In this document: in pieces, positions 1-64,000 of the stretch
Layout of the letters: every line of letters begins with the position of its first letter
Numbering within the stretch: the first letter of the stretch is position 1
DNA from: Rhynchonema sp. JSB1_4
Taxonomy: Eukaryota; Nematoda; Chromadorea; Monhysterida; Xyalidae
Assembly: GCA_030248065.1 (NCBI GenBank)
Contig: JASAMV010008599.1
Span: forward strand, 1-64,000
Reading direction: 5' to 3'
Length of the DNA: 64,000 nucleotides
Notes under the pieces: generated by a model
Database searches by the model: none
Seen by the model: only the letters and a program-made list of their open reading frames with translations
Told to the model about the DNA's origin: nothing
Made by a program: the position numbers and the translations under genes

Positions 1-272
1 ATTTTAGAACGGTTTAGAACGCTGGTTTATTTAAGTTGGCAGTCGTCTAACTTGTGTCATAAATTGCGGAACTTACAGTCGTGGTTCAACCGGTGATAAT
101 CTAGTCGTGCAACTAGCGTCACAAGTTGCTCAACCAAGTGATTCAACAAAGCTGGTGATAATATAGTCGTCCAACTAGTCTCTCAAACTGCGGTACGTAG
201 TGGTGCAACTTGTGATGATTGCATAAATCGTCCATTGACGGCGCAATAGTCTAGTAGTAACAGTCGAACCTA
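1..272. repeat. Degenerate tandem repeat, about 60-70 bp unit
   Basis: The stretch repeats variants of GTGATAATCTAGTCGTCCAAC and CACAAGTTGC, seen near 93, 152 and 207. It resumes after the MITE at 653-700, so it is the host sequence into which that element jumped. No coding signal was seen. Confidence 0.55.
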
Positions 273-280
273 GTGATGGT

Positions 281-652
281 CAGTGATGTGGTTGGGGGTA
301 TGGGGGGTATTACCCCCAACTGCTAGGTAGCTTTCTTGCTCCGAAACCCATACCCCCAAACTGGCTAGCTAGGTTTCTTGCTCCGGTCACCAAGTAGAAA
401 ATGTGTTGATTTCAGTGCCAAAATGACCATTTTATGGGCCAAAATGGTCAAATTCGTTCAAATTTTCTCACACGTGCACAAAAATACGCGTTTTAAGGCT
501 TATTTTAGCATAATTTCTACCAATTTTTTTACCCCTGTTTTTGACTTCTGGACCAATACCCCCAAATCGGGGTACCCGGCTAGCTAGCTAGCTTTCTTGC
601 GCCGGACCCCTCCAGCTAGCTAGCTTTCTTGCTCGGACCAACTACATCACTG
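281..652. mobile_element. hAT-like MITE, CAGTGATG family
   Basis: The ends are CAGTGATGTGGTTGG and CCAACTACATCACTG, an imperfect terminal inverted repeat. An exact 8-bp target duplication, GTGATGGT, lies at 273-280 and 653-660. The 372-bp body has subterminal GCTAGCTAGCTTTCTTGC repeats and an A/T-rich centre, with no transposase ORF. 8-bp duplications and CAGTGnnG ends are typical of hAT. Partial relatives lie at 35823-35975 and about 48540-48815. Confidence 0.88.
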
Positions 653-1065
653 GTGATGGTATCATAGTCGTTCGACCAGTGTTGCGTAGGCGATCGCCGA
701 TCTTGCTCATGGAGGTAATTTGTTTTCAGTTGTGAATTGTGCTCTAGGTTGGACTTTTCGTCAATTTTTGCATTGGATCTTTTCCTGACGTTACATTCTC
801 ACAAGTTTGTCTGTTGTGAAAGCTTGATTTTAGTTCCAAATACAAATGCATAAGCTTCCGTGGAAAGTTTGACTTGTGGTAACGCGGACCCATTTAACTC
901 GCAGTTGATGACACAAACAATGGTGGTAACTCCCCGGCGAGCGCGCGGCGTATACCTTGGTTGTCGTCAAAGTGAACGAACAGGCTTGTTTTGACCCATT
1001 GTATCATCAGAAACTGTGTAAAAAAGTGTATGAAGGCCGGGGGGCTTGTTTTGACCCATTACACC

Positions 1066-1199
1066 ACAAAAAAAAAAAGAAAAAAAAAAAAAAGGAGGAG
1101 GGGGTTTTTTTCCCCCCCAAAAACAAAAAAAAGAGAGAGAGAGCGCGGGCGCCCCACAAAACGAACACACCGCCCCCCCCCCCCCTCTTTTTTTTTTTT
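1066..1199. repeat. Low-complexity homopolymer block
   Basis: Runs of A, G, T, C, GA and C follow one another, ending in poly-T. A duplicated GGCTTGTTTTGACCCATT lies just before it (about 983 and 1042). Open frames across it are compositional artefacts. Confidence 0.8.
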
Positions 1200-1316
1200 G
1201 ATGTCGTGCGCAGCGCACTAGGAGATTGGAACTGTAGGGTCAGGTACCACGCACCAGGGATCAATCCGATTAGTGATTAAGGTCTCGAAATCAGACAAAT
1301 CGTTGTCTGGTGGCTG

Positions 1317-4300
1317 TCAAACAGAGAGCACTGTGCTCGCTTTCAACCGACCTTCCTTGATCAATGGTCGATGATGTTCTCTGCCTGGCTGCGAGTGCAT
1401 ACGTGTCCAGCACGGCTCGCAGTAGTATTGCAGACATGACACGTTCGGACAGAAATACGGCGCAAAACGCAACGCACACTTCTGGCCTTGGCATTCGTCG
1501 CACAGCTGGTCATCGACAACGTACGGTTTGATCTCCAACTGCAAATTGAGAGTCATCGCGCTGAATATTGAAATCGAAAATCGAGGATAAGAAAACAAGC
1601 GAAAGTGTCAGCTGCAATGTATACCCGTTTGTTCTCTCCCTCGACGTTGTGTCCCTGCAGTTGCACATATCGCGCTTGGATGGCCTCCATGAACGACTTC
1701 TGGTTGGTGAACGCCACACGACCGGCTCCTAAACACGAACATTGCATCATCAAATATGTTTGCGGCACGCCTCCTATCCCAGTCACAACCTTTCGGGTAT
1801 TTCACGTCCGGGTCGACGTCGATGCCCGCATAGCACACGCCGCCGTACAAACGGTCCATGTGGTGCGCCAGCTCGACTGCAAACGCAACAACAACAACAT
1901 TCTTATGAGTACATGGCACAAGTGCAATCACCGTCATTCTGATTTGATGATCCGTCAGTGAGCGACTAACCAGCCTTCAACGGTCGCGGCACTCCACCAA
2001 CAAACACCACTTTACGAATGTCCATCGACAACGATGCGTCCAGCACAAAGTCAGCATCGGCCAAACGCCATGGACGGATTTGCACCTAAAATTGTGCGTG
2101 TGAAGTAAAGAAAAAATGATTATATTGTGCCAAACTGAATGAACCGATTTATCCTTCATCGTTGGACTGGACATTTTGAGGAAGAATTTGTCTCCGTCCG
2201 GCGAGCAGTGCTCGACCAGTGCGCGCACCGATGCCTCGTTCTCGAAGATCAGGAACACGTAGCCTGATGCAACAAGAAGCACGTTAGGCACTTGCGTGTC
2301 AAATGGATTGACTCGGCAATGGCAGATATTTATACTGTACCTTTTGGCGGATGGTAACTTTTGTCGGCATTCTTGTGCGGCCAATCCACCGACAGTTGGC
2401 CGAACTTACGGAAAGTGTCGTACAGCGTTTCTGCAAATTGAAAGCATAATTTATCGACGTTAGTCACCTGAAAAATTATGAAAACAAGCGCACTAACGTT
2501 CGGTAATATCAATGGGCAGGCCACCAACGAATACTTTGCGCGAATACACCTCAGTTGACGGATTGTAGTGCCAATAGACAAAGTCGTTGCCACTCGCAGC
2601 CGTGCCAGCCGTACCACCAGTCATCGCACCGTTGTTGGCTTGCGTCGTGTTGTTGGTCGCGTTCGTCGTTGAACCGACGGCTGATGGCGAACCTGGCAGG
2701 CACGTGTGTACATGTGGAGGAATTCAGGCTGGCAATGCTACCGAGTCAATTGTCAGGCCTGACCGATCGCTACTGCCGCAGGTTGAATATCCGATCCAAT
2801 GTCGGCAAATAACAATGACAAACAAGCCAAGAAAACCAGTGAATCCAAGCCAACAGAATGCCGATGCAACCAACCATTGGTCTGCTGCGGATTCATCATC
2901 ATCAACTGCTGTTGCGATGCCAGATCACCGCCACCCACAATCGGCAACAACGAATTCACTGTAACATAATGGTCACAGAAGTTGCTTATTTATGGGTGGG
3001 AAGAGCAGTGGAATCCGGAAATCTTGAAATATCCTTGACACAAAGCCAGCCTGACCGGATCGATGACAATGATTGACACCGACCAATAAATAAACAGACA
3101 CAACCGTAACGACTACATGAACAGAACAATGCGAATCACAACAACACTCACTGCTGGCATTCCAGTGCGCTAACGCTTGTCCATTCTGTTGCATCGAATG
3201 TTGCATCATCATCAACTGTTGTTGTTGTTGGTACTGTTGGAACATCATCTCGGCGTTGTTCGCCGCTGCTGCCGCCGCTGCGTTGATCACCTTGATAATC
3301 ATGGACAATACGTTACGGTACATCACAAACGCGAGGCAAAATCTCGAAAGCATTCAAGAATAAACTGGGCACGGTTCACAGCAAGGCTTCCGACACGCAC
3401 GATGCGTAATAAAGATGAAATCGTGCGTGGACACTATGGATTGTTTTATGTACAATTATGGATTGCATTCCGCCCGTAGCGACGGGTCAGTGCGTTATTA
3501 CCCCTCTTCAACCAGCTAGCTAGCTCGAGCAGCCAAAGGGGCAAAAACATGTTTCTCTGCCATTTCTCGAGTTCGACGTAGCCTGACCCCTTGGCTAGCT
3601 ATAGTAAATTTCCAAATTGGCTGCCGCACAATAAAATACGCCCCATAGTTAATGTCCACGTATAAACCCGAAAGCTAACGACAAGCTGCACGTGTCTGCT
3701 GCGGCATAATGTGTCAAAAGTTGATTTTCGGGTTTAGATCTGGACATTAACTATGGGGCGTATTTTATTGTGCGGCAGCGAATTTGGAAATTTACTATAG
3801 TTTGAGCTACCTGACCAACTATGTCACGCGCCACCACATGCGCGAGGCTAGTACTGGTCTGACCTGTTGCTGATTGTACTGCTGCATCGGGTCGACGACC
3901 ATGTTGATGTCAGTAGTCGACGGGAACGACAACTGTTGCGTCGCGTTCGTGCCGTACAGCAACGATGCGGTTGTGGTCGGCGCTTGTTGCGTCGCCAGAC
4001 CGTAGTCACCTGCTGAATGTACAACAATAGCTGGCCAATGGAAGAACACTGCAGGTGCCATCAAATCAATCAATAAAATTGTGCATTGAGCACGATTACA
4101 AGTCTAAGGTTGCAATACAGCTTGTTTGAACCGGCATAACAAAATTATGACCAAGAGAACGAATCCATCGAATCACCGCAAACACCAACTTTCATCCGAG
4201 CCAGCCGACTTGCGCTGTTGTTGTTGCTTCTTTTTCCTATTGCCTTGCTGTTGTGGCTGCACAGGTTGCTGTGACTCTTTTTGCATCTTCCGTGGCGCCC

Positions 4301-4686
4301 GCTCGTCGTCAAGAACGTGGCGGTTGTAGGACATCACTGTGATGGCCAGAACAACATAACGCACTTGGAAGTGGAAAGCATTGCCGCTCTGCTCACTTTC
4401 AACGGACATCCACACAGGTGAAACACAACCGCTCCGCCAGGCTTGCCAGCTTCATGACAATCACCAAAAAGCACTCGGCAAACGATCACCTCAATAAGAT
4501 ACAAAACGCTGAGGAAGGCAAAGACTAACCGTTCTTTTCATAGGTGTTGTTTCGCTGCCAACGCATGTCGCGACGAACAAATTCCCGAGCCGGCATGGGG
4601 AAACTGATCGATTGGATTGGTAGAACGGATGGAAGCAATTTGATTTGATCAAGGTCGTAGATCCGAAACGTTACTCGACGAGTCTA
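1317..4686 (-). CDS. Cytoplasmic polyadenylation element-binding protein, CPEB2-4/Orb2 class
   Basis: The encoded protein is an RNA-binding regulator of cytoplasmic polyadenylation and translation. Confident exons on the minus strand are 4009-3864, 3290-3152, 2958-2875, 2692-2498, 2430-2341, 2263-2145, 2085-1971, 1876-1790, 1728-1625 and 1538-1317, all with GT-AG ends and matching phases. The N-terminal half is Gln/Met/Ala-rich (QQYQQQQQLMMM). Next comes RRM1 with KVFVGGLPIDI and the VDWPHK...SYHPPKGY signature of the CPEB2-4 class, then RRM2 (VVFVGGVPRPL, MDRLYGGVCYAGID). The C-terminal ZZ-type zinc domain has the order CDEC, FAPYFC, CLQYYCEPC and H-x-PL. Two further 5' exons (about 4336-4189 and 4686-4530) join in phase but are not recognisable, so the true start is uncertain. 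A MITE sits in the intron at 3602-3797. Confidence 0.93.
3602..3797. mobile_element. Foldback MITE with about 60-bp inverted repeats, TA duplication
   Basis: The arms begin TAGTAAATTTCCAAATTGGC and contain GCCGCACAATAAAATACGCC. They are inverted at 3735-3797. TA dinucleotides flank both ends (3600-3601, 3798-3799). The element lies in a CPEB intron and has no coding capacity. A second copy is at 28602-28822. Confidence 0.85.
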
Positions 4687-5471
4687 AAAATAGAATATTC
4701 TTGGGCAACATTTGCGGCCATTCCGAGCAAGGATCAAAGCGCAGCAATAGCAGCCCCAAAACGGGACCGATCGGATGCAGAGCAAGCCGAAGTCAGGCGC
4801 AAGCAAGATTTAGCAAGCACATGGAAGGAATACCAAAATAATAGGTTTTATCTCTTCTTTTCCACAGAAAAACAACATGCATCGTAAATAAATTGGGGTG
4901 GGGAAATTTGTTTCGGCTATCACCCGCAATATCCAGCTACATAAACGAATGATTGAAATGAAAGGAAGAAAAGCAACGATCAGAAATTCATTAACGCAAC
5001 ACGGTGCAAAAATATAATGTTCTGCTGAATAGTCACTTTTAGGACATGCTCATCGATAGCACAACGATCGAACTGCAGTTACTACAACTCAGATCAGTAA
5101 AATAAAAAAGCAAAATGCTGCAGAGCCAAAAATACCAAAAGAGACGCACCAGTGCACAACTCTCTGTCAGAAAATGAAACACAAGGTCAGCTCTGGCTTC
5201 GTGAATCTCAAATAAAAGCATACGCACGGCACCATACCCAGCCATATCACCCTTCAACCAAGGCACGGTATAAATTGACCATACCGAGTACGATTGTAAC
5301 TGGGTTCAAAAGAAAAGAGGAAAACCTCACAAGCAGCAATCAAAAAGTGCAAAAGAAAAACAAGAAAAATCTGGATCTCAACAATGACGATCTCGAGAAA
5401 TGCATAACAACTTGAATAACAACTGAAAAAACAATAAAAGGCAGATCAATGCAAAGCAACATCCCACACGA
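4687..5471. other. Gap between CPEB and the Tudor/zinc-knuckle gene
   Basis: The stretch is A-rich on the plus strand. I see no exon with family similarity. A TATTTTTAG acceptor on the minus strand near 4687 opens the putative CPEB 5' exon. The rest may hold the CPEB first exon/promoter and the 3' UTR of the upstream gene. Confidence 0.4.
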
Positions 5472-8400
5472 TTATTTTCCGCCAAAACCGCCGCCGAAAC
5501 CGCCACCGCCAAATCCTCCACCACCACCACTGTTACCAAATCCTCCACCTCGACTTTCCGATTTATCGTTGTCGTCGTCATTTTCTGAAGAAACGTTGCC
5601 GATTAAGAACAGGAAACCTCTCGAAAATAACTTAAGATAAAAGAAGAACACGCACTATTGCCGAATCCAAATCCTGATTTTCCGCCGCCGAATCCGCCAC
5701 TACCACCACCGCTCGGCCCTGAAGAAAATGACGAAATCGTGTGACTGATGACACATGGAAAAATTAGAGGAAAGCACTATTACCTCCTCCCCCAAATCCA
5801 CCACCACCTCCGCCAAATCCAAACCCACTGCTTGCTCCACTGCCACCACCTGCCTCGGCGCGTGTCGCATTCCCAAATGCACGACCACCACCACTGTTGT
5901 TATCGTTACCTGTAATCGTAAACAATAGATGAAATAAAGAGAAAAGAAGACCAGAGCTTTAGCTACTAACCAGCTCCATAGCGATTGCCACCTATTGAGT
6001 TGAACTTCTTCGGCTGGTCACATTCTCGGCTCATATGATCCGGCGATCCGCAGTTGAAACACGTGCCTGAAAACACCACAACATTCGTGACCGTGCCAGA
6101 TCATTTGAAAATATAAGGTAGCATGTGGACAACGTACGTGGGCCTCGTGGAACCGGGTTGTCTTTACGTGGCTCTGTGCATTCACGCGACAAATGCCCTT
6201 CTCCGCCACAATTGTAACAGCCTAAAAAGTACAAATGTACTGCTCATTTCAGAAATCATGCGCTTGAATTAGAGGCTTTTAGTCACCAACACCAACCTCG
6301 ACCGCCTGATCCACCGCCAGCTGGACCACCGCCCCCAAACCGTCCTGCACCACCGCCACTCGCACCTCCGAATCCAAATGTGCTGCTTCCTCCTCCTGCG
6401 CTCGAATTGTTGCCTAGAAATAGAACAATATGTATTGCAACCATAGTTATCTTTTAGGCATATTTTGGTCAAAATTTCAGATTCGCACCTAATTGGGAGG
6501 CTAGGTGCAATTCTGTAATGCAAATCACACCCGGTGAATTTTGAAAAACACCATGTCTGCAACACCACGGCTCAAACACAAAAGCTGTAAAATGCAACGG
6601 ACCAGCCCCAAAACCAAATCCGGTGCCGCTCGGTTTCTGTTCACCGAAGCCTCGCGGTTGGTGTTGGTTATTCCGCTGACCATCAAAATCATTGGCTGAA
6701 AATATGAATGAAAAAGCGAGTGCTCAAAGGACTGCAGTTTCATAAGAGATCAATCAAAACTGACAAGTGCGTGGCTGAGCCTCTTTGGTGGTCGATCGTG
6801 GCAGCGACTGTCGTCCATTCACCACATCGTTCAGCGACACTGCACGTGCGTTCTGGTCTTCGGGCAGGTACGACATGGTGACAACCAGCGAACCGGTAGC
6901 GCTCATCGCATCTGATAAGTGGAGCTAAGCAGATCAGTGCGCTTTCTCACTTCTGATACAGGAGCAGGACAACAAAACTGATACCAAAAAAGGATGTATC
7001 ATAGCATGTACTCCAGCCGAAATGCAGCACGCATGCAAAGCAAGCTGTGTGCACCCCGTCCGGTATGGCAGGTCAAGCAGTGGGGGGGGGTTACCTCCTG
7101 GTATGGGGTATGGGAAATCGGCCGGGGGTATGGGGTATGGGAAATTTTTCACTTTTGGAACAAGCACCCCTAACAAATGACTGTTTGACCCCGAGAAGGA
7201 CCAAAATTGGCCATTTTTTCGTCCAAAAATGTCAAAAATCGCTTGCTGCCGCAAGAAAACTCTGTTTTAAGCACTTTTTAGACCAATTTTGGCACTTTTA
7301 GAAGATTTTTGGGGTCATTTTTTTCAAAACCCCCACCCTCGGGTATGGGAAATTTTTGAGTTTTTGGAGAAACCCCCCTGGCATGGGAAATTTTTGATTT
7401 TTGGGGTTATGTATGGGAAATTTCCCGAAAATTGGGCTGGGTATGGGAAAATTTCGATTTCTCAACGACACCACTGAGGTCAAGCAGTGTTTGGCTTGTT
7501 GTCACCGCACGAAGTGCAGGGTAACGCAGCTCTCCACCCCTGAGCAGGGCCGATAAATAGGGAGCCGCCGCATCCTCACAGCTGTGAGGTCAGGCCAGGG
7601 CACACTTGTACCGGGGGTGCCTAGGCGCCTAAATTACCAGAAAATTTAGAAAAAATGGATCGCAACTGACCAATCGACATGGAGAGCGTATGTTGTCGCA
7701 TCCACTCCTCAACGTCAGCCCCAAATCGCACGGCCCGAGTGTCGCGCATCGAGACGGATACGGCCAACGGTTCGATGCGCAAGAGTTCGTCCGATAGTTG
7801 ATGGATCGTGTTCTTGTTCACTGTCACGCTCTGACCGTAATCGATCAGCAGCACCTGCATAGAAAAAAGTACGCCAGTAATTTTTGTGCACAGGACGGTT
7901 CAACAACTTTCTCGAACTTTGTGAAATCAACAAACGCAGTGACCGACAACTTGCCATAATGTCATTAATGGTCGATCGTCGCTGCACCAGTGCACGGCAC
8001 CACCCACGGTCGTCGGTTTTCACAGCACATGGCGTACCTCAAATAGCATAATATTTTTTTGGCGAATGACAAACAAAAAATAAACGAAACCGACACAAAG
8101 CTCGGACCTGGCACAGGATTGTAGAGTTGATTGAGGGCCGCGTTGACGCCCGTGTAGAATGGATCGGCGAACAACAATTTGATGCGTTCCCAATTCTCAA
8201 GCAAATGTGACGGCGACACGTACATGTTGTTGGAATCTGCAGGTTTCTGTGCCTGTTTCCCTCTTTCAATGATCCCACAGAACGTCAAGAAAATACATAA
8301 ACAAAGATTCATCCAACGGCGAACCTTCGGCACTGATGAAATTCACGTCGACATACTGCTTGCCACCGGGCAACGTCACGGCTGGGAATGGTTCGACGGT

Positions 8401-11400
8401 GATCACGGTCTCACCGGGAGCGTGCGACACGACTTGAGCCGACGATGAATAGACATCTGGCTGTTGCTGCATCAGCGAGCTGCTCGAACCGATCGGTGCA
8501 ATTGGCGGGATGAGATCCGGTGCCATGTGACTGCTCGACTGCTGCTTGACTGCACCGAAGCCGCTCACTTCGTTACTCGCTGCAATCATCAAATTGTGGG
8601 TTAGGTAAGAACGGTTAGGTGACACATAAATAAATTGTAGTGCACTAAGCGCTAAGGGGACCAAAAAATTTCAAATTTGATGAATACTCACAGCTCGACT
8701 TACTTGATAGACATATTTGTTGTTCGATCAGTAGTTGCATGGGATCTGTAGTGTCCGAGCCTTTGGGCAGCAACGTCACCAAGTGTCGACCATTCTCATG
8801 ACCATCGATACGCACCATGCAACGATTCACCAGGCCCTGCAACTCACTGCTGAATCATCGAGCATATTATATGTGACACTGCAATGGGACGTTGAAAACG
8901 CACCGAGAATAGTCTGTTGGTAGTTTCATTCCACTGCGGACCGGCAATCAGATCTTTCAGTTGACATTTCACACCCAACGCCGGCATAACACCCAGCGGG
9001 GATCTCTGCAAATGGATCGACGACTCATCGCGTACAGCAATGCAACGGAGTTCGACTTCGCACCACACCAACCTCCGGAATCAGTCCGATTGTCGTGACG
9101 GACACGCGCGCCTGATTGCCAAAATCAACGTAGTACACATCAATTGTCGATTCCATCGTGTCTTTGATCACCTGTCAAACACCAGACCTTACGGTCTTTG
9201 CTAAATTCAGCATTCGCGATAAAAAAAAGCTAGAAACAACAACAATGTGAAACAACTGCTATACAGGCTGACCTGTGCACGATACCATTCATTGTCTTCA
9301 GGGAAAATGGCCATACACGCTGTGCTTTTGGGCAACGGACGGTAGGCGTTCGGTAGTGCCACCACTTGGGTGCGATAATCCTGGCATTGTTTCGTGATCG
9401 AGTCCTGCACTATGAACACGTCTCATGCATTTAGGTGCACTGAAATGGTCAGATCAAGCGAAACAGACCAAATTTTGTCGATGGATATCCATTTGTAGTG
9501 TGAAGTCGTGCGGGCCGTCACAAGTGATCAACGCGACGAGCGGAACGACGGTACCTGGGTCGCTGACACAACTGTGCAAGCAGTAACATAACATTGCTTC
9601 ATTATGAGCAACTACAGAACAACAGGCACGCAGCCGACAGTGACAACCCCCCAAAAAATTTGCGTTGTATTCCGGGGCTCTTCTAGTTTTACATGCGTGA
9701 AGTGCACTCACCAACGGCGACAGCAGTGTTATCGAACTGCATCAACACATTGGCCGAATTGTACGGCAACGCGCACGACACAGCAGGGCTGGAGACCGAT
9801 CGCGATTGGCTGGACATGGTTGATGGTAGTTGTTGATTAGGCAGAAACATCGAAGAGGCCGGAGCCGAGACTGATTGTGGTAGACTGGTGATGGTTGTCG
9901 AGTATTGCTGCTGCTGCGAACCGTAAGGACTCTTGGCCGATACGCACAATTCTGGAAATTGAAAACTGTTTATAATACTTTGTGATAAACCTTTCAAGTT
10001 CAGTGCCTTCTCCAATCTCAGTTCATTTGTATTGACATCAAACTTCGTGTAACAGAGTTTAATATCCAGTAGAAAGAACAAAATGTTCTAGCTCTAATAC
10101 GAAGTTGACATTTCGCAAAATTGTGAAACATCAGGGCAAAGCAGAGCACGCCAAAAACAAGTTGCAAATCAAGAATGCAAATAGAACGCACTGTTTGCAG
10201 CGAGCCAGTCGACAACAGATGGAATTGTGCCCTGCATGTTGTATAGTTCGGTCACCAATCGACCATCAGCCAGTATTTGATCGAAGACGGCCATCAATTC
10301 ATGATCGAGTAGTTCTTCCAGTTTGAATGACGATTGCTGTGAACAAAAGTTTACAAAGTTGGTCGTTTCAGACGTTTATTTCCGCAGTCTGACAAGAACG
10401 GTCGAAGACAGTCACCAACCTCAGACCAGTCAGTTCCATTCGGCGGCAACGCATCTTTGAGTGCGATTTTCACGGCCAAAGCCGGTAGCACACCGATGTA
10501 GGTCGAGGTCAATCGTGCCAGATTTTGGACGGAAACCTGAATAAATGGTCATTATGAGCGGAAAATACTAGCCCAACAGCTGCATACTTACTAAAAAACC
10601 GATTTTAAAAATTTTGTGAAAAAACTGAACAAATCCGAAAAAACGACAAAGAACCGCAGTGAACGCAGATAGAACTCATACTCAAGATAATCTGTTTTCA
10701 AGCATCAAAGTTTTACAACATTCTGGTATAAAATAGTGTTTTAACACTCACTATCATTACAACAGTTTCACCATCACCAGCTTCCGGCCCGATGAAAATA
10801 TTTCTTAACTTTCGACAAATTGACGAAATTGAACCGGCGTTCCCGGTGGGTGAGGTTTTTCCCGTTTTTTCCACTTTCCAGAGTCCAGATGGACTCGGGT
10901 TTTTTCGGTTTAATTTCATTTTTTTACGGAAAGACGGTTTTTTCCGTACCTAGAATTAGCTGCAACCAAACCAACCTTCTCCAAATTGCCATAGTCGATG
11001 AATCGCACTGATATGCGCGGTCCAACAATATCCTCAATAAGTCCGCGATACCAGCCTTGGTCCAAATCGTATTTCACGGCCACGTACGTGCCGACAACCA
11101 ATTCATTGGGCGTGATCTTGTGCACATTTTGATTCGTGTCCATTTTGTCGTAATAGCTGAAAAGCAACAAGTGCATGTGTCTGTGCTTGGTTGCTCAGGC
11201 AAATCTTGATTTGAAAAATGAGCCAACGTTTTCATATCCGACGCCAGTTCTTGCAGTCGTTTGTATTCGTTTTTGTTGCCCGGTCCGGCGTCGACCGAGC
11301 ACAGCTGCACATAGGCATTTTCCGGATTTTCGACGAACGTCAGAGTGACAGTCCGGGACAAACCGACAAGGCGCGATGGATCGATCTGTAATGAAAACAC

Positions 11401-12469
11401 GATCTCACGGAAGTGTGTGGTGGTGTGGAACGTTTGAGATGAACCGGTGATGTAGTTGGTGTGGAGAGGGGAGCAGTGTAGTTCCTGGTCCGGAGGGGGG
11501 AGATAGCGGACCCTCCTTTTTTCGGAGGGGGAGATAGTGTACCCCCGAGGTGGGGGGAAGGGGGGGGGAAGAGCCAAATTCAGGAAAAAGTCACTCTTTG
11601 AGGTAGAAAATTTGACCTATTTTTGCCCCTTTTTGGAAAAAATTCTTCATAAAAAGGGTATGTTGGCGACTTTTGAGAACATTGACCTGAAAATCACACG
11701 TTTTTGGCCTAAAATGCCCATTTTAGGCCTATAAATGCCTATTTTAGGCAAAAATTGGGGGAGATAGTGTACCCGGAGGGGGAACAGTGGGGCAGGCGTA
11801 CCATGGAGGGGGAACAGACGTACCCGATGGGGGAACCCCCCTCCCCTCAGCAGTGTTGGAGGTACTCTGGAGGGGGGGTACCTACTGTACCAGAGCCGAT
11901 GGCCTGGGAGGGGTTATGTACGTAGGGGGGTTAGGTTTTGGGGAGCGCGAATTTGGGGTAATTTGAGGTAAAAACCACAGATTTTACACTAATTTTGGCC
12001 ATTTTGGTCAAAAATTGGCACTTTTGAGGCAAAATCGGGGGATACCTACTGTACCAGGCGAGGGGGGATACCTACTGTACTGGGGGGGCTACCCCCCAAA
12101 CCCCCCCCCACCTCCAACACTGCCCCCCAGGAACTACACTGGGGGACCCCCTCCCCCCAGCCACAGCACTGCCCCACTGCCTGGGGGGAGATAGCGTACC
12201 CGAGTGGGGACCCCCTCCCCCCAGCCAGGATAACTACACTGTGAAGACATGAATCCAATTCAAACCAGCAAAACATGATAATGACAAAAGACGACAGGAC
12301 CAACTTTCGACGGTTGTTGATGTGGCTGACCAGTCATTTGTTGTGGGGCGCGTGCGCGCAACGATTGTGTTGCGGCGGTCGGTGTGGCAAATGATTGTTG
12401 TTGGAATCGAGAATTGGCACCACCAGCATTGCAGCCGGGCTGCGTTTGCATCATGCTTGACAGCATCAC
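5472..12469 (-). CDS. Multi-Tudor protein joined to GLH/Vasa-like CCHC zinc knuckles and GFG-rich tail
   Basis: This is probably a germ-granule/piRNA-pathway scaffold; Tudor domains bind methylated arginines of Piwi-type proteins. A Gln-rich start at 12469 leads to three extended Tudor units. Unit 1 (11390-10192) has W-Y-R-G and FIDYGN; unit 2 (9564-8700) has W-Y-R-A and YYVDFGN; unit 3 (8238-6765) has GTPCAVKTDDRGWCRA and LLIDYGQ. Exon 6911-6765 finishes the last unit (ATGSLVVTMSYLPEDQ) and splices in phase to exon 6695-6603. Later exons (6413-6297, 6221-6138, 6066-5971, 5909-5784, 5718-, 5584-5472) encode Gly/Phe repeats, two zinc knuckles (CYNCGGEGHLSREC, CFNCGSPDHMSREC) and a TAA stop. 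No DEAD-box helicase follows. The intron 7854/8037 looks like GC-AG (ATG|GCAAGT). Two separate genes remain possible, because an ATG exists at 6878. Confidence 0.78.
7078..7476. mobile_element. hAT-like MITE in a Tudor-gene intron
   Basis: Starts CAGTGGGG and ends CGACACCACTG, with an exact 8-bp duplication AGGTCAAG at 7070-7077 and 7477-7484. The body is built from repeats of TATGGGAAATTT. It is the same family as 14468-14890 and 19950-20700. It lies in the intron between exons 7854-7671 and 6911-6765. Confidence 0.9.
11474..12241. mobile_element. Composite of CAGTGTAG- and CAGTGTTG-type MITEs in a Tudor intron
   Basis: An element starting CAGTGTAGTTCCTGG at 11474 is interrupted by a 272-bp CAGTGTTGGAGG element at 11851-12122, flanked by CCCCTCAG/CCCCCCAG (7 of 8 match). 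Ends reading ACTACACTG occur at about 12141 and 12241, so the outer boundary is ambiguous. It fills most of the intron upstream of the first Tudor unit. Confidence 0.65.
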
Positions 12470-12573
12470 AACTTATCTCGGTTGACTGGTCACAAGTTTT
12501 GTCGGTCAGTGTCGATTTTTGGAAAGTGTTGGAATTTTTCGAGTTGGAAAGTTCAGAAGTGGTTGTCAGAATA

Positions 12574-13218
12574 CCGTAAAAACCTAAATAGAAGGGGGCT
12601 CTATTAATTCACTGACCCCATTTTGGGGCTCTATTACGGGGGGGCTCTATTCCGGGGGGCCTCTATTAATTCACTGACCCGAACCTGAAAAATGGTTCCC
12701 AGGTCTGAACCAGTGTAGTTCCTGGTTCGGCGCGGCGGTTAGTGTACCTCCCTGGGGGGAACGGGGGGGGGGAGTCACTTTTTGAAATTTGACCGATTTT
12801 TGGCCCTTTTTGGAAAAAATTCTCCATAAAAAGGGTTTTTTGGCGACTTTTGACAACATCGACCTAAAAATCACCCATTTTAGGCCTAAAAATCCCTATT
12901 TTGGGCAAAAATCGAGGCGGTTAGTGTACCTGGCGCGGCGGTTAGTGTACTAGTGTACCTTGGTCGCGGCGGTTAATGTACCTTAGGGGGGACCCCCTCC
13001 CCCCAGGAAATACACTGCTCTGAACGAACAACAAACGTGCATAAATGTACGGGAACGGGATCCCTAAATGTACCTGTGCACCACTATCAAGCCTTAATAC
13101 ACTACTGTACAGGGGGGCGGCTCTATTCAGGGGGCTCTACTAATTCACTGACCCCTTTTGGGGGGCTGTATTACGGGGGGGCTCTATTCCGGGGGGGGCT
13201 GTTTTTAGGTTTTTACGG
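12574..13218. mobile_element. MITE with CCGTAAAAACCTAAATAG ends, TA duplication
   Basis: CCGTAAAAACCTAAATAG is at the left end and TTTAGGTTTTTACGG at the right, with TA on each side (12572-12573, 13219-13220). The body has CTCTATTAATTCACTGACC repeats. It is interrupted by the hAT-like element at 12711-13017. It lies just upstream of the Tudor gene's first recognised exon. Relatives: 62026-62459, and hosts near 34458 and 36000-36712. Confidence 0.8.
12711..13017. mobile_element. hAT-like MITE, CAGTGTAGTTCC family, nested
   Basis: Ends are CAGTGTAGTTCCTGG and CCAGGAAATACACTG. The flanks GTCTGAAC/CTCTGAAC match at 7 of 8 bases. Subterminal GGCGCGGCGGTTAGTGTACC repeats define the family, which recurs at 34605, 59589, 50768 and 57138. 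Confidence 0.82.
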
Positions 13219-14430
13219 TATTGTTGCACGCTACTCGTGGCGAAATCTTTTGCGTTTTGGGGGGTAAACTGGCCAAAGTGTTGGGTGGTTTTGAAGCCGA
13301 AAAGTCGAAAACATCCTATGGTTGATCTTTCAAATTTAATCAAGTTTTCAGAGATCGGTACACGGGCCGGGCCGCGATTTTGGAGTTGGTCGACCGGGCC
13401 GGGCCGAGCAGCCCGACCCGGTATGCCAAATTTGAACGAAATTACCATTTTTTGAACCAAAATTTTCAAAATTTTTGCGCTTCGCGCAATAACATTTCCT
13501 TGTTCTTGATCTTTTCAGTCATTGTTTTGAAGAAAGAAGCAGTACTAAACCGCCCTGGTACCCTACCCGCCCCGATTTTTACCCCCAAAATGCCCATTTT
13601 TCGGTCAAAAATGCCCAAATTTCGACCGAAAGCCCTGAAAAGCGCAAAAAATCTCGCGCTGCGCGCGATATATGCACTTTTTAGTACATAAAAACAGGCA
13701 CCCGAAAAAACTTGTGTTGTACCCTACCCGCCCCAAAAAATCTCCCCCCCCCCCCAAACCGGATTTCCCCCCCCCCCCCCCCAAAATCCCAGGTACACTA
13801 CCCCCCTACCCGCCCCGATTTTTTACAACGATGTACCCAACCCGCCCCGCAAAAGTAGCCACAGCACTGCTTACGTACTGCATCAGGATGGCGCGTCAAT
13901 CTACCTACCCCCCGTATTGTCGGAAATAGAACCCGGGGGGTCTATTTTTTCACTGGGGTCATTTTGGGCTGGGGGGTTCAATTTATGGGGGGTTATATTT
14001 TTCATTTGGCCCCCCGACGAAAAAAATCATTGTTAATAATGCCCATAAAAATGGCTTGTTTTCGGTATTTTCTAACTTCAACAGCGGCAATTATGCTTAA
14101 AAAGCTGTATTCTGTTGTGTACCAGTGTAGTTCCTGGGGGGGGGAGGGGGGGGACTCCCCTCGGGTACGTCTGTTCCCCTCCGAGGTGCGCCTGCCCCAC
14201 TGTTCCCCCTGGGTACGTCTGCTCCCCCAATTTTTTCCTAAAATGGGCAAATTTAGGCCTAAAATAGGCATTTTTAGGCCAAAAATAGGTAATCTTTAGG
14301 TGAAACCTGCAAAAAAAACGCCAAAATACCCTTTTTATAGGGGATTTTTCGCAAAAGAAGGCAAAAATAGTCCAATTTTTCGACCTCAAAAAATGACTTT
14401 TTTCCGTCCCCCCCCAAATTGGGACTTCCC

Positions 14431-15326
14431 CAGGGTAGTACTTGGGGGGGGGGGGGGGGGGGGGTCCCAGTGGTGTCGTTGAGAAATCGAAATTTTCCCA
14501 TACCCAGCCCAATTTTCGGGAAATTTCCCATACATACCCCCAAAAATCAAAAATTTCCCATACCAGGGGGGGGGTTTTCCAAAAACTCAAAAATTTCCCA
14601 TACCCGAGGGTGGGGGTTTTGAAAAAAATGACCCCAAAAATCTTCTAAAAGTGCCAAAATTGGTCTAAAAAGTGCTTAAAACAGAGTTTTATTGTGGTAG
14701 TAAGCGATTTTTGACATTTTTGGACGAAAAATGGCCAATTTCGGTACTTCTCGGGGTCAAAAAGTCATTTCTTAGGGGTGCTTGTTCCAAAAGTGAAAAA
14801 TTTCCCATACCCCATACCCCCGGCCGATTTCCCATACCCCATACCAGGGGGGGTAACCCCCCCAACCCCCCCCCCCCAACGACACCACTGGGGGGTCCCC
14901 CCCAAATTCATCTATCTATCGTCAACACTTTTTGATTTCATCTATCTATCGTCAACACTTATGGGCAAATCTATCTATCGTCAACAAATTCTGGGAACAA
15001 TCTATCTATCGTCAACACATTTGGACCCCAAAATGGGTATTTTTGCCTCAAAATCGGTATTTTTTGTCCCAAATAGGCAAAAAATCGCGCGCTACGCGCG
15101 GATTTAGTACATCTAAGTACATTTTCATTAATATTTACACATTATTACCTACTTAGTGCACTATACTATACCTTGATTTTTGGCGACCCCCCCCACCATC
15201 TATCTATCGTCAACAAGTTTGGGTCGACCCCCCCCCCAGATTTCGGACTTGGGTCATCTATCTATCGTCAACACATTTCGGGTCCCAATCTATCTATCGT
15301 CAACACCCTGACCAAGTACTACACTG
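14431..15326. mobile_element. hAT-like MITE with ATCTATCTATCGTCAACA repeats, nest level 3
   Basis: Ends are CAGGGTAGTACTTGG and CCAAGTACTACACTG. Exact duplication GACTTCCC at 14423-14430 and 15327-15334. The family hallmark is repeated ATCTATCTATCGTCAACA near both ends. It contains the element 14468-14890. A near-identical copy without that insert is at 62495-62969. Confidence 0.92.
14468..14890. mobile_element. hAT-like MITE, innermost nest level
   Basis: Starts CAGTGGTGTCGTTG and ends CAACGACACCACTG. Exact duplication GGGGGTCC at 14460-14467 and 14891-14898. The body repeats TATGGGAAATTT in both orientations. It is the youngest insertion of this nest. Confidence 0.92.
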
Positions 15327-15637
15327 GACTTCCCCCCCCCCCGTCCCCCCCCCAGGTAGGTACGTCTGTTCCCCCTCCGAAAATAGTGGAGTGGAGGGTA
15401 CGTCTGTTCCCCCTCCGGACCAGGAACTACACTGTTGTGTACGCAAGCTTAAGCAACGTTTGACACAACAACACAGCCCTACCATACCACTAATCTGTGG
15501 TACGGTCGGTGAAGGTGAAGGTTGGGGATGGGGTTCTATTAATGGGGGGTTCTATTTTTGATTTCGAGCCATTTAGGGGGGTTCAATTAATGGGGGGGTC
15601 AATTAATGGGGGGTTCTATTTCCGACAATACGGTACC

Positions 15638-16049
15638 CAGTGGTGTTGTAGCTACCCAGGCGGGGCGGCAACCTACTGTACCACCCAAAATGCGGGGCGG
15701 CAACCTACCTACTGTATCAGCCGAGCTAGGGGGGGGGGGGTCGTACCACTTGGGGGGGTCATCTGGAAACCAAAATTTTTTATGTCTAAATACTGAAGAA
15801 AATGTGGCCTAAAACACTAATTTCGCGCGCAGCGCGCGATTTTTCGCCTATTTGCAGACAAATATGCTAATTTTATGCAATTTTAAGCCAAAAATGAATG
15901 TTTTGGGTGAAAAGTTAGGTGGGGCGGCAACCTACCTACTGTACCAGGGGAGGGGCGGCAACCTACCTACTGTACCAGGCGAGGGGCGGCAACCTACCTA
16001 CTGTACCTAGGGGGGGTCCCCCCCACCCCCCCCCCCAGCTACACCACTG
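15638..16049. mobile_element. hAT-like MITE, CAGTGGTGTAGCTACC family
   Basis: CAGTGGTGTTGTAGCTACC and AGCTACACCACTG ends, with exact duplication ACGGTACC at 15630-15637 and 16050-16057. The target lies in the terminal repeat of the 13911-15635 element. Subterminal GCGGCAACCTACCTACTG repeats. Related to 16072-16475 and 58692-58989. Confidence 0.9.
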
Positions 16050-16071
16050 ACGGTACCTACCTACCTACCAC

Positions 16072-16475
16072 CAGTGGTGTAGCTACCCAGGCGGGGCGGC
16101 AACCTACTGTACCACCCAAAATGCGGGGCGGCAACCTACCTACTGTACCAGCTGAGCTAGGGGGGGGGGGTCGTACCACTGGGGGGGGGTCATCTGGAAA
16201 CCGAAAATTTTTATGTCTAAATACTGAAGAAAATGTGGCCTAAAACACTGATTTCGCGCGCAGCGCGCTATTTTTCGCCTATTTGCAGACAAATATGCTA
16301 ATTTTATGCAATTTTAAGCCAAAAATGAATGTTTTCGGTGAAAAGTTAGGTGGGGCGGCAACCTACCTACTGTACCTGGGGGGGGGGGGCAACCTACCTA
16401 CTGTACCAGGCGCGGGGCGGCAACCCCCCTACTGTCCCGGGGGGGGGGGGGCTCCCCCCCCCAGCTACACCACTG
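16072..16475. mobile_element. hAT-like MITE, second CAGTGGTGTAGC copy
   Basis: Very similar to 15638-16049 but independently inserted: its own exact duplication CCTACCAC is at 16064-16071 and 16476-16483. The target lies at the edge of a degenerate CAGTGTAGTGGC-family copy (16481-16912). Confidence 0.9.
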
Positions 16476-16480
16476 CCTAC

Positions 16481-16912
16481 CACTGTAGTGGCTGGGGGGG
16501 GGGGTTTGGGGGGGGGGATTCCCCCCCCCTAAGGGGTATCTATCTCGAGTCAACCCTTAGGGGGGGATGGGGGGGGGAAGGGTATCTATCTCGAGCCGAC
16601 CCCAAAGGGTATCTCGAGTAAGTAGATTTATGGTTTTCAAAGGCAAAAACAGGTGTTTTTCGACCTCGGGACCCCCATACACCCAAAAATGGTCATTTTA
16701 GGCCAATTTTCGGCAAAAATGTCAAAAAATACCCATTTTTAGGCCATTTTTGCAGTAAAATTGCATGCAAAAAAAGGCCTTTTTTCGCCTTTTGACGGAC
16801 CATAGGGGTATCTTGGGTAGCCTCTGGGGGGTATCTCGAGTAGGTAAGTCCGAAACCTTCCCCCCCCCTAGGGTATCTTGGGTCGATTGGCCTGCCACCA
16901 CACTGCCATAAG
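16481..16912. repeat. Degenerate copy of the CAGTGTAGTGGC MITE family
   Basis: Starts CACTGTAGTGGCTGG and ends CCTGCCACCACACTG. Internal GGGTATCTATCTCGAGT repeats. No 8-bp duplication was found, so the ends have probably decayed. Compare 35024-35458. Confidence 0.6.
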
Positions 16913-18111
16913 CCTACCCTTCCCCCAGCTGTAACAGTGAAAACAAGCATTCTGCAGAAAATTTTCGAATTTTTTTCAGCTTTTTGGAATTTTTTTAGTT
17001 TTCAGCCCTTGAAAATTGGCTGACCGGGCCGGGCCGGGCCGACCTCAAGCCAAAACGGGCCGGGCCGGGCCGACCTGCAGCCCTCCACCGGGCCGGACTT
17101 TTCGCCGACCGGGACTTTACCCGGCCCGTTTCCGATCTCTGCAAGTTTTAATTAATTTAATTTAAAAAACTCGGCGGTTTAAAAAACAAGGGTATTTCTG
17201 CGGTACACGATTTCTGCTTCGCTAATTGTATCTACTAAATGCTGATTGGTCAGCTAGGCTTTGTGCAGCCAATCAGATTGCGACAACAACATCGTTGACT
17301 TGAGCGGGAAAAGCATTTGAACGGAATTAGGGTTCTCGAGACGAAAACTACCGTAACCTGGGCATTGACGACCGACACATGCGCGACCGGACACATTTTC
17401 GAAAATTTTCGAAATCACTTCCTCCGCTCTAACTTTTGAATTTGCAATCTGAGAGATTCCGACAGGCACTGATCTGGTGCGTAAAACCGAGGCCTGGAAT
17501 TCCGGAAATTTTTGAAAAACACCGTTTTTTCCAAAAAGTTGAAGAAATTTTCAGCAGTCGCGAGATGATGGAGTCTCGGAGTCCTGAAGTTTTGAAAAAT
17601 TTTCGATTTTTAAGGCGTTGAAATCGGTTTTTTCAGCTGCATTGTTAAGATCTATGAGAAAATCAGTCATATTTTTCCCAGTATTTGATCAAAACCCCCA
17701 GAACAGACCCATTTTTCAACAAAAGTGTGGAATTTTTGGGTGTTGGTTGGGCGATATTGGGTGGTGGATATTGGGTCTCAACCTGAGTATCGGGTCGGGT
17801 CCGGGTGGTGTGAAGTTGTGCGATTTTGAGGTCCTTTTTTCTTCCAAAACGGTGGTCCCACCCAGAGGCCAAATGGACCGAAGCGGAGCCGTTTCCCCTG
17901 TGCCCCCTGGCCCGTCCTTCGGTTGCTTTGCTCAACTGCTTTATGATCAAAAAATTGTTCCGCAGTTCGCGTCACGCGTCTTGAGCTTGCTTGTGTATTA
18001 TTTTCCAGCGAAGAATAACAACAACTACCGTCTGGACTGGACTAGGTAAATCGGAGTTTTCCTGACGAAAGTGCACCACTGCACCAGCGCTGAGCTGACA
18101 TCAATCACCAG
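16913..18111. other. Region upstream of the GSK3-like kinase
   Basis: It contains GGGCCGGGCCG-rich stretches near 17020-17120 and A/T-rich sequence. No recognisable exon was found. It may hold the first exon and promoter of the kinase gene. Confidence 0.4.
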
Positions 18112-21100
18112 GTGGCAAGTGCTAAGCGCGAAAAGTTGACAAGAAGCATGCCCACAGTGTCAGCGAAACAAGTATCGCACACGGATGTCGAATCGACGGA
18201 GGACAAGGAGGTTTTTCATACAATGCTCAGGCTGGTCTCCACTCCCAGAAATATAACATGCATCAGCATCAGCAAACACACTGGACAGAATAATCTGCGT
18301 AGGCGTTAGTTTTTATGCACAACAAGAGAATTATTTTCAAAACATTTTCATGGATCGGATGTTATTGTAACTGAATATGCATATGCATACTTACCTAGGT
18401 CGAAATAACGCTTCGAAATGAAGAGCCAATTGGCAAAGGCGCATTCGGTCAAGTGTTTCGTGTGGACATGATATCACCAGTCACGTGCACTGTGGCCGTC
18501 AAACGGATCCGACATAATCAACACAAATACGTGAGTCTTAATTTAAGACGATCGTTCCACAAAAGAAGGAGATATGTTTGTGTTGTGATCAAGACCAGAG
18601 CTTCGGTCATTCACCCCCAGAAACCGACATAAATCAGGTCACTATGTGTGTGCATTCTATGATTCCCTACAGATAAAAATACGGTACATGTCGTGCTTTG
18701 TCGCGCTACTCAGAAAAATGGACACACCTGATACATACCAGGGAATCCGTGAAAGTCCCACGAGGTAAAAACAAACTACGCCAACACGAGCCCGATTTCG
18801 AAGGTGGTGCGTATTCAAAACTAATAGACAGAGAAAATCATCATGCTCCATTTTGTATCCTTCAACGTGTAACACTTCCCAAATCAGCAGCCACGTATGA
18901 ATGTTTCACTATTCTGCCAGCTGCGAAATCGGGCTCGTGTTGGCATAGCTTGCCTTTTACCCGATCTAGACATACCGTGTGCTGCAACTGCAACTCTCTT
19001 TGCCAACGCCTCTGGCAAACGAAGATCGCAAGACGAGCATGTGATAAATTTTTCGTGGGCTAACACGACAACCAACAAGAGTAGCACCGCAAAGTATTTA
19101 CAGTAGTCACGTTTTTATTTTGTAACGGCGGTCAACAGTTACCGATAATCAACGCAAAGCATTTGACTGTGGTATTTTGTGATTGACAGGAGCGCCAGAT
19201 TGACCTCTACCGTCGCATCCGCCATTCGTGTATCATCTGTCTGCTCTACTATTACCCGTACATTCTCGAATCGGAAATATGCTGGAATCTGGTGCTCGAG
19301 TACATGCCCACCACAGCATACGAACACTGGAAACTGCTGGTCGACAAACATCAGTTGCCCAGTGTGAAAACAATTAAGGTTGGTCACATCAGTCCAGCGG
19401 CGGATCTGACATTTGGTAAAGGAAGGGATTAAATCCAAAAAGCCATGTTTATCTGGCGCATGTCTCACTTTCGAAATCTTTTCATCTAAGATTGTTCAGA
19501 ATCAGGAGATTTTAAGTCAAATGCAATATGTACCAAATATGGCAATGCAAATTTTTGCACGCGCGACAGCCACGTTTGACGTAAAATTATCTGATTAAAA
19601 TTAAGCATCTGACACGAATTTTGGATTTTTGAAGTGTGTTTGTCCAGAGAAAATCCTGCGATTGAGGAGTCTTGTTCTCCGGGTGCGAAATGGTGTCCCC
19701 GGGGGGGGGGCAGTCCCACTTTGAACAAAGGGAGGCATCCCTGGATCCGCTGGTGCATCAGTTATTGTTTGATAGGCATTTGTCGAACGTCGAAAGTAGG
19801 GCATAATCACGGGACAACCGCTTGCGTTGTACTGGTGACCTGGCCAAGCAACCTACCAGCTTGCTGTGTGCGCATCGGCGATCAAGGACGCTGACAAAAT
19901 GAATGATGTTCCACCCGCACCGAGGCGCCAATGTAGCAACCAACCAGTAGCGTCGTTGAGAAATCGAAATTTTCCCATACCCAGCCCAATTTTCGGGAAA
20001 TTTCCCATACATACCCCCAGTGTTGGAGGTACTCTGGAGGGGGGATACCGACTGTACCGCGCTCGGAGAGGGGGATACCTACTGTTCCAGAGCCGATGGC
20101 CTGGGGGGTTATGTACCCAGGGGGGTTTGGGGGGTTAGGTTTTGGGGTGAAAATTTTTTATGTGTTTATTATGTGTGGAATCGTGTGAAAACGTAGTATT
20201 TGCGCGCGTAGCGCGCGAATTTCGGGTAATTTGAGGTAAAAACCACTGATTTTGCACTAATTTTGGCCAGTTTGTTCAAAAATTGGCACCTTTGGGGCAA
20301 AATCGGGGGGATACCTACTGTACCGGGGTGAAAATCGGGGGGGGGGATACCTACTGTACCATGCCAAACATCGGGGGGATACCTACTGTACCAGGCGAGG
20401 GGGGATACCTACTGCACTGGGGGGCTACCCCCCAAACCCCCCACCTCCAACACTGCATGCCCCCAAAAATCAAAAATTTCCCTTACCAGGGGGGGTTTCT
20501 CCAAAAATTCAAAAAATTCCCACAGTCTAAAGGTGCTTAAAACAGAGTTTTTTTGCGGCAGCAAGCGATTCTTGACATTTTCAGGCGGAAAATGGTCAAT
20601 TTTGGTACTTCTCGGGGTCAAAAAGTCATTTCTTAGGGGTGCTTGTTCCAAAAGTGAAAAATTCCCCATAGCCCCGGCCGATTTCCCATACCCCATACCC
20701 ATACGTTAGGGGTGGGTAACCAACTGACGTTGCAGATTTGGATGTGCCAATTATTCGGGGCACTCAATTACCTGCATTCGTTAGCGATTTGTCATCGCGA
20801 CGTAAAACCGGAAAATTTGCTCGTCGACCCGACAATCGATCGACTGAAGCTGGGCGATTTCGGATCGGCAAAGGTGCTCACCGCTGAGAAGGAGCATTCC
20901 ACCTATCAGGTTGTTGGTGTTCTTAGTGGTCGGTGTTCACATGTGATGCAGAATGTTTGTGCCAAGAACAAGTTAGGTGTGTAGATTTCGTGCAAGGCAT
21001 CGGTCCTGTGTGACTCTAGTTCAATGCAAGACAAATTTGTATTACATCGTTTTGCCTTTTTGTTATTGGCATGCCTTTTTTGTTATTGGCAGAAAACCAT

Positions 21101-22161
21101 CCATTTCCAGGTAACGCGTTACTATCGCGCGCCTGAGCTTCTACTCGGCAACTCGCAGTACAATGTGTCGGTGGACGTCTGGGCCAGTGGATGCATACTG
21201 TATGAATTGATAACAGGTTGGTATATCTTGACCAAGTCTTTACTTTTTAATTTCAATTTGTTCCATGGTCAACCAGGTAAAGTGCTGTGGCCGGGCAGAT
21301 GCACGCGCGAACAGCTGCAGTTGATCACACAAGTGATGGGCACGCCGACCGAAATGGAATTGAAAGTTAGCTGGATAAACTTTTTGGTATATACATATTG
21401 TATATGTTGTTCTCGCGTACAAAAACGGTTTTCCTGAAAAAAAACACGAAAGAACGTTTGTTTCAAGCGTTCCATGGCTGTCGAAAAAAACGAAGAAAAG
21501 CCGGGCGGACTCGGTCCCGAAAATTTTTTTTCAATAGTTCGGCAAGTTTCGGAATAAGGGGCGACTTTTTTTCAAGCCCCGAATCAGTCGCGGTAAAATT
21601 CTCTGTAATTGCTTGCTTTTGGCATAGCAGAACAACAACTATTATGAAACACATGCGCGGTGTCAGTAATGCACAAAATATGTGCCCATAAATGCTTGAT
21701 TTGGGTTCCCCTATGCTTATACACTTACGGCTCTTTATCGGTTTTTCGTTTTTAAGGAACCGGTTCTTCGGCACTGTGAGAAAATGCGGAAGGTCTAGTT
21801 TTTGAACATTTCAGGAAATCATGCCCGCACCAGACCAGCGCACCGTGCAAACCAAAGCGCCACCGACATTCGAGCCGGGAATCGAACCCGTGCTTTTGAC
21901 TCAGGTTTGTATTGAATATCGCATTTGACAACCGTTGCGCCAAGATATTGTCAAACAAATGTTTCATTTGGATAGAGAATGAAAAATCTGGACACGGATG
22001 CATCGTGCGCCGACCTGGTGAGCAGCATTCTCACGTACGCGCCATCGAAACGGCTCGAAGCGAGCGCGTGTCTCAAACACGAATTCCTGCGATCCGTGCA
22101 AACCGAGTCGTTGGATGCGGTGATTCTTAGGGACGGTAGCACGGTGTCGTTGCTGCTCTAA
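18112..22161 (+). CDS. Divergent GSK3-like serine/threonine protein kinase
   Basis: A CMGC-group kinase closest to GSK3/Shaggy. Exons: 18111-18210 (ends [15 protein letters not shown], like the EVSYTDTK lead-in of GSK3), about 18400-18531 (P-loop [16 protein letters not shown]), about 19190-19378, about 20733-20908 ([22 protein letters not shown]), 21110-21213 ([13 protein letters not shown], activation-loop Tyr kept), 21279-21365 ([11 protein letters not shown]), about 21814-21904 and 21963-22161. The stop is TAA at 22159-22161. All catalytic residues (VAVK Lys, HRD Asp, DFG Asp, APE) are present. The position aligning with GSK3-beta Arg96, part of the primed-substrate pocket, reads Tyr. About 350 residues are visible; the first exon is not identified. 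A 1.3-kb intron carries nested MITEs. Confidence 0.88.
18771..18955. mobile_element. MITE with CAAACTACGCCAACACGAGC ends
   Basis: About 32-bp inverted ends: CAAACTACGCCAACACGAGC and the complement ending in GGGCTCGTGTTGGC. Internal TGAAACATTC and CATCATGATTTTCTC-type blocks are shared with copies at 25497, 28181 and 28366. It lies in a GSK3-like intron. Confidence 0.8.
19950..20704. mobile_element. CGTTGAGAAATCG MITE interrupted by a CAGTGTTGGAGG MITE
   Basis: The outer copy has GTCGTTGAGAAATCG and TATGGGAAATTT-type repeats like 14468-14890. It is split by an element at 20018-20455 with CAGTGTTGGAGGTACTC and ACCTCCAACACTG ends. Flanks of the inner element are CATACCCC/CATGCCCC (7 of 8). The inner element carries GGTACAGTAGGTATCCCC repeats and the GC palindrome at 20201-20218. 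Confidence 0.83.
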
Positions 22162-23581
22162 GTGCTTGGCTGCACTGATGTGTTCATGTTTTTTTTGATG
22201 TCTCAATGAAATCAGTGCAGCTTGCAACTTGTCTATTTGTTGAACTGACACACGTCGCACCGGTGTGCTTGCATTTTTTTGATTATGGTACGTTGTGCCA
22301 GTCTCAAACCCTAAGCAAGAGCACACTGGTGTATCATGAGAATGTCGGAATCACTTTCACATAGCAGTGCTGGTAGGCTTTTTTCAGAGCTCAGAAAGGG
22401 GTTTTATGCCATTCGAAAAGAAACTGAAGAACCTGGTTTTAGTCGGCTTTGTCTGTATGAGATGAAACGGATCTCATCGCACTTTCGGGAAAACCAACCA
22501 ACCAAAACGGGAATCAAATGTGCAAACTTTGTCGATCAATTATAGCACCCCTGGGCATGGAATTCGACTCAATCGTTGATTCTAATAGTAAGGTGTTGAT
22601 CTTTGTAGTCACACTTTTGCTTTCTTGGAATCCTCTGTCGCCTGTGCTTTCTTTAGTTTTTTACTCTCGCGTTTTTACTGTCCTTTTATTTTGTGCCGTC
22701 ATTCGTGTGTGGATTACCCTTTTTTTCTTAGTCAGTTATTTCTCTTTCGTGTTGACTTTTTTCGGTTTTTTTTACAAAATTTAATTCCATAATTACATCA
22801 CAGGAAAAGATGTATGCGCTTTTTTTCGCTTAGTTTTTTATTGGGAGCGTCAAATCGACTTTTTTCGGTTTTTTTTACAAAATTTAATTCCATAATTACA
22901 TCACAGGAAAAGATGTATGCGCTGATTTTATGTGCAAGACATTAGTTTTTTATTGTGTGAAAGCGTCAAAGAAGAAGCTAAAATATCAATAGGTGAAAAT
23001 TTTCATCAAAACACACAGAAAACACACACATTATATACCATAACACAAAATCGCCTGCCACACGCTGAAGTAAGCACACCCTAAGACAAAAAATTATAAT
23101 ACAAACACAAAAAAAAAAATTTAAAAAAATGTGTATTATCTTTGGTCTCCGCTGTTGAGTCTGGATGAATGAATGATCAAATATTACTTCCACAGGATTT
23201 TTATGTCATCAGATTAGCATAAGCCGAAACAGAGCGGGCTGAACAGTTTCAACAAACCAGATGACTAAACACAAACAGACACGGGCGGTTAGGAGAAGAT
23301 ATTTCGAGAAACATATACTGAACCTTGAAATAGAATCACACACGAGAATAACGGCACAAGCACAACAGCTAAGAACAATTGCTAGAGAGAAAAAACAACG
23401 TCAAAGCTAACGAGAAAACTAGTGAGAAATTAATGACCCCTGGAAGGTACGCAATCCACGACGACTTCATGATAAAACATGAGAGAGTGAGCGTTGGGCA
23501 CTCGCGAGAAAAATATTTCGGACCAATAACGTAACTTTATCAAGAGAAAACTACCAAGAACAGTGAACAAACAAGACCCAA
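22162..23581. other. Convergent intergenic region, GSK3-like/ZFR
   Basis: The 3' ends of two genes face each other here. It contains the direct repeat listed separately. I saw no coding exon and no convincing RNA gene. Confidence 0.5.
22754..22923. repeat. 67-bp direct repeat
   Basis: GACTTTTTTCGG through AAGATGTATGCGCT occurs at 22754-22820 and again at 22857-22923, essentially identical, spaced 103 bp. It looks like a recent local duplication. Confidence 0.85.
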
Positions 23582-26500
23582 TTATTCCTTTTCCATTTTG
23601 ATCTCCTTGTCCGCGTCTGGCTGTTTCTCAGCAACCGCATCACCAACGGCTGGTTCGTCTTTCACATTTGGCTTCTTCGCATCAACTGAAGTGGGGGATT
23701 CACTTTATTCACAGCAGCGGGTGGGTGCACTCATATCGCACAAACACAGAGATGGTTCAGTTTTGCTACAAAGATTTCCCATTTTAGTAATCATCCGTGA
23801 GATCGATCCGGTTGCCGCACCACACTACAGCTTTGTACATGTTTGAGGACAGCATGCATCTTCATAGAACACGAGCCCAGTCCAACCTTCTGCGTCGGTC
23901 GTGTCGACGGCATCGAGTTTTCTCTTCCTTTCATTCTCCTCCTGCTCCTCCGCGGTGCCATTGCCCTCCACCTCCTGCTCCTGACTTTCACTGTCATCAT
24001 AACGTCGACGTGCTGGTGGTTCGGGCATCGGTTTGATGCGTTCAATGGCCAACAACTTGTACAGTTGGCCGAATGCCATCAGACGCAGTGCGTGCTGAAA
24101 GCGCTGCGCTTTTAAAACTTCAAATATTTATGCCAATAAATAATGACCGTTGATATTTCGGCAATTTCCATCTACCAAACGTAACAGCGCCAAACCTGTG
24201 CACTTGACGTGATGTCTTCAGCCTGTTGTTGTGTGAGTGCGACGAGCACATTCTGTTGTTCACGTTCACATGGGTCGCCAATACCAGGGCTGCCTGAAAC
24301 GGTTGCGTTGCGTTGACGAGCAAACGAAAAACACAACATTTGGAAAAATGATTCGTCGACGTTTCATCTCAGCACAAGGCTCAGCACGAAAATCGTCATC
24401 TCACCCATCATATTCACCTGGTAACAATATTCCAGTGGCGATCACTTCAAAAATGCGCCTCAGTGCTCCAGCCGGACTCAAAGCTTGACAGGCGGACGTC
24501 AGTGTTCGCTCAACCATCAGCTCGAGACACTGAAACAGAAATCTGGAGTACTTCCCGATTTGAAATCGATGATGCTCGCTTGGTAGTAGTTTTCGGTAAG
24601 ATTTCCAAACGTACCCATTGTGTGACAGCTTTCCAAGCCGGTATCCGTTGACAAATGTCACGCATGATGCGCAACACGGTCTGACATGACGGCATGCCGA
24701 CACAGCAGCCCTGAAAAGTACGATAACGCGTTGGACAGAAGTAGCGGGGGACAAGACTTCATAAACCATGTATTCGAATTGGAACAAGAAGATTGCTCAC
24801 CGTATTTTCCGTGACGTTTGTAAACTACTGTGTGCAATCATGTGAATAATTTACAATATAATTGACAATTTGTAAAGCGGGTACAATCAATAAGCTACAG
24901 AACGTTAAGGATGATACAAAGCCACATAAAAGGTCATTAACAATGATCATGGCACAACAATGGAATTTCAATATCATACAACAAAACGAGACAAACCTGG
25001 AACCATTTAGCCCTTCTCAGTTCAGCGAGAGTGGTTAGACAGCCCTCTTTGGCCAGCACATCAGCCGGATCCGCTGGTTTTTTCTTATCGTCACCCTTAT
25101 GCTCATTGTCAGTCGTCGCAGTCACACCACCTTCAGCCGCTTTCTGTGCGGCGGCGGCGGCTGCTTTCTCAGCCGCTATTTTGTCCTCCTCTGTAAACGC
25201 ACCGGTGTGACCACAACGACCGGTGTGCACCCATCAACTACATAGCGATTCAGTGACCCAGTTGCGGTCCAAAGTATGATTTAGGCTCAAAACATTGCCG
25301 ACTGGCTGATGTTTCGCAACTGTCCACACCGAACCGATTTCTTGCCATATCACACGTTTAATGAATTTCATACCGCTCGAGCTATTTATTCGCTTTGGTG
25401 ATATGTTGTGTTCTTCCATGTTCGGTTTCATAAAGTGTGCCTGCTAAGCCGAGCGGTACTGTGGTTCAGGGCCCCGTCAACATAAGCCGATTACAAACAT
25501 ATATAGGCAGGCTGCACCAACATGAGCTCGATTTCGCAGCTGGCAGAATAGTGAAACATTCTGACGTGGCTGCTGATTTGGATAAATGTTACACTTTGAA
25601 AAATACAAAGTGGAGCATGATGATTTTCTCTTTCTATTCGTTTTGAACACACACCACCTTCGAAATCGGGCTCGTGTTGGTGTAGTTTGCCTTTACATCA
25701 GCACAGACGTATAAATAAAAGAATGTTGCTCGTTTTTTGCACTTGTATGGCTGCAGATGGAAAAACCTTTTTATCTAAAAAAACGAAGAAACCGTTGTTT
25801 TCCAGAGGCCAAATCAACCGACCGATATTTAATCGAAAAAATTTTGCAGAAAAACTTAGGAAGTCGCGAGGCCAGTTTCTCAAATTGTGCAAAAATTTGC
25901 ATTTCATTTTGCCCAAATGTGTCCCATTTGATCAGGTGACCAACTTTTGGCCTGGAGAAATATCAGGAAAAAACGGTTTTTTTTCAGGAAATGTATTTTT
26001 TGGAAGGATTGCAAGTATCGCACCGAGGACTTCCTCAAGCTGATACTTGCAGTATTGATGCAGCACCCACAAAACATTAACAAAAACAAAAACATCAATT
26101 TGACTCGCAACCAAACTCGAAAACGGGTACCCAAATTTTATGTGCAGTATAATGTACTATGCATCTTATGTAATTGGCTTCTGCAGACCGGGCCGAGACG
26201 GCAGAAACGGGAAAAGAACAAAAATTGGTGCATGATTTTCCACGTTGCCCCAGCCGGGTTTTAGGTTGGTCGATGATAAAAAAACGATGCCACCCCGTCA
26301 GGGTTGAGGAAAATCTTGCTTCGAAAAAAGAAAAACAAAACTGAGCCGTTATCCGGGTGAGTTTACCTTTCTGATCCAGTCAGTCTAGGCTTGCTGTTCA
26401 TTTTTAAAGACTACAAGACCAACTGCTTTTAGCTCAATAACAGTTTACTGGTTTCAAAAACGTTTGTTTGCCCAGCAGTGCAAGTTGGTCCCTGTGTTCT

Positions 26501-29500
26501 TTCTCTAAATGTGGAAACATGGACTTCTCAAATGATCCAGTTTGTGCATATTTTTGCCTAACAAACCAAATAAGCTCAGATCAAAATGGACCATTCGACT
26601 AAAGTGACAAGCAAAGAAGTTGGCGATTGTCCTTCGATGTTCGTTTCCACTGCTCCTGTACCTGTTCCCCTGATATCACAATTCAAAATAAAACAACAAA
26701 ATTGGTTAGAAAACGCTAGAACCGCATACAACTAGCGTTTTCGGCCAATTTTTGGGCGGCCAAAAAATAATCCGGTGCTGTAAACCCTCACTATACGGCG
26801 GCGTAATGCTTCAAAATACTCCGTAGCTAGGGTTTACGCGCAGCTTCGGACATTCGTAACGTTAGCCGGTCACGATCCCCGATTTTTAGTTACAGTGCCT
26901 TGATGATGTTAATGTTGCAGCTGACATTCTCTATTCATGGGATCGTAACCACCAGCGCTTGCACACCGACCGTCGGGTCGCACAGAAACATTTTTTGTGA
27001 TCAAACTTCGTTTCAATAGATGAAAGTCTCAAGCCAGCACGTACCTGCGATCTGCTCATCTCTGTACACCACAGACGTGAACATGATGCAAACAGTCATT
27101 GCGGCCGATACATGCGGCTCCTTATCTATCATGACCACCGTCGGGGACTGTAACAACAGTATATACAAGTCGGACTTTGACGAAAAATTTTGTTTCATGG
27201 GTCCATCAATTCAAACCTTGGTAACCATAATTACACCACGGTTCTCGTCCAATTTGCGCGCATACGGTTGCTCGGATTCGTTGACTCGCTGAAAAATGTG
27301 TCAGGATGAGAGCAAAAAACGACGGCTTTTTCGGCTACACAATTTTGATCACTTTATTTGAGAAAAACAAAACGCTCGGCACAAATGGAACGAATTGTGC
27401 TGACCTCCAGCTCTGATTCGAGCATGTCATTCACTTTGCGCAGCAACGTCTTGGTCGGTTTGTCCGCGCACAACACAACCAGCTGCACTTCGGTGTCACC
27501 GTTCAGCAGCAGTCCCTTGGCCAGCAGACCGACGCGCATCACACCTGCAAAGTAAAATAATAGGTTTGATGTCTCACATAATTTGGACATCGATTCCAGT
27601 CTTTAGTTCTACATTTACCTTTCAAAATGCGGTCAGTATCAGCGATGACCGGCTTCCCGTCATTTTCTGGCTCTTTCTGTTCACTTCCTTCTTCTTTCAC
27701 GTTCTCCTCTTTCTTTTCTTCGCCGTCCTTTTTCTCATCTCCTTCCTTCTTTTCGTCTCCGTCTTTCTTGTCTTCCTTCTCCTCCTTTTTCACCGGTTCG
27801 ACTTTTCTCTCCGGCTCCGGTTCACCACGTGCCGCGCGTTCGGCTTTCTCTCTGCAAAGATGACAGCAAAATCAGAATGAAAACAACGAGAAAAAACCAA
27901 AGATCACTTGACCGTTCAATTTTCTCCAGCGCCATCTGATCGCTGACTCCCTTCAACGCCTGCTCCGTGTTGATCACCAACGTTTGCACCACGTTCAGCA
28001 TTTCGTCACGCGGATAGATCGTCATATGTTTGGCCATCATGTGCTGGTCATCCAATGTATCCTGGAATAAAAATAAAAGCGCTGCTGTCGTTGTGAGCAT
28101 GAAGTATTCTGCAGGCAGTGTGGGACGCGACGCATAGTATGTGCTGCACTGATCTGATCACGCATTTTAGTTTACCTAAAGGCAAACTACACCAACACGA
28201 GCCCGATTTCGGAGCTGGCAAAATGGTGAAACATTCATGACGTGGCTGCTGATTTTGGAAACGTTACACGTTGTGGCACACAACGTAGAGCATGATGATT
28301 TTCTCTTTCTTTGCGTTTTGCAAGTTCACCACCTCCGAAATCGGGCTCGTGTTGGCGTAGTTTGCGGCAAACTACGCCAACACGAGCCCGATTTCGCAGC
28401 TGGCAGAATAGTGAAACATTCATACGTGGCTGCTGATTTGGGAAATGCTACACGTTGAAGAATAGAAAGTGGAGCATGATGATTTTCTCTTTCTATTCGT
28501 TTTGAATACAACCACCTTCGATGTTGATGTAGTTTGCCTATACATTTTGTATTTTACATATGTATTTTTGGAGAACCGAAATGTTTCGCTTTTTAACGGT
28601 ATAGTAAATTTCCAAATTCGCTGCCGCACAGTAAACTACGCCCCATAGGTAATGTCAAGTTCTAAACCCGAACGCTAACCATGCGCGCTTCTGAAACATT
28701 GCGCGCAGCTGCCTGGCTGTGTGTGTTGGCTGTCCGAATGTTTCAGAAGTTGAGTTTCGGGTTTAAAAGCAGACATTAACTATTGGGCGTATTTTACTGT
28801 GCGGCAGCGAATTTGGTTACTATATCACAATGCCAGCCTGCTTCCTTCACGCCAATAAGCAAGAAGGAACCCTCATGCACTTTAAAATTCAAGAAAAAAA
28901 TAAAAAGAACAATAAGTTTCGCATTCACTACCTTTCCCATGACGAGCGGTAACATGGCGCCCGGTGGTCTGTAGCCCAAGGACATGCGCGAAATGCGTTT
29001 GTCGACGTTGTACGCAGTGATCAGACGATCGTCACCAAGTCGACTGCGATTCTTACGATCTTGTGAACGAAGCGGCACATACGTGTCCGGGTTGACCTTT
29101 TGCTGCGAATAGAATATCAAATGTTTTAATGATTTCACTATCTTCGAAGAAGATTATTTTTCTTGGTAGCTGTAATGGTGAACATGCGTGGCAGTTTTAC
29201 CAACACATCGTTACTGCTCGCTCTTCATTTGTGTTTGTAATGCTATGCTAGGTCAACTACTTCACTTCCACAACCAGGAGTACTACATAAACTATTCCTA
29301 ATTTTTTTAATTGACAAATTCAGTATGCACAGAAATTCAAATCATTTTCACTTAAACCTTATACGACATGCGATGTCTGCGTCCCTTCAAATGCAAGTCC
29401 TTGGCAAATTCATCGTTGAACTTGCAATCGCACAATTTGCACCAATAGATGGGCATGCCTTGTGTGGTGCGGCCGTGCGTTTCGATGTAATCCTCGCCAA

Positions 29501-32500
29501 CAGGCGGCAGGCCGTCAAGCTCGTCCGCGTCTGTAATTCAGTGGAAATTTCTCAGTCAGCTTTGGAAGGAGAACATGGACTGAAATTCAAAGAGAACAAA
29601 CTCACTTCCCATACCAACGAAATCGCCCTGGAATCCAGCTTGATAGCCCCGTTTTGTCGGTGGAATGATCGTTGGCTTGCTATCGTTCGGAATTGGCTTG
29701 CCAAGCTGTTGGTGCAATTTCGTCGTCTGCAACATCACAAACTGTCTACTGTTATCAGTGACAAATGAAACGGTCGTCAGAATTTGCGAAATTTTGGTGT
29801 CCACTCCAAAATTTATTGTCATCAAATCGGAACCCCTCCAAACGACTGGACGGACTCCATTACGGAATGAACTTGACGTGTCTCTCCCCAAATAAGCTGC
29901 GGTTCACGTAACACATGGACATAATTACAACAGCTTCTGGATAACTTGTCACCACAACTACAGGCGCTCAAACCATTGCTTCACTCGGTGAGGGGGCGTC
30001 CACCTTCTCACCCTTTCCTGTCCTGGTTTTGTATTTATTTTTCATCCCGTAACTTGCACACCCTGCTTTGTATTTATTTTCATGTCCGTAAACTCTACAC
30101 CCGGTCTTGTAATTATGCTTCTTTCACTTAATCTTCTTATTTATGTAGTATTGAGTTGGTGCTGACGCAATAAACTAACTAACTAAGGGCGAACTTAGGT
30201 TCAATCCGGAATCCGGAAACCGGAACTGGTTTGCATACAAAAATACAAAACATTTCCGGACTCCGGAAATATTTCCGGAAAACGCAGAAAATTTACATGC
30301 AAAAATAATGCGTTTTCCGGAAATATTTCCGGATTCCGGATTCAACCTAAGTCCGCCCTAACGGAATGAACTTGGACTGAAAGCCACATTTGTAATAAAT
30401 GGGAATATCAAAGGTAAGACACATAAACCCAAGAAGCATGAACATTTTCAAACTACAGCGACGACCTCATTATTGTCGAACAGACAGTATGCGACCGTAT
30501 ACGGCGGTCTCGTTCGATAAGCATTTACGTTAGCCTGGGGACACCAGCTACTTCGCTAAATACGTGGCACAACGAAGTGACGGACAACCTATACTTGCGT
30601 ATTTTTCCGCAAAATATATTTTTGGAAAAAAAACGTTTTTTTCCGAAAAAAACCGTTTTTTTCAAATATTTTTCCAGTACTTAAGGATACCCATGGTCCA
30701 AAAATACCTATTTTGGAGAAAATTTTGTCGGGAAATGGCCTGAAACATGCTAAAATGCACATAGAGATTAAAAAGTGCTCATTTTGAACTGTTAGCACCG
30801 AGTTACATTAGTTTTAACAACATCCTTTCGTAACCCTTGAAAATATTTCGGAAATTTTTGGAAAAAAACCGTTTTTGTTCCAAAAGTTGCCACTTGGAAA
30901 AATTTTCGGAAAAATAAAAACGTATTTTTCCGGGCCTCGAAAAAAACGGTTTTTTTTCGGTTTGTTCCCGAAAAAAACGGTTTTTTTCCGGCCCGCAAGT
31001 ATAGGACAACCAACAACCCATCAACTGTTCTGGACTGTTGACAATATGAGCTGATGCCAATATGCCCTTCAAACTCGACATTGCCGTCTACAGGTGGAAT
31101 TATAGTTGTCCGCGCGGACAGCGCGAACAACAGAAAATTGTTGGGCTGTGTTTCTGCATGCGTCTGTGAAATTGTTCACATTCTCATAAAATGGATTAAA
31201 GATAATCAGAACTATCCCTCAATCAGACTTTAAAATTAATAAGTGCGACAGCGATACACAAAAATTCAAGTGTTCGTCGCGGACAAAAAGTGTTCGCCGC
31301 GAACAAAATTGACGAAGTTGAAAAAATTTAACTTTTTTGGCAAAATTTCAATGTCAAAATTTTGATCAGAACTAGTAATTAATTGATGCACAGAATCATT
31401 CGAAGCTCATACATGCCATTCTCAGTACACTTCTGCACACTACACTTGAGCAGCAGCATCTTCCAGCCTCAAAAGTGTTCGCGGCTCTGTTCGCGAGCAA
31501 ATTCTCTGTTGTCCAGTTTTTCCATGTTATTCAACAAAAAATGCGTTTTGTGCTCTTGTTTTGTTTCAACAGATCAGACGCAACACAGACTCCCGAAACG
31601 TTGCTAAATCACAGAATAGGGCTGCAACGTGCGGCCTCACGCTGTGCAGTTGTTCGCGCTGTCCGCGCGGACAACTATAATTCCACCTTTACGTTGACGA
31701 GGATTACTGCACAATTTTCAGTTTCTGCTAACATTTCCTGTGATCTGTTCTGATGTCATTGATCTTTCTCTTTTTGGCGCTTTATGTAGCTCTTGTTTGC
31801 TGCAGTTTTGTTATAACTAGTGTTGTAACTAATTTTTATTTCCGTCATTGTCCCACCCGGTCTTGTAACCATTCTTTCATAACTAATTTACCAGCACGGT
31901 TTTATGCGTCATTGGAGTGCAATAAAACAACAAGACACAAGTAACACACCCTCAAATGTTTGAGTCCCCTGATGTGTGCCTGATAGGTGTCGTTGCCAGT
32001 GCAGGTCACTTCACACAAGTCGCATCTGTACGATGTACGGCTGCTGCTGCCGATCTGTTGTTTCTCAGCCTCCAATTGTTGCACCCGTTTCTTGTGTCGC
32101 ATGCCTTGCATGTGCTCTTGGTAGGTCTGCAACAATGAGTGACATGATATCAATGGGAATGGGTTGAAATGAATGACAAGCTCAACTTCCTCAACAACAG
32201 GCACAGAATACAACCAGTTAGCGAATATCGCCCACCTGATCACCAGCACAACTGATCTTGCACGCGTCACAGTAGTGTTGTGGCAATTGTTGACGTTCCC
32301 GTTTTTCACCGAAATCACCACGACCGCGTCCACGACCTCGGAATCCACCGCCGCGGCCACCTCGGTCGTCACGGGGACCTGAAATGAACATTTGGTGCAG
32401 CAACAGCAAGGTGACCATTTTTTACATTCTTCATGCTCTTTACTTATCCATTTTCATTTTTCCATCCCCTTTGCGTACTTGAGTACAGCGCTTTGTACTC

Positions 32501-35500
32501 ACACTACAGACTACATTACTGAAGTAAGCTAAACAGAACATGTTTTGTCAGTTCTGATCTCTGGCAGCGAGCTTCCTTGATCAGTTAAGGAAAACAAAAA
32601 CTATTGCTTCCTGAAGGAAACAACTTACCACCGAACCCTCCTCGTTTCGGAAATCCTCCGCCACCTCCACCGCCGTATCCGCCCATTTGGCCATAACCGC
32701 CGCTGCCGCCGATTTGGAAACCACCCACTTGCGACTGGCCGGGCGCATATCTACAAGCAGACATTATTTATTTGTATGTTGCTCTAGTTTTGTGGTACAC
32801 CTGAACTTTTGAACGACTAAGCGCCAATTAATCTCTCCCTCGCACGCACGCACAATCAAATGCATGATAAGAAGAGCATAACATCCCGCCTCTCAACAAA
32901 AGTCATTCACACCCTCGTTCATAACTTCAAAGCCTAACACAGCTAGCTGCAGTAATACACACCCGGCACCCGTGCCCATACCCTGCTTGTCCACCGGCGG
33001 GCGGTTTGCCGTATCCACCAAGCATGCCAGAGGCAGCAGCCTGGTACATTGCAGCGTCATAGCCGCCTGCTGCCGTGCTCGTTGAACCCGCACCGGCTGA
33101 AAATAAACATATTGTTAATTTCATAAAGTTGTGCTTGGAATTATTACGCACGTACGTTGTCCGGCCCTGACGAACGACTGCGACAAATGACCGTAACCAC
33201 CGGCATACGACGAGGGTGTTGTTGTGGCTGCTGCAGCTGTTGTTGTTGGTGGCACTGCAATGTAAAACAGCGCTCATAGACTTAAATTGCAAAACCGTTG
33301 AAATAGAATACCCTGATAGATGGGACTCACTTGGCAAATATTGACCGCCGCCGACCGCTGCGATTTGCTGAAACGAAGACAATGGGTATAGTCCAGCCAC
33401 GAACTCATGAGATGACTTATTTTGAAGTTAATTTGTTCGGATCCAATAATGTTCCGGTTCCACGTATTTCGGAAATGAAAGAAAGAACACGTCTGTATTT
33501 TTTTTAAAAACACGCTCTCCACCTCGGTGCGTAAATTCCCTTTTGACTCCCAAAACATGTGTGTGTTGAACAACGTTGCTGTTCGCGTAAGCACGCAACA
33601 AATTGAGGTCAGCCAGCTGGAACTTAACTTGTCATCATGTCTCTCGGCCCAATCTCTTTCTTTTGTTTGCGAAAACCCGTGTAACCGGCGCATTTTTGAA
33701 TCTGGCGAAGCAAGCTTTAAAAACAGTCGTCTCATGAGCACGTGGTTGGACTACACGCAGTCAACTGTATAATATTCGTTCGACGATAAGTGACTGTAAA
33801 AACGCGCAAGCAATTATGTACAAAATAAAGCCTAGCCAACCTGCCCAGTGGGATAACCATATCCGTAAGCAGCGGCAGCGGCAGCTGGATTTGCTTGCGG
33901 ATAATAGTAAGGGGTTGGCGGGGCGCTATATGTTGCGCCAGCTGGTGGAACTGCCGGGTACGACCTGCACATTTGAAAAAGGGAATTGTCAAAATAGAAG
34001 GACCGAGTAGGGCAAAATTAGTGAAAAATAGAGGGGCACAGCGCTATATATACGCACTAAACATCATTGTATTTTGGCGTCATCTCCTTCATTTTTTCAC
34101 CCAGCGGTTTTTTATCGGGTATCCTGACTTTTTGCCCAAGGGTATATGACCCCAAAAATTTCCTGAAAACCATAAAAAATTGACCATTTTGGATCCAAAA
34201 TGCTTAAAGTCGCTTGCTCACGCAAGCCTGACCCCCTGAAATGACCGTTTTTACTCTTTTCAGCAGTGATTTTGCTCAATTTTGCTCCAATAAACCAGGT
34301 GTTTTGGGAACCCCCTTAGTATTAGAGATTTTTAATTCAGTGGGCAACCTCCCTGGCATAGGGTACCATTGGGTGGACCGTGGACCCCTCACCCAGCCGC
34401 AGCACTGCCCCCAACAGTACTGGGTGAAAGGCTGGAAATTCTGGGGTGTTGACGATAGGTACTGTAAAAACCTTAATACAGCCCCCCAAAAGGGGTTAGT
34501 GACTTAATAGAGCCCTCCTAAGTAAAATCCCCCATACAGTACTGTATTAAGGCTTGATAGTTGTGCACAGGAACATTTATGAACGTTTGTTGTGTGCTTG
34601 GAGCAAGTGTAGTTCCTGGTCTGGCGCGGCGGTTAGTGTACCTACCCCTTTTTTCCGTGCGGCGGTTAGTGTACCTCCCTGGGGGAAGGGGGGGGAAGAC
34701 CCAAATCCAGGAAAAAGTCACTTTTTGAGGTAGAGAATTTGACCGATTTTTTCCCCTTTTTGGAAAAAATTCTTCATAAAAAGGGTATATTGGCGACTTT
34801 TGACATCATTGACCTAAAAGTCACTCATTTTAGGCCTAAAAATGCCCAATTTAGGCCTAAAAATGCCAATTTTAAGCAAAAATTGAGGCGGTTAGTGTAC
34901 CTGGCGCGGCGGTTAGTGTACTAGTGTACCTTGGTCGCGGCGGTTAGTGTACCTTAGGGGGGACCCCTCCCCCCAGGAACTGCACTGCTTGGAGCAATGC
35001 GCCTCTTATTGATGAATAGACACCAGTGTAGTGGCTGGGGGGGGATGGGGGGATTCCCCCCCCCTAAGGAGTAGGTACCTTGCAACCACCCCTTGGGGGG
35101 ATGGGGGAAGGGTAGGTACCTTGCAGTTGCAACCACCCCGGAGGGTACCTTGCAACCATCAATTTATGGTTTTTATAGGCAGAAATGGGTGTTTTTCGAC
35201 CTCAAAACCCCAAAAATCGCGCGCTCCGCGCGCAAACCTCCATATAATAGGTTTTTTTTGGGAAATTTTCGACCAAAATGCAAAAAAAGTACCAATTTTT
35301 CGGCCAAATTTGCAGTATAATGCATGCAAAAAACACCCCTTTTTCGGACCTCAGGGGTACCTTGCAACCTCTCGGAGGCTGGGTAGGGGGTACCTTGCAA
35401 CCATCTGGATCCATCCCCCCCAAGGGTACCTTGCAACCATTTGCCTGCCACTACACTGATAGACACTCCCAGCATCCGTCATTTCTTATAATGAATTTGT

Positions 35501-36936
35501 GTGCTGGCGTAAAACCCGGATTTTTATATTTCGTAAAAAACCGAAAAAGAACCAATAAAGAACCGCAGCAGTGTACAAGGATAGAGGAAGCCCAAATCAG
35601 GTATCTTGGAGGGATGGCATGGCACGGCCACGGACACCACAGTGGTGTCTATGGGTGTTTGTGCTTTTAATACAGTTGCGAAAAAACCGGTTCTTTATAT
35701 TTTGTGAAAAAAAACCGAAACATTTCCAGAGGATAAATTTCCAGTGCAGGGTATCAACACAGGTACAGGGTGTTTTGACCCTAAAAACTGATGTGAAGCG
35801 AAGCCTGGTGCAAAGACACTATGTTTTTAGCATAATTTCGACCAATTTTTATACCCCTGTTTTTGATTTCTGGACCAATACCGCCCAAATCGGGGTACCC
35901 GGCTAGCTAGCTAGCTTTCTTGCGCCGGACCCCTCCAGCTAGCTGGCTTTCTTGCTCGGACCAACTACATCACTGCTCTCACACATGGGCCTGCCACTAC
36001 ACTGCCCATACAGTAGTGTATTAAGGCTTGATAGTGGTGCACAGGTGCATTTATGCACGTTTGTTGTTCGTTCAAAGCACACAATAAGCCTCTTAACGAC
36101 GAATAGGCACGAATAAATGCGATTACAAGTGAAAAAACATCCTTTCAAACCCCTTTTTAGGGGTTTTTGGGGGTACCGTATTGTCGGAAATAGAACCCGG
36201 GGGTCTATTTTTTCACTGGGGTCATTTTGGGGGGTTCAATTTATGGGGGTCAATTATTGGGGGGTTATATTTTTCATTTGGCCCCCCGACGAAAAAAATC
36301 ACTTTTAGTAATGCAGCTAAAAATGGCCTGTTTAGGGTATTTTCTGCCTTTAACAGCGTTAATTATGCTTAAAAACCCGTATTCTGCTCCATACGCAAGC
36401 TTAAACAACGTTTGACACAACAACACAGCCTTACCGTACCACTAATCTGTGGTACGGTGAAGGTTGGGGGTGGGGTTCTATTAATGGGGAAGGGGTCAAT
36501 TAATGGGGGTTCTATTTTTGATTTCGAGCCATTTGGGTGATTGATGTTCAATTAATGGTGGGTTCTATTTTCGACAATACGGTATCTCTGGGAACAATTT
36601 TTCAGGTTCGGGTCAGTGAAAGTGAATTAATAGAGGCCCCCCGGAATAGAGCCCCCAAAATGGGGTCAGTGAATTAATAGACCCCTCCTTCTATTTAGGT
36701 TTTTACGGTAAGTGGTGAAATAAGGTTGTGCTTAACGAATGTTTGTATAACAGAACAGGGGACTAATTTAGAGAGTCAAGGATTCTAATCAAAGTTTTCA
36801 CCCGCTTCCTTCCTCGCCCGAAGTTCCTTGCTCCTTCTATTGGAGCTGCGGCTGGACGGGGGCAGGCCGGGCAACATTACGGTAACTTTTAAGCCACAAG
36901 AAACGTACCCGAATTGATACCAGCTTCCACCAGACA
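23582..36936 (-). CDS. ZFR: Zinc finger RNA-binding protein (ZFR) homologue
   Basis: A nuclear/cytoplasmic dsRNA-binding and splicing factor with three widely spaced C2H2 fingers and a C-terminal DZF domain. The likely first exon is MSGGSWYQFG at 36936-36907. Tyr/Gly/Ala-rich exons follow at about 33970-33840, 33380-33330, 33255-33155, 33100-32960 and 32760-32630. Finger 1 (HYCDACKISCAG) is at about 32390-32200 and 32130-31940, finger 2 (CDLCEVTCTGNDTYQAHIRGLKH) at about 32050-31940. The linker KLHQQLGKPIPNDSKP is at 29740-29605; finger 3 (CKLCDCKFNDEFAKDLHLKGRRH) at about 29530-29360. DZF exons include KHMTIYPRDE, RVGLLAKGLLLNGD (27540-27354), LAELRRAKWFQ (about 25010), MRDICQRIPAWKAV (about 24650), SPAGALRRIFEVIATGILLPG (about 24450) and ALRLMAFGQLYKLL (about 24080). 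The acidic end stops at TAA 23582. Many MITEs sit in its introns. Confidence 0.93.
25497..25692. mobile_element. MITE with GGCAAACTACACCAAC ends in a ZFR intron
   Basis: The left arm is diverged (GCACCAACATGAGCTCGATTTCGCAGC) and the right is intact (CGAAATCGGGCTCGTG...GTAGTTTGCC). Internal sequence matches 28366-28539 closely. Confidence 0.75.
28181..28365. mobile_element. MITE with GGCAAACTACACCAAC ends, first of a pair
   Basis: GGCAAACTACACCAACACG at the left and CGTGTTGGCGTAGTTTGC at the right form the inverted ends. It abuts the next copy with no spacer, inside a ZFR intron. Confidence 0.85.
28366..28539. mobile_element. MITE with GGCAAACTACGCCAAC ends, second of a pair
   Basis: Same family and orientation as 28181-28365, immediately adjacent. 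Its right arm is shortened (GATGTTGATGTAGTTTGCC). The junction is GTAGTTTGC|GGCAAACTAC, itself a palindrome. Confidence 0.82.
28602..28822. mobile_element. Second copy of the TAGTAAATTTCC foldback MITE
   Basis: Long inverted arms (TAGTAAATTTCCAAATTCGC, inverted at about 28765-28822) with TA on both sides. It lies in a ZFR intron. The central loop differs from the copy at 3602-3797. Confidence 0.85.
30187..30357. mobile_element. Small palindromic MITE with TAA duplication
   Basis: GGGCGAACTTAGGTTCAATC at the left is the near-complement of GATTCAACCTAAGTCCGCCC at the right. TAA flanks both sides (30184-30186, 30358-30360). A 3-bp TAA/TTA duplication is typical of PIF/Harbinger-derived MITEs. 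The interior repeats TTTCCGGA. Confidence 0.8.
30590..31003. mobile_element. MITE with TATACTTGCG ends and 8-bp duplication
   Basis: TATACTTGCG and CGCAAGTATA ends, with exact duplication GGACAACC at 30582-30589 and 31004-31011. The body holds AAAAACGGTTTTTTTCCG repeats. It lies in a ZFR intron. Confidence 0.85.
31092..31688. mobile_element. 597-bp element with 42-bp inverted repeats
   Basis: AGGTGGAATTATAGTTGTCC followed by GCGCGGACAGCGCGAACAAC is inverted at 31647-31688. There is no coding capacity, and no clear target duplication was found. It sits in a ZFR intron. Confidence 0.85.
34605..34987. mobile_element. hAT-like MITE, CAGTGTAGTTCC family
   Basis: The first base is mutated (AAGTGTAGTTCCTGG); the right end is CCAGGAACTGCACTG. 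Exact duplication CTTGGAGC at 34597-34604 and 34988-34995. GGCGCGGCGGTTAGTGTACC repeats. Confidence 0.9.
35024..35458. mobile_element. hAT-like MITE, CAGTGTAGTGGC family
   Basis: CAGTGTAGTGGCTGGG and CCTGCCACTACACTG ends, with exact duplication ATAGACAC at 35016-35023 and 35459-35466. Subterminal GGTACCTTGCAACC repeats; GC palindrome at 35217-35233. Confidence 0.92.
35823..35975. repeat. Truncated copy of the CAGTGATG MITE
   Basis: The right part matches 500-652 closely, including GCTAGCTAGCTAGCTTTCTTGC-type repeats and the CCAACTACATCACTG end. The left half is missing. Confidence 0.8.
36176..36582. mobile_element. Complete MITE with CCGTATTGTCGG ends, TA duplication
   Basis: CCGTATTGTCGGAAATAGAA at the left and TTCTATTTTCGACAATACGG at the right, TA on both sides. 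Inserted in a CCGTAAAAACC-family host that continues to about 36712. It lies in the first ZFR intron. Confidence 0.85.
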
Positions 36937-39900
36937 TTATTCAAAGTGGCGCTCAGCGGAACAAAGGCTTTTCACCAGCAAATCAAGTTGCATATGATGA
37001 TGTAAGCCCTTGCGGAATTCGGTAGAGTTGTTGAAGAACAGACTGTTGGTTTGGTACTGTGTGGTGTATCCCCTTCAGAAAAAAGTAACAAATTTTCTCT
37101 TGCGAAGCAGCGTATCCGCGCTGTCTGGTGTGGTCGTGATTTGGACATGCAAATTTTTGGGGTGAGGCGTTCGTGTATGGCAGGTTTTTTTATGGCGGTT
37201 TCTTGACTACGGTGCCTTCAACACTGCCAGCATATATGTATGTATAGGTACTGGAGCCTACCGCTGAAAAAATTCAGCGTTAAACCAGGTGATAGGAAAC
37301 AAATGCGCCGGCAAAACATGCGCATCAGCAATAAAGCTAAACGTCTAAGTTTCGGCCAAAAATCTCAATGAAATTTTATTCGACCGACGAACCCAGTGGT
37401 TTGGTTAGATCTACAGTATATGTACACGTTCAAAAATGAAGACAGAGCGCAGTGCTGCGTGTTGGCAGGGAAAATGGCATGGAAACTAAAAAGCGCGAAT
37501 CTCTTTTAATAACGTGTAACAATAACTAGACAACCACTAGACATTGCACAATAACCTAACAAAGCAATAACTCTGAGCAATATCAGAATGGAGGCCACTG
37601 GAACAAACAGGGAACATTATCAACACGTATAATACAAGATACTGTGCACACAATAGCTGGAATCCACAAAACAAAGTCCAGCTCACTGCCACGCCCAAAA
37701 TCAAAGTTAGGTGTACATATAATGACTGAAACTTCCACAAGTTCAAAATCAAGTTCTACGTCAAACACGGAGTAGTTCAAACTCAGAATGTTTCGGGCTC
37801 ACGCTGGCTCATGCAGTGCACGCGGTTTACCAAACAAAAGGTCGCCTGTGACGCGTTGCGGTGCATAATTGGATGTTTTTCTCGCAACAATACTATTTTT
37901 GTAGCTCAAGGATGTAACTCAAGCGTGCTGGAAGTCAATTTCCGAGTTTTATGAATTTTTGTGTAGAGGCAAAGGATTACGAGGCGACCATCAACGGCGG
38001 TGCAAAAAATTAACTGCGGTCAGTGATCGCAATCGCAAAGTTATTCTAATACAACCGGTCAGAAATTATTAAAACTTAGAAATACTGTTCTAAAACGCTT
38101 GAATTAGAGCCTCAAAATAGTTGTAGATACTTTACCGACATCAGAAAATAATGCAGCTCTAGAAATAAAATAAAATCCCTATTTCACCATTTCAGATCTG
38201 TCTCACAGTGTATATTCGAATGCATAAATACGGTGACAGAAAACATACAACACAGCAGACTCCAATAATTTGAATAAACAGCAGAAAGTGAATCAACCAT
38301 ATCGATTTTTGTCCCGTGATACCGTTGCGTAAAATTTCCAGAGATGGTCAACGTTGATTTTTCGTACCATTGATTTATTTTGTGGTTTCTTCTTTGTGAC
38401 TCATTTGATATCTGAAAAAAGTAATGAGTGAGTGAACAATAATTGACAAGATGCTCTTCTTCAACGTCTTTCCATTACATACTGCTTGATTTACACTCGC
38501 CATTTGATTTTCATGTTTCAATTTTGAACAAGATAACTCTCTAAGCAATTATTCCTTATCTTTGCTTCAGTTGTTCTGTCCAGTCTGTTCAAGCTTTTCG
38601 AGTATACCCCATGTTTGCGACAACTGCGACCACAAAAAGATTGACTAGAGGCACAGAAAACCTTAAGTGTATTATACATAGGTTAGAACCGTTTTCGCTT
38701 TCGTGAATGAATTTTATTGGCCCAAGCTGACACTGGCATAAAGAAGCAATTTTGCCACGAGGCCCATTTGCCGTCAACGACGAGTAACTGGAATTCCAGT
38801 AGGTCACGCAAGCAACAAGTGTGTCAAGGTGACTGTGACCTCAGTAAGGTCGAACAGAACAACCTGGTGTTTGGTAAACCGGGCGAACTGCCTGGTTGGA
38901 GTAACCCCGCTCCGTTTCATCCACATGCGAGTAATGAAATATCGAGAAGTGCAGCCACTGACCTCCTCAGTCAGTTTTTAACCACGGCACCAGCTCAGAA
39001 AAAAAGACACGAACAAGTACTGCTTCACTTCAACCAATGGCACAACGGTGTATGTATGTACAGCATGTATGTACTTGGCCATTTGTCAGTGAGTCGGTGC
39101 GCCATCAGGCCGCAAAAACGAGAACACGATCGGGGCGGTGGGTGATCATCCCCATTTCCCTCACGTGAGTGCACCGCGTGTCGACAGGAAAGCAGCCAAC
39201 TAACAGTGACGATGCGTGTTCTCTTATACACAGCGACATTGGAGCAGTCGTTGAACAAGTACGAAAAACGAGTGCAACAACATTGCAAAACAGCTGCCGT
39301 CGGATGATTTCAGCAGAGTTTTACAGTGCCGCGCCAGCAACTGAAAACCAACGCGCGTGTAACTGGCTGTCGACAGTTGGAGACTAAATGAAACAAACGC
39401 GTCCCGACACAACGGGTAACAACGTGAGAACCACATGTATCCACCACCATACATACGTACCGTTCAGCATGTCTGCCTTCGGCTAACGTAAAGTGAGCCG
39501 AAATTTCTCTTCACTTTTTTAGATGGCTCGGGTTCCTGTCCCTTGTGCACGCAGTTGTCATTCGGTCATCGTATGTCCCACGCAGAGCTGTTCCGGAATG
39601 ATGACGTTAGCCTTTGCCATGTACCTGCTCCCACACAGTGCCGCTGTTAATTTCGTCTTTATAGTCTACCATCATCAACCGAGCTTTCATGACGAAAGCA
39701 ACCGAAGGCAGCCGTTGACTTTATTTGCGACCGGATTGAACCAGGGTGGTAGATAGTGGCACGCAGCAAACCATCATTAGCGGTCGGCTACTGTATAAGC
39801 ATCAGCATCAACAAGCCAGAAAAACAGCAATTCGGGCTTAGCCGACCTATAGCTAAAGACTAAAGTGGCTGCACGGCTGGTTATGTTATGCAACTGACGA

Positions 39901-40459
39901 ACAACCTCTAATGCCACACTGGTGGTTGTGTGTCTTACAGCACAACACAGCTGTAGGTTCAGCGCTGCCCCCAAAGTTGAAGTACAGTACAACAAAAGCA
40001 GCAGTAACAGCCAGCAAGCACCAGGATGATCTTCTTGGCTTAGCTGTTCATCGAATCCACGGGGAGGCAGAGTCACAGTGCTGCATAGAGGTGTTGTCTG
40101 TGGTTGTTATAAAGTCAACTAGGTACCGCACACAGATGCCTTGCGTTTGTTGGCTGCTTCCAGTGGCATTTCACAAACATTCAAAACATTCACATTTTGT
40201 TCGGAACATTGTCCCACTCGTTTCGCTCACTGACCATCGCAAGTGCCTTCATTCGTACATTATGACGACAGCCATTTACTACCTGGGCGATAAGTGACAA
40301 AATACAATAAACTAAGCCCTCGCATTTGCCCTCAATCGGATAGAAAAAAGGACGCGAAACAGCATTCTACTCATTCCTTCAGGACGGCCAGTTCCCACTC
40401 GAGTATATTGAAATCCCGACCAAGTGCAACAACAATCGGAATAATCGTGTTTCATCAAC
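36937..40459. other. Intergenic region between ZFR and the repeat-protein gene
   Basis: The two genes diverge here. I find no exon with a recognisable family and no clear RNA gene. The longest open frame (38717-39145, +) has no supporting features. The region should hold both promoters. Confidence 0.4.
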
Positions 40460-43400
40460 ATGAGCGCAGCGCGTCCACCGAGCCCGGAATCGGAGATCCC
40501 GAAAATCGGTGAGTTTCCTTGCGTGGCTCAGTCATTCAATTCATCAATTCGACCCATTCGTCAATCAATAGTGAATAACAAGTGCACAAGCACGCAAACA
40601 TACTGGAGGACATTTACAGGGTTTGCGGACATTGAGCGCACTGAATCCTCGCCAGTGGACGATGCTCGATTGGAGAAGGCGACGGAGATGGCTGCCCCCG
40701 AATCCGGACGCATTTCACCTGATTTGGATCTGCCATTCAAGGCCAAGGAACTCATCAAAGGTGCGTGCATTGCATAACAAAGCAAAGTTAGTGCAGGTTC
40801 ACTAAATATCACTGACTGCAGATTCGAAGAGCCAACCGGTGCGGGACGTGCACGAACGAACCGAATCGAGTCCGGTGGAGACTGACCGCGACTGCGAGGC
40901 CGACGCGACATATGCGCTGTATCTGGCAACGTTACCCAAAATCTCGGCGATCATGGCAGAAAAACGAAAGCAATCGCTCAAACCACAACGACCACCGGCC
41001 AGTTACGACGCGTACTTGGCTATGTTGCCTCGAACGCCACAAAGCGAGGACCCGGCGGCCGCGGCCAAAGCACAACCGTTGGAGCAATTGGCATCGTATG
41101 ATGCATACCTGGCCTGCATGCCCCATTTCCTGAATCCCGATGTGGCGAAGCCTGTCGTCGCTGAGCAAGAGCCGCAGCCGCTCAGCTATGATTCATACGT
41201 CAAACTGCTGCCAAAGTTACAAGCAGCGAAATCGATTGAAGCTGAGGCGACCGCCCATTGGTTGTATCAAGGCTACATGGCGACCATGCCGTCCTTAATT
41301 CCGAGCAAGCGACCACCAACACCGGAGTCCGAAATACCCACAAGTCCGTTTCACACGCATTGAACTTACAAGTAACAAAAATGCAATATTTACTGTATGT
41401 ACCATTTACTCCCTCAGGCATTGAGCGCACTGAATCCAGTCCAGTTGAAGACCGTACTATGGATCCAGTCAAAGATCCCCAGGCACCTTTACCACCACGT
41501 GCACCCAGTCCAGAATCTGAAATGCCAGAGCAGCTGGGTAAGTTGGCATTTCACGGGTTTTCCGGTATTGCTTGGGAACGCACTTTGTGTGACACTACTG
41601 AAGTGCACACATACAGAATAAAGTCTCAGCTACGCACTTACACAGCGTAGCTTGTGCATCAAAAGGCACGTCAACCAGCAGATTTAGCGCGGCGCGGTTT
41701 AGTTCATCAGTCAAAGTTTTGTTGATTTGTTTGTAGGTAAGATGAATCGCGACCCTCACGATCGCACAGAGTCATCACCGATCGACCAAGAAGTGGCCAA
41801 TGTGCTGGAATCAAAATCGGATGCCAAATTTGAAATGGATCGCATATCGCCCGACTTGGAGTTACCTTTCAAAGCGATCGATCCTATCAAAGGTCAGAGA
41901 ACGACGTGCAAAGGTCACTCAGTTAAAGTGAAACATTCTGTTTACCTCTCATCTACTGCTTTTGCCGAATTACATAAAAATCACCCCTTTTGATTTTGCA
42001 AACGAATTCTTTCGAGTAATCAATATTTTCTTTGCTTTAACAAGCCCAACAAGCAAAATACCCGGATTCCTTTTCACTAATTGCTCACATTATCCAAGCA
42101 CAGAAGCTTTAAGCCAATGATACCAGTTCCTACCCTACAGAGACGGACCCCGATTGCGATGCCGGACGAACGCAGTCGAGTCCGATTGACCAAGCCCCAA
42201 CAGCCCAAACGGCATACAATCTGTATTTAGCGACGTTGCCTAAATTCAAGAAAAACCAGCCAGTACAATACGATCGTCTTGTCACCTACGATTCGTATCT
42301 GAAGATGATCCCCAGCTTCAAAACACTCGCAAGGGCCGATCTGGAGAACCAGGAAGCCGCAGCGTTACCAGCAGCCAATTCATACGAAGCGTATCTGGCC
42401 TGTATCCCGCATTTCATGTCCCAAAGCGAGTATAGTGCAGCGAGTGCTCCCACACCCGATCGACCGCTGGCCTATGATGCGTACTTGAAAATGATGCCAA
42501 GCTTCCGACCGGTATCCCCATTGCAACCAAGTGATGAAAACAAACAAGAACGACCACAGGCGTCCTACGATTCGTATTTGTCCGTGATTCCCCGATTTAT
42601 GGGTCAAGCGCAAGCCACACCACTTGGACCACACTTGCCGCGCGTCAAATCCTACGAACAGTACTTGATGACCATACCAACATTTGGTGGTCGTACACCG
42701 TCACCTGATTCAGAAATGGCTAACATCAGTAAGAAACCCTGCATTTTTATGTTTATCCAACCTGAGCTCATCGCTTTTCGTTTAACATTCCCAAATTCTA
42801 TTTTCACTCACAGTCTTCTAAAATGGCAGACTAAAATGACCTTCAACGAAACAGTTGATCCCAACTTTCAGAAGCAAGCGCGCCTGAAGGAGCAATCGGA
42901 CAGTCGAGCTCCAGTCCAATCGATCAAGCACCAATCGACCGAATTCAGGCCTATTCATCGTATCTGGCGACTGTATCAACCAGACCAGGTAGAGCTGGAC
43001 ATTTCCAGGGGAAAACTAGTGAACACGGAATCGTTTGTTGGTCGCACAATGCTTTTTTTGGTCTCAGCTACATCAGGCGGGCCGCTGCCAATCATCAGCG
43101 GGGTGACGAAGGATAGCAAACTGTTGGTCGCCGGAATGGAAGGCAGTAGTGCTCCAGGTATGTACACATGATGCTGAATGCGAGCCCATACAACCAACGT
43201 AATAGCGCATACGAATTGTTGTCCACAATAGAGTTTGTGAAATAAACTATGATGACGATCCGATCCAATGATCAACTTCTTCAGGCAAGATGGCTGATGG
43301 CGCACACAGCGTGACGAAGGATGGGCAAATGCTCATCTCAGGTGTTCAAGAGGCAGCGACTGTCGGCGTAGCTGTCGGTGGCGGTGCAGCTGCAGCTGCT

Positions 43401-46400
43401 GCTCTGAGCGGTACATGCGCCAACACAACAGCAACAGTGACAGATGACCGAGAAATCGTCGGCGGTATCACTAAATCCGGTGACGCCTTAATCGCTGGCA
43501 TTGAACGTCCACCATCAACGCCGACCAGCGGCAGCACGATTGTTGCCGGAGTGACACGAGACAATGTGGCTATTGTCGGTGCTATGGCAAAGGTTAGTTG
43601 ATGACAAGTTTCATCCAGATAAGGGTGATTGAAGACAATATACTCCTGTCATCGTTTCGTACTTTCCAGAAAGAGCCAAAGCAAGCAGCTGACGACGCCT
43701 ACAATATGTATTTGGCGACGTTGCCGAAATTCAAGGAATTGGTTACCGTGGCGCCAGCTGCTGCAGCGGTCGCGTCAAAAGAGCCGCCGTCATATTCGGC
43801 CTACTTGGCGATGCTACCGAAATTCAAGGGCGACGACGCGCAACAGCAGGCTCCCACAGCAGAGACCGTGGCCACCGTCGAGCGTCTGGCATCCTACGAT
43901 ACCTACGTATCGCTGTTGCCACACTTCACCGCAGCAGCCAAAGTCCCAGCCGATAAACCGGCTGAGAATCAACCCATCAGCTACGACTCGTACTTGCAGT
44001 TGTTGCCTTCGTTCAAGTCAGATGCACCTGCGGCTGCACCACCCGCACCGCCCCAAGAAGCAACGAATCTCTATCAATCGTACTTGGCATGTCTTCCGGC
44101 ATTCTCTAAGCCGACAGCTGCACCGCCAAAAACGGTAGGTGGACAAACAATCACAATACACCGAATCCTAGATCATGTGCTGTATGAATTGATTTCCCAA
44201 CACTTTTTTGTGCTCATCTGCAGACATCGTCACCATCGACTGCACCCAAGTCCACAGAAGAAGTCTACAACATGTACCTGGCCACCCTTCCTAAATTCAA
44301 AGAAATGGCTGCCAACACTCCAGCGGCTACCCAAGCACCGACCGAGCCACCGTCATACCAAGCCTATTTGTCGATGCTGCCTTCGTTCAAGACACAGGAT
44401 CCGAAGCTGCAGACACAGGAGAGTGTCGAGGCTGTAGAACGGCTGGCGTCCTATGACACGTATATGTCGCTCTTGCCGCATTTCACTGCCACAGCAAAAG
44501 CACCAGCAGAGAACCCGGGGGCCGCCGTCCAACCGATCAGTTACGATTCGTACTTACAGTTGCTGCCATCGTTCAAGTCAGATGCACCAGCTAAGGCATC
44601 CGCTGCACCGCCACCAGAGGATGCAAGCGCGTATCTGTCATACATGGCCACTCTGCCAGCCGTGCCAAAAGCAGCCACAACAACCGCAGCTGTAAGTTTT
44701 GAACTGTTATGTTTGTGATGTACACAAATTGGTTTTACACACAGAAAGGAACACAATGTCGCTGCCACTTTAGGCTTCGTCGGCACCAGCGCCACCGCCT
44801 GAACAATCCTACAGCATGTACTTGGCAACGTTGCCCCACTTCAAAGCAGCGACTACCCAAATGGGACCCAGTGCACCGCAGTCGCAAGAGCCGCCAACGT
44901 ACGCGGCCTACCTGTCCATGTTGCCGACATTCAAGTCGAACGACCCAAAACAACAGCAGACAGCCGAAGCCATCGAGGAAGCTGAGCGCATGGCTTCCTA
45001 CGACACCTACATGTCGTTGTTGCCCCACTTCTCTGTGGCTGCCAAGACACCGGCCCACGCCGCCAGCGCTGCCGCTGAGCCAATCAGCTACGACTCGTAT
45101 CTGCAGTTGCTGCCATCATTCAAGTCAGGCGCCGCAGCTGCACCAGCCGAACCCCCACCAGAGGCGGCCAACTTGTACGCCGCATACCTGGCAACGCTCC
45201 CACAAACGCCCAAGTCGAAATCTGCGCGGACCCCGACCGATGACCGCGAGATTGTGAGTGCCGTCACTCATGACGGACATGCTCTGATCGGAGCAATCAC
45301 CCGTCCGCCACCGACACCAACAAGCGCTAACGAAGTGATCGGTTGCGTCACACGCGACAACGTGCCTGTCATTGATGCGTTGACTGGTGCACTTAGCATG
45401 CACGCAGGTATCCAGTCGTCGAAACCGACTCCAGGTGGCAAGCAGACCAGTCAAACCACTGGCGGCGGAGCGACTCCCCCAACTGGCATCCCATCAGCTC
45501 CATCACCATCCAGTCCTTCCAAGCCTGGCTTTATACAAACAAAGGGCACAGCGGCAGCCAAAGGAGTCATACAACGGACCAGTGGATCACAGGAACAAGA
45601 GCCACCAAAGACGCCACCCATACTTACCACCACCAACATGATATCGTTGGAAAATCATGCCCCATCTGCATCCGAGCTAAAGGTGCCCGACATCCCAACA
45701 CCAACCAACACGCCAGAGCGAGTGTTAGAAGTGAGTTTTCCAGAGTTGCAGCATTTTAATTAGTGACATTATATCCATAACGCAAAACCTAAAACTTCTT
45801 CTAGGACTTCGACGATACCGAAGGTCGGCAAAAGCGTCAACAACAGCTTATCGATGCCGCAGCTGAAAAGGCACGTATGCTTGTCGAAGAAGGCAAAAGC
45901 GACGCGGCAGCCATCATTGCGGGTGGGAGAAATCAGAGCGAAAAACCAGTGCCGAAGACGACGATCATGATGGTTGGAAATACCAAAGAATCGGCTGCAA
46001 ATGCCGATCAGTCATCCAACAGCACACTGGATGATGCCAAAAAGTACGCAGCAGGTATTGGTGCAGCTGGCGTGGCTGCAGGTGCAGGTCTGCTCGCTGG
46101 CGCAAAGGCGATGTCAGAAGATGCCAGTCAATCAGCGCAAAACAAAGCAGACGATGTCAAGAAAGGCGCTGCGAATCTGGCAGAAGATGCGAAGCAATCA
46201 GCTGCTAACACCTACCAAGCGATCAGCAACAAAGCAGAAGAAGCAAGGCAGTTCGGTGATGGTCTGTTTGGCAGTGCAAAGGAAGCAGCTGCCGACGCCG
46301 GCCACACAGTCAAAAACCAAGCAGAAGCAACACACAAGCAAATTAAAGAAGCAATCGGCGACACGAGTAAGTCCGTTACAATCAAAGCCGAAGATTCCAA

Positions 46401-47079
46401 GAAATTCTTCGGTGGTGGCTTACTAAGCAGCACCAAGGGAGCATTGAGCGATGCCAGCCAAACGGTTGAATACCACACAGAAGAGACAAAGAAAATGGGC
46501 AACGGCGCGCTCACCGATGCGAGTGCTACGGTGAAAAGCACCAAAGATCAGGCGAAACAACTGGGCACTGAGCTGCTGAACGAAGGTAAACAGTCCAAGG
46601 ATACTGTAGTGGCACAAGGCAAACGTGCCGTCGAAACGGTCAACCTGACCTTTGAACGCACGACCGGTGCTGCGCAGGACGAAGCCAAGAAACAAGTCGA
46701 GTCCGTCAATCTTCAGTTCGAAAAAGTCAACACACCGAAAACAGACGAGCCAAGCAAACCCGAAGAGATCGCCATGCAACCGCAGTCGCATGGCTGGGAG
46801 TCACCGGGCACCACGACCACGACAGTCAAGTTATCAGCCGGCGCCACGCACAACAACGGGTTGCCACCGTTCCCGGTCGACGAGGTTGTGGTCGACACTG
46901 ATCGATTCGGATCACAAGAGAATCGTCAATCGCGCACTTGGCCACGTCACGGCCGCATCGAGCCACCACCGGAGGACAGTCAGCGACGTGCCGCCAGCGA
47001 AGGACGAGAAGTGGTGCCAAAAATCAGCAACTTCAAGCGGCTCCGAGATCGCATTCGTCAATTTTGTACGATTTTGTGA
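40460..47079 (+). CDS. Unrecognised large repeat protein with LEA-like tail and CaaX box
   Basis: I do not recognise this family. ATG at 40460 (MSAARPPSPESEIPK). Exons with matching phases: 40460-40508, 40620-40759, 40822-41341, 41419-41538, 41736-41893, 42140-42731, 42872-42988, 43077-43157, 43285-43592, 43671-44135, 44223-44691, 44775-45730 and 45806-47079, about 1,750 residues. The protein has 27 copies of an 11-12-residue motif, consensus (S/A)Y-x-x-Y-L-x-x-L-P-x-F (for example SYDSYLQLLPSF). It also has five RTESSP(V/I)(D/E) linkers, SPESEIP and SPDL-LPFK motifs, and about six V-T-x-D-x-x-x-(L/I)-(I/V) units. The last exon is Ala/Lys/Asp/Gln-rich and amphipathic (SAQNKADDVKKGAANLAEDA), like group 3 LEA proteins. 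It ends FKRLRDRIRQFCTIL-stop, a polybasic stretch plus CaaX box; X=Leu predicts geranylgeranylation. No signal peptide or transmembrane segment is seen. AATAAA follows at 47125. Confidence 0.85.
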
Positions 47080-47124
47080 AATGCCTTGTTCTGCATTGTA
47101 AGTTATTTCTGCTTTGTTATCTAT

Positions 47125-47130
47125 AATAAA
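47125..47130 (+). promoter_or_regulatory. Polyadenylation signal AATAAA
   Basis: AATAAA lies 46 bp after the stop codon of the repeat-protein gene, in an A/T-rich context. Confidence 0.6.
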
Positions 47131-47889
47131 TGCACAACTTTTGTTTGCTCTCCTATAAGCTGGGCTAGACGTAGAATAGCGATTGAAGCATCGAATTTTT
47201 GTGCCATTATTATGAACATAACAAGGTGCAAGTCAGATCTGAGTTAACCGACGTAGCGCATACCACATTGTATCAATAGAAGTGTAGATAAAGGTCTGTT
47301 CATTAAACATTTTCTTTCTTACTTCTAACTTTTCTTTATGGTCCTTTTCTGTGTGAACCTGTCCAAGTTCGAATCGAACTAAAGCTAGTTAATCCTGTAC
47401 TGAATCTTACTGGTGCTAAAATTATACAGTGTGGTGCTACAATGCGTGCGATTACTGAGAAAAATAATTCTTTTCTGCGCCCAACGTTTGGTAAAATTCT
47501 GAATTCACAATATTATAGTCTTGAATTTGACTTGTTACAGGTTTATAGTTTTGTATTTGATCTGTTCAGCTGTGTAGTTTTCGAACAATGAGTGCTTCTG
47601 TTATTCAAATTGAGTGTGAAAAAGCAAGACTAATGAAATTCTGTTGCACAAGTGATTTTGATGATAATCTACTGAAGGAAACAAAGCGAGGTTTCATGCA
47701 ATTTGTGACCTAATAACGAACCCCAAAACGTTACGCATGTCTTCGAAACCGGACACACCGTTGCACTGTGGGTAAAAAATTCACCACACCGAGGCAGTGC
47801 ATGGAACTAGTTTTGGTTATTATTAAGCTTGATTTTTGAAAACGAGTTGTCAAACTAGGCACAGCCAAACTCAATAAACAACTTTCGAC
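47131..47889. other. Convergent intergenic region, repeat protein/MPC2
   Basis: A/T-rich, with no recognisable exon or element. It lies between two gene 3' ends. Confidence 0.45.
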
Positions 47890-49013
47890 TTACTGCAGCG
47901 CCCGAGCAAGTTGTATGTAGCCGCACAGGCCGACGAAGCAATTGACACTGCACAAATAGTAGTTCTTCGGCACAATCACCAGGCAATAACGCGCCCAGAT
48001 GGTGCCTGAAAGGCAAAGGAGGAGATCTTAGCAGTGGAAAACAACCACTTTCATGATGTATTATAGCACAGCAAACTGTACCGGTGGCTGCCAACGCGGT
48101 CGATTGTGACACGCTCAGCTTATCGGCCGGACGCATCATGTCGGCGATGCCAGCAATCACCAGACTCTGCAACACGGAATGAAGCGCTCAGCTGATGCAA
48201 TAATGTAACAGCAGTGAGTTTTGCTCGTTTCGTATAATAGATACGTATTTTAGACTTCAATGATTTCAATTCATAAATTTGACACTATTTGTCGGTACAA
48301 TGCAACGCTTTGATATTTAACCATATCCAAGGACCGTTCTTTATCACCGTTTGACCTTTTCTGCTGCATATTTGGTTCCAACTGATATATTGCACATGTT
48401 GAAAAGGCGCCTGTATATCTGTGATACACTGCAAAAAAATGTTGCCTTCTATCAGTTGAAGAATTTGGTACTGTGTGTGACTACATGGTAACTAAAGTTT
48501 TTTATGTCTATCCCAAAGCCAGCTATGTATGTCTACCTTGTACGGACATCAACCAAAGTGTTAATTTCAGTGCTAAAATGGCCACTTTATGGTCCAAAAT
48601 GGTCAAATTTTCTCATAGTTTTACCAGCGTGCAAAAAATTACCCTTTTAAGACCTATTTTAGCATAATTTCACCTATTTTTACAATCCTAATTTGGACTT
48701 CTGGACCAATACCCCCGAAATCGGTGTACCCGGCCAGCTACCTGTCTGCCGAGCTAGACCCCTTCTGCTATTGATAATCTATGTATGTCTACCACCCGGA
48801 CCAACTGCATCACTGGTCCCGCTCCGGCCTCAGAAAAGAGATATAACAAACCCATTTGATTGTCGGTGCCCAAAAGAAGACGGTTTTCGGTCCGGCAGCA
48901 TGTTCCCAAGCGGGATGCAATCTGGCGGGCAGCCATGGCAGCACTAGCTTGTCGGCTGTGCGACAAAGTGACCGATACAATGCCGTTGTCATGCCTGCAT
49001 TTGGACCAAACAT
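47890..49013 (-). CDS. MPC2: Mitochondrial pyruvate carrier subunit 2
   Basis: The protein forms the MPC1/MPC2 heterodimer of the inner mitochondrial membrane that imports pyruvate. Three exons: 49013-48852 (MFGPNAGMTTALYRSL...GPKTVFFWAPTIKW), 48166-48082 (IADMMRPADKLSVSQSTALAATG) and 48005-47890 (IWARYCLVIVPKNYYLCSVN...), stop TAA. The product is about 121 residues, the usual MPC2 length. The HPAWEHAAGPKTVFFWAP and RPADKLSVSQS blocks are diagnostic of MPC2 rather than MPC1. Phases join cleanly. The 685-bp first intron holds a degraded CAGTGATG MITE. Confidence 0.96.
48540..48815. repeat. Degraded CAGTGATG MITE in MPC2 intron 1
   Basis: TTGGACTTCTGGACCAATACCCCC and the CCAACTGCATCACTG end match 281-652. 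The left end is missing. TATGTATGTCTACC replaces the usual GCTAGCTAGCTTTC subterminal repeat. Confidence 0.7.
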
Positions 49014-49279
49014 TCATGAGGAAACATTTTCTGACATAAAGACAACTAAATGGCGCGTAAGCACCGCGTGGGTTGAAAAGCTGCTGCCCATGGTGATTTA
49101 AAAGAACGATTGAACCTCACAAGTTGCTACCGACTTTTATTCTGTGACTGACAATCAACAAAACAAAACAAGATATAACGCAACACAGGTGTTGATAACG
49201 AAACAGTAAGATGCGTATGGAATGTGTACAAGAAACACAATTCAACAGCGCAGGGAAGAATGCGTTTCAAAGACACAAA

Positions 49280-52200
49280 CTAGCGCGGGATCGGCATTTT
49301 ATCGATCATCTCGTGCATCTCCTTGTACAAATCCTGGTAATCGTCATGCGGCCGGATCAACACCATAATAGACGGTCGGCGGTGACCTAAAAGGAGTGTA
49401 TAGCAGTGTTTTATTTAGCAATTTTTATAATAATAGAGTAGTCTAAAGACACACAGAATAAAAAGCGATAAAATGATTCTTGAAAAATCGTTATCAAAAT
49501 AATCACAACAGTACCTGAAGCCAAACCCAAATCGTGTTTACTTGGCGTGTAGCAGTAAGGCAGACCGGCTTCTTCACAAATACCAGCGATGTGCGCGTAA
49601 ATGTCGACTGGCGTAACGTCGCCTGAAATTACGGACAACTATTTTTTATAGTCCACCGCGGACCGCGCAATGAGTGAAAAATAATTCAAACACGCAAAAG
49701 TTGACGCAAGCTTTAGATGCAAACCTGCGAGGATAACAATGCCCTTCTCCTGCTTCCTGAGCGCGCGTTGCACATCGACAATGCCCTGACGCAACTGGTA
49801 CTTGATCTTGGAGGATTTTCTGATCAACTTGTAGATCTTTTTTGCCTGTTTTCGACTGGCCAAGGGCTGCAAATGTGAATGTTATGTTCGGGGAACATTT
49901 ACCGTGAAACACACAAGAAAGCAGTGCAGTGGCAGGCCAAGTGGTGCAGGGTACCCTGGGGGCTGAATCTGGAGGGTTAGCACTAGCAGGGTACCGCCTG
50001 CCCAGAGTGGTGCAGGCTGCAGGGTAACCCCCTAAAGCTGACAAAAGGGCGTTTTTGCATGCAATTTTGCTGCAAAAATGGGCAAAAAGGCTGTTTTTGT
50101 AATTTTGGCGTGAAATTGGCCGAAAAAAGACCTTTTGACACGTGTTTTCGCGCGTGGCGCGCGATGTTTGGTAAGCCGGAGGTCGAAAAACCCCCACACT
50201 TACAAATATAATGGTGCATGGCTAGGGCACCATTTGGGCGGGCTCATCTATCTGTCGTCAACAACTTCTGAAGGTGAGGACTATCTATCGTCAAGAGCAA
50301 TGGGCACCAAAAGGATATTTTTGACTCAAAATATGTATTTTTTATCCCAAATAGGCAAAAAATCGTGCGCTACGCGCGAATTTAGTACATAGCATTATTA
50401 TTTAGTTCGTGCAGTGCACATAGATTCTCTGTGCTGTGCTTTTTGTGTACCCCACCGTCCAGTGTTGGAGGTGGGGGGTGGGGGTACCCCAGTACAGTAG
50501 GTTTCCCCCTCGCCTGGTACAGTAGCTATCCCCCCGATGTTTGGCATGGTACAGTAGGTATCCCCACCCCCGATTTTTACCCCGGTACAGTAGGTATCCT
50601 CCGATTTTGCCCCAAAAGTGCCAATTTTTGACCAAAATTAGTGCAAAATCAGTGGTTTTAACTCAAGTTACCCAAAATTCGAAATACAACGTTTCACACG
50701 ATTCCACACACAAAAAAAACATTAAAATTTTTCACCCAAAAACCTAACCCCGCCAACCCCCTCTAGGGAGTGTAGTTCCAGGGGGAGGAGGACCCCCCTA
50801 AGATACACTAATTTCTCCGACCAAGGTACACTAGTACACTAATGTCCTCTCCGGGTACACTAACTTCCCAAATTTTTGCCTAAGATAGGCATTTTTAGCC
50901 CTAAAATGGGCAATTTTTAGGCAAAAATGTGTGATTTTAGGTCAATGTTGTCAAAAGTTGCCAAAATACCCTTTCTTGAAGACTTTTTTCCCAAAAGGGG
51001 CAAAAATGGGTCAAATTTTCAACCTCAAAAGGTGACTTTTTCCTGAATTTGGGTCTTCCCCCCAGGGAGGTGCACTAATTTCCCCGCCGGACCAGGAACT
51101 ACAGTGCCTCTAGGCAGTGCAGTGGCAGGCAAATGGTTGCAAGGTACCGTTGGGGGGATGGATCCAGATGGTTGCAACGTACCCCCCTACCCAGCCTCCG
51201 GAAGGTTGCAAGGTACCCCTGAGGTCCGAAAAAAGGGTGTTTTTGCATGCATTATACTGCAAATTTGGCCCAAAAATTGGTACTTTTTTGCATTTTGGCC
51301 GAAAATTTGCCTAAAATACCTATTATATGGAGGTTTGCGCACGGAGCGCGCGATTTTTGGGGTTTTGAGGTCGAAAAACACCCATTTTGGCTATAAAACC
51401 ACAAATTGATGGTTGCAAGGTGCCCTCCGGGGCGGTTGCAAGGCCCAAGGGGTGGTTGCAAGGTACCTACTCCTTAGGGGGGAATCCCCCCATCCCCCCG
51501 CCACTACACTGCCTCTAGGTACCAACCTCCCAGGCCATCGCCTGTGGTACGGGTGGGGTAGAAAATCCCGAAAAAAAAATCCCGAAAAAAAATCCCGAAA
51601 GAAAAATCCCGAAAAATAAAAATCCCGAAAAAAAATCCCGAAAAGCAAAAATCCCGAAAAATGAAATTGAGGAAAAATACAAAGTTTAAGGTGCAGAAAG
51701 GGGTATTCATGTAGTTGGAGTCCATAATTTGGGCAATGGATCAGTTGGGGCTCAAGATATTGAAATTCTCGTTCGGTCATGTCTTCCTGGCTGGCAGCCT
51801 AAGCCTAAGCCTAACCCTGAACGAAGGCCTGGACGTTGTATTTTTGTGGATAGTTCCTTTACGTGGACAGGTCTTCCTATCTGGCAGCCTAAGCCTAAGC
51901 CTAAAAGAAACCCTGAGCATGTGTGTTTTTATTGATGTTTCCTTCGTATGAACAGGTCTTCCTGGCTGGCAGCCTAAGCCTAAGCCTAATCCTGAATGCA
52001 AGCCTGAGCACCAACTACATGAATGCCAACTTCTGACAAAAAAATTTGGTCCATTTCTACACCTTTTTATTTTTCGGGATTTTTTCGGGATTTTTGCTTT
52101 TCGGGATTTTTTTTTCGGGGTTTTTCCTTTCGGGATTTTTTTCGGGATTTTTTTTTCGGGATTTTCGACGGCCACCTCTGGTACAGTGGGTATCCCCTCT

Positions 52201-52590
52201 CTGAGCCCGGTACAGTAGGTATCCCCCTCCAGAGTGGGTACTTTCAACACTGCCATCATCAATCTTCCGGGTCCCTTCCCTCCCACCTCCCACCCACCCA
52301 ATCCATCTGCCTTCGGGTCGGGTGGCTTCACAAAACTTTATAGATGGGACATGGGAGTACCTGAGCAATCGCATTGACGTTTGTGCAAAGTCCATCATAT
52401 TCATCTTTTTCAGTTGTCGGCTCTGGCAGCGGTTGCTTCTTCGCGCCACCCTCCTATGAATAAAATAAAGAAATATTTCCACAACAATTTCAAATTATTT
52501 AGATGTCTTTCATCAAACCTGTGGCATTTCTTCATCGCTTTTTTCTTCATCGGGCTCCAACTTCAGTTTCTTCTCTTTGTGCTTGCCCAT
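49280..52590 (-). CDS. NHP2: H/ACA snoRNP core protein NHP2 (L7Ae family)
   Basis: A core subunit of H/ACA snoRNPs that guide rRNA pseudouridylation, located in the nucleolus. Five exons: 52590-52517 (MGKHKEKKLKLEPDEEK), 52455-52362, 49868-about 49725 (QPLASRKQAKKIYKLIRK, QEKGIVILAG), 49623-49513 (DVTPVDIYAHIAGICEEAGL, YCYTPSKHDLGLASG) and 49386-49280 (RRPSIMVLIRPHDDYQDLY), stop TAG. The product is about 173 residues, close to other animal NHP2 proteins. The 2.5-kb second intron is packed with MITEs. The next gene upstream on this strand is Nopp140. Confidence 0.95.
49922..50767. repeat. Mosaic of truncated MITEs in NHP2 intron 2
   Basis: A CAGTGCAGTGGCAGG start (49922), TATCTATCGTCAA fragments (50240-50300) and a CAGTGTTGGAGG start (50459) follow one another without their partner ends. 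GC palindromes lie at 50149-50163 and 50362-50378. It looks like overlapping, partly deleted insertions. Confidence 0.6.
50768..51106. mobile_element. hAT-like MITE, CAGTGTAGTTCC family, inverted
   Basis: The left end is GAGTGTAGTTCCAGG (first base changed), the right CCAGGAACTACAGTG. Exact duplication CCTCTAGG at 50760-50767 and 51107-51114. The right copy is shared with the next element. Confidence 0.88.
51115..51511. mobile_element. hAT-like MITE, CAGTGCAGTGGC family, inserted at the same target
   Basis: CAGTGCAGTGGCAGG and CGCCACTACACTG ends. Exact duplication CCTCTAGG at 51107-51114 and 51512-51519, so three copies of the 8-mer bracket two different elements. GGTTGCAAGGTACC subterminal repeats. 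Confidence 0.9.
51560..52170. repeat. Foldback structure with AAAATCCCG arms
   Basis: About 100 bp of (AAAATCCCGAAAAA)n at 51565-51662 is mirrored by TTTTCGGGATTTTTT repeats at 52070-52168. Inner arms ATTCATGTAGTTGG / CCAACTACATGAAT lie at 51706 and 52010. The loop holds the minisatellite below. Confidence 0.82.
51785..52010. repeat. 88-bp minisatellite with CCTAAG hexamers
   Basis: Three units begin GTCTTCC(T/A)-CTGGCAGCC, each followed by AAGCCTAAGCCTAA. On the other strand this reads TTAGGCTTAGGCTT, the nematode telomere hexamer, at about 51799, 51887 and 51972. Confidence 0.8.
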
Positions 52591-52995
52591 TTTATTATTT
52601 TATTTCCAGAAACGTTGAGCGATAGCAGCAAGCATGTCACCCACTCACTGAAAAAAATGTAAAATTTAGATTTTCACCTCGTGGTCTCTCCCACGCAGCG
52701 TTGCTAAGCTTGCCTTGCATAATCAGGCATCCCGTGCATTTTTGCATGTTATAGAAAATACACTACAGGGTTCTCTCGCACGTTATAACTGCACGTTGCC
52801 AGTGCGCTGGCAGTTTGCAGTCAAAATAAAGGAGTTAACTGTGTTTTTCGGGGAGCCTTTTTCAGTTTTTTGGAATCAAGCCTGTTCTGGTCGTTTGAAG
52901 ACGCATTCAAGCTTCTTTGAACTAAAACAAATCCATTTAAATTTTTAGGAAGTCTCCCTAGTTTTATATGCAACGTTAACCCCGACACCGAGATC

Positions 52996-53078
52996 AGCAC
53001 GGTGGCCGAGTGGTTAAGGCGTTGGACTTAAGTTCCAATGGGCGTAAGTCCGCGTGGGTTCGAACCCCACCCGTGCTA
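52996..53078 (+). tRNA. tRNA-Leu (anticodon TAA)
   Basis: The acceptor stem AGCACGG pairs with CCGTGCT, discriminator A. Box A-type TGGCCGAGTGG, anticodon stem TTGGA/TCCAA with loop CTTAAGT, and a long class II variable arm as expected for Leu. T-arm GTGGG-TTCGAAC-CCCAC. There is no intron. A T-run (CTCTTTTT near 53099) can serve as the Pol III terminator. It lies between NHP2 and Nopp140. Confidence 0.95.
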
Positions 53079-53660
53079 ACAGTTTTCCTCAGTTTTACTC
53101 TTTTTCATGGTTTATTCGACGGCAACCGCAATTCTGCGACCAAAACGTCCAGAAATATTTTGCACCCGTAGTACATGAATATGTACATCATCACGTCACC
53201 CGGTGCCAGTGTTCCTGCGGATGGCTGACGAACATTTCAACAACAGTAACAACTTCCGGAACCGGAAGCTGCATGTTCATGAAACCGTGTTATTTGCAAA
53301 AGCATTACCGCTTTCAATACCTAATTTTATTCTTGTCTTCAAATCAACAACAACAAATAACAAACGGGCCAGAACATCGCCCATCAACGATAGTAGCACT
53401 ATTATTATTCGTTTCTTCATCACCAAAACATCATGCCGTTCATTTCGAATTCTTAAAACAAACCGCTGAGAGTAAAGGCAATATGATAACCTGTGTTTCA
53501 CAATAAATCATGTGTGGATCCAAAAACTGACAACTGACAAGCTAAAGGACAAAATAGAAAAAGGTGAGCGAAGCTGCAGCTAAACGCGTGCTAAATAAGT
53601 TGATAAAAACACGAAAATCGGGAGAAGCGGAGAACAACAAAGGGTACAGGTAGAAATTTT

Positions 53661-56600
53661 TCAATCGTCATCTTGAAATTTAATCGAATGCACGCCCGTG
53701 TCAATATTGCCGCCTGTGTAACTGCCACGTTTCTTTTTCGTTTTCTCATGCCGAAAGTTCTTGCCTTGAACGGTGGCAAAGTCGCGCGCCGCTTTCTGAC
53801 CCCAGCTATCGCCTTGCTGAACACCGGATGAGCACAGTTTAGTGATGAAGCATAAAATCGTTGGGAAAAGCAGCACTTACTTTAGAATGAAATGAATTGT
53901 CTCTGAATTTCGGATCAAGTTGCACCTTAGACGGATCAACGCGACGAAACGGTGCATTTTGCTGAATAAAAATAAGACGGCATGGCCTGCCCATAAGTTT
54001 TCAAGGTCGAATGAATAAAACAGTGAAACTTACACATATGCAACCCAGATCCTATCAAAGAACAAAAAACTACGAACCTTCTTGCCACTCGGCTGCTTCT
54101 CCGCGCTCTTTGTCGTTTTCTGAAAGTAAACAAAGCATCAGAGCCCGAAATGTTAGGTCACATCAGCAATTTCAACCAACGGTCTCTGGTTCCGCATTCG
54201 AGTCACTTCCACCGGCATGTCCATTCGTCAAAGGGGTTGCTGGCTCGGCTTGTGGCTTTGTCTTCCCAGACGAATTCTTCGTTCTTGCTTTTCCATCATC
54301 TAAATAAAGCCAAGTTTACGTAAATTGATTAAAGAATTCATTTGAAACCCTGAATATCTGAATTTGACCAGCATGACGGAAGACAGACCACTTACCCGAA
54401 TCGCTGCTGCTCGACGATGAGTCCTCCGAGCTTTTCCCCTTCTTCTTCTCCGTTTTCTTCTTGTTCTGTGCTTTCGCTGCAGCACGAGTGGCCGGCTTCT
54501 TTGCATCTTCAAAAAATTCTCGAATTTCGATCTTGAACATATAATGGTTGTTGCACAATAAAAAATACTTTACCGTTGTTATCCGAGCTGTCACTACTGC
54601 TTGAGCCGCTCGACTTTGCCTTGTTCTTCGCAGCAGTGGCAGGTTTTGGTGCAGCTTTGACCACTTTGGCGGGCGTCGGTTTCTTAGCTTCAGCCTCATC
54701 GCTGCTACTGCTTGAGCTTGACGAACTCTCTTTCGGACGTTTACTGGCTGCCGGTGGCTTGGCTGTGGACGTCGTTTGTGGTTTCTTTGACGAAATATTA
54801 GCGGCTGAAATAATTTATTTGAAAATATGTGTTCAACTTATGAACGCTGCTTTTTCATTCACCTGGTTTTCCTGCCTTATCGTCATCCGAGGAATCACTT
54901 GAACTGCTCGAGTCTTTCTTCGCTTGTGCCTTTGGCGCTGGTGTCGACTTCGGAGTCGCTTTTGCCGGCGTCGGTTTCTTCTTGTCTAAACAACGTGTCA
55001 GTTGCTCACAAGACACCAGGACAAAGAAAACTCTGGCACATATGTATAGCTTGCAATAACATTAACCAGCATCGGTATCCGACGAACTATCGGAGCTACT
55101 AGACGAATCCTTCTTCTTCGCAGCAGGAGCAGCCTTCTTGACAGCCGGTGGAGTCGGTTTTGCAGCAGCTGGCTTTTTCTTCGCATCGTCATCTGCAAAA
55201 CATGGCAATGTCTGTACACTATGTAGTGTCCTGCTGCATTAAAACCGTTTGTTAACCTGAGGAATCTGAGCTAGAAGTCGAATCTGCCTTCTTCTGTTCA
55301 GCAGCCTTCGATTTCGCAACCGCTGTTGGTTTTGTTGCTGCGGGCGTCGGTTTTGATTTGTCGTCATCTGAATATTTGCAACGGAATGAATGCCGCGGCA
55401 AGTTTACTCAGTGTCAAGCACAACAACGCTTCTCACACCCAGCTGACCTGATGAGTCACTGGAGTCTGAAGAGCTGTCTGCTTTCGCTTTCGACTGTGCA
55501 ACCTTAGCAGGACCCTTGGCGGCCGGAGCAGTTTTTGCGTTAGCCGTAGCTTTTGAACTCGCCTTGGTGTCTTCTTCTGAAACGAAGAAGAGCCGTTTTC
55601 GCCGGTTGGAAAGAAACTCAGTTTTGGCGGCCGTGCTTGAATTTGTTTTATCGTCATCTATAGAAAGGGAACGGAAAAAAGTATTTTCGTGACAAACACC
55701 AAAAGTCTTAACAACCTGAAGAGTCGCTGGAATCAGACGAGCTGTCCTTCTTCTTGCTCGCAGCCAGCTTCTTCGGAGATGCAGCAATGGGCTTGGTTTT
55801 TGTCTTCGGGTCTTCGCTGTCGCTGGCACTTGAATCCGAAGACGAATCCTTTGCCTTGGTTGCTGGTTTGCCAGGTGCTTTGACTGGGGTCGTTGTTGCC
55901 TTCGCTGGTGAAGCGGTCTTTCCGGCTGCCGCTCGTTTATCTGCTGAAACGCGTCATTAATCATCATAAGATTAACAGGCAGGCAGGCTGTGACACAGAT
56001 GGCTCATACAGGCCCAAACTGACCAGACGAATCGGAATCTGATGAGTCACTTGATGACGATTCTTGCTTCTTTGTCGCAGCCACCTTCTGTTCCTTCTTG
56101 ACCGGACTCGATGCCGCAGCAACAGGCTTCTTCTTCGCAGCGTCGTCGTCACTCGAACTATCACTTGATGAACTGTCAGCCTTCTTCGTCGTCGGGGTGA
56201 GCACGGCACTCTTCTTCGCTGGCGAACCTGCAAAACACGTTTTCGGGGGTGTTCCGGTTTTGTGGAGTTTTCGACGGCCACCGCAAAACAGCCGCTGATG
56301 ATATGATCAGTGATTGAATACCATAAGAACTAGGAATATCAAAATTAAACACCATACAGGAGACCACTGTCTGCGGCAAGCTGCACAAGCAATTGACTAT
56401 CGAAACACTCGAACTTGTGCGGCAGCAAATGGCAAAGGCCCACCTGGTTTGACGGTAGTGGGCGGTGTTTTGACTTTCTTCTTCTTGTCATCCGAGTCCG
56501 ACGAGCTACTACCACTGCTGCTGCTGCTGGATGATGCCTTTTTCTTTGCTGCTTTGGCCGCCGTCAGTTTGGGGCTGGGTTTTGGTGGCGGTGGCTTGGG

Positions 56601-59600
56601 TTTGGCTGCTGACTCGTCATCTGAATCGGAATCGCTGCTGCTGCTGCTCGACTTCGATTTGACTGCTTTCTTCTTCTGGACACTCGACAGCTCCTGAACG
56701 AACGTGCAAAATTGTAGGGCCTGGATTTGTTTTAAAAAAAATTTTGTAAAAATAAATTAGAGCTAACCCACCTGTTTCACATTCGATTTTTTAGTCGGCT
56801 GTTTTTTCTCATCATTATCTGAGGAGTCGCTGTCAGAGCTAGACGACGCCCTTGGTTTTGCCGCTGGTGAAACCTTCGGAGCTGGTGGTTGTTTGGCAGT
56901 CGGTGGCTTGGCTGCAAAAAGCTTAAGCGTTAATCTTGGATTAATTCCATTTTAGTATACTAGCGTGGAAAACAATTTTTAACCAACAGAAGCGAAAAAA
57001 ACCGTTTTTTGTCGAGGCTCTTACAGGTATTTTTCTATTTTGGGCTCGATAGTCGAATCAAACCTGTTTATATGACCCACATCTGTGTCACTGTGCACAC
57101 ATTTTATGCCCCAAACGTCTTACTTTTTCGATCGGACCAGTGTAGTTCTAAGGTAGAACTGGGGGTGCCGCCCTAAGGTACACTAATTCCCCCGACCAAG
57201 GTACACTAGTACACTAATTTCACCAATTTGTGCCTAAAATAGGCATTTTGAGGCCTAAAATGTCTGATTCTTAGCACAATGTTGACAACAGTGGCCAAAA
57301 TATCCTTTCTATAAAAAATTTTCTAAAAAAGGGCAAAAATATGTCAAATTTTCTTCCTCAAAAAGTGACTTTTCCTGAATTTGGGTCTTCCCCCTTCCCA
57401 TCCAGGGAGGTACACTAGTTTCCTCTTCGAAAAGTAGGGAGTAGGGTTAGAGGTCGGGGGATACCCGACACCCGACACCTGGAAGTACCCGACACCCGAC
57501 ATCTGAGAAAAAAAGCCGACACCCGACAGTTCCAAAAAAAACCGACACCCGACACCTAGTTTTTGGACCAAAACAGGAAAAAATTTGCTCATTTGCGTGC
57601 AATTTTTGGCTCAAGTTACTGAATTCAAGAATTTTCACACGAAATAAACACCAAAATGTCACATTCTGCGTTTTCGGAAACATTTGGCTCGAAGAAAATT
57701 TTCTCTCAAAATTCTTCTCTCAACAAAACTGATGTTTTGAACCGTAAGTGTCGGGTGTCGGTTGTCGGGTCCCAAAAAAACCGACACCCGACATCTGGAG
57801 GCACCCGACACCCGACATCTCTCTAACCCTAGTAGGGAGGTACACTAATTTCCCCGCCGGACCAAGAACTACAGTACACTGGATCGGACTGACATAAGCA
57901 CTGGAAAGCATTTGAAAAGAAGTTGAAGCATCTGTTCAAAAATAGCTTATGAGTGAAACAATAATTCCAATTAGTACCATTCGCTTTTTTCACATCTTCA
58001 CTGTCACTGCTGCTGTCTGACGATGAGCTGTCCGTCCTCTGTTTTGGGGCTGGCGCCGTTGTCAGTTTGGTGAGACTTGCTGCCGCAGTTGGAGCGATTT
58101 TCTTGGATCTTGATGCAGCAGCCCTTGAATCGCTCGAATTACTGCTGCTGCTTTCTGAAATTGGACAAAGGAGAGGAACCTAATACAAGTCACTTTTCGG
58201 ATAAAACCAGTTTTTCGTTTTTTTGGGACCCGAATTTTTTTCTATATTTTTTCCGTGGGTGCTTTACTGGTTTTTTTATCGGAAAAACATCGGTTCTTCA
58301 TATTGATTTTGCCAAAATTAAACCGCAAAACTTATGAGTTTTTGATTTTGGGAAAAAATGACCTAACGACGAAAATTGATTGACAAGTATTCTCACGAAA
58401 CAGCATACTTCGAGAAACAACTCGCCTAAATGAACATATTTCGATCTAAAATCGTAATAATAATTTGTTGACTTTCCCTCAATTTGGAAAAGGAAAAATA
58501 AAGAACGGTTTTTATGCCAGTCCAGTTCCAGTATAGCTGCGTCCTTCTAACAAAAATTTACCTGTTCTTTTTCGTTTCAGACCACCGCGTTTGATCACAT
58601 CATCAATTGGCACAATATCAGGCAAATGCGGTTCAGCCTACAATGTGTGCACGTTCACCGGGTAAATAGAATAAAATAGAATGATTGGAGGCAGTGGTGT
58701 AGCTAGCTACCCAGGCGAGGCGGCAACCTACTGCACCGCCAAAAATGGGGGCGGCAACCTACCTGCTGTACCGGCCGAGCTAGGGGAGGGAACAAAATTT
58801 TTTAGGTCTAAATATTGATGAAAATGTACTCTAAAACGCTAATTTCGCGCGCAGCACGCGATTTTTCGCCTATTTGGAGTGAAAAATACCGAATTTACAC
58901 AGATTTGAGGCAGAAATCGCCTGTACCGCGACAACCTACCTACCCATTGTGCCTAGGGGCTCCCCCACTCCACCCCCAGCTACACGTGATTAGAGGGACT
59001 GTAAATAGAGAGAGAGGGTGGTGGGGGTGGGTGGCACGCCTTTCCGATGGAAAAAGTGGAATACTACTGAGTGCTGAGATTGCTGAGAATTCTGTCCAGA
59101 TGGATAGTCATATACTTTTATGAACCACAAGTGTTTTTATCTGTCGTACGAGGTCAGCCGAAACTCACGCTCTTGCTCCCCAGTGCTGTGGCCACTTCTG
59201 AGGGGGAGGTACCAGAGGCGGGAGCCGGGCCGGGTTTTCGGAATGTCGGGCCGGGCCGGGATGGTCGGCCCGAAAAGGCCCGACATCATCGAATTTCAAT
59301 AAAAAAACTTTTTACGGTAAATTAGCCAAAATTTCTTCCGATTCAGTAGCTTAGGACCGAATTCTATGATTTTCAGGTATTTTTAAACAAAAAACTGTAA
59401 TTTTTGCACCGAAATTCACAGACCCAAATCTGAAAGATTGTTCCCAGAAATGCCCCAAAAAATGGGTTTGAAAGGATGTGTTTTTCGCTTATAATCGCGT
59501 TTATTCGTGTCTATTCATCAAAGAGGCGTATTGTATTATATGCTCTGAATTAACAAGAAACATGCATACATGTACCTGTATCTGTGCACAGTGTAGTTCA

Positions 59601-62600
59601 TGGTCCGGCGCGGCGGTTAGTGTACCTCCCTGGGGGGAGGGGGGAAGACCCAAATTGAGGAAAAAGTCACTTTTTGAGGTAGAAAATTTGACCGATTTTT
59701 GCCCCTTTTTGGAAAAAAGTTCTCAATAAAAAGGGTATTTTGGCGACTTTTGACATCACTGACCTGAAAATCACCCATTTTAGGCCTAAAAACGCCCATT
59801 TTAGGCCGGAAAAATGCCTATTTTAGGCAAAAGTTGAGGCGGTTAGTGTACCTGGCGCGGCGGTTAGTGTACTTGTGTACCTTGGTCGCGGCGGTTAGTG
59901 TACCTTAGGGGGGGACCCCCTCTCCCCCAGGAACCACATAGCCTGTGCACAACAATCAAGCCTTAATACACTACTGTGCAGGGATTTTTAGAGGTCGCAA
60001 TCGGGCTCGGGCCGGGCCGGCAAAACCCGGCCCGATTGCGACCCCTGGATTTTACTTAGGGGCAGTGTTGGAGGTGGGGGGGGGTTGGGGGGGGCTCGCC
60101 CCCCCCAATACAGTAGGTAAGGTATCCCCCCTCGCCTGGTACAGTAGGTATCCCCCCGATGTTTGGCATGGTACAGTAGGTATCCCCCCCCCGATTTTCA
60201 CCCCGGTACAGTAGGTATCCCCCCCGATTTTGCCCCAAAAGTGCCAATTTTTGACCAAAATGGCCGAAATTAGTGCAAAATCAGTGTTTTTTACCTCAAA
60301 TTACCCGAAATTCGCGCGCTACGCGCGCAAATACTACGTTTTCACACGATTCCACACATAATAAACACATAAAAAATTTTCACCCCAAAACCTAACCCCC
60401 CCCCCCAACCCCCCCCCCCCAAACCCCCCCTAGGTACATAACCCCCCCCCACGCCATCGGCTCTGGTACAGTAGGTATCCCCCCTCTCCGAGCGCGGTAC
60501 AGTAGGTATCCCCCCCGATGTTTGGCATGGTACAGTAGGTATCCCCCCCGATTTTCACCCCGGTACAGTAGGTATCCCCCCCGATTTTGCCCCAAAAGTG
60601 CCAATTTTTGACCAAAATGGGCGAAATTAGTGCAAAATCAGTGTTTTTTACCTCAAATTACCCGAAATTCGCGCGCTACGCGCGCAAATACTACGTTTTC
60701 ACACGATTCCACACATAATAAACACATAAAAAATTTTCACCCCAAAACCTAACCCCCCCCCAACCCCCCCTAGGTACATAACCCCCCCCAGGCCTAGGGT
60801 TAGAGAGATGTCGGGTGTCGGCTGTCGGGTGTCGGGTGTCGGGTGCCAAAAAAGTGTAGGTGTCGGGTGTCGGGTGTCGGCTACCCCCAGATGTCGGGTG
60901 TCGGGTTTTTTTGGACCCGACACCCGACAGCCGACACCCGACACTTACGGTTCAAAACATCAGTTTTGCTGAGAGAAGAATTTTGAGAGAAAATTTTCTT
61001 CGGACCAAATGTTTCCGAAGACGCAGAATGTGACATTTTGGTGTCTATTTCGTGTGAAAAAACTTGAATTCAGTAACCTGAGCCAAAAAATTGCACTAAT
61101 GATGCAAATGAGCAAAAATTTGCCTGTTTTTGGTCCAAAAACTGGTGTCGGGTGTCGGGTTTTTTTCAAAAACTAGATGTCGGGTGTCGGGTTTTTTTGC
61201 AACTGTCGGGTGTCGGGTGTCGGCTTTTTTTCTCAGATGTCGGGTGTCGGGTGTCGGGTACTTTCAGATGTCGGGTGTCGGCTGTCGGGTGTCGGGTACC
61301 CCCCCGACCTCTAACCCTACCCAGGCCATCGGCTCTGGTACAGTAGGTATCCCCCCCTCTCCGAGCGCGGTACAGTAGGTATCCCCCCCTCCAGAGTACC
61401 TCCAACACTGCTTAGGGGTGCTCTATCCCGGGGGCTCTATTAATTCACTATTGTGGGGGCTGATTTAGGTTTTTACGGTAGGCATTTTAAGGCACAAAAT
61501 TAATGATTTTTAGGTCAATGTTGTTAAAAATGTTCAAAATACCCTTTTTATTGAGATTTTTTCCAAAAAAAGGAAAAATGGCTGGCACACTGCACACTGG
61601 TACAGTACAGTACATGGCCGATATTTTGTTTCAGCTTAATGTTCACGTCAATGCTTGAATGACAGTTCACACCAGTGTTGGAGGTACTCTGGAGGGGGGA
61701 TACCTACTGTACCGCGCTCGGAGAGGGGGGATACCTACTGTACCAGAGCCGATGGCCTGGGGGGGTTATGTACCTACCTAGGGGGGGTTGGGGGGGGTTG
61801 GGGGGGCTAGGTTTTTGGGTGAAAATTTTTAATGTGTTTATTATGTGTGGAATGGTGTGACTGTGAAAACGTGGTATTTGCGCGCGGCGAATTTTGGGTA
61901 ATTTGAGGTAAAAACCACTGATTTTACAGTAATTTTGGCCATTTTGGTCAAAAATTGGCACTTTTGGGGCAAAATCGGGGGGATACCTACCTACTGTACC
62001 GGGGTGAAAATCGGGGGGGGGGATACCGTAAAAACCTAAATAGAAGGGGGGCTCTATTAACTCACTGACCCCATTTTGGGGGGCTCTATTACGGGGGGGC
62101 TCTATTCCGGGGGGGCTTCTATTAATTCACTGACCCAAACCGGAAAAAATTGTTCCCAGAAATACCCCTAAAAACCCCAAAAAAGGGGTTTGAAAGGATG
62201 TTTTTTCGCTTGTAATTGCATTTATTCGTGTCTATTCGTCAATAAGAGGCGTATTATGTGCTCTGAACGAACAACAAACGTGCATAAATGTACCTGTGCA
62301 CCACTATCAAGCCTTAATGCACTGCAGTATAGGGGATGTTACTTAGGGGGGCTCTTTTCCGGGGGGGGGGGGCTCTATTAATTCACTGACCCCTTTTTGG
62401 GGGGCTGTATTGCGGGGGGGGGGCTCTATTCCGGGGGGGCTGTATTTAGGTTTTTACGGTACCTCCTAGTACTGTACCAAGCCAAACATCGGGGCAGGGT
62501 AGTACTTGGGGGGGTGGGGGGGGGTCCCCCCCAAATTCATCTATCTATCGTCAACACTTTTTGATTTCATCTATCTATCGTCAACACTTATGGGCAAATC

Positions 62601-63197
62601 TATCTATCGTCAACAAATTCTGGGAACAATCTATCTATCGTCAACACATTTCGACCCCAAAATGGGTATTTTTGCCTCAAAATGGCTCAAAATCGGTATT
62701 TTTTGTCCCAAATAGGCAAAAAATCGCGCGCTACGCGCGGATTTAGTACATCTAAGTACATTTTCATTAATATTTACACATTATTACCTACTTAGTACGC
62801 TATACTATACCTTGATTTTTGGCGACCCCCCCCCCCCCACCATCTATCTATCGTCAACAAGTTTGGGTCGACCCCCCCCCAGATTTCGGACTTGGGTCAT
62901 CTATCTATCGTCAACACATTTCGGGTCCCAATCTATCTATCGTCAACACCCTGACCAAGTACTACACTGCATCGGGGGGGATACCTACTGTACTGGGGGG
63001 CTACGCCCAAACCCCCACCTCCAACACTGGTTCACACGAAAAGAAATGAATAATGAAAAACAAGCAATTATTGAATTCATAACCTTCTCCAGCCATTTGA
63101 ATTTTTTGTACAATTTCTTCACTTCGGCAGCCGAATTTGGATGTTGATCAACAATTGTTTTGTAAGCAAATGCCAAAATCTCCCCTTCGTCCGCCAT
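53661..63197 (-). CDS. NOLC1: Nucleolar phosphoprotein Nopp140 (NOLC1) homologue
   Basis: A nucleolar/Cajal-body chaperone of snoRNPs and of Pol I transcription. The N-terminal exon 63197-63082 ([16 protein letters not shown]...KWLEK) is short and helical, like the Nopp140 LisH-type start. Exon 58640-58562 carries [18 protein letters not shown]. About eleven exons from 58155 to 54170 each encode one module: a Lys/Ala/Pro-rich basic part and an acidic serine block such as [14 protein letters not shown], consistent with CK2 phosphorylation. The C-terminal SRP40 domain spans 53962-53881 ([20 protein letters not shown]) and 53825-53661 ([34 protein letters not shown]), stop TGA. The 4.4-kb intron 2 holds nested MITEs, and one module intron holds another nest. 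Confidence 0.93.
57138..57881. mobile_element. hAT-like MITE, CAGTGTAGTTC family, hosting another
   Basis: CAGTGTAGTTCTAAGG and GAACTACAGTACACTG ends; exact duplication GATCGGAC at 57130-57137 and 57882-57889. Inserted in a Nopp140 intron. Contains 57442-57831. Confidence 0.9.
57442..57831. mobile_element. TGTCGGG-repeat MITE with TAGGGTTAGAG ends
   Basis: TAGGGTTAGAG at the left and CTCTAACCCTA at the right, exact duplication GTAGGGAG at 57434-57441 and 57832-57839. The body is made of ACCCGACACCCGACA repeats near both ends. Second copy at 60795-61319. Confidence 0.9.
58692..58989. mobile_element. CAGTGGTGTAGC MITE, right end trimmed
   Basis: CAGTGGTGTAGCTAGC at the left; the right end stops at AGCTACACGTG. 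Flanks ATTGGAGG/ATTAGAGG match at 7 of 8. GCGGCAACCTACC repeats and a variant palindrome (CGCGCGCAGCACGCG) near 58845. Confidence 0.75.
59589..59941. mobile_element. hAT-like MITE, CAGTGTAGTTC family
   Basis: CAGTGTAGTTCATGG and CAGGAACCACATAG ends; flanks TCTGTGCA/CCTGTGCA match at 7 of 8. It interrupts a CCGTAAAAACC-family host (about 59400-59990). Confidence 0.82.
60063..61410. mobile_element. hAT-like MITE, CAGTGTTGGAGG family, with internal duplication
   Basis: CAGTGTTGGAGGTGGG and ACCTCCAACACTG ends; exact duplication CTTAGGGG at 60055-60062 and 61411-61418. About 350 bp are repeated in direct orientation (about 60080-60430 and 60440-60790), each with a GC palindrome. Contains 60795-61319. 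Confidence 0.9.
60795..61319. mobile_element. TGTCGGG-repeat MITE, second copy
   Basis: TAGGGTTAGAG and CTCTAACCCTA ends; exact duplication CCCAGGCC at 60787-60794 and 61320-61327. TGTCGGGTGTCGG repeats at both ends. Confidence 0.92.
62026..62459. mobile_element. CCGTAAAAACC MITE, complete, TA duplication
   Basis: CCGTAAAAACCTAAATAG and TATTTAGGTTTTTACGG ends with TA on both sides. Its centre (TGCACCACTATCAAGCC and neighbours) is the host sequence seen split near 13020, 34560, 36040 and 59950. Confidence 0.88.
62495..62969. mobile_element. hAT-like MITE with ATCTATCTATCGTCAACA repeats, uninterrupted copy
   Basis: CAGGGTAGTACTTGG and CCAAGTACTACACTG ends; exact duplication CATCGGGG at 62487-62494 and 62970-62977. 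Near-identical to 14431-15326 minus that copy's insert. Confidence 0.93.
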
Positions 63198-63633
63198 GAC
63201 GCAATGAAATCGACAAAATTCGGCGAAACGGCGACAGTGAAAAAGCGACGCGCAAAAGTGCACTGCACGCAAATCGAGAGACAAGAGTCAACCGACCAAA
63301 AAATTCAGATTTTCTTTTCCTTTTACTTGATGAGGATGAGAGAATCAGAAAAGAACCTGGATGGAAAGAACCGAAACCGAAAAAGTACAACTGAACGCAC
63401 ACCACACGCACACACAATACTGTATGTATAATTAATAACTAATACTTGATGTTATTATACAACCTTGTCAGACCTAGACCATGCAGCAAAACGGTCCATG
63501 CTGTACAAAATCATAAACTTGCGATAAAGACATCAAGAAGGGATGACAGGTGGATTGACTAACATGCCCAAATGGTATAGAAAATGTAATATCTCATGAT
63601 GATCCGGCACAACTCAGAGGTCCAGTAAGACTC
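63198..63633. other. Region between Nopp140 and the PAN-domain gene
   Basis: The Nopp140 promoter and 5' UTR should lie here, next to the 3' end of the PAN-domain gene. No other exon was seen. Confidence 0.45.
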
Positions 63634-63969
63634 TCAAAATTCCCTTTCGTAATATTGACATCCAGCATCAGCTATCCAAGTGGCTTGTGCACTGATCACA
63701 GCATCACTTGCAAACGCCAGCAATTCACATTGATTCGTGTTTCGCCAATAATTAAAGCCAAGACATCCCTCCGTTTGAACACATTTCGCCGAACAACTTC
63801 GTTCGTCCAAATTCGCCGTGAAATAGTCGATTATTGATTCGGCCGGTAGTCCACTCGGAGCCAGTCTATCGCCCGTGCGTGTCAGTTTGTATCGCTGGTA
63901 TGGCCCGCCTGAAGTCTGACTTTCTGCTGTAATCACAAGCCAAGCTCTAGAAGCAGGTCGTAAAACCAA
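63634..63969 (-). CDS. C-terminal PAN/Apple-like domain, gene truncated by window edge
   Basis: The last exon of a gene that continues beyond 64000. It encodes AESIIDYFTANLDERSCSAK, then CVQTEGCLGFNYW and NQCELLAFASDA, ending CQYYEREF-stop. Cys spacing with C-x-x-x-C and C-x-G-F-x-Y fits a PAN/Apple fold, usually extracellular protein- or glycan-binding. An in-frame stop lies just upstream, so the exon must start at an acceptor such as ATTACAG near 63928. The full protein is unknown. Confidence 0.65.
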   Translation of the reverse strand: MVLRPASRAWLVITAESQTSGGPYQRYKLTRTGDRLAPSGLPAESIIDYFTANLDERSCSAKCVQTEGCLGFNYWRNTNQCELLAFASDAVISAQATWIADAGCQYYEREF

Positions 63970-64000
63970 CGTTTCTCAATCAAACACGGTTTGGCGACGG

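Follow-up and report, generated by a model that had tools for sequence, protein, structure and literature searches.

Structure of the predicted gene

The window analysed here, a 64-kb stretch of DNA from the nematode Rhynchonema sp. JSB1_4, holds on its forward strand (positions 40460–47079) a predicted gene of 13 exons encoding 1748 amino acids, a single-gene model that is a splice-site prediction from sequence alone. All 12 introns are bounded by GT-AG and keep the frame, the joined frame has a stop only as its last codon, and the introns are in phase 1 from the first to the eighth and in phase 0 from the ninth to the twelfth. The start ATG in exon 1 (MSAARPPSPESEIPKI, 40460–40508) lies 15 bases downstream of an in-frame TAA (40442–40444). 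Exon 2 (40620–40760) combines an RTESSP site with a RISPDLDLPFKAKELIK block, exon 3 (40822–41343) carries an RTESSP site followed by a first module of five tyrosine motifs, exon 4 (41418–41537) a further RTESSP site, exon 5 (41737–41892) an RTESSP site and a RISPDLELPFKAIDPIK block, and exon 6 (42141–42728) an RTQSSP site and six motifs. A single motif is found in exon 7 (42872–42988). Judged by eye, the donor of exon 3 (GTCCGT) is weak, and exon 7 resembles a decayed copy of the start of exon 6.

The second part of the gene begins with units of another kind, recognized by eye: one of the IIxGVTKD type in exon 8 (43077–43157) and three of the (I/V)xxVT(K/R) type in exon 9 (43285–43592). Exons 10 (43670–44134) and 11 (44224–44691), both symmetric (phase 0-0), encode the second and third modules, and exon 12 (44774–45730) encodes the fourth, together with two (I/V)xxVTxD units (45236–45397, found by sequence match, ends set by eye) and a Pro/Ser-rich stretch. 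The C-terminal exon 13 (45805–47079) closes with the stop codon TGA (47077–47079), separated by 45 bases from an AATAAA (47125–47130) that may serve as polyadenylation signal. The units of exon 12 are related to the exon 9 units, the two matching with 49% identity over 45179–45382; searched against the genome, the exon 9 units gave no other match up to E 1. This recurrence ties the two halves of the gene together.

Near the N-terminus, five R-T-(E/Q)-S-S-P sites are distributed one per exon over exons 2 to 6, namely four RTESSP sites (40637–40654, 40857–40874, 41426–41443 and 41763–41780) and one RTQSSP site (42167–42184), all on the forward strand. A 14-3-3 mode-1-like site follows the pattern R-x-x-S-x-P, for which sites of proline-directed kinases are an alternative pattern; in the form R-[ST]-x-S-x-P it is matched by five sites of the protein. 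The repeats look like putative phosphorylation-dependent sites, either 14-3-3 mode-1-like or recognized by a proline-directed kinase. No hydrophobic stretch resembling a signal peptide is present at the N-terminus, where the best 10-residue GRAVY among the first 40 starts is 0.52.

The tyrosine motif

The preliminary description of this DNA had reported 27 copies of a tyrosine motif in one gene, and we recovered all of them in the prediction-based gene model, 26 as strict copies and one in degenerate form. The copies, located by pattern search on the forward strand, comprise motifs 1–5 in exon 3 (40908–41297), 6–11 in exon 6 (42212–42685), 12 in exon 7 (42949–42984), 13–17 in exon 10 (43697–44104), 18–22 in exon 11 (44263–44664) and 23–27 in exon 12 (44807–45208), with the consensus S-Y-D-x-Y-L-x-x-L-P-x-F. 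The strict pattern Y-x-x-Y-[LMV]-x-x-[LIMV]-P occurs 26 times, against a mean of 0.005 in 20,000 residue shuffles of the same protein; the exception is the exon 7 copy (YSSYLATVSTR), which lacks both the Pro and the Phe. A relaxed form of the pattern was encountered once outside the gene in the six frames of the window, at 15995.

Both tyrosines are present in every copy (27/27 each), Pro in 26/27 and Phe at position 11 in 20/27. When the five motifs of a second gene in the same genome (see below) are included, all 32 motifs retain the two tyrosines, whereas the Phe position is less constant (22/32 Phe), and a relaxed search of the protein and of the second-gene module returned no version with Phe, Trp or His in place of either Tyr. 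The motifs contain 54 of the 59 tyrosines of the protein, and in 14/27 of them the first Tyr is followed by Asp or Glu.

The spacing had been given as roughly 30–45 residues, which has to be corrected: 23 of 26 distances lie within 24–35 residues (mean 30.4), the other three measuring 52, 143 and 152. The description of the linkers as Pro/Ala/Gln/Glu sequence also needs amending, since the 23 short ones (423 residues) consist of 24% Ala, 16% Pro, 8.5% Glu, 8.0% Gln and 7.6% Lys.

The alpha hydrophobic moment exceeds the beta moment in all five motifs tried. Structure prediction of a motif tandem, proposed in the preliminary description, gave every one of the five exon 12 motifs a short helix, at low confidence (AlphaFold; pLDDT 68–75 in 10-residue blocks, pTM 0.16), and a further helix (58–73) in the linker separating motifs 2 and 3. 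Overall confidence is low for both models that were built, this one included (mean pLDDT 53.5 and 51.0), and they were based on 1 and 6 sequences.

Five-motif modules and a second gene

The motifs do not form the one regularly spaced, uniform series that had been proposed. Exons 3, 10, 11 and 12 each contain an ordered module of five motifs (slots M1–M5, 20 motifs in all), and the six motifs of exon 6 and the one of exon 7 do not follow the five-slot order cleanly. Among distant modules, identity is 62% between matching slots and 48% between non-matching ones, and the collinear arrangement ranks first among the 120 possible orders in five of seven module pairs, in two of which 1 and 7 ties occur, and comes second for the remaining two.

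When exons 12 and 3 were searched against the genome, two loci emerged among the best candidates scored, this gene and a second one on contig C4337. The second gene justifies the label of a family that the preliminary description had used. One five-motif module was found in the second gene, whose reading frames also contain RTESSP four times; the comparison covers this module, and the reading stopped short of the C-terminus of that gene. A DNA pattern for the motif was little informative genome-wide, its 251 + 252 matches being near the background of 215 + 217 in a reversed control.

The motifs have changed far less than the sequence around them. Among exons 10, 11 and 12, dN is 0.12–0.17 for motifs and 0.39–0.47 for linkers, with pS of 0.60–0.81; between exon 3 and the second gene the values are 0.17 and 0.44, with synonymous sites at saturation, and for six more distant module pairs 0.31–0.41 and 0.89–1.16. 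Overall, motif dN amounts to approximately one third of linker dN while synonymous sites are near saturation, a contrast that is partly circular because the motif columns were picked for looking conserved, and in which the linker alignment is less sure than that of the motifs.

The C-terminal tail

Within exon 13, approximately 237 residues without proline (46024–46734, forward strand) show an amphipathic periodicity of 11/3 residues, for which long helices were predicted at low confidence. The power of this signal is 15.2, versus a maximum of 10.5 in 1000 shuffles, none of 1000 block shuffles reaches 15.2, and the peak lies at 3.66 residues. In 66-residue windows the signal drops to 6.2 and an unrelated frame of C4337 reaches 8.7, so that the signal stands out only by how long it stays coherent. 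The tail is hydrophilic (GRAVY −0.79 over residues 1436–1634), and given this low hydrophobicity it may not bind a membrane alone.

Further on, a basic segment (KRLRDRIRQF, 47035–47064) precedes the C-terminal cysteine, and the protein ends in CTIL (47065–47076) directly before the stop codon. Given the composition, such a CaaX-type end has a small but real chance of about 2.5e-4. CTIL is probably a lipid-anchor signal, with prenylation predicted.

Searches for relatives

In accordance with the preliminary description, which could name no family for the motif, no Pfam family scored over its cut-off for seven exon pieces or for the whole spliced protein, for which the single family listed was DUF5702 (PF18960; 16.7 bits versus a cut-off of 26). 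The same seven pieces gave no family over the cut-off in NCBIfam, a library for bacteria and archaea. In the PDB, no sequence relative was found for exon 12 or exon 13, and the one match of the motif profile there, a NADH-quinone oxidoreductase (E 1.3), was judged to be due to chance. Searches of a 5.8-billion-protein set, which may or may not include nematode proteomes, were run with no positive control and returned nothing at E 0.001 for exon 12 (7997 best candidates scored) or exon 13 (7994), nor at E 0.01 for the module alignment (7991). None of 22 pattern matches in bacterial and archaeal contigs and none of 28 in viral contigs was confirmed, and plasmids yielded no relatives. The motif strings were absent from the literature searched, and among the papers listed for nematode disordered, repeat, LEA, CaaX and 11-mer proteins none dealt with this protein, judging from titles and opening lines of abstracts. 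It thus looks like a protein without a known family in the libraries searched, and appears undescribed.

Some known systems share parts of this architecture. The transactivation helix of p53 (FxxLWxxLP), which fits the groove of MDM2 and SWIB domains, has the same hydrophobic spacing and closing Pro, with Phe where the motif here has Tyr; yet Tyr is absolute here, and a membrane anchor is unlike an activator. No p53 match was listed by Pfam for the whole protein, and two SWIB domains in the genome score over the cut-off. WH2 and beta-thymosin repeats are tandems of short amphipathic helices at a pitch of ∼30 residues, each binding one partner, which resembles the arrangement found here, but their LKKT/LKKV signature was not seen in the motif. 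No WH2, thymosin or RPEL match was listed by Pfam at E up to 1, with the limit that HMMER filters may drop very short profiles.

The RNA-binding domain of SLBP (PF15247) matched the second-gene module with E 0.0056 and 17.1 bits, below its cut-off of 27, and for the complete protein it was not listed up to E 1. The SLBP frame of the same genome contains SYQKYAEEVP, alike in Tyr, Tyr and Pro, whereas the TPNK and RRSWD parts of SLBP are, by eye, missing from the repeats. Against this SLBP piece the motif profile scores −0.3 bits, a value as high being reached by 26 of 2000 shuffles. This score beats most shuffles, but unrelated frames score higher, reaching 10.3 bits in total and 6.0 in one stretch alone. 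Kinship is not supported, and a faint likeness remains.

A possible membrane-anchored docking scaffold

We tentatively propose, as the best explanation of the predicted protein though short of a firm assignment, that it is a cytosolic, membrane-anchored, multivalent docking scaffold. The docking role suggested in the preliminary description is supported in part: the motifs are conserved while the linkers drift, the pattern that docking motifs strung along a flexible chain should show. Four features absent from that description (the ordered modules of five sites, the predicted 11/3 helix, a CaaX-type end and the RTxSSP repeats) move the picture to a scaffold held on a membrane. If the gene is expressed, a long disordered chain would present 26–27 short amphipathic helices, approximately 30 residues apart and formed in solution, 20 of which would belong to the four copies of the ordered five-site module. 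With its proline as a cap, each helix would expose two Tyr and two Leu residues along one side, which might fit into a groove on a soluble partner; the hydroxyl groups of both tyrosines would matter, by donating hydrogen bonds or by being phosphorylated. The chain could be held on a membrane or a lipid surface by the amphipathic 11-mer helix and by the basic segment that comes later, with its presumably prenylated CaaX-type end, and the N-terminal RTxSSP sites may act as phosphorylation-dependent sites.

A more specific version, which we regard as rather doubtful in its entirety, is a membrane-tethered docking comb built on a new helical motif (SYDxYLxxLPxF) with obligatory tyrosines that is bound by an undiscovered adaptor, its five-site module copied whole, lipid-anchored, engaging up to 27 partners and controlled by phosphorylation at the far end. 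If the scaffold reading is right, docking motifs would gain a new helical member whose tyrosines are absolutely conserved, and there would be a natural example of valency both very high and ordered, in which five distinct sites were copied as a unit toward 27. Such cases allow tests of how valency and site order set membrane assembly. It would also bring in a nematode protein family missing from the profile libraries searched, for which the second gene offers one module for comparison.

Alternative explanations

The motifs could instead be stickers in a sticker-and-spacer self-assembly, their Tyr, Leu and Phe binding each other and the chain condensing or gelling on a membrane or a lipid droplet. 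The even pitch, the Ala/Pro/Gln-rich spacers, the concentration of tyrosines within the motifs and the amphipathic character of the five motifs tried are consistent with this idea. Generic stickers should however allow Tyr-to-Phe changes, seen at 0 of 64 positions (in copies that share descent and are not independent), and self-assembly needs no order, whereas the motif kinds keep their order in the module despite saturated synonymous sites. We consider self-assembly unlikely.

Less probable still is a phosphotyrosine platform, in which the motifs would be kinase substrates and their phosphotyrosines would recruit SH2 or PTB proteins at the membrane. The substrate domain of p130Cas (BCAR1) works in such a way, with many YxxP copies recruiting partners. 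This domain contains tyrosine phosphorylation sites and is Pro-rich, intrinsically disordered and 306 residues long (PMC3983058); the likeness is that of many tyrosine sites within a Pro-rich disordered chain. Two absolute tyrosines never replaced by Phe, and the acidic residue after the first Tyr in about half of the motifs, point in the same direction. Yet the motif is not YxxP; as YxxYLxxLPxF it has helix character and a five-site order, and its conserved Leu, Leu, Pro and Phe go beyond the requirements of a kinase or SH2 site. The Pfam scan of the whole protein listed neither an SH3 nor a Cas domain.

It is similarly improbable, more so than the phosphotyrosine platform, that the protein protects against stress or desiccation in the manner of LEA group 3 proteins, with the 11-mer tail as its working part and the motifs secondary. 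A feature of that group, a hydrophilic amphipathic 11-mer periodicity, is present in the long Pro-free tail. LEA-1 of Caenorhabditis elegans is likewise a long nematode protein with 11-mer repeats predicted as amphipathic helices, its isoform K having 61 copies in 1397 amino acids (PMC8670023); compared by that description, the present protein has ∼21 11-mers, filling a single segment at the C-terminus, and is otherwise in large part motif array. LEA_4 (PF02987) matched neither exon 13 nor the complete protein with E up to 1, and LEA membership was rejected as this profile does not match the tail; nor did the profile match anywhere in the genome at that threshold, in a search where no control matched, so that absence is not implied. 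An LEA function would moreover not hold 27 tyrosine motifs tighter than their linkers. The tail also resembles perilipin 4 and alpha-synuclein in having 11-mers with no phase break, low hydrophobicity and charges uneven among the 11 positions (PMC5889406), but its 11-mers are divergent rather than a conserved 33-mer, and the same chain carries a motif array and a CaaX-type end. Pfam listed no perilipin or synuclein match for the whole protein.

To an equally small degree we credit the possibility that two or more genes, or decayed exons, have been joined in the model and that no single protein with 27 motifs exists. The change of intron phase after intron 8, the decayed motif of exon 7 and the one module found in the second gene would fit such a split; it is opposed by the uniform GT-AG introns, the kept frame with no stop before the last codon, the exon 9 units that recur in exon 12 and link the halves, and motifs changing slower than linkers in exons 3, 10, 11 and 12. 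Finally, an extracellular structural protein of cuticle or eggshell, crosslinked through its tyrosines, is very improbable: the genome is that of a nematode with 57 matches to the cuticle-collagen N domain and the repeats are rich in Tyr, Pro and Ala, but the N-terminus is not hydrophobic, the in-frame stop lies just upstream of the ATG, and the C-terminus is of the CaaX type.

The tyrosine motif and its gene

The forward strand of the window encodes, at 40460-47079, a predicted gene of 13 exons and 1748 residues (the motif gene), whose product carries 26 strict copies and one degenerate copy of a motif with the consensus S-Y-D-(S/A)-Y-L-x-x-L-P-x-F-K, against a mean of 0.005 strict copies expected by chance (20,000 residue shuffles). 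Both tyrosines are conserved in 27/27 motifs, the proline in 26 and the phenylalanine in 20, and 54 of the 59 tyrosines of the protein lie in motifs. Motifs inside arrays recur every 24-35 residues (mean 30.4; 23 of the 26 spacings), and the remaining three spacings measure 52, 143 and 152 residues. All 12 introns are GT-AG and the reading frame is kept throughout; an in-frame stop lies 15 bases upstream of the ATG, and an AATAAA 45 bases downstream of the stop codon. Introns 1-8 are in phase 1 and introns 9-12 in phase 0, which gives symmetric exons of type 1-1 (exons 2-8) and of type 0-0 (exons 10-12); such exons can be duplicated with the frame unbroken. A stop-free frame (42113-43171, + strand) extends over exon 6, intron 6, exon 7 (which is read in a different frame) and intron 7 as far as exon 8; it is probably fortuitous, and the frame would remain open if introns 6 and 7 were retained.

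A module of five motif kinds

Exons 3, 10, 11 and 12 each contain five motifs, in which five kinds can be recognised: M1 (YxxYLATLP), M2 (YxAYLxM(L/M)P), M3 (SYDxYxxxxPHF), M4 (SYDSYxxLLP) and M5 (YxxYxAxxP). Exon 6 follows this order in part (six motifs, best slots 1, 4, 3, 2, 4, 1), and exon 7 holds a single decayed motif. A related gene on another contig, C4337 (~107.4-109.5 kb, minus strand), carries one module in the same slot order, with flanking RTESSPVD and RISPD blocks that resemble those of exons 2 and 5; as read from the sequence, its module is interrupted by two introns absent from exon 3. In the six pairs of distant modules (exons 10-12 compared with exon 3 and with the second gene), identity is 62% for matching slots versus 48% for non-matching ones. 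Of the 120 possible orders, the collinear one comes first in five of seven module pairs, two of these with ties (1 and 7), and second in the other two. No third motif locus was found at E up to 1 when the genome assembly (203.9 Mb, 5747 contigs) was searched with exons 12 and 3 and the best candidates were scored. Downstream of the second gene, at ~99-104 kb on the minus strand of C4337, lie frames with Pro/Gln-rich segments, followed by several hydrophobic stretches, which may be part of that gene.

Among exons 10, 11 and 12, dN is 0.12-0.17 in motifs and 0.39-0.47 in linkers (pS 0.60-0.81); for exon 3 versus the second gene the values are 0.17 and 0.44 (pS 0.94 and 0.78), and in the six more distant pairs 0.31-0.41 and 0.89-1.16. 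Synonymous divergence is at or close to saturation, which suggests that the modules are old and not an artefact of assembly, and the motifs thus appear to be maintained at the protein level. Caution is needed because the motif columns were chosen for looking conserved, and because the alignment of linkers is less certain and may inflate their dN.

Across the motif protein and the second gene, tyrosine occupies both positions in 32/32 motifs. The search pattern itself required tyrosine, and a second search therefore allowed Phe, Trp or His at either position; no such copy was found in the motif protein or the second gene's module, the 64 positions not being independent because the motifs share descent. 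The Phe position, by comparison, takes seven different residues over the 32 motifs. Since a purely hydrophobic contact would tolerate Phe, we infer that the tyrosine hydroxyl is required, either as a hydrogen-bonding group or as a phosphorylation site.

AlphaFold, given exon 12 and five module or unit relatives, places a helix at all five exon 12 motifs (9-18, 43-49, 76-81, 106-112 and 129-140; first tyrosines at 13, 43, 76, 106 and 135), with pLDDT 68-75 in 10-residue motif blocks (whole model: mean 51.0, pTM 0.16), and further helices at 58-73, 83-86 and 203-206. In this low-confidence model the motifs look like short lone helices, one at each site, rather than parts of a packed fold.

Termini and other repeats

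Residues 1398-1634, encoded by exon 13, form a Pro-free amphipathic segment whose hydrophobicity peaks at 3.66 residues per turn (11/3) with a power of 15.2 (next peak 3.1), versus a maximum of 10.5 over 1000 shuffles; none of 1000 shuffles inside 11-residue blocks reached it. The signal per 66-residue window is unexceptional (6.2, versus 8.7 in one C4337 frame, by a measure not corrected for variance), and the distinctive feature is the coherent length, the phase staying within ~100 degrees across the segment. Long helices are predicted here by a single-sequence AlphaFold model (mean pLDDT 53.5). Sorted by 11-mer column, the net charges include one of +5 and two negative ones, -8 and -7, an unevenness that recalls perilipin 4 as described in PMC5889406. 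The protein ends in KRLRDRIRQFCTIL, a basic stretch followed by a CaaX-type end with leucine last. A final leucine in a CaaX box favours geranylgeranylation. R-T-(E/Q)-S-S-P occurs five times, in exons 2-6, and six units based on (I/V)xxxVT(K/R/H) can be read in exons 8, 9 and 12; exons 9 and 12 are 49% identical across these units, and a genome search at E up to 1 gave no further match to them.

Relation to known families

No Pfam family exceeded its cut-off for seven exon pieces, the whole motif protein or the second gene's module, the best sub-threshold match of the motif protein being DUF5702 (E 0.0039, 16.7 bits versus a cut-off of 26). The second gene's module gave SLBP below threshold (E 0.0056, 17.1 bits versus 27), and a kinship of the motif with SLBP was tested and found unsupported. 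No NCBIfam family passed for the seven exon pieces (best E 0.0056, 17.1 bits versus 124). Exons 12 and 13 have no relative among PDB sequences, where the motif profile gave one chance-level match; neither these exons nor the module alignment has one in a set of 5.8 billion proteins, and no relative was confirmed in prokaryote, viral or plasmid DNA. Multivalent motif scaffolds are an already known kind of protein; the motif, the five-site module and their combination with the 11/3 helix and CaaX-type end have no counterpart in the libraries searched. The protein may be present in nematode proteomes under no name. The genome has 57 matches to the cuticle-collagen N-terminal domain, a domain that gave none in 14 control genomes, and is very probably that of a nematode. 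It contains no exact match to the canonical 22-base SL1 spliced leader, and the lineage may therefore not be typical of chromadoreans.

Proposed function

The motif protein is presumably cytosolic, since it shows no hydrophobic N-terminus and has a CaaX-type end. We propose that a prenyl group, together with the 11/3 helix, would hold it on a membrane or lipid surface, with 26-27 docking helices projecting from the chain, each probably engaging a single partner molecule by a face that presents two tyrosines and two leucines. That the five motif kinds keep their order suggests different partners or graded affinities, and phosphorylation of the RTxSSP sites may gate the scaffold.

Other features of the window

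A frame at 20985-21434 (+) contains a partial protein kinase (Pfam Pkinase, 43.4 bits), CDK-like by eye, and one at 31905-32453 (-) a zinc finger (zf-met, 30.2 bits) resembling the RNA-binding protein ZFR by eye. Two frames at 54319-54837 and 55407-56003 (-), in which serine/acid runs adjoin basic Ala-rich stretches, are Nopp140-like by eye; neither matched a Pfam family at E up to 0.01. A tRNA gene lies at 52996-53078 (+; Rfam RF00005, 63.1 bits). Minisatellite arrays of period 31-85 occupy 15921-16013, 51781-51989, 60446-60589 and 61144-61290, and among the matches listed, units containing TACC and TGTACC recur on several contigs.
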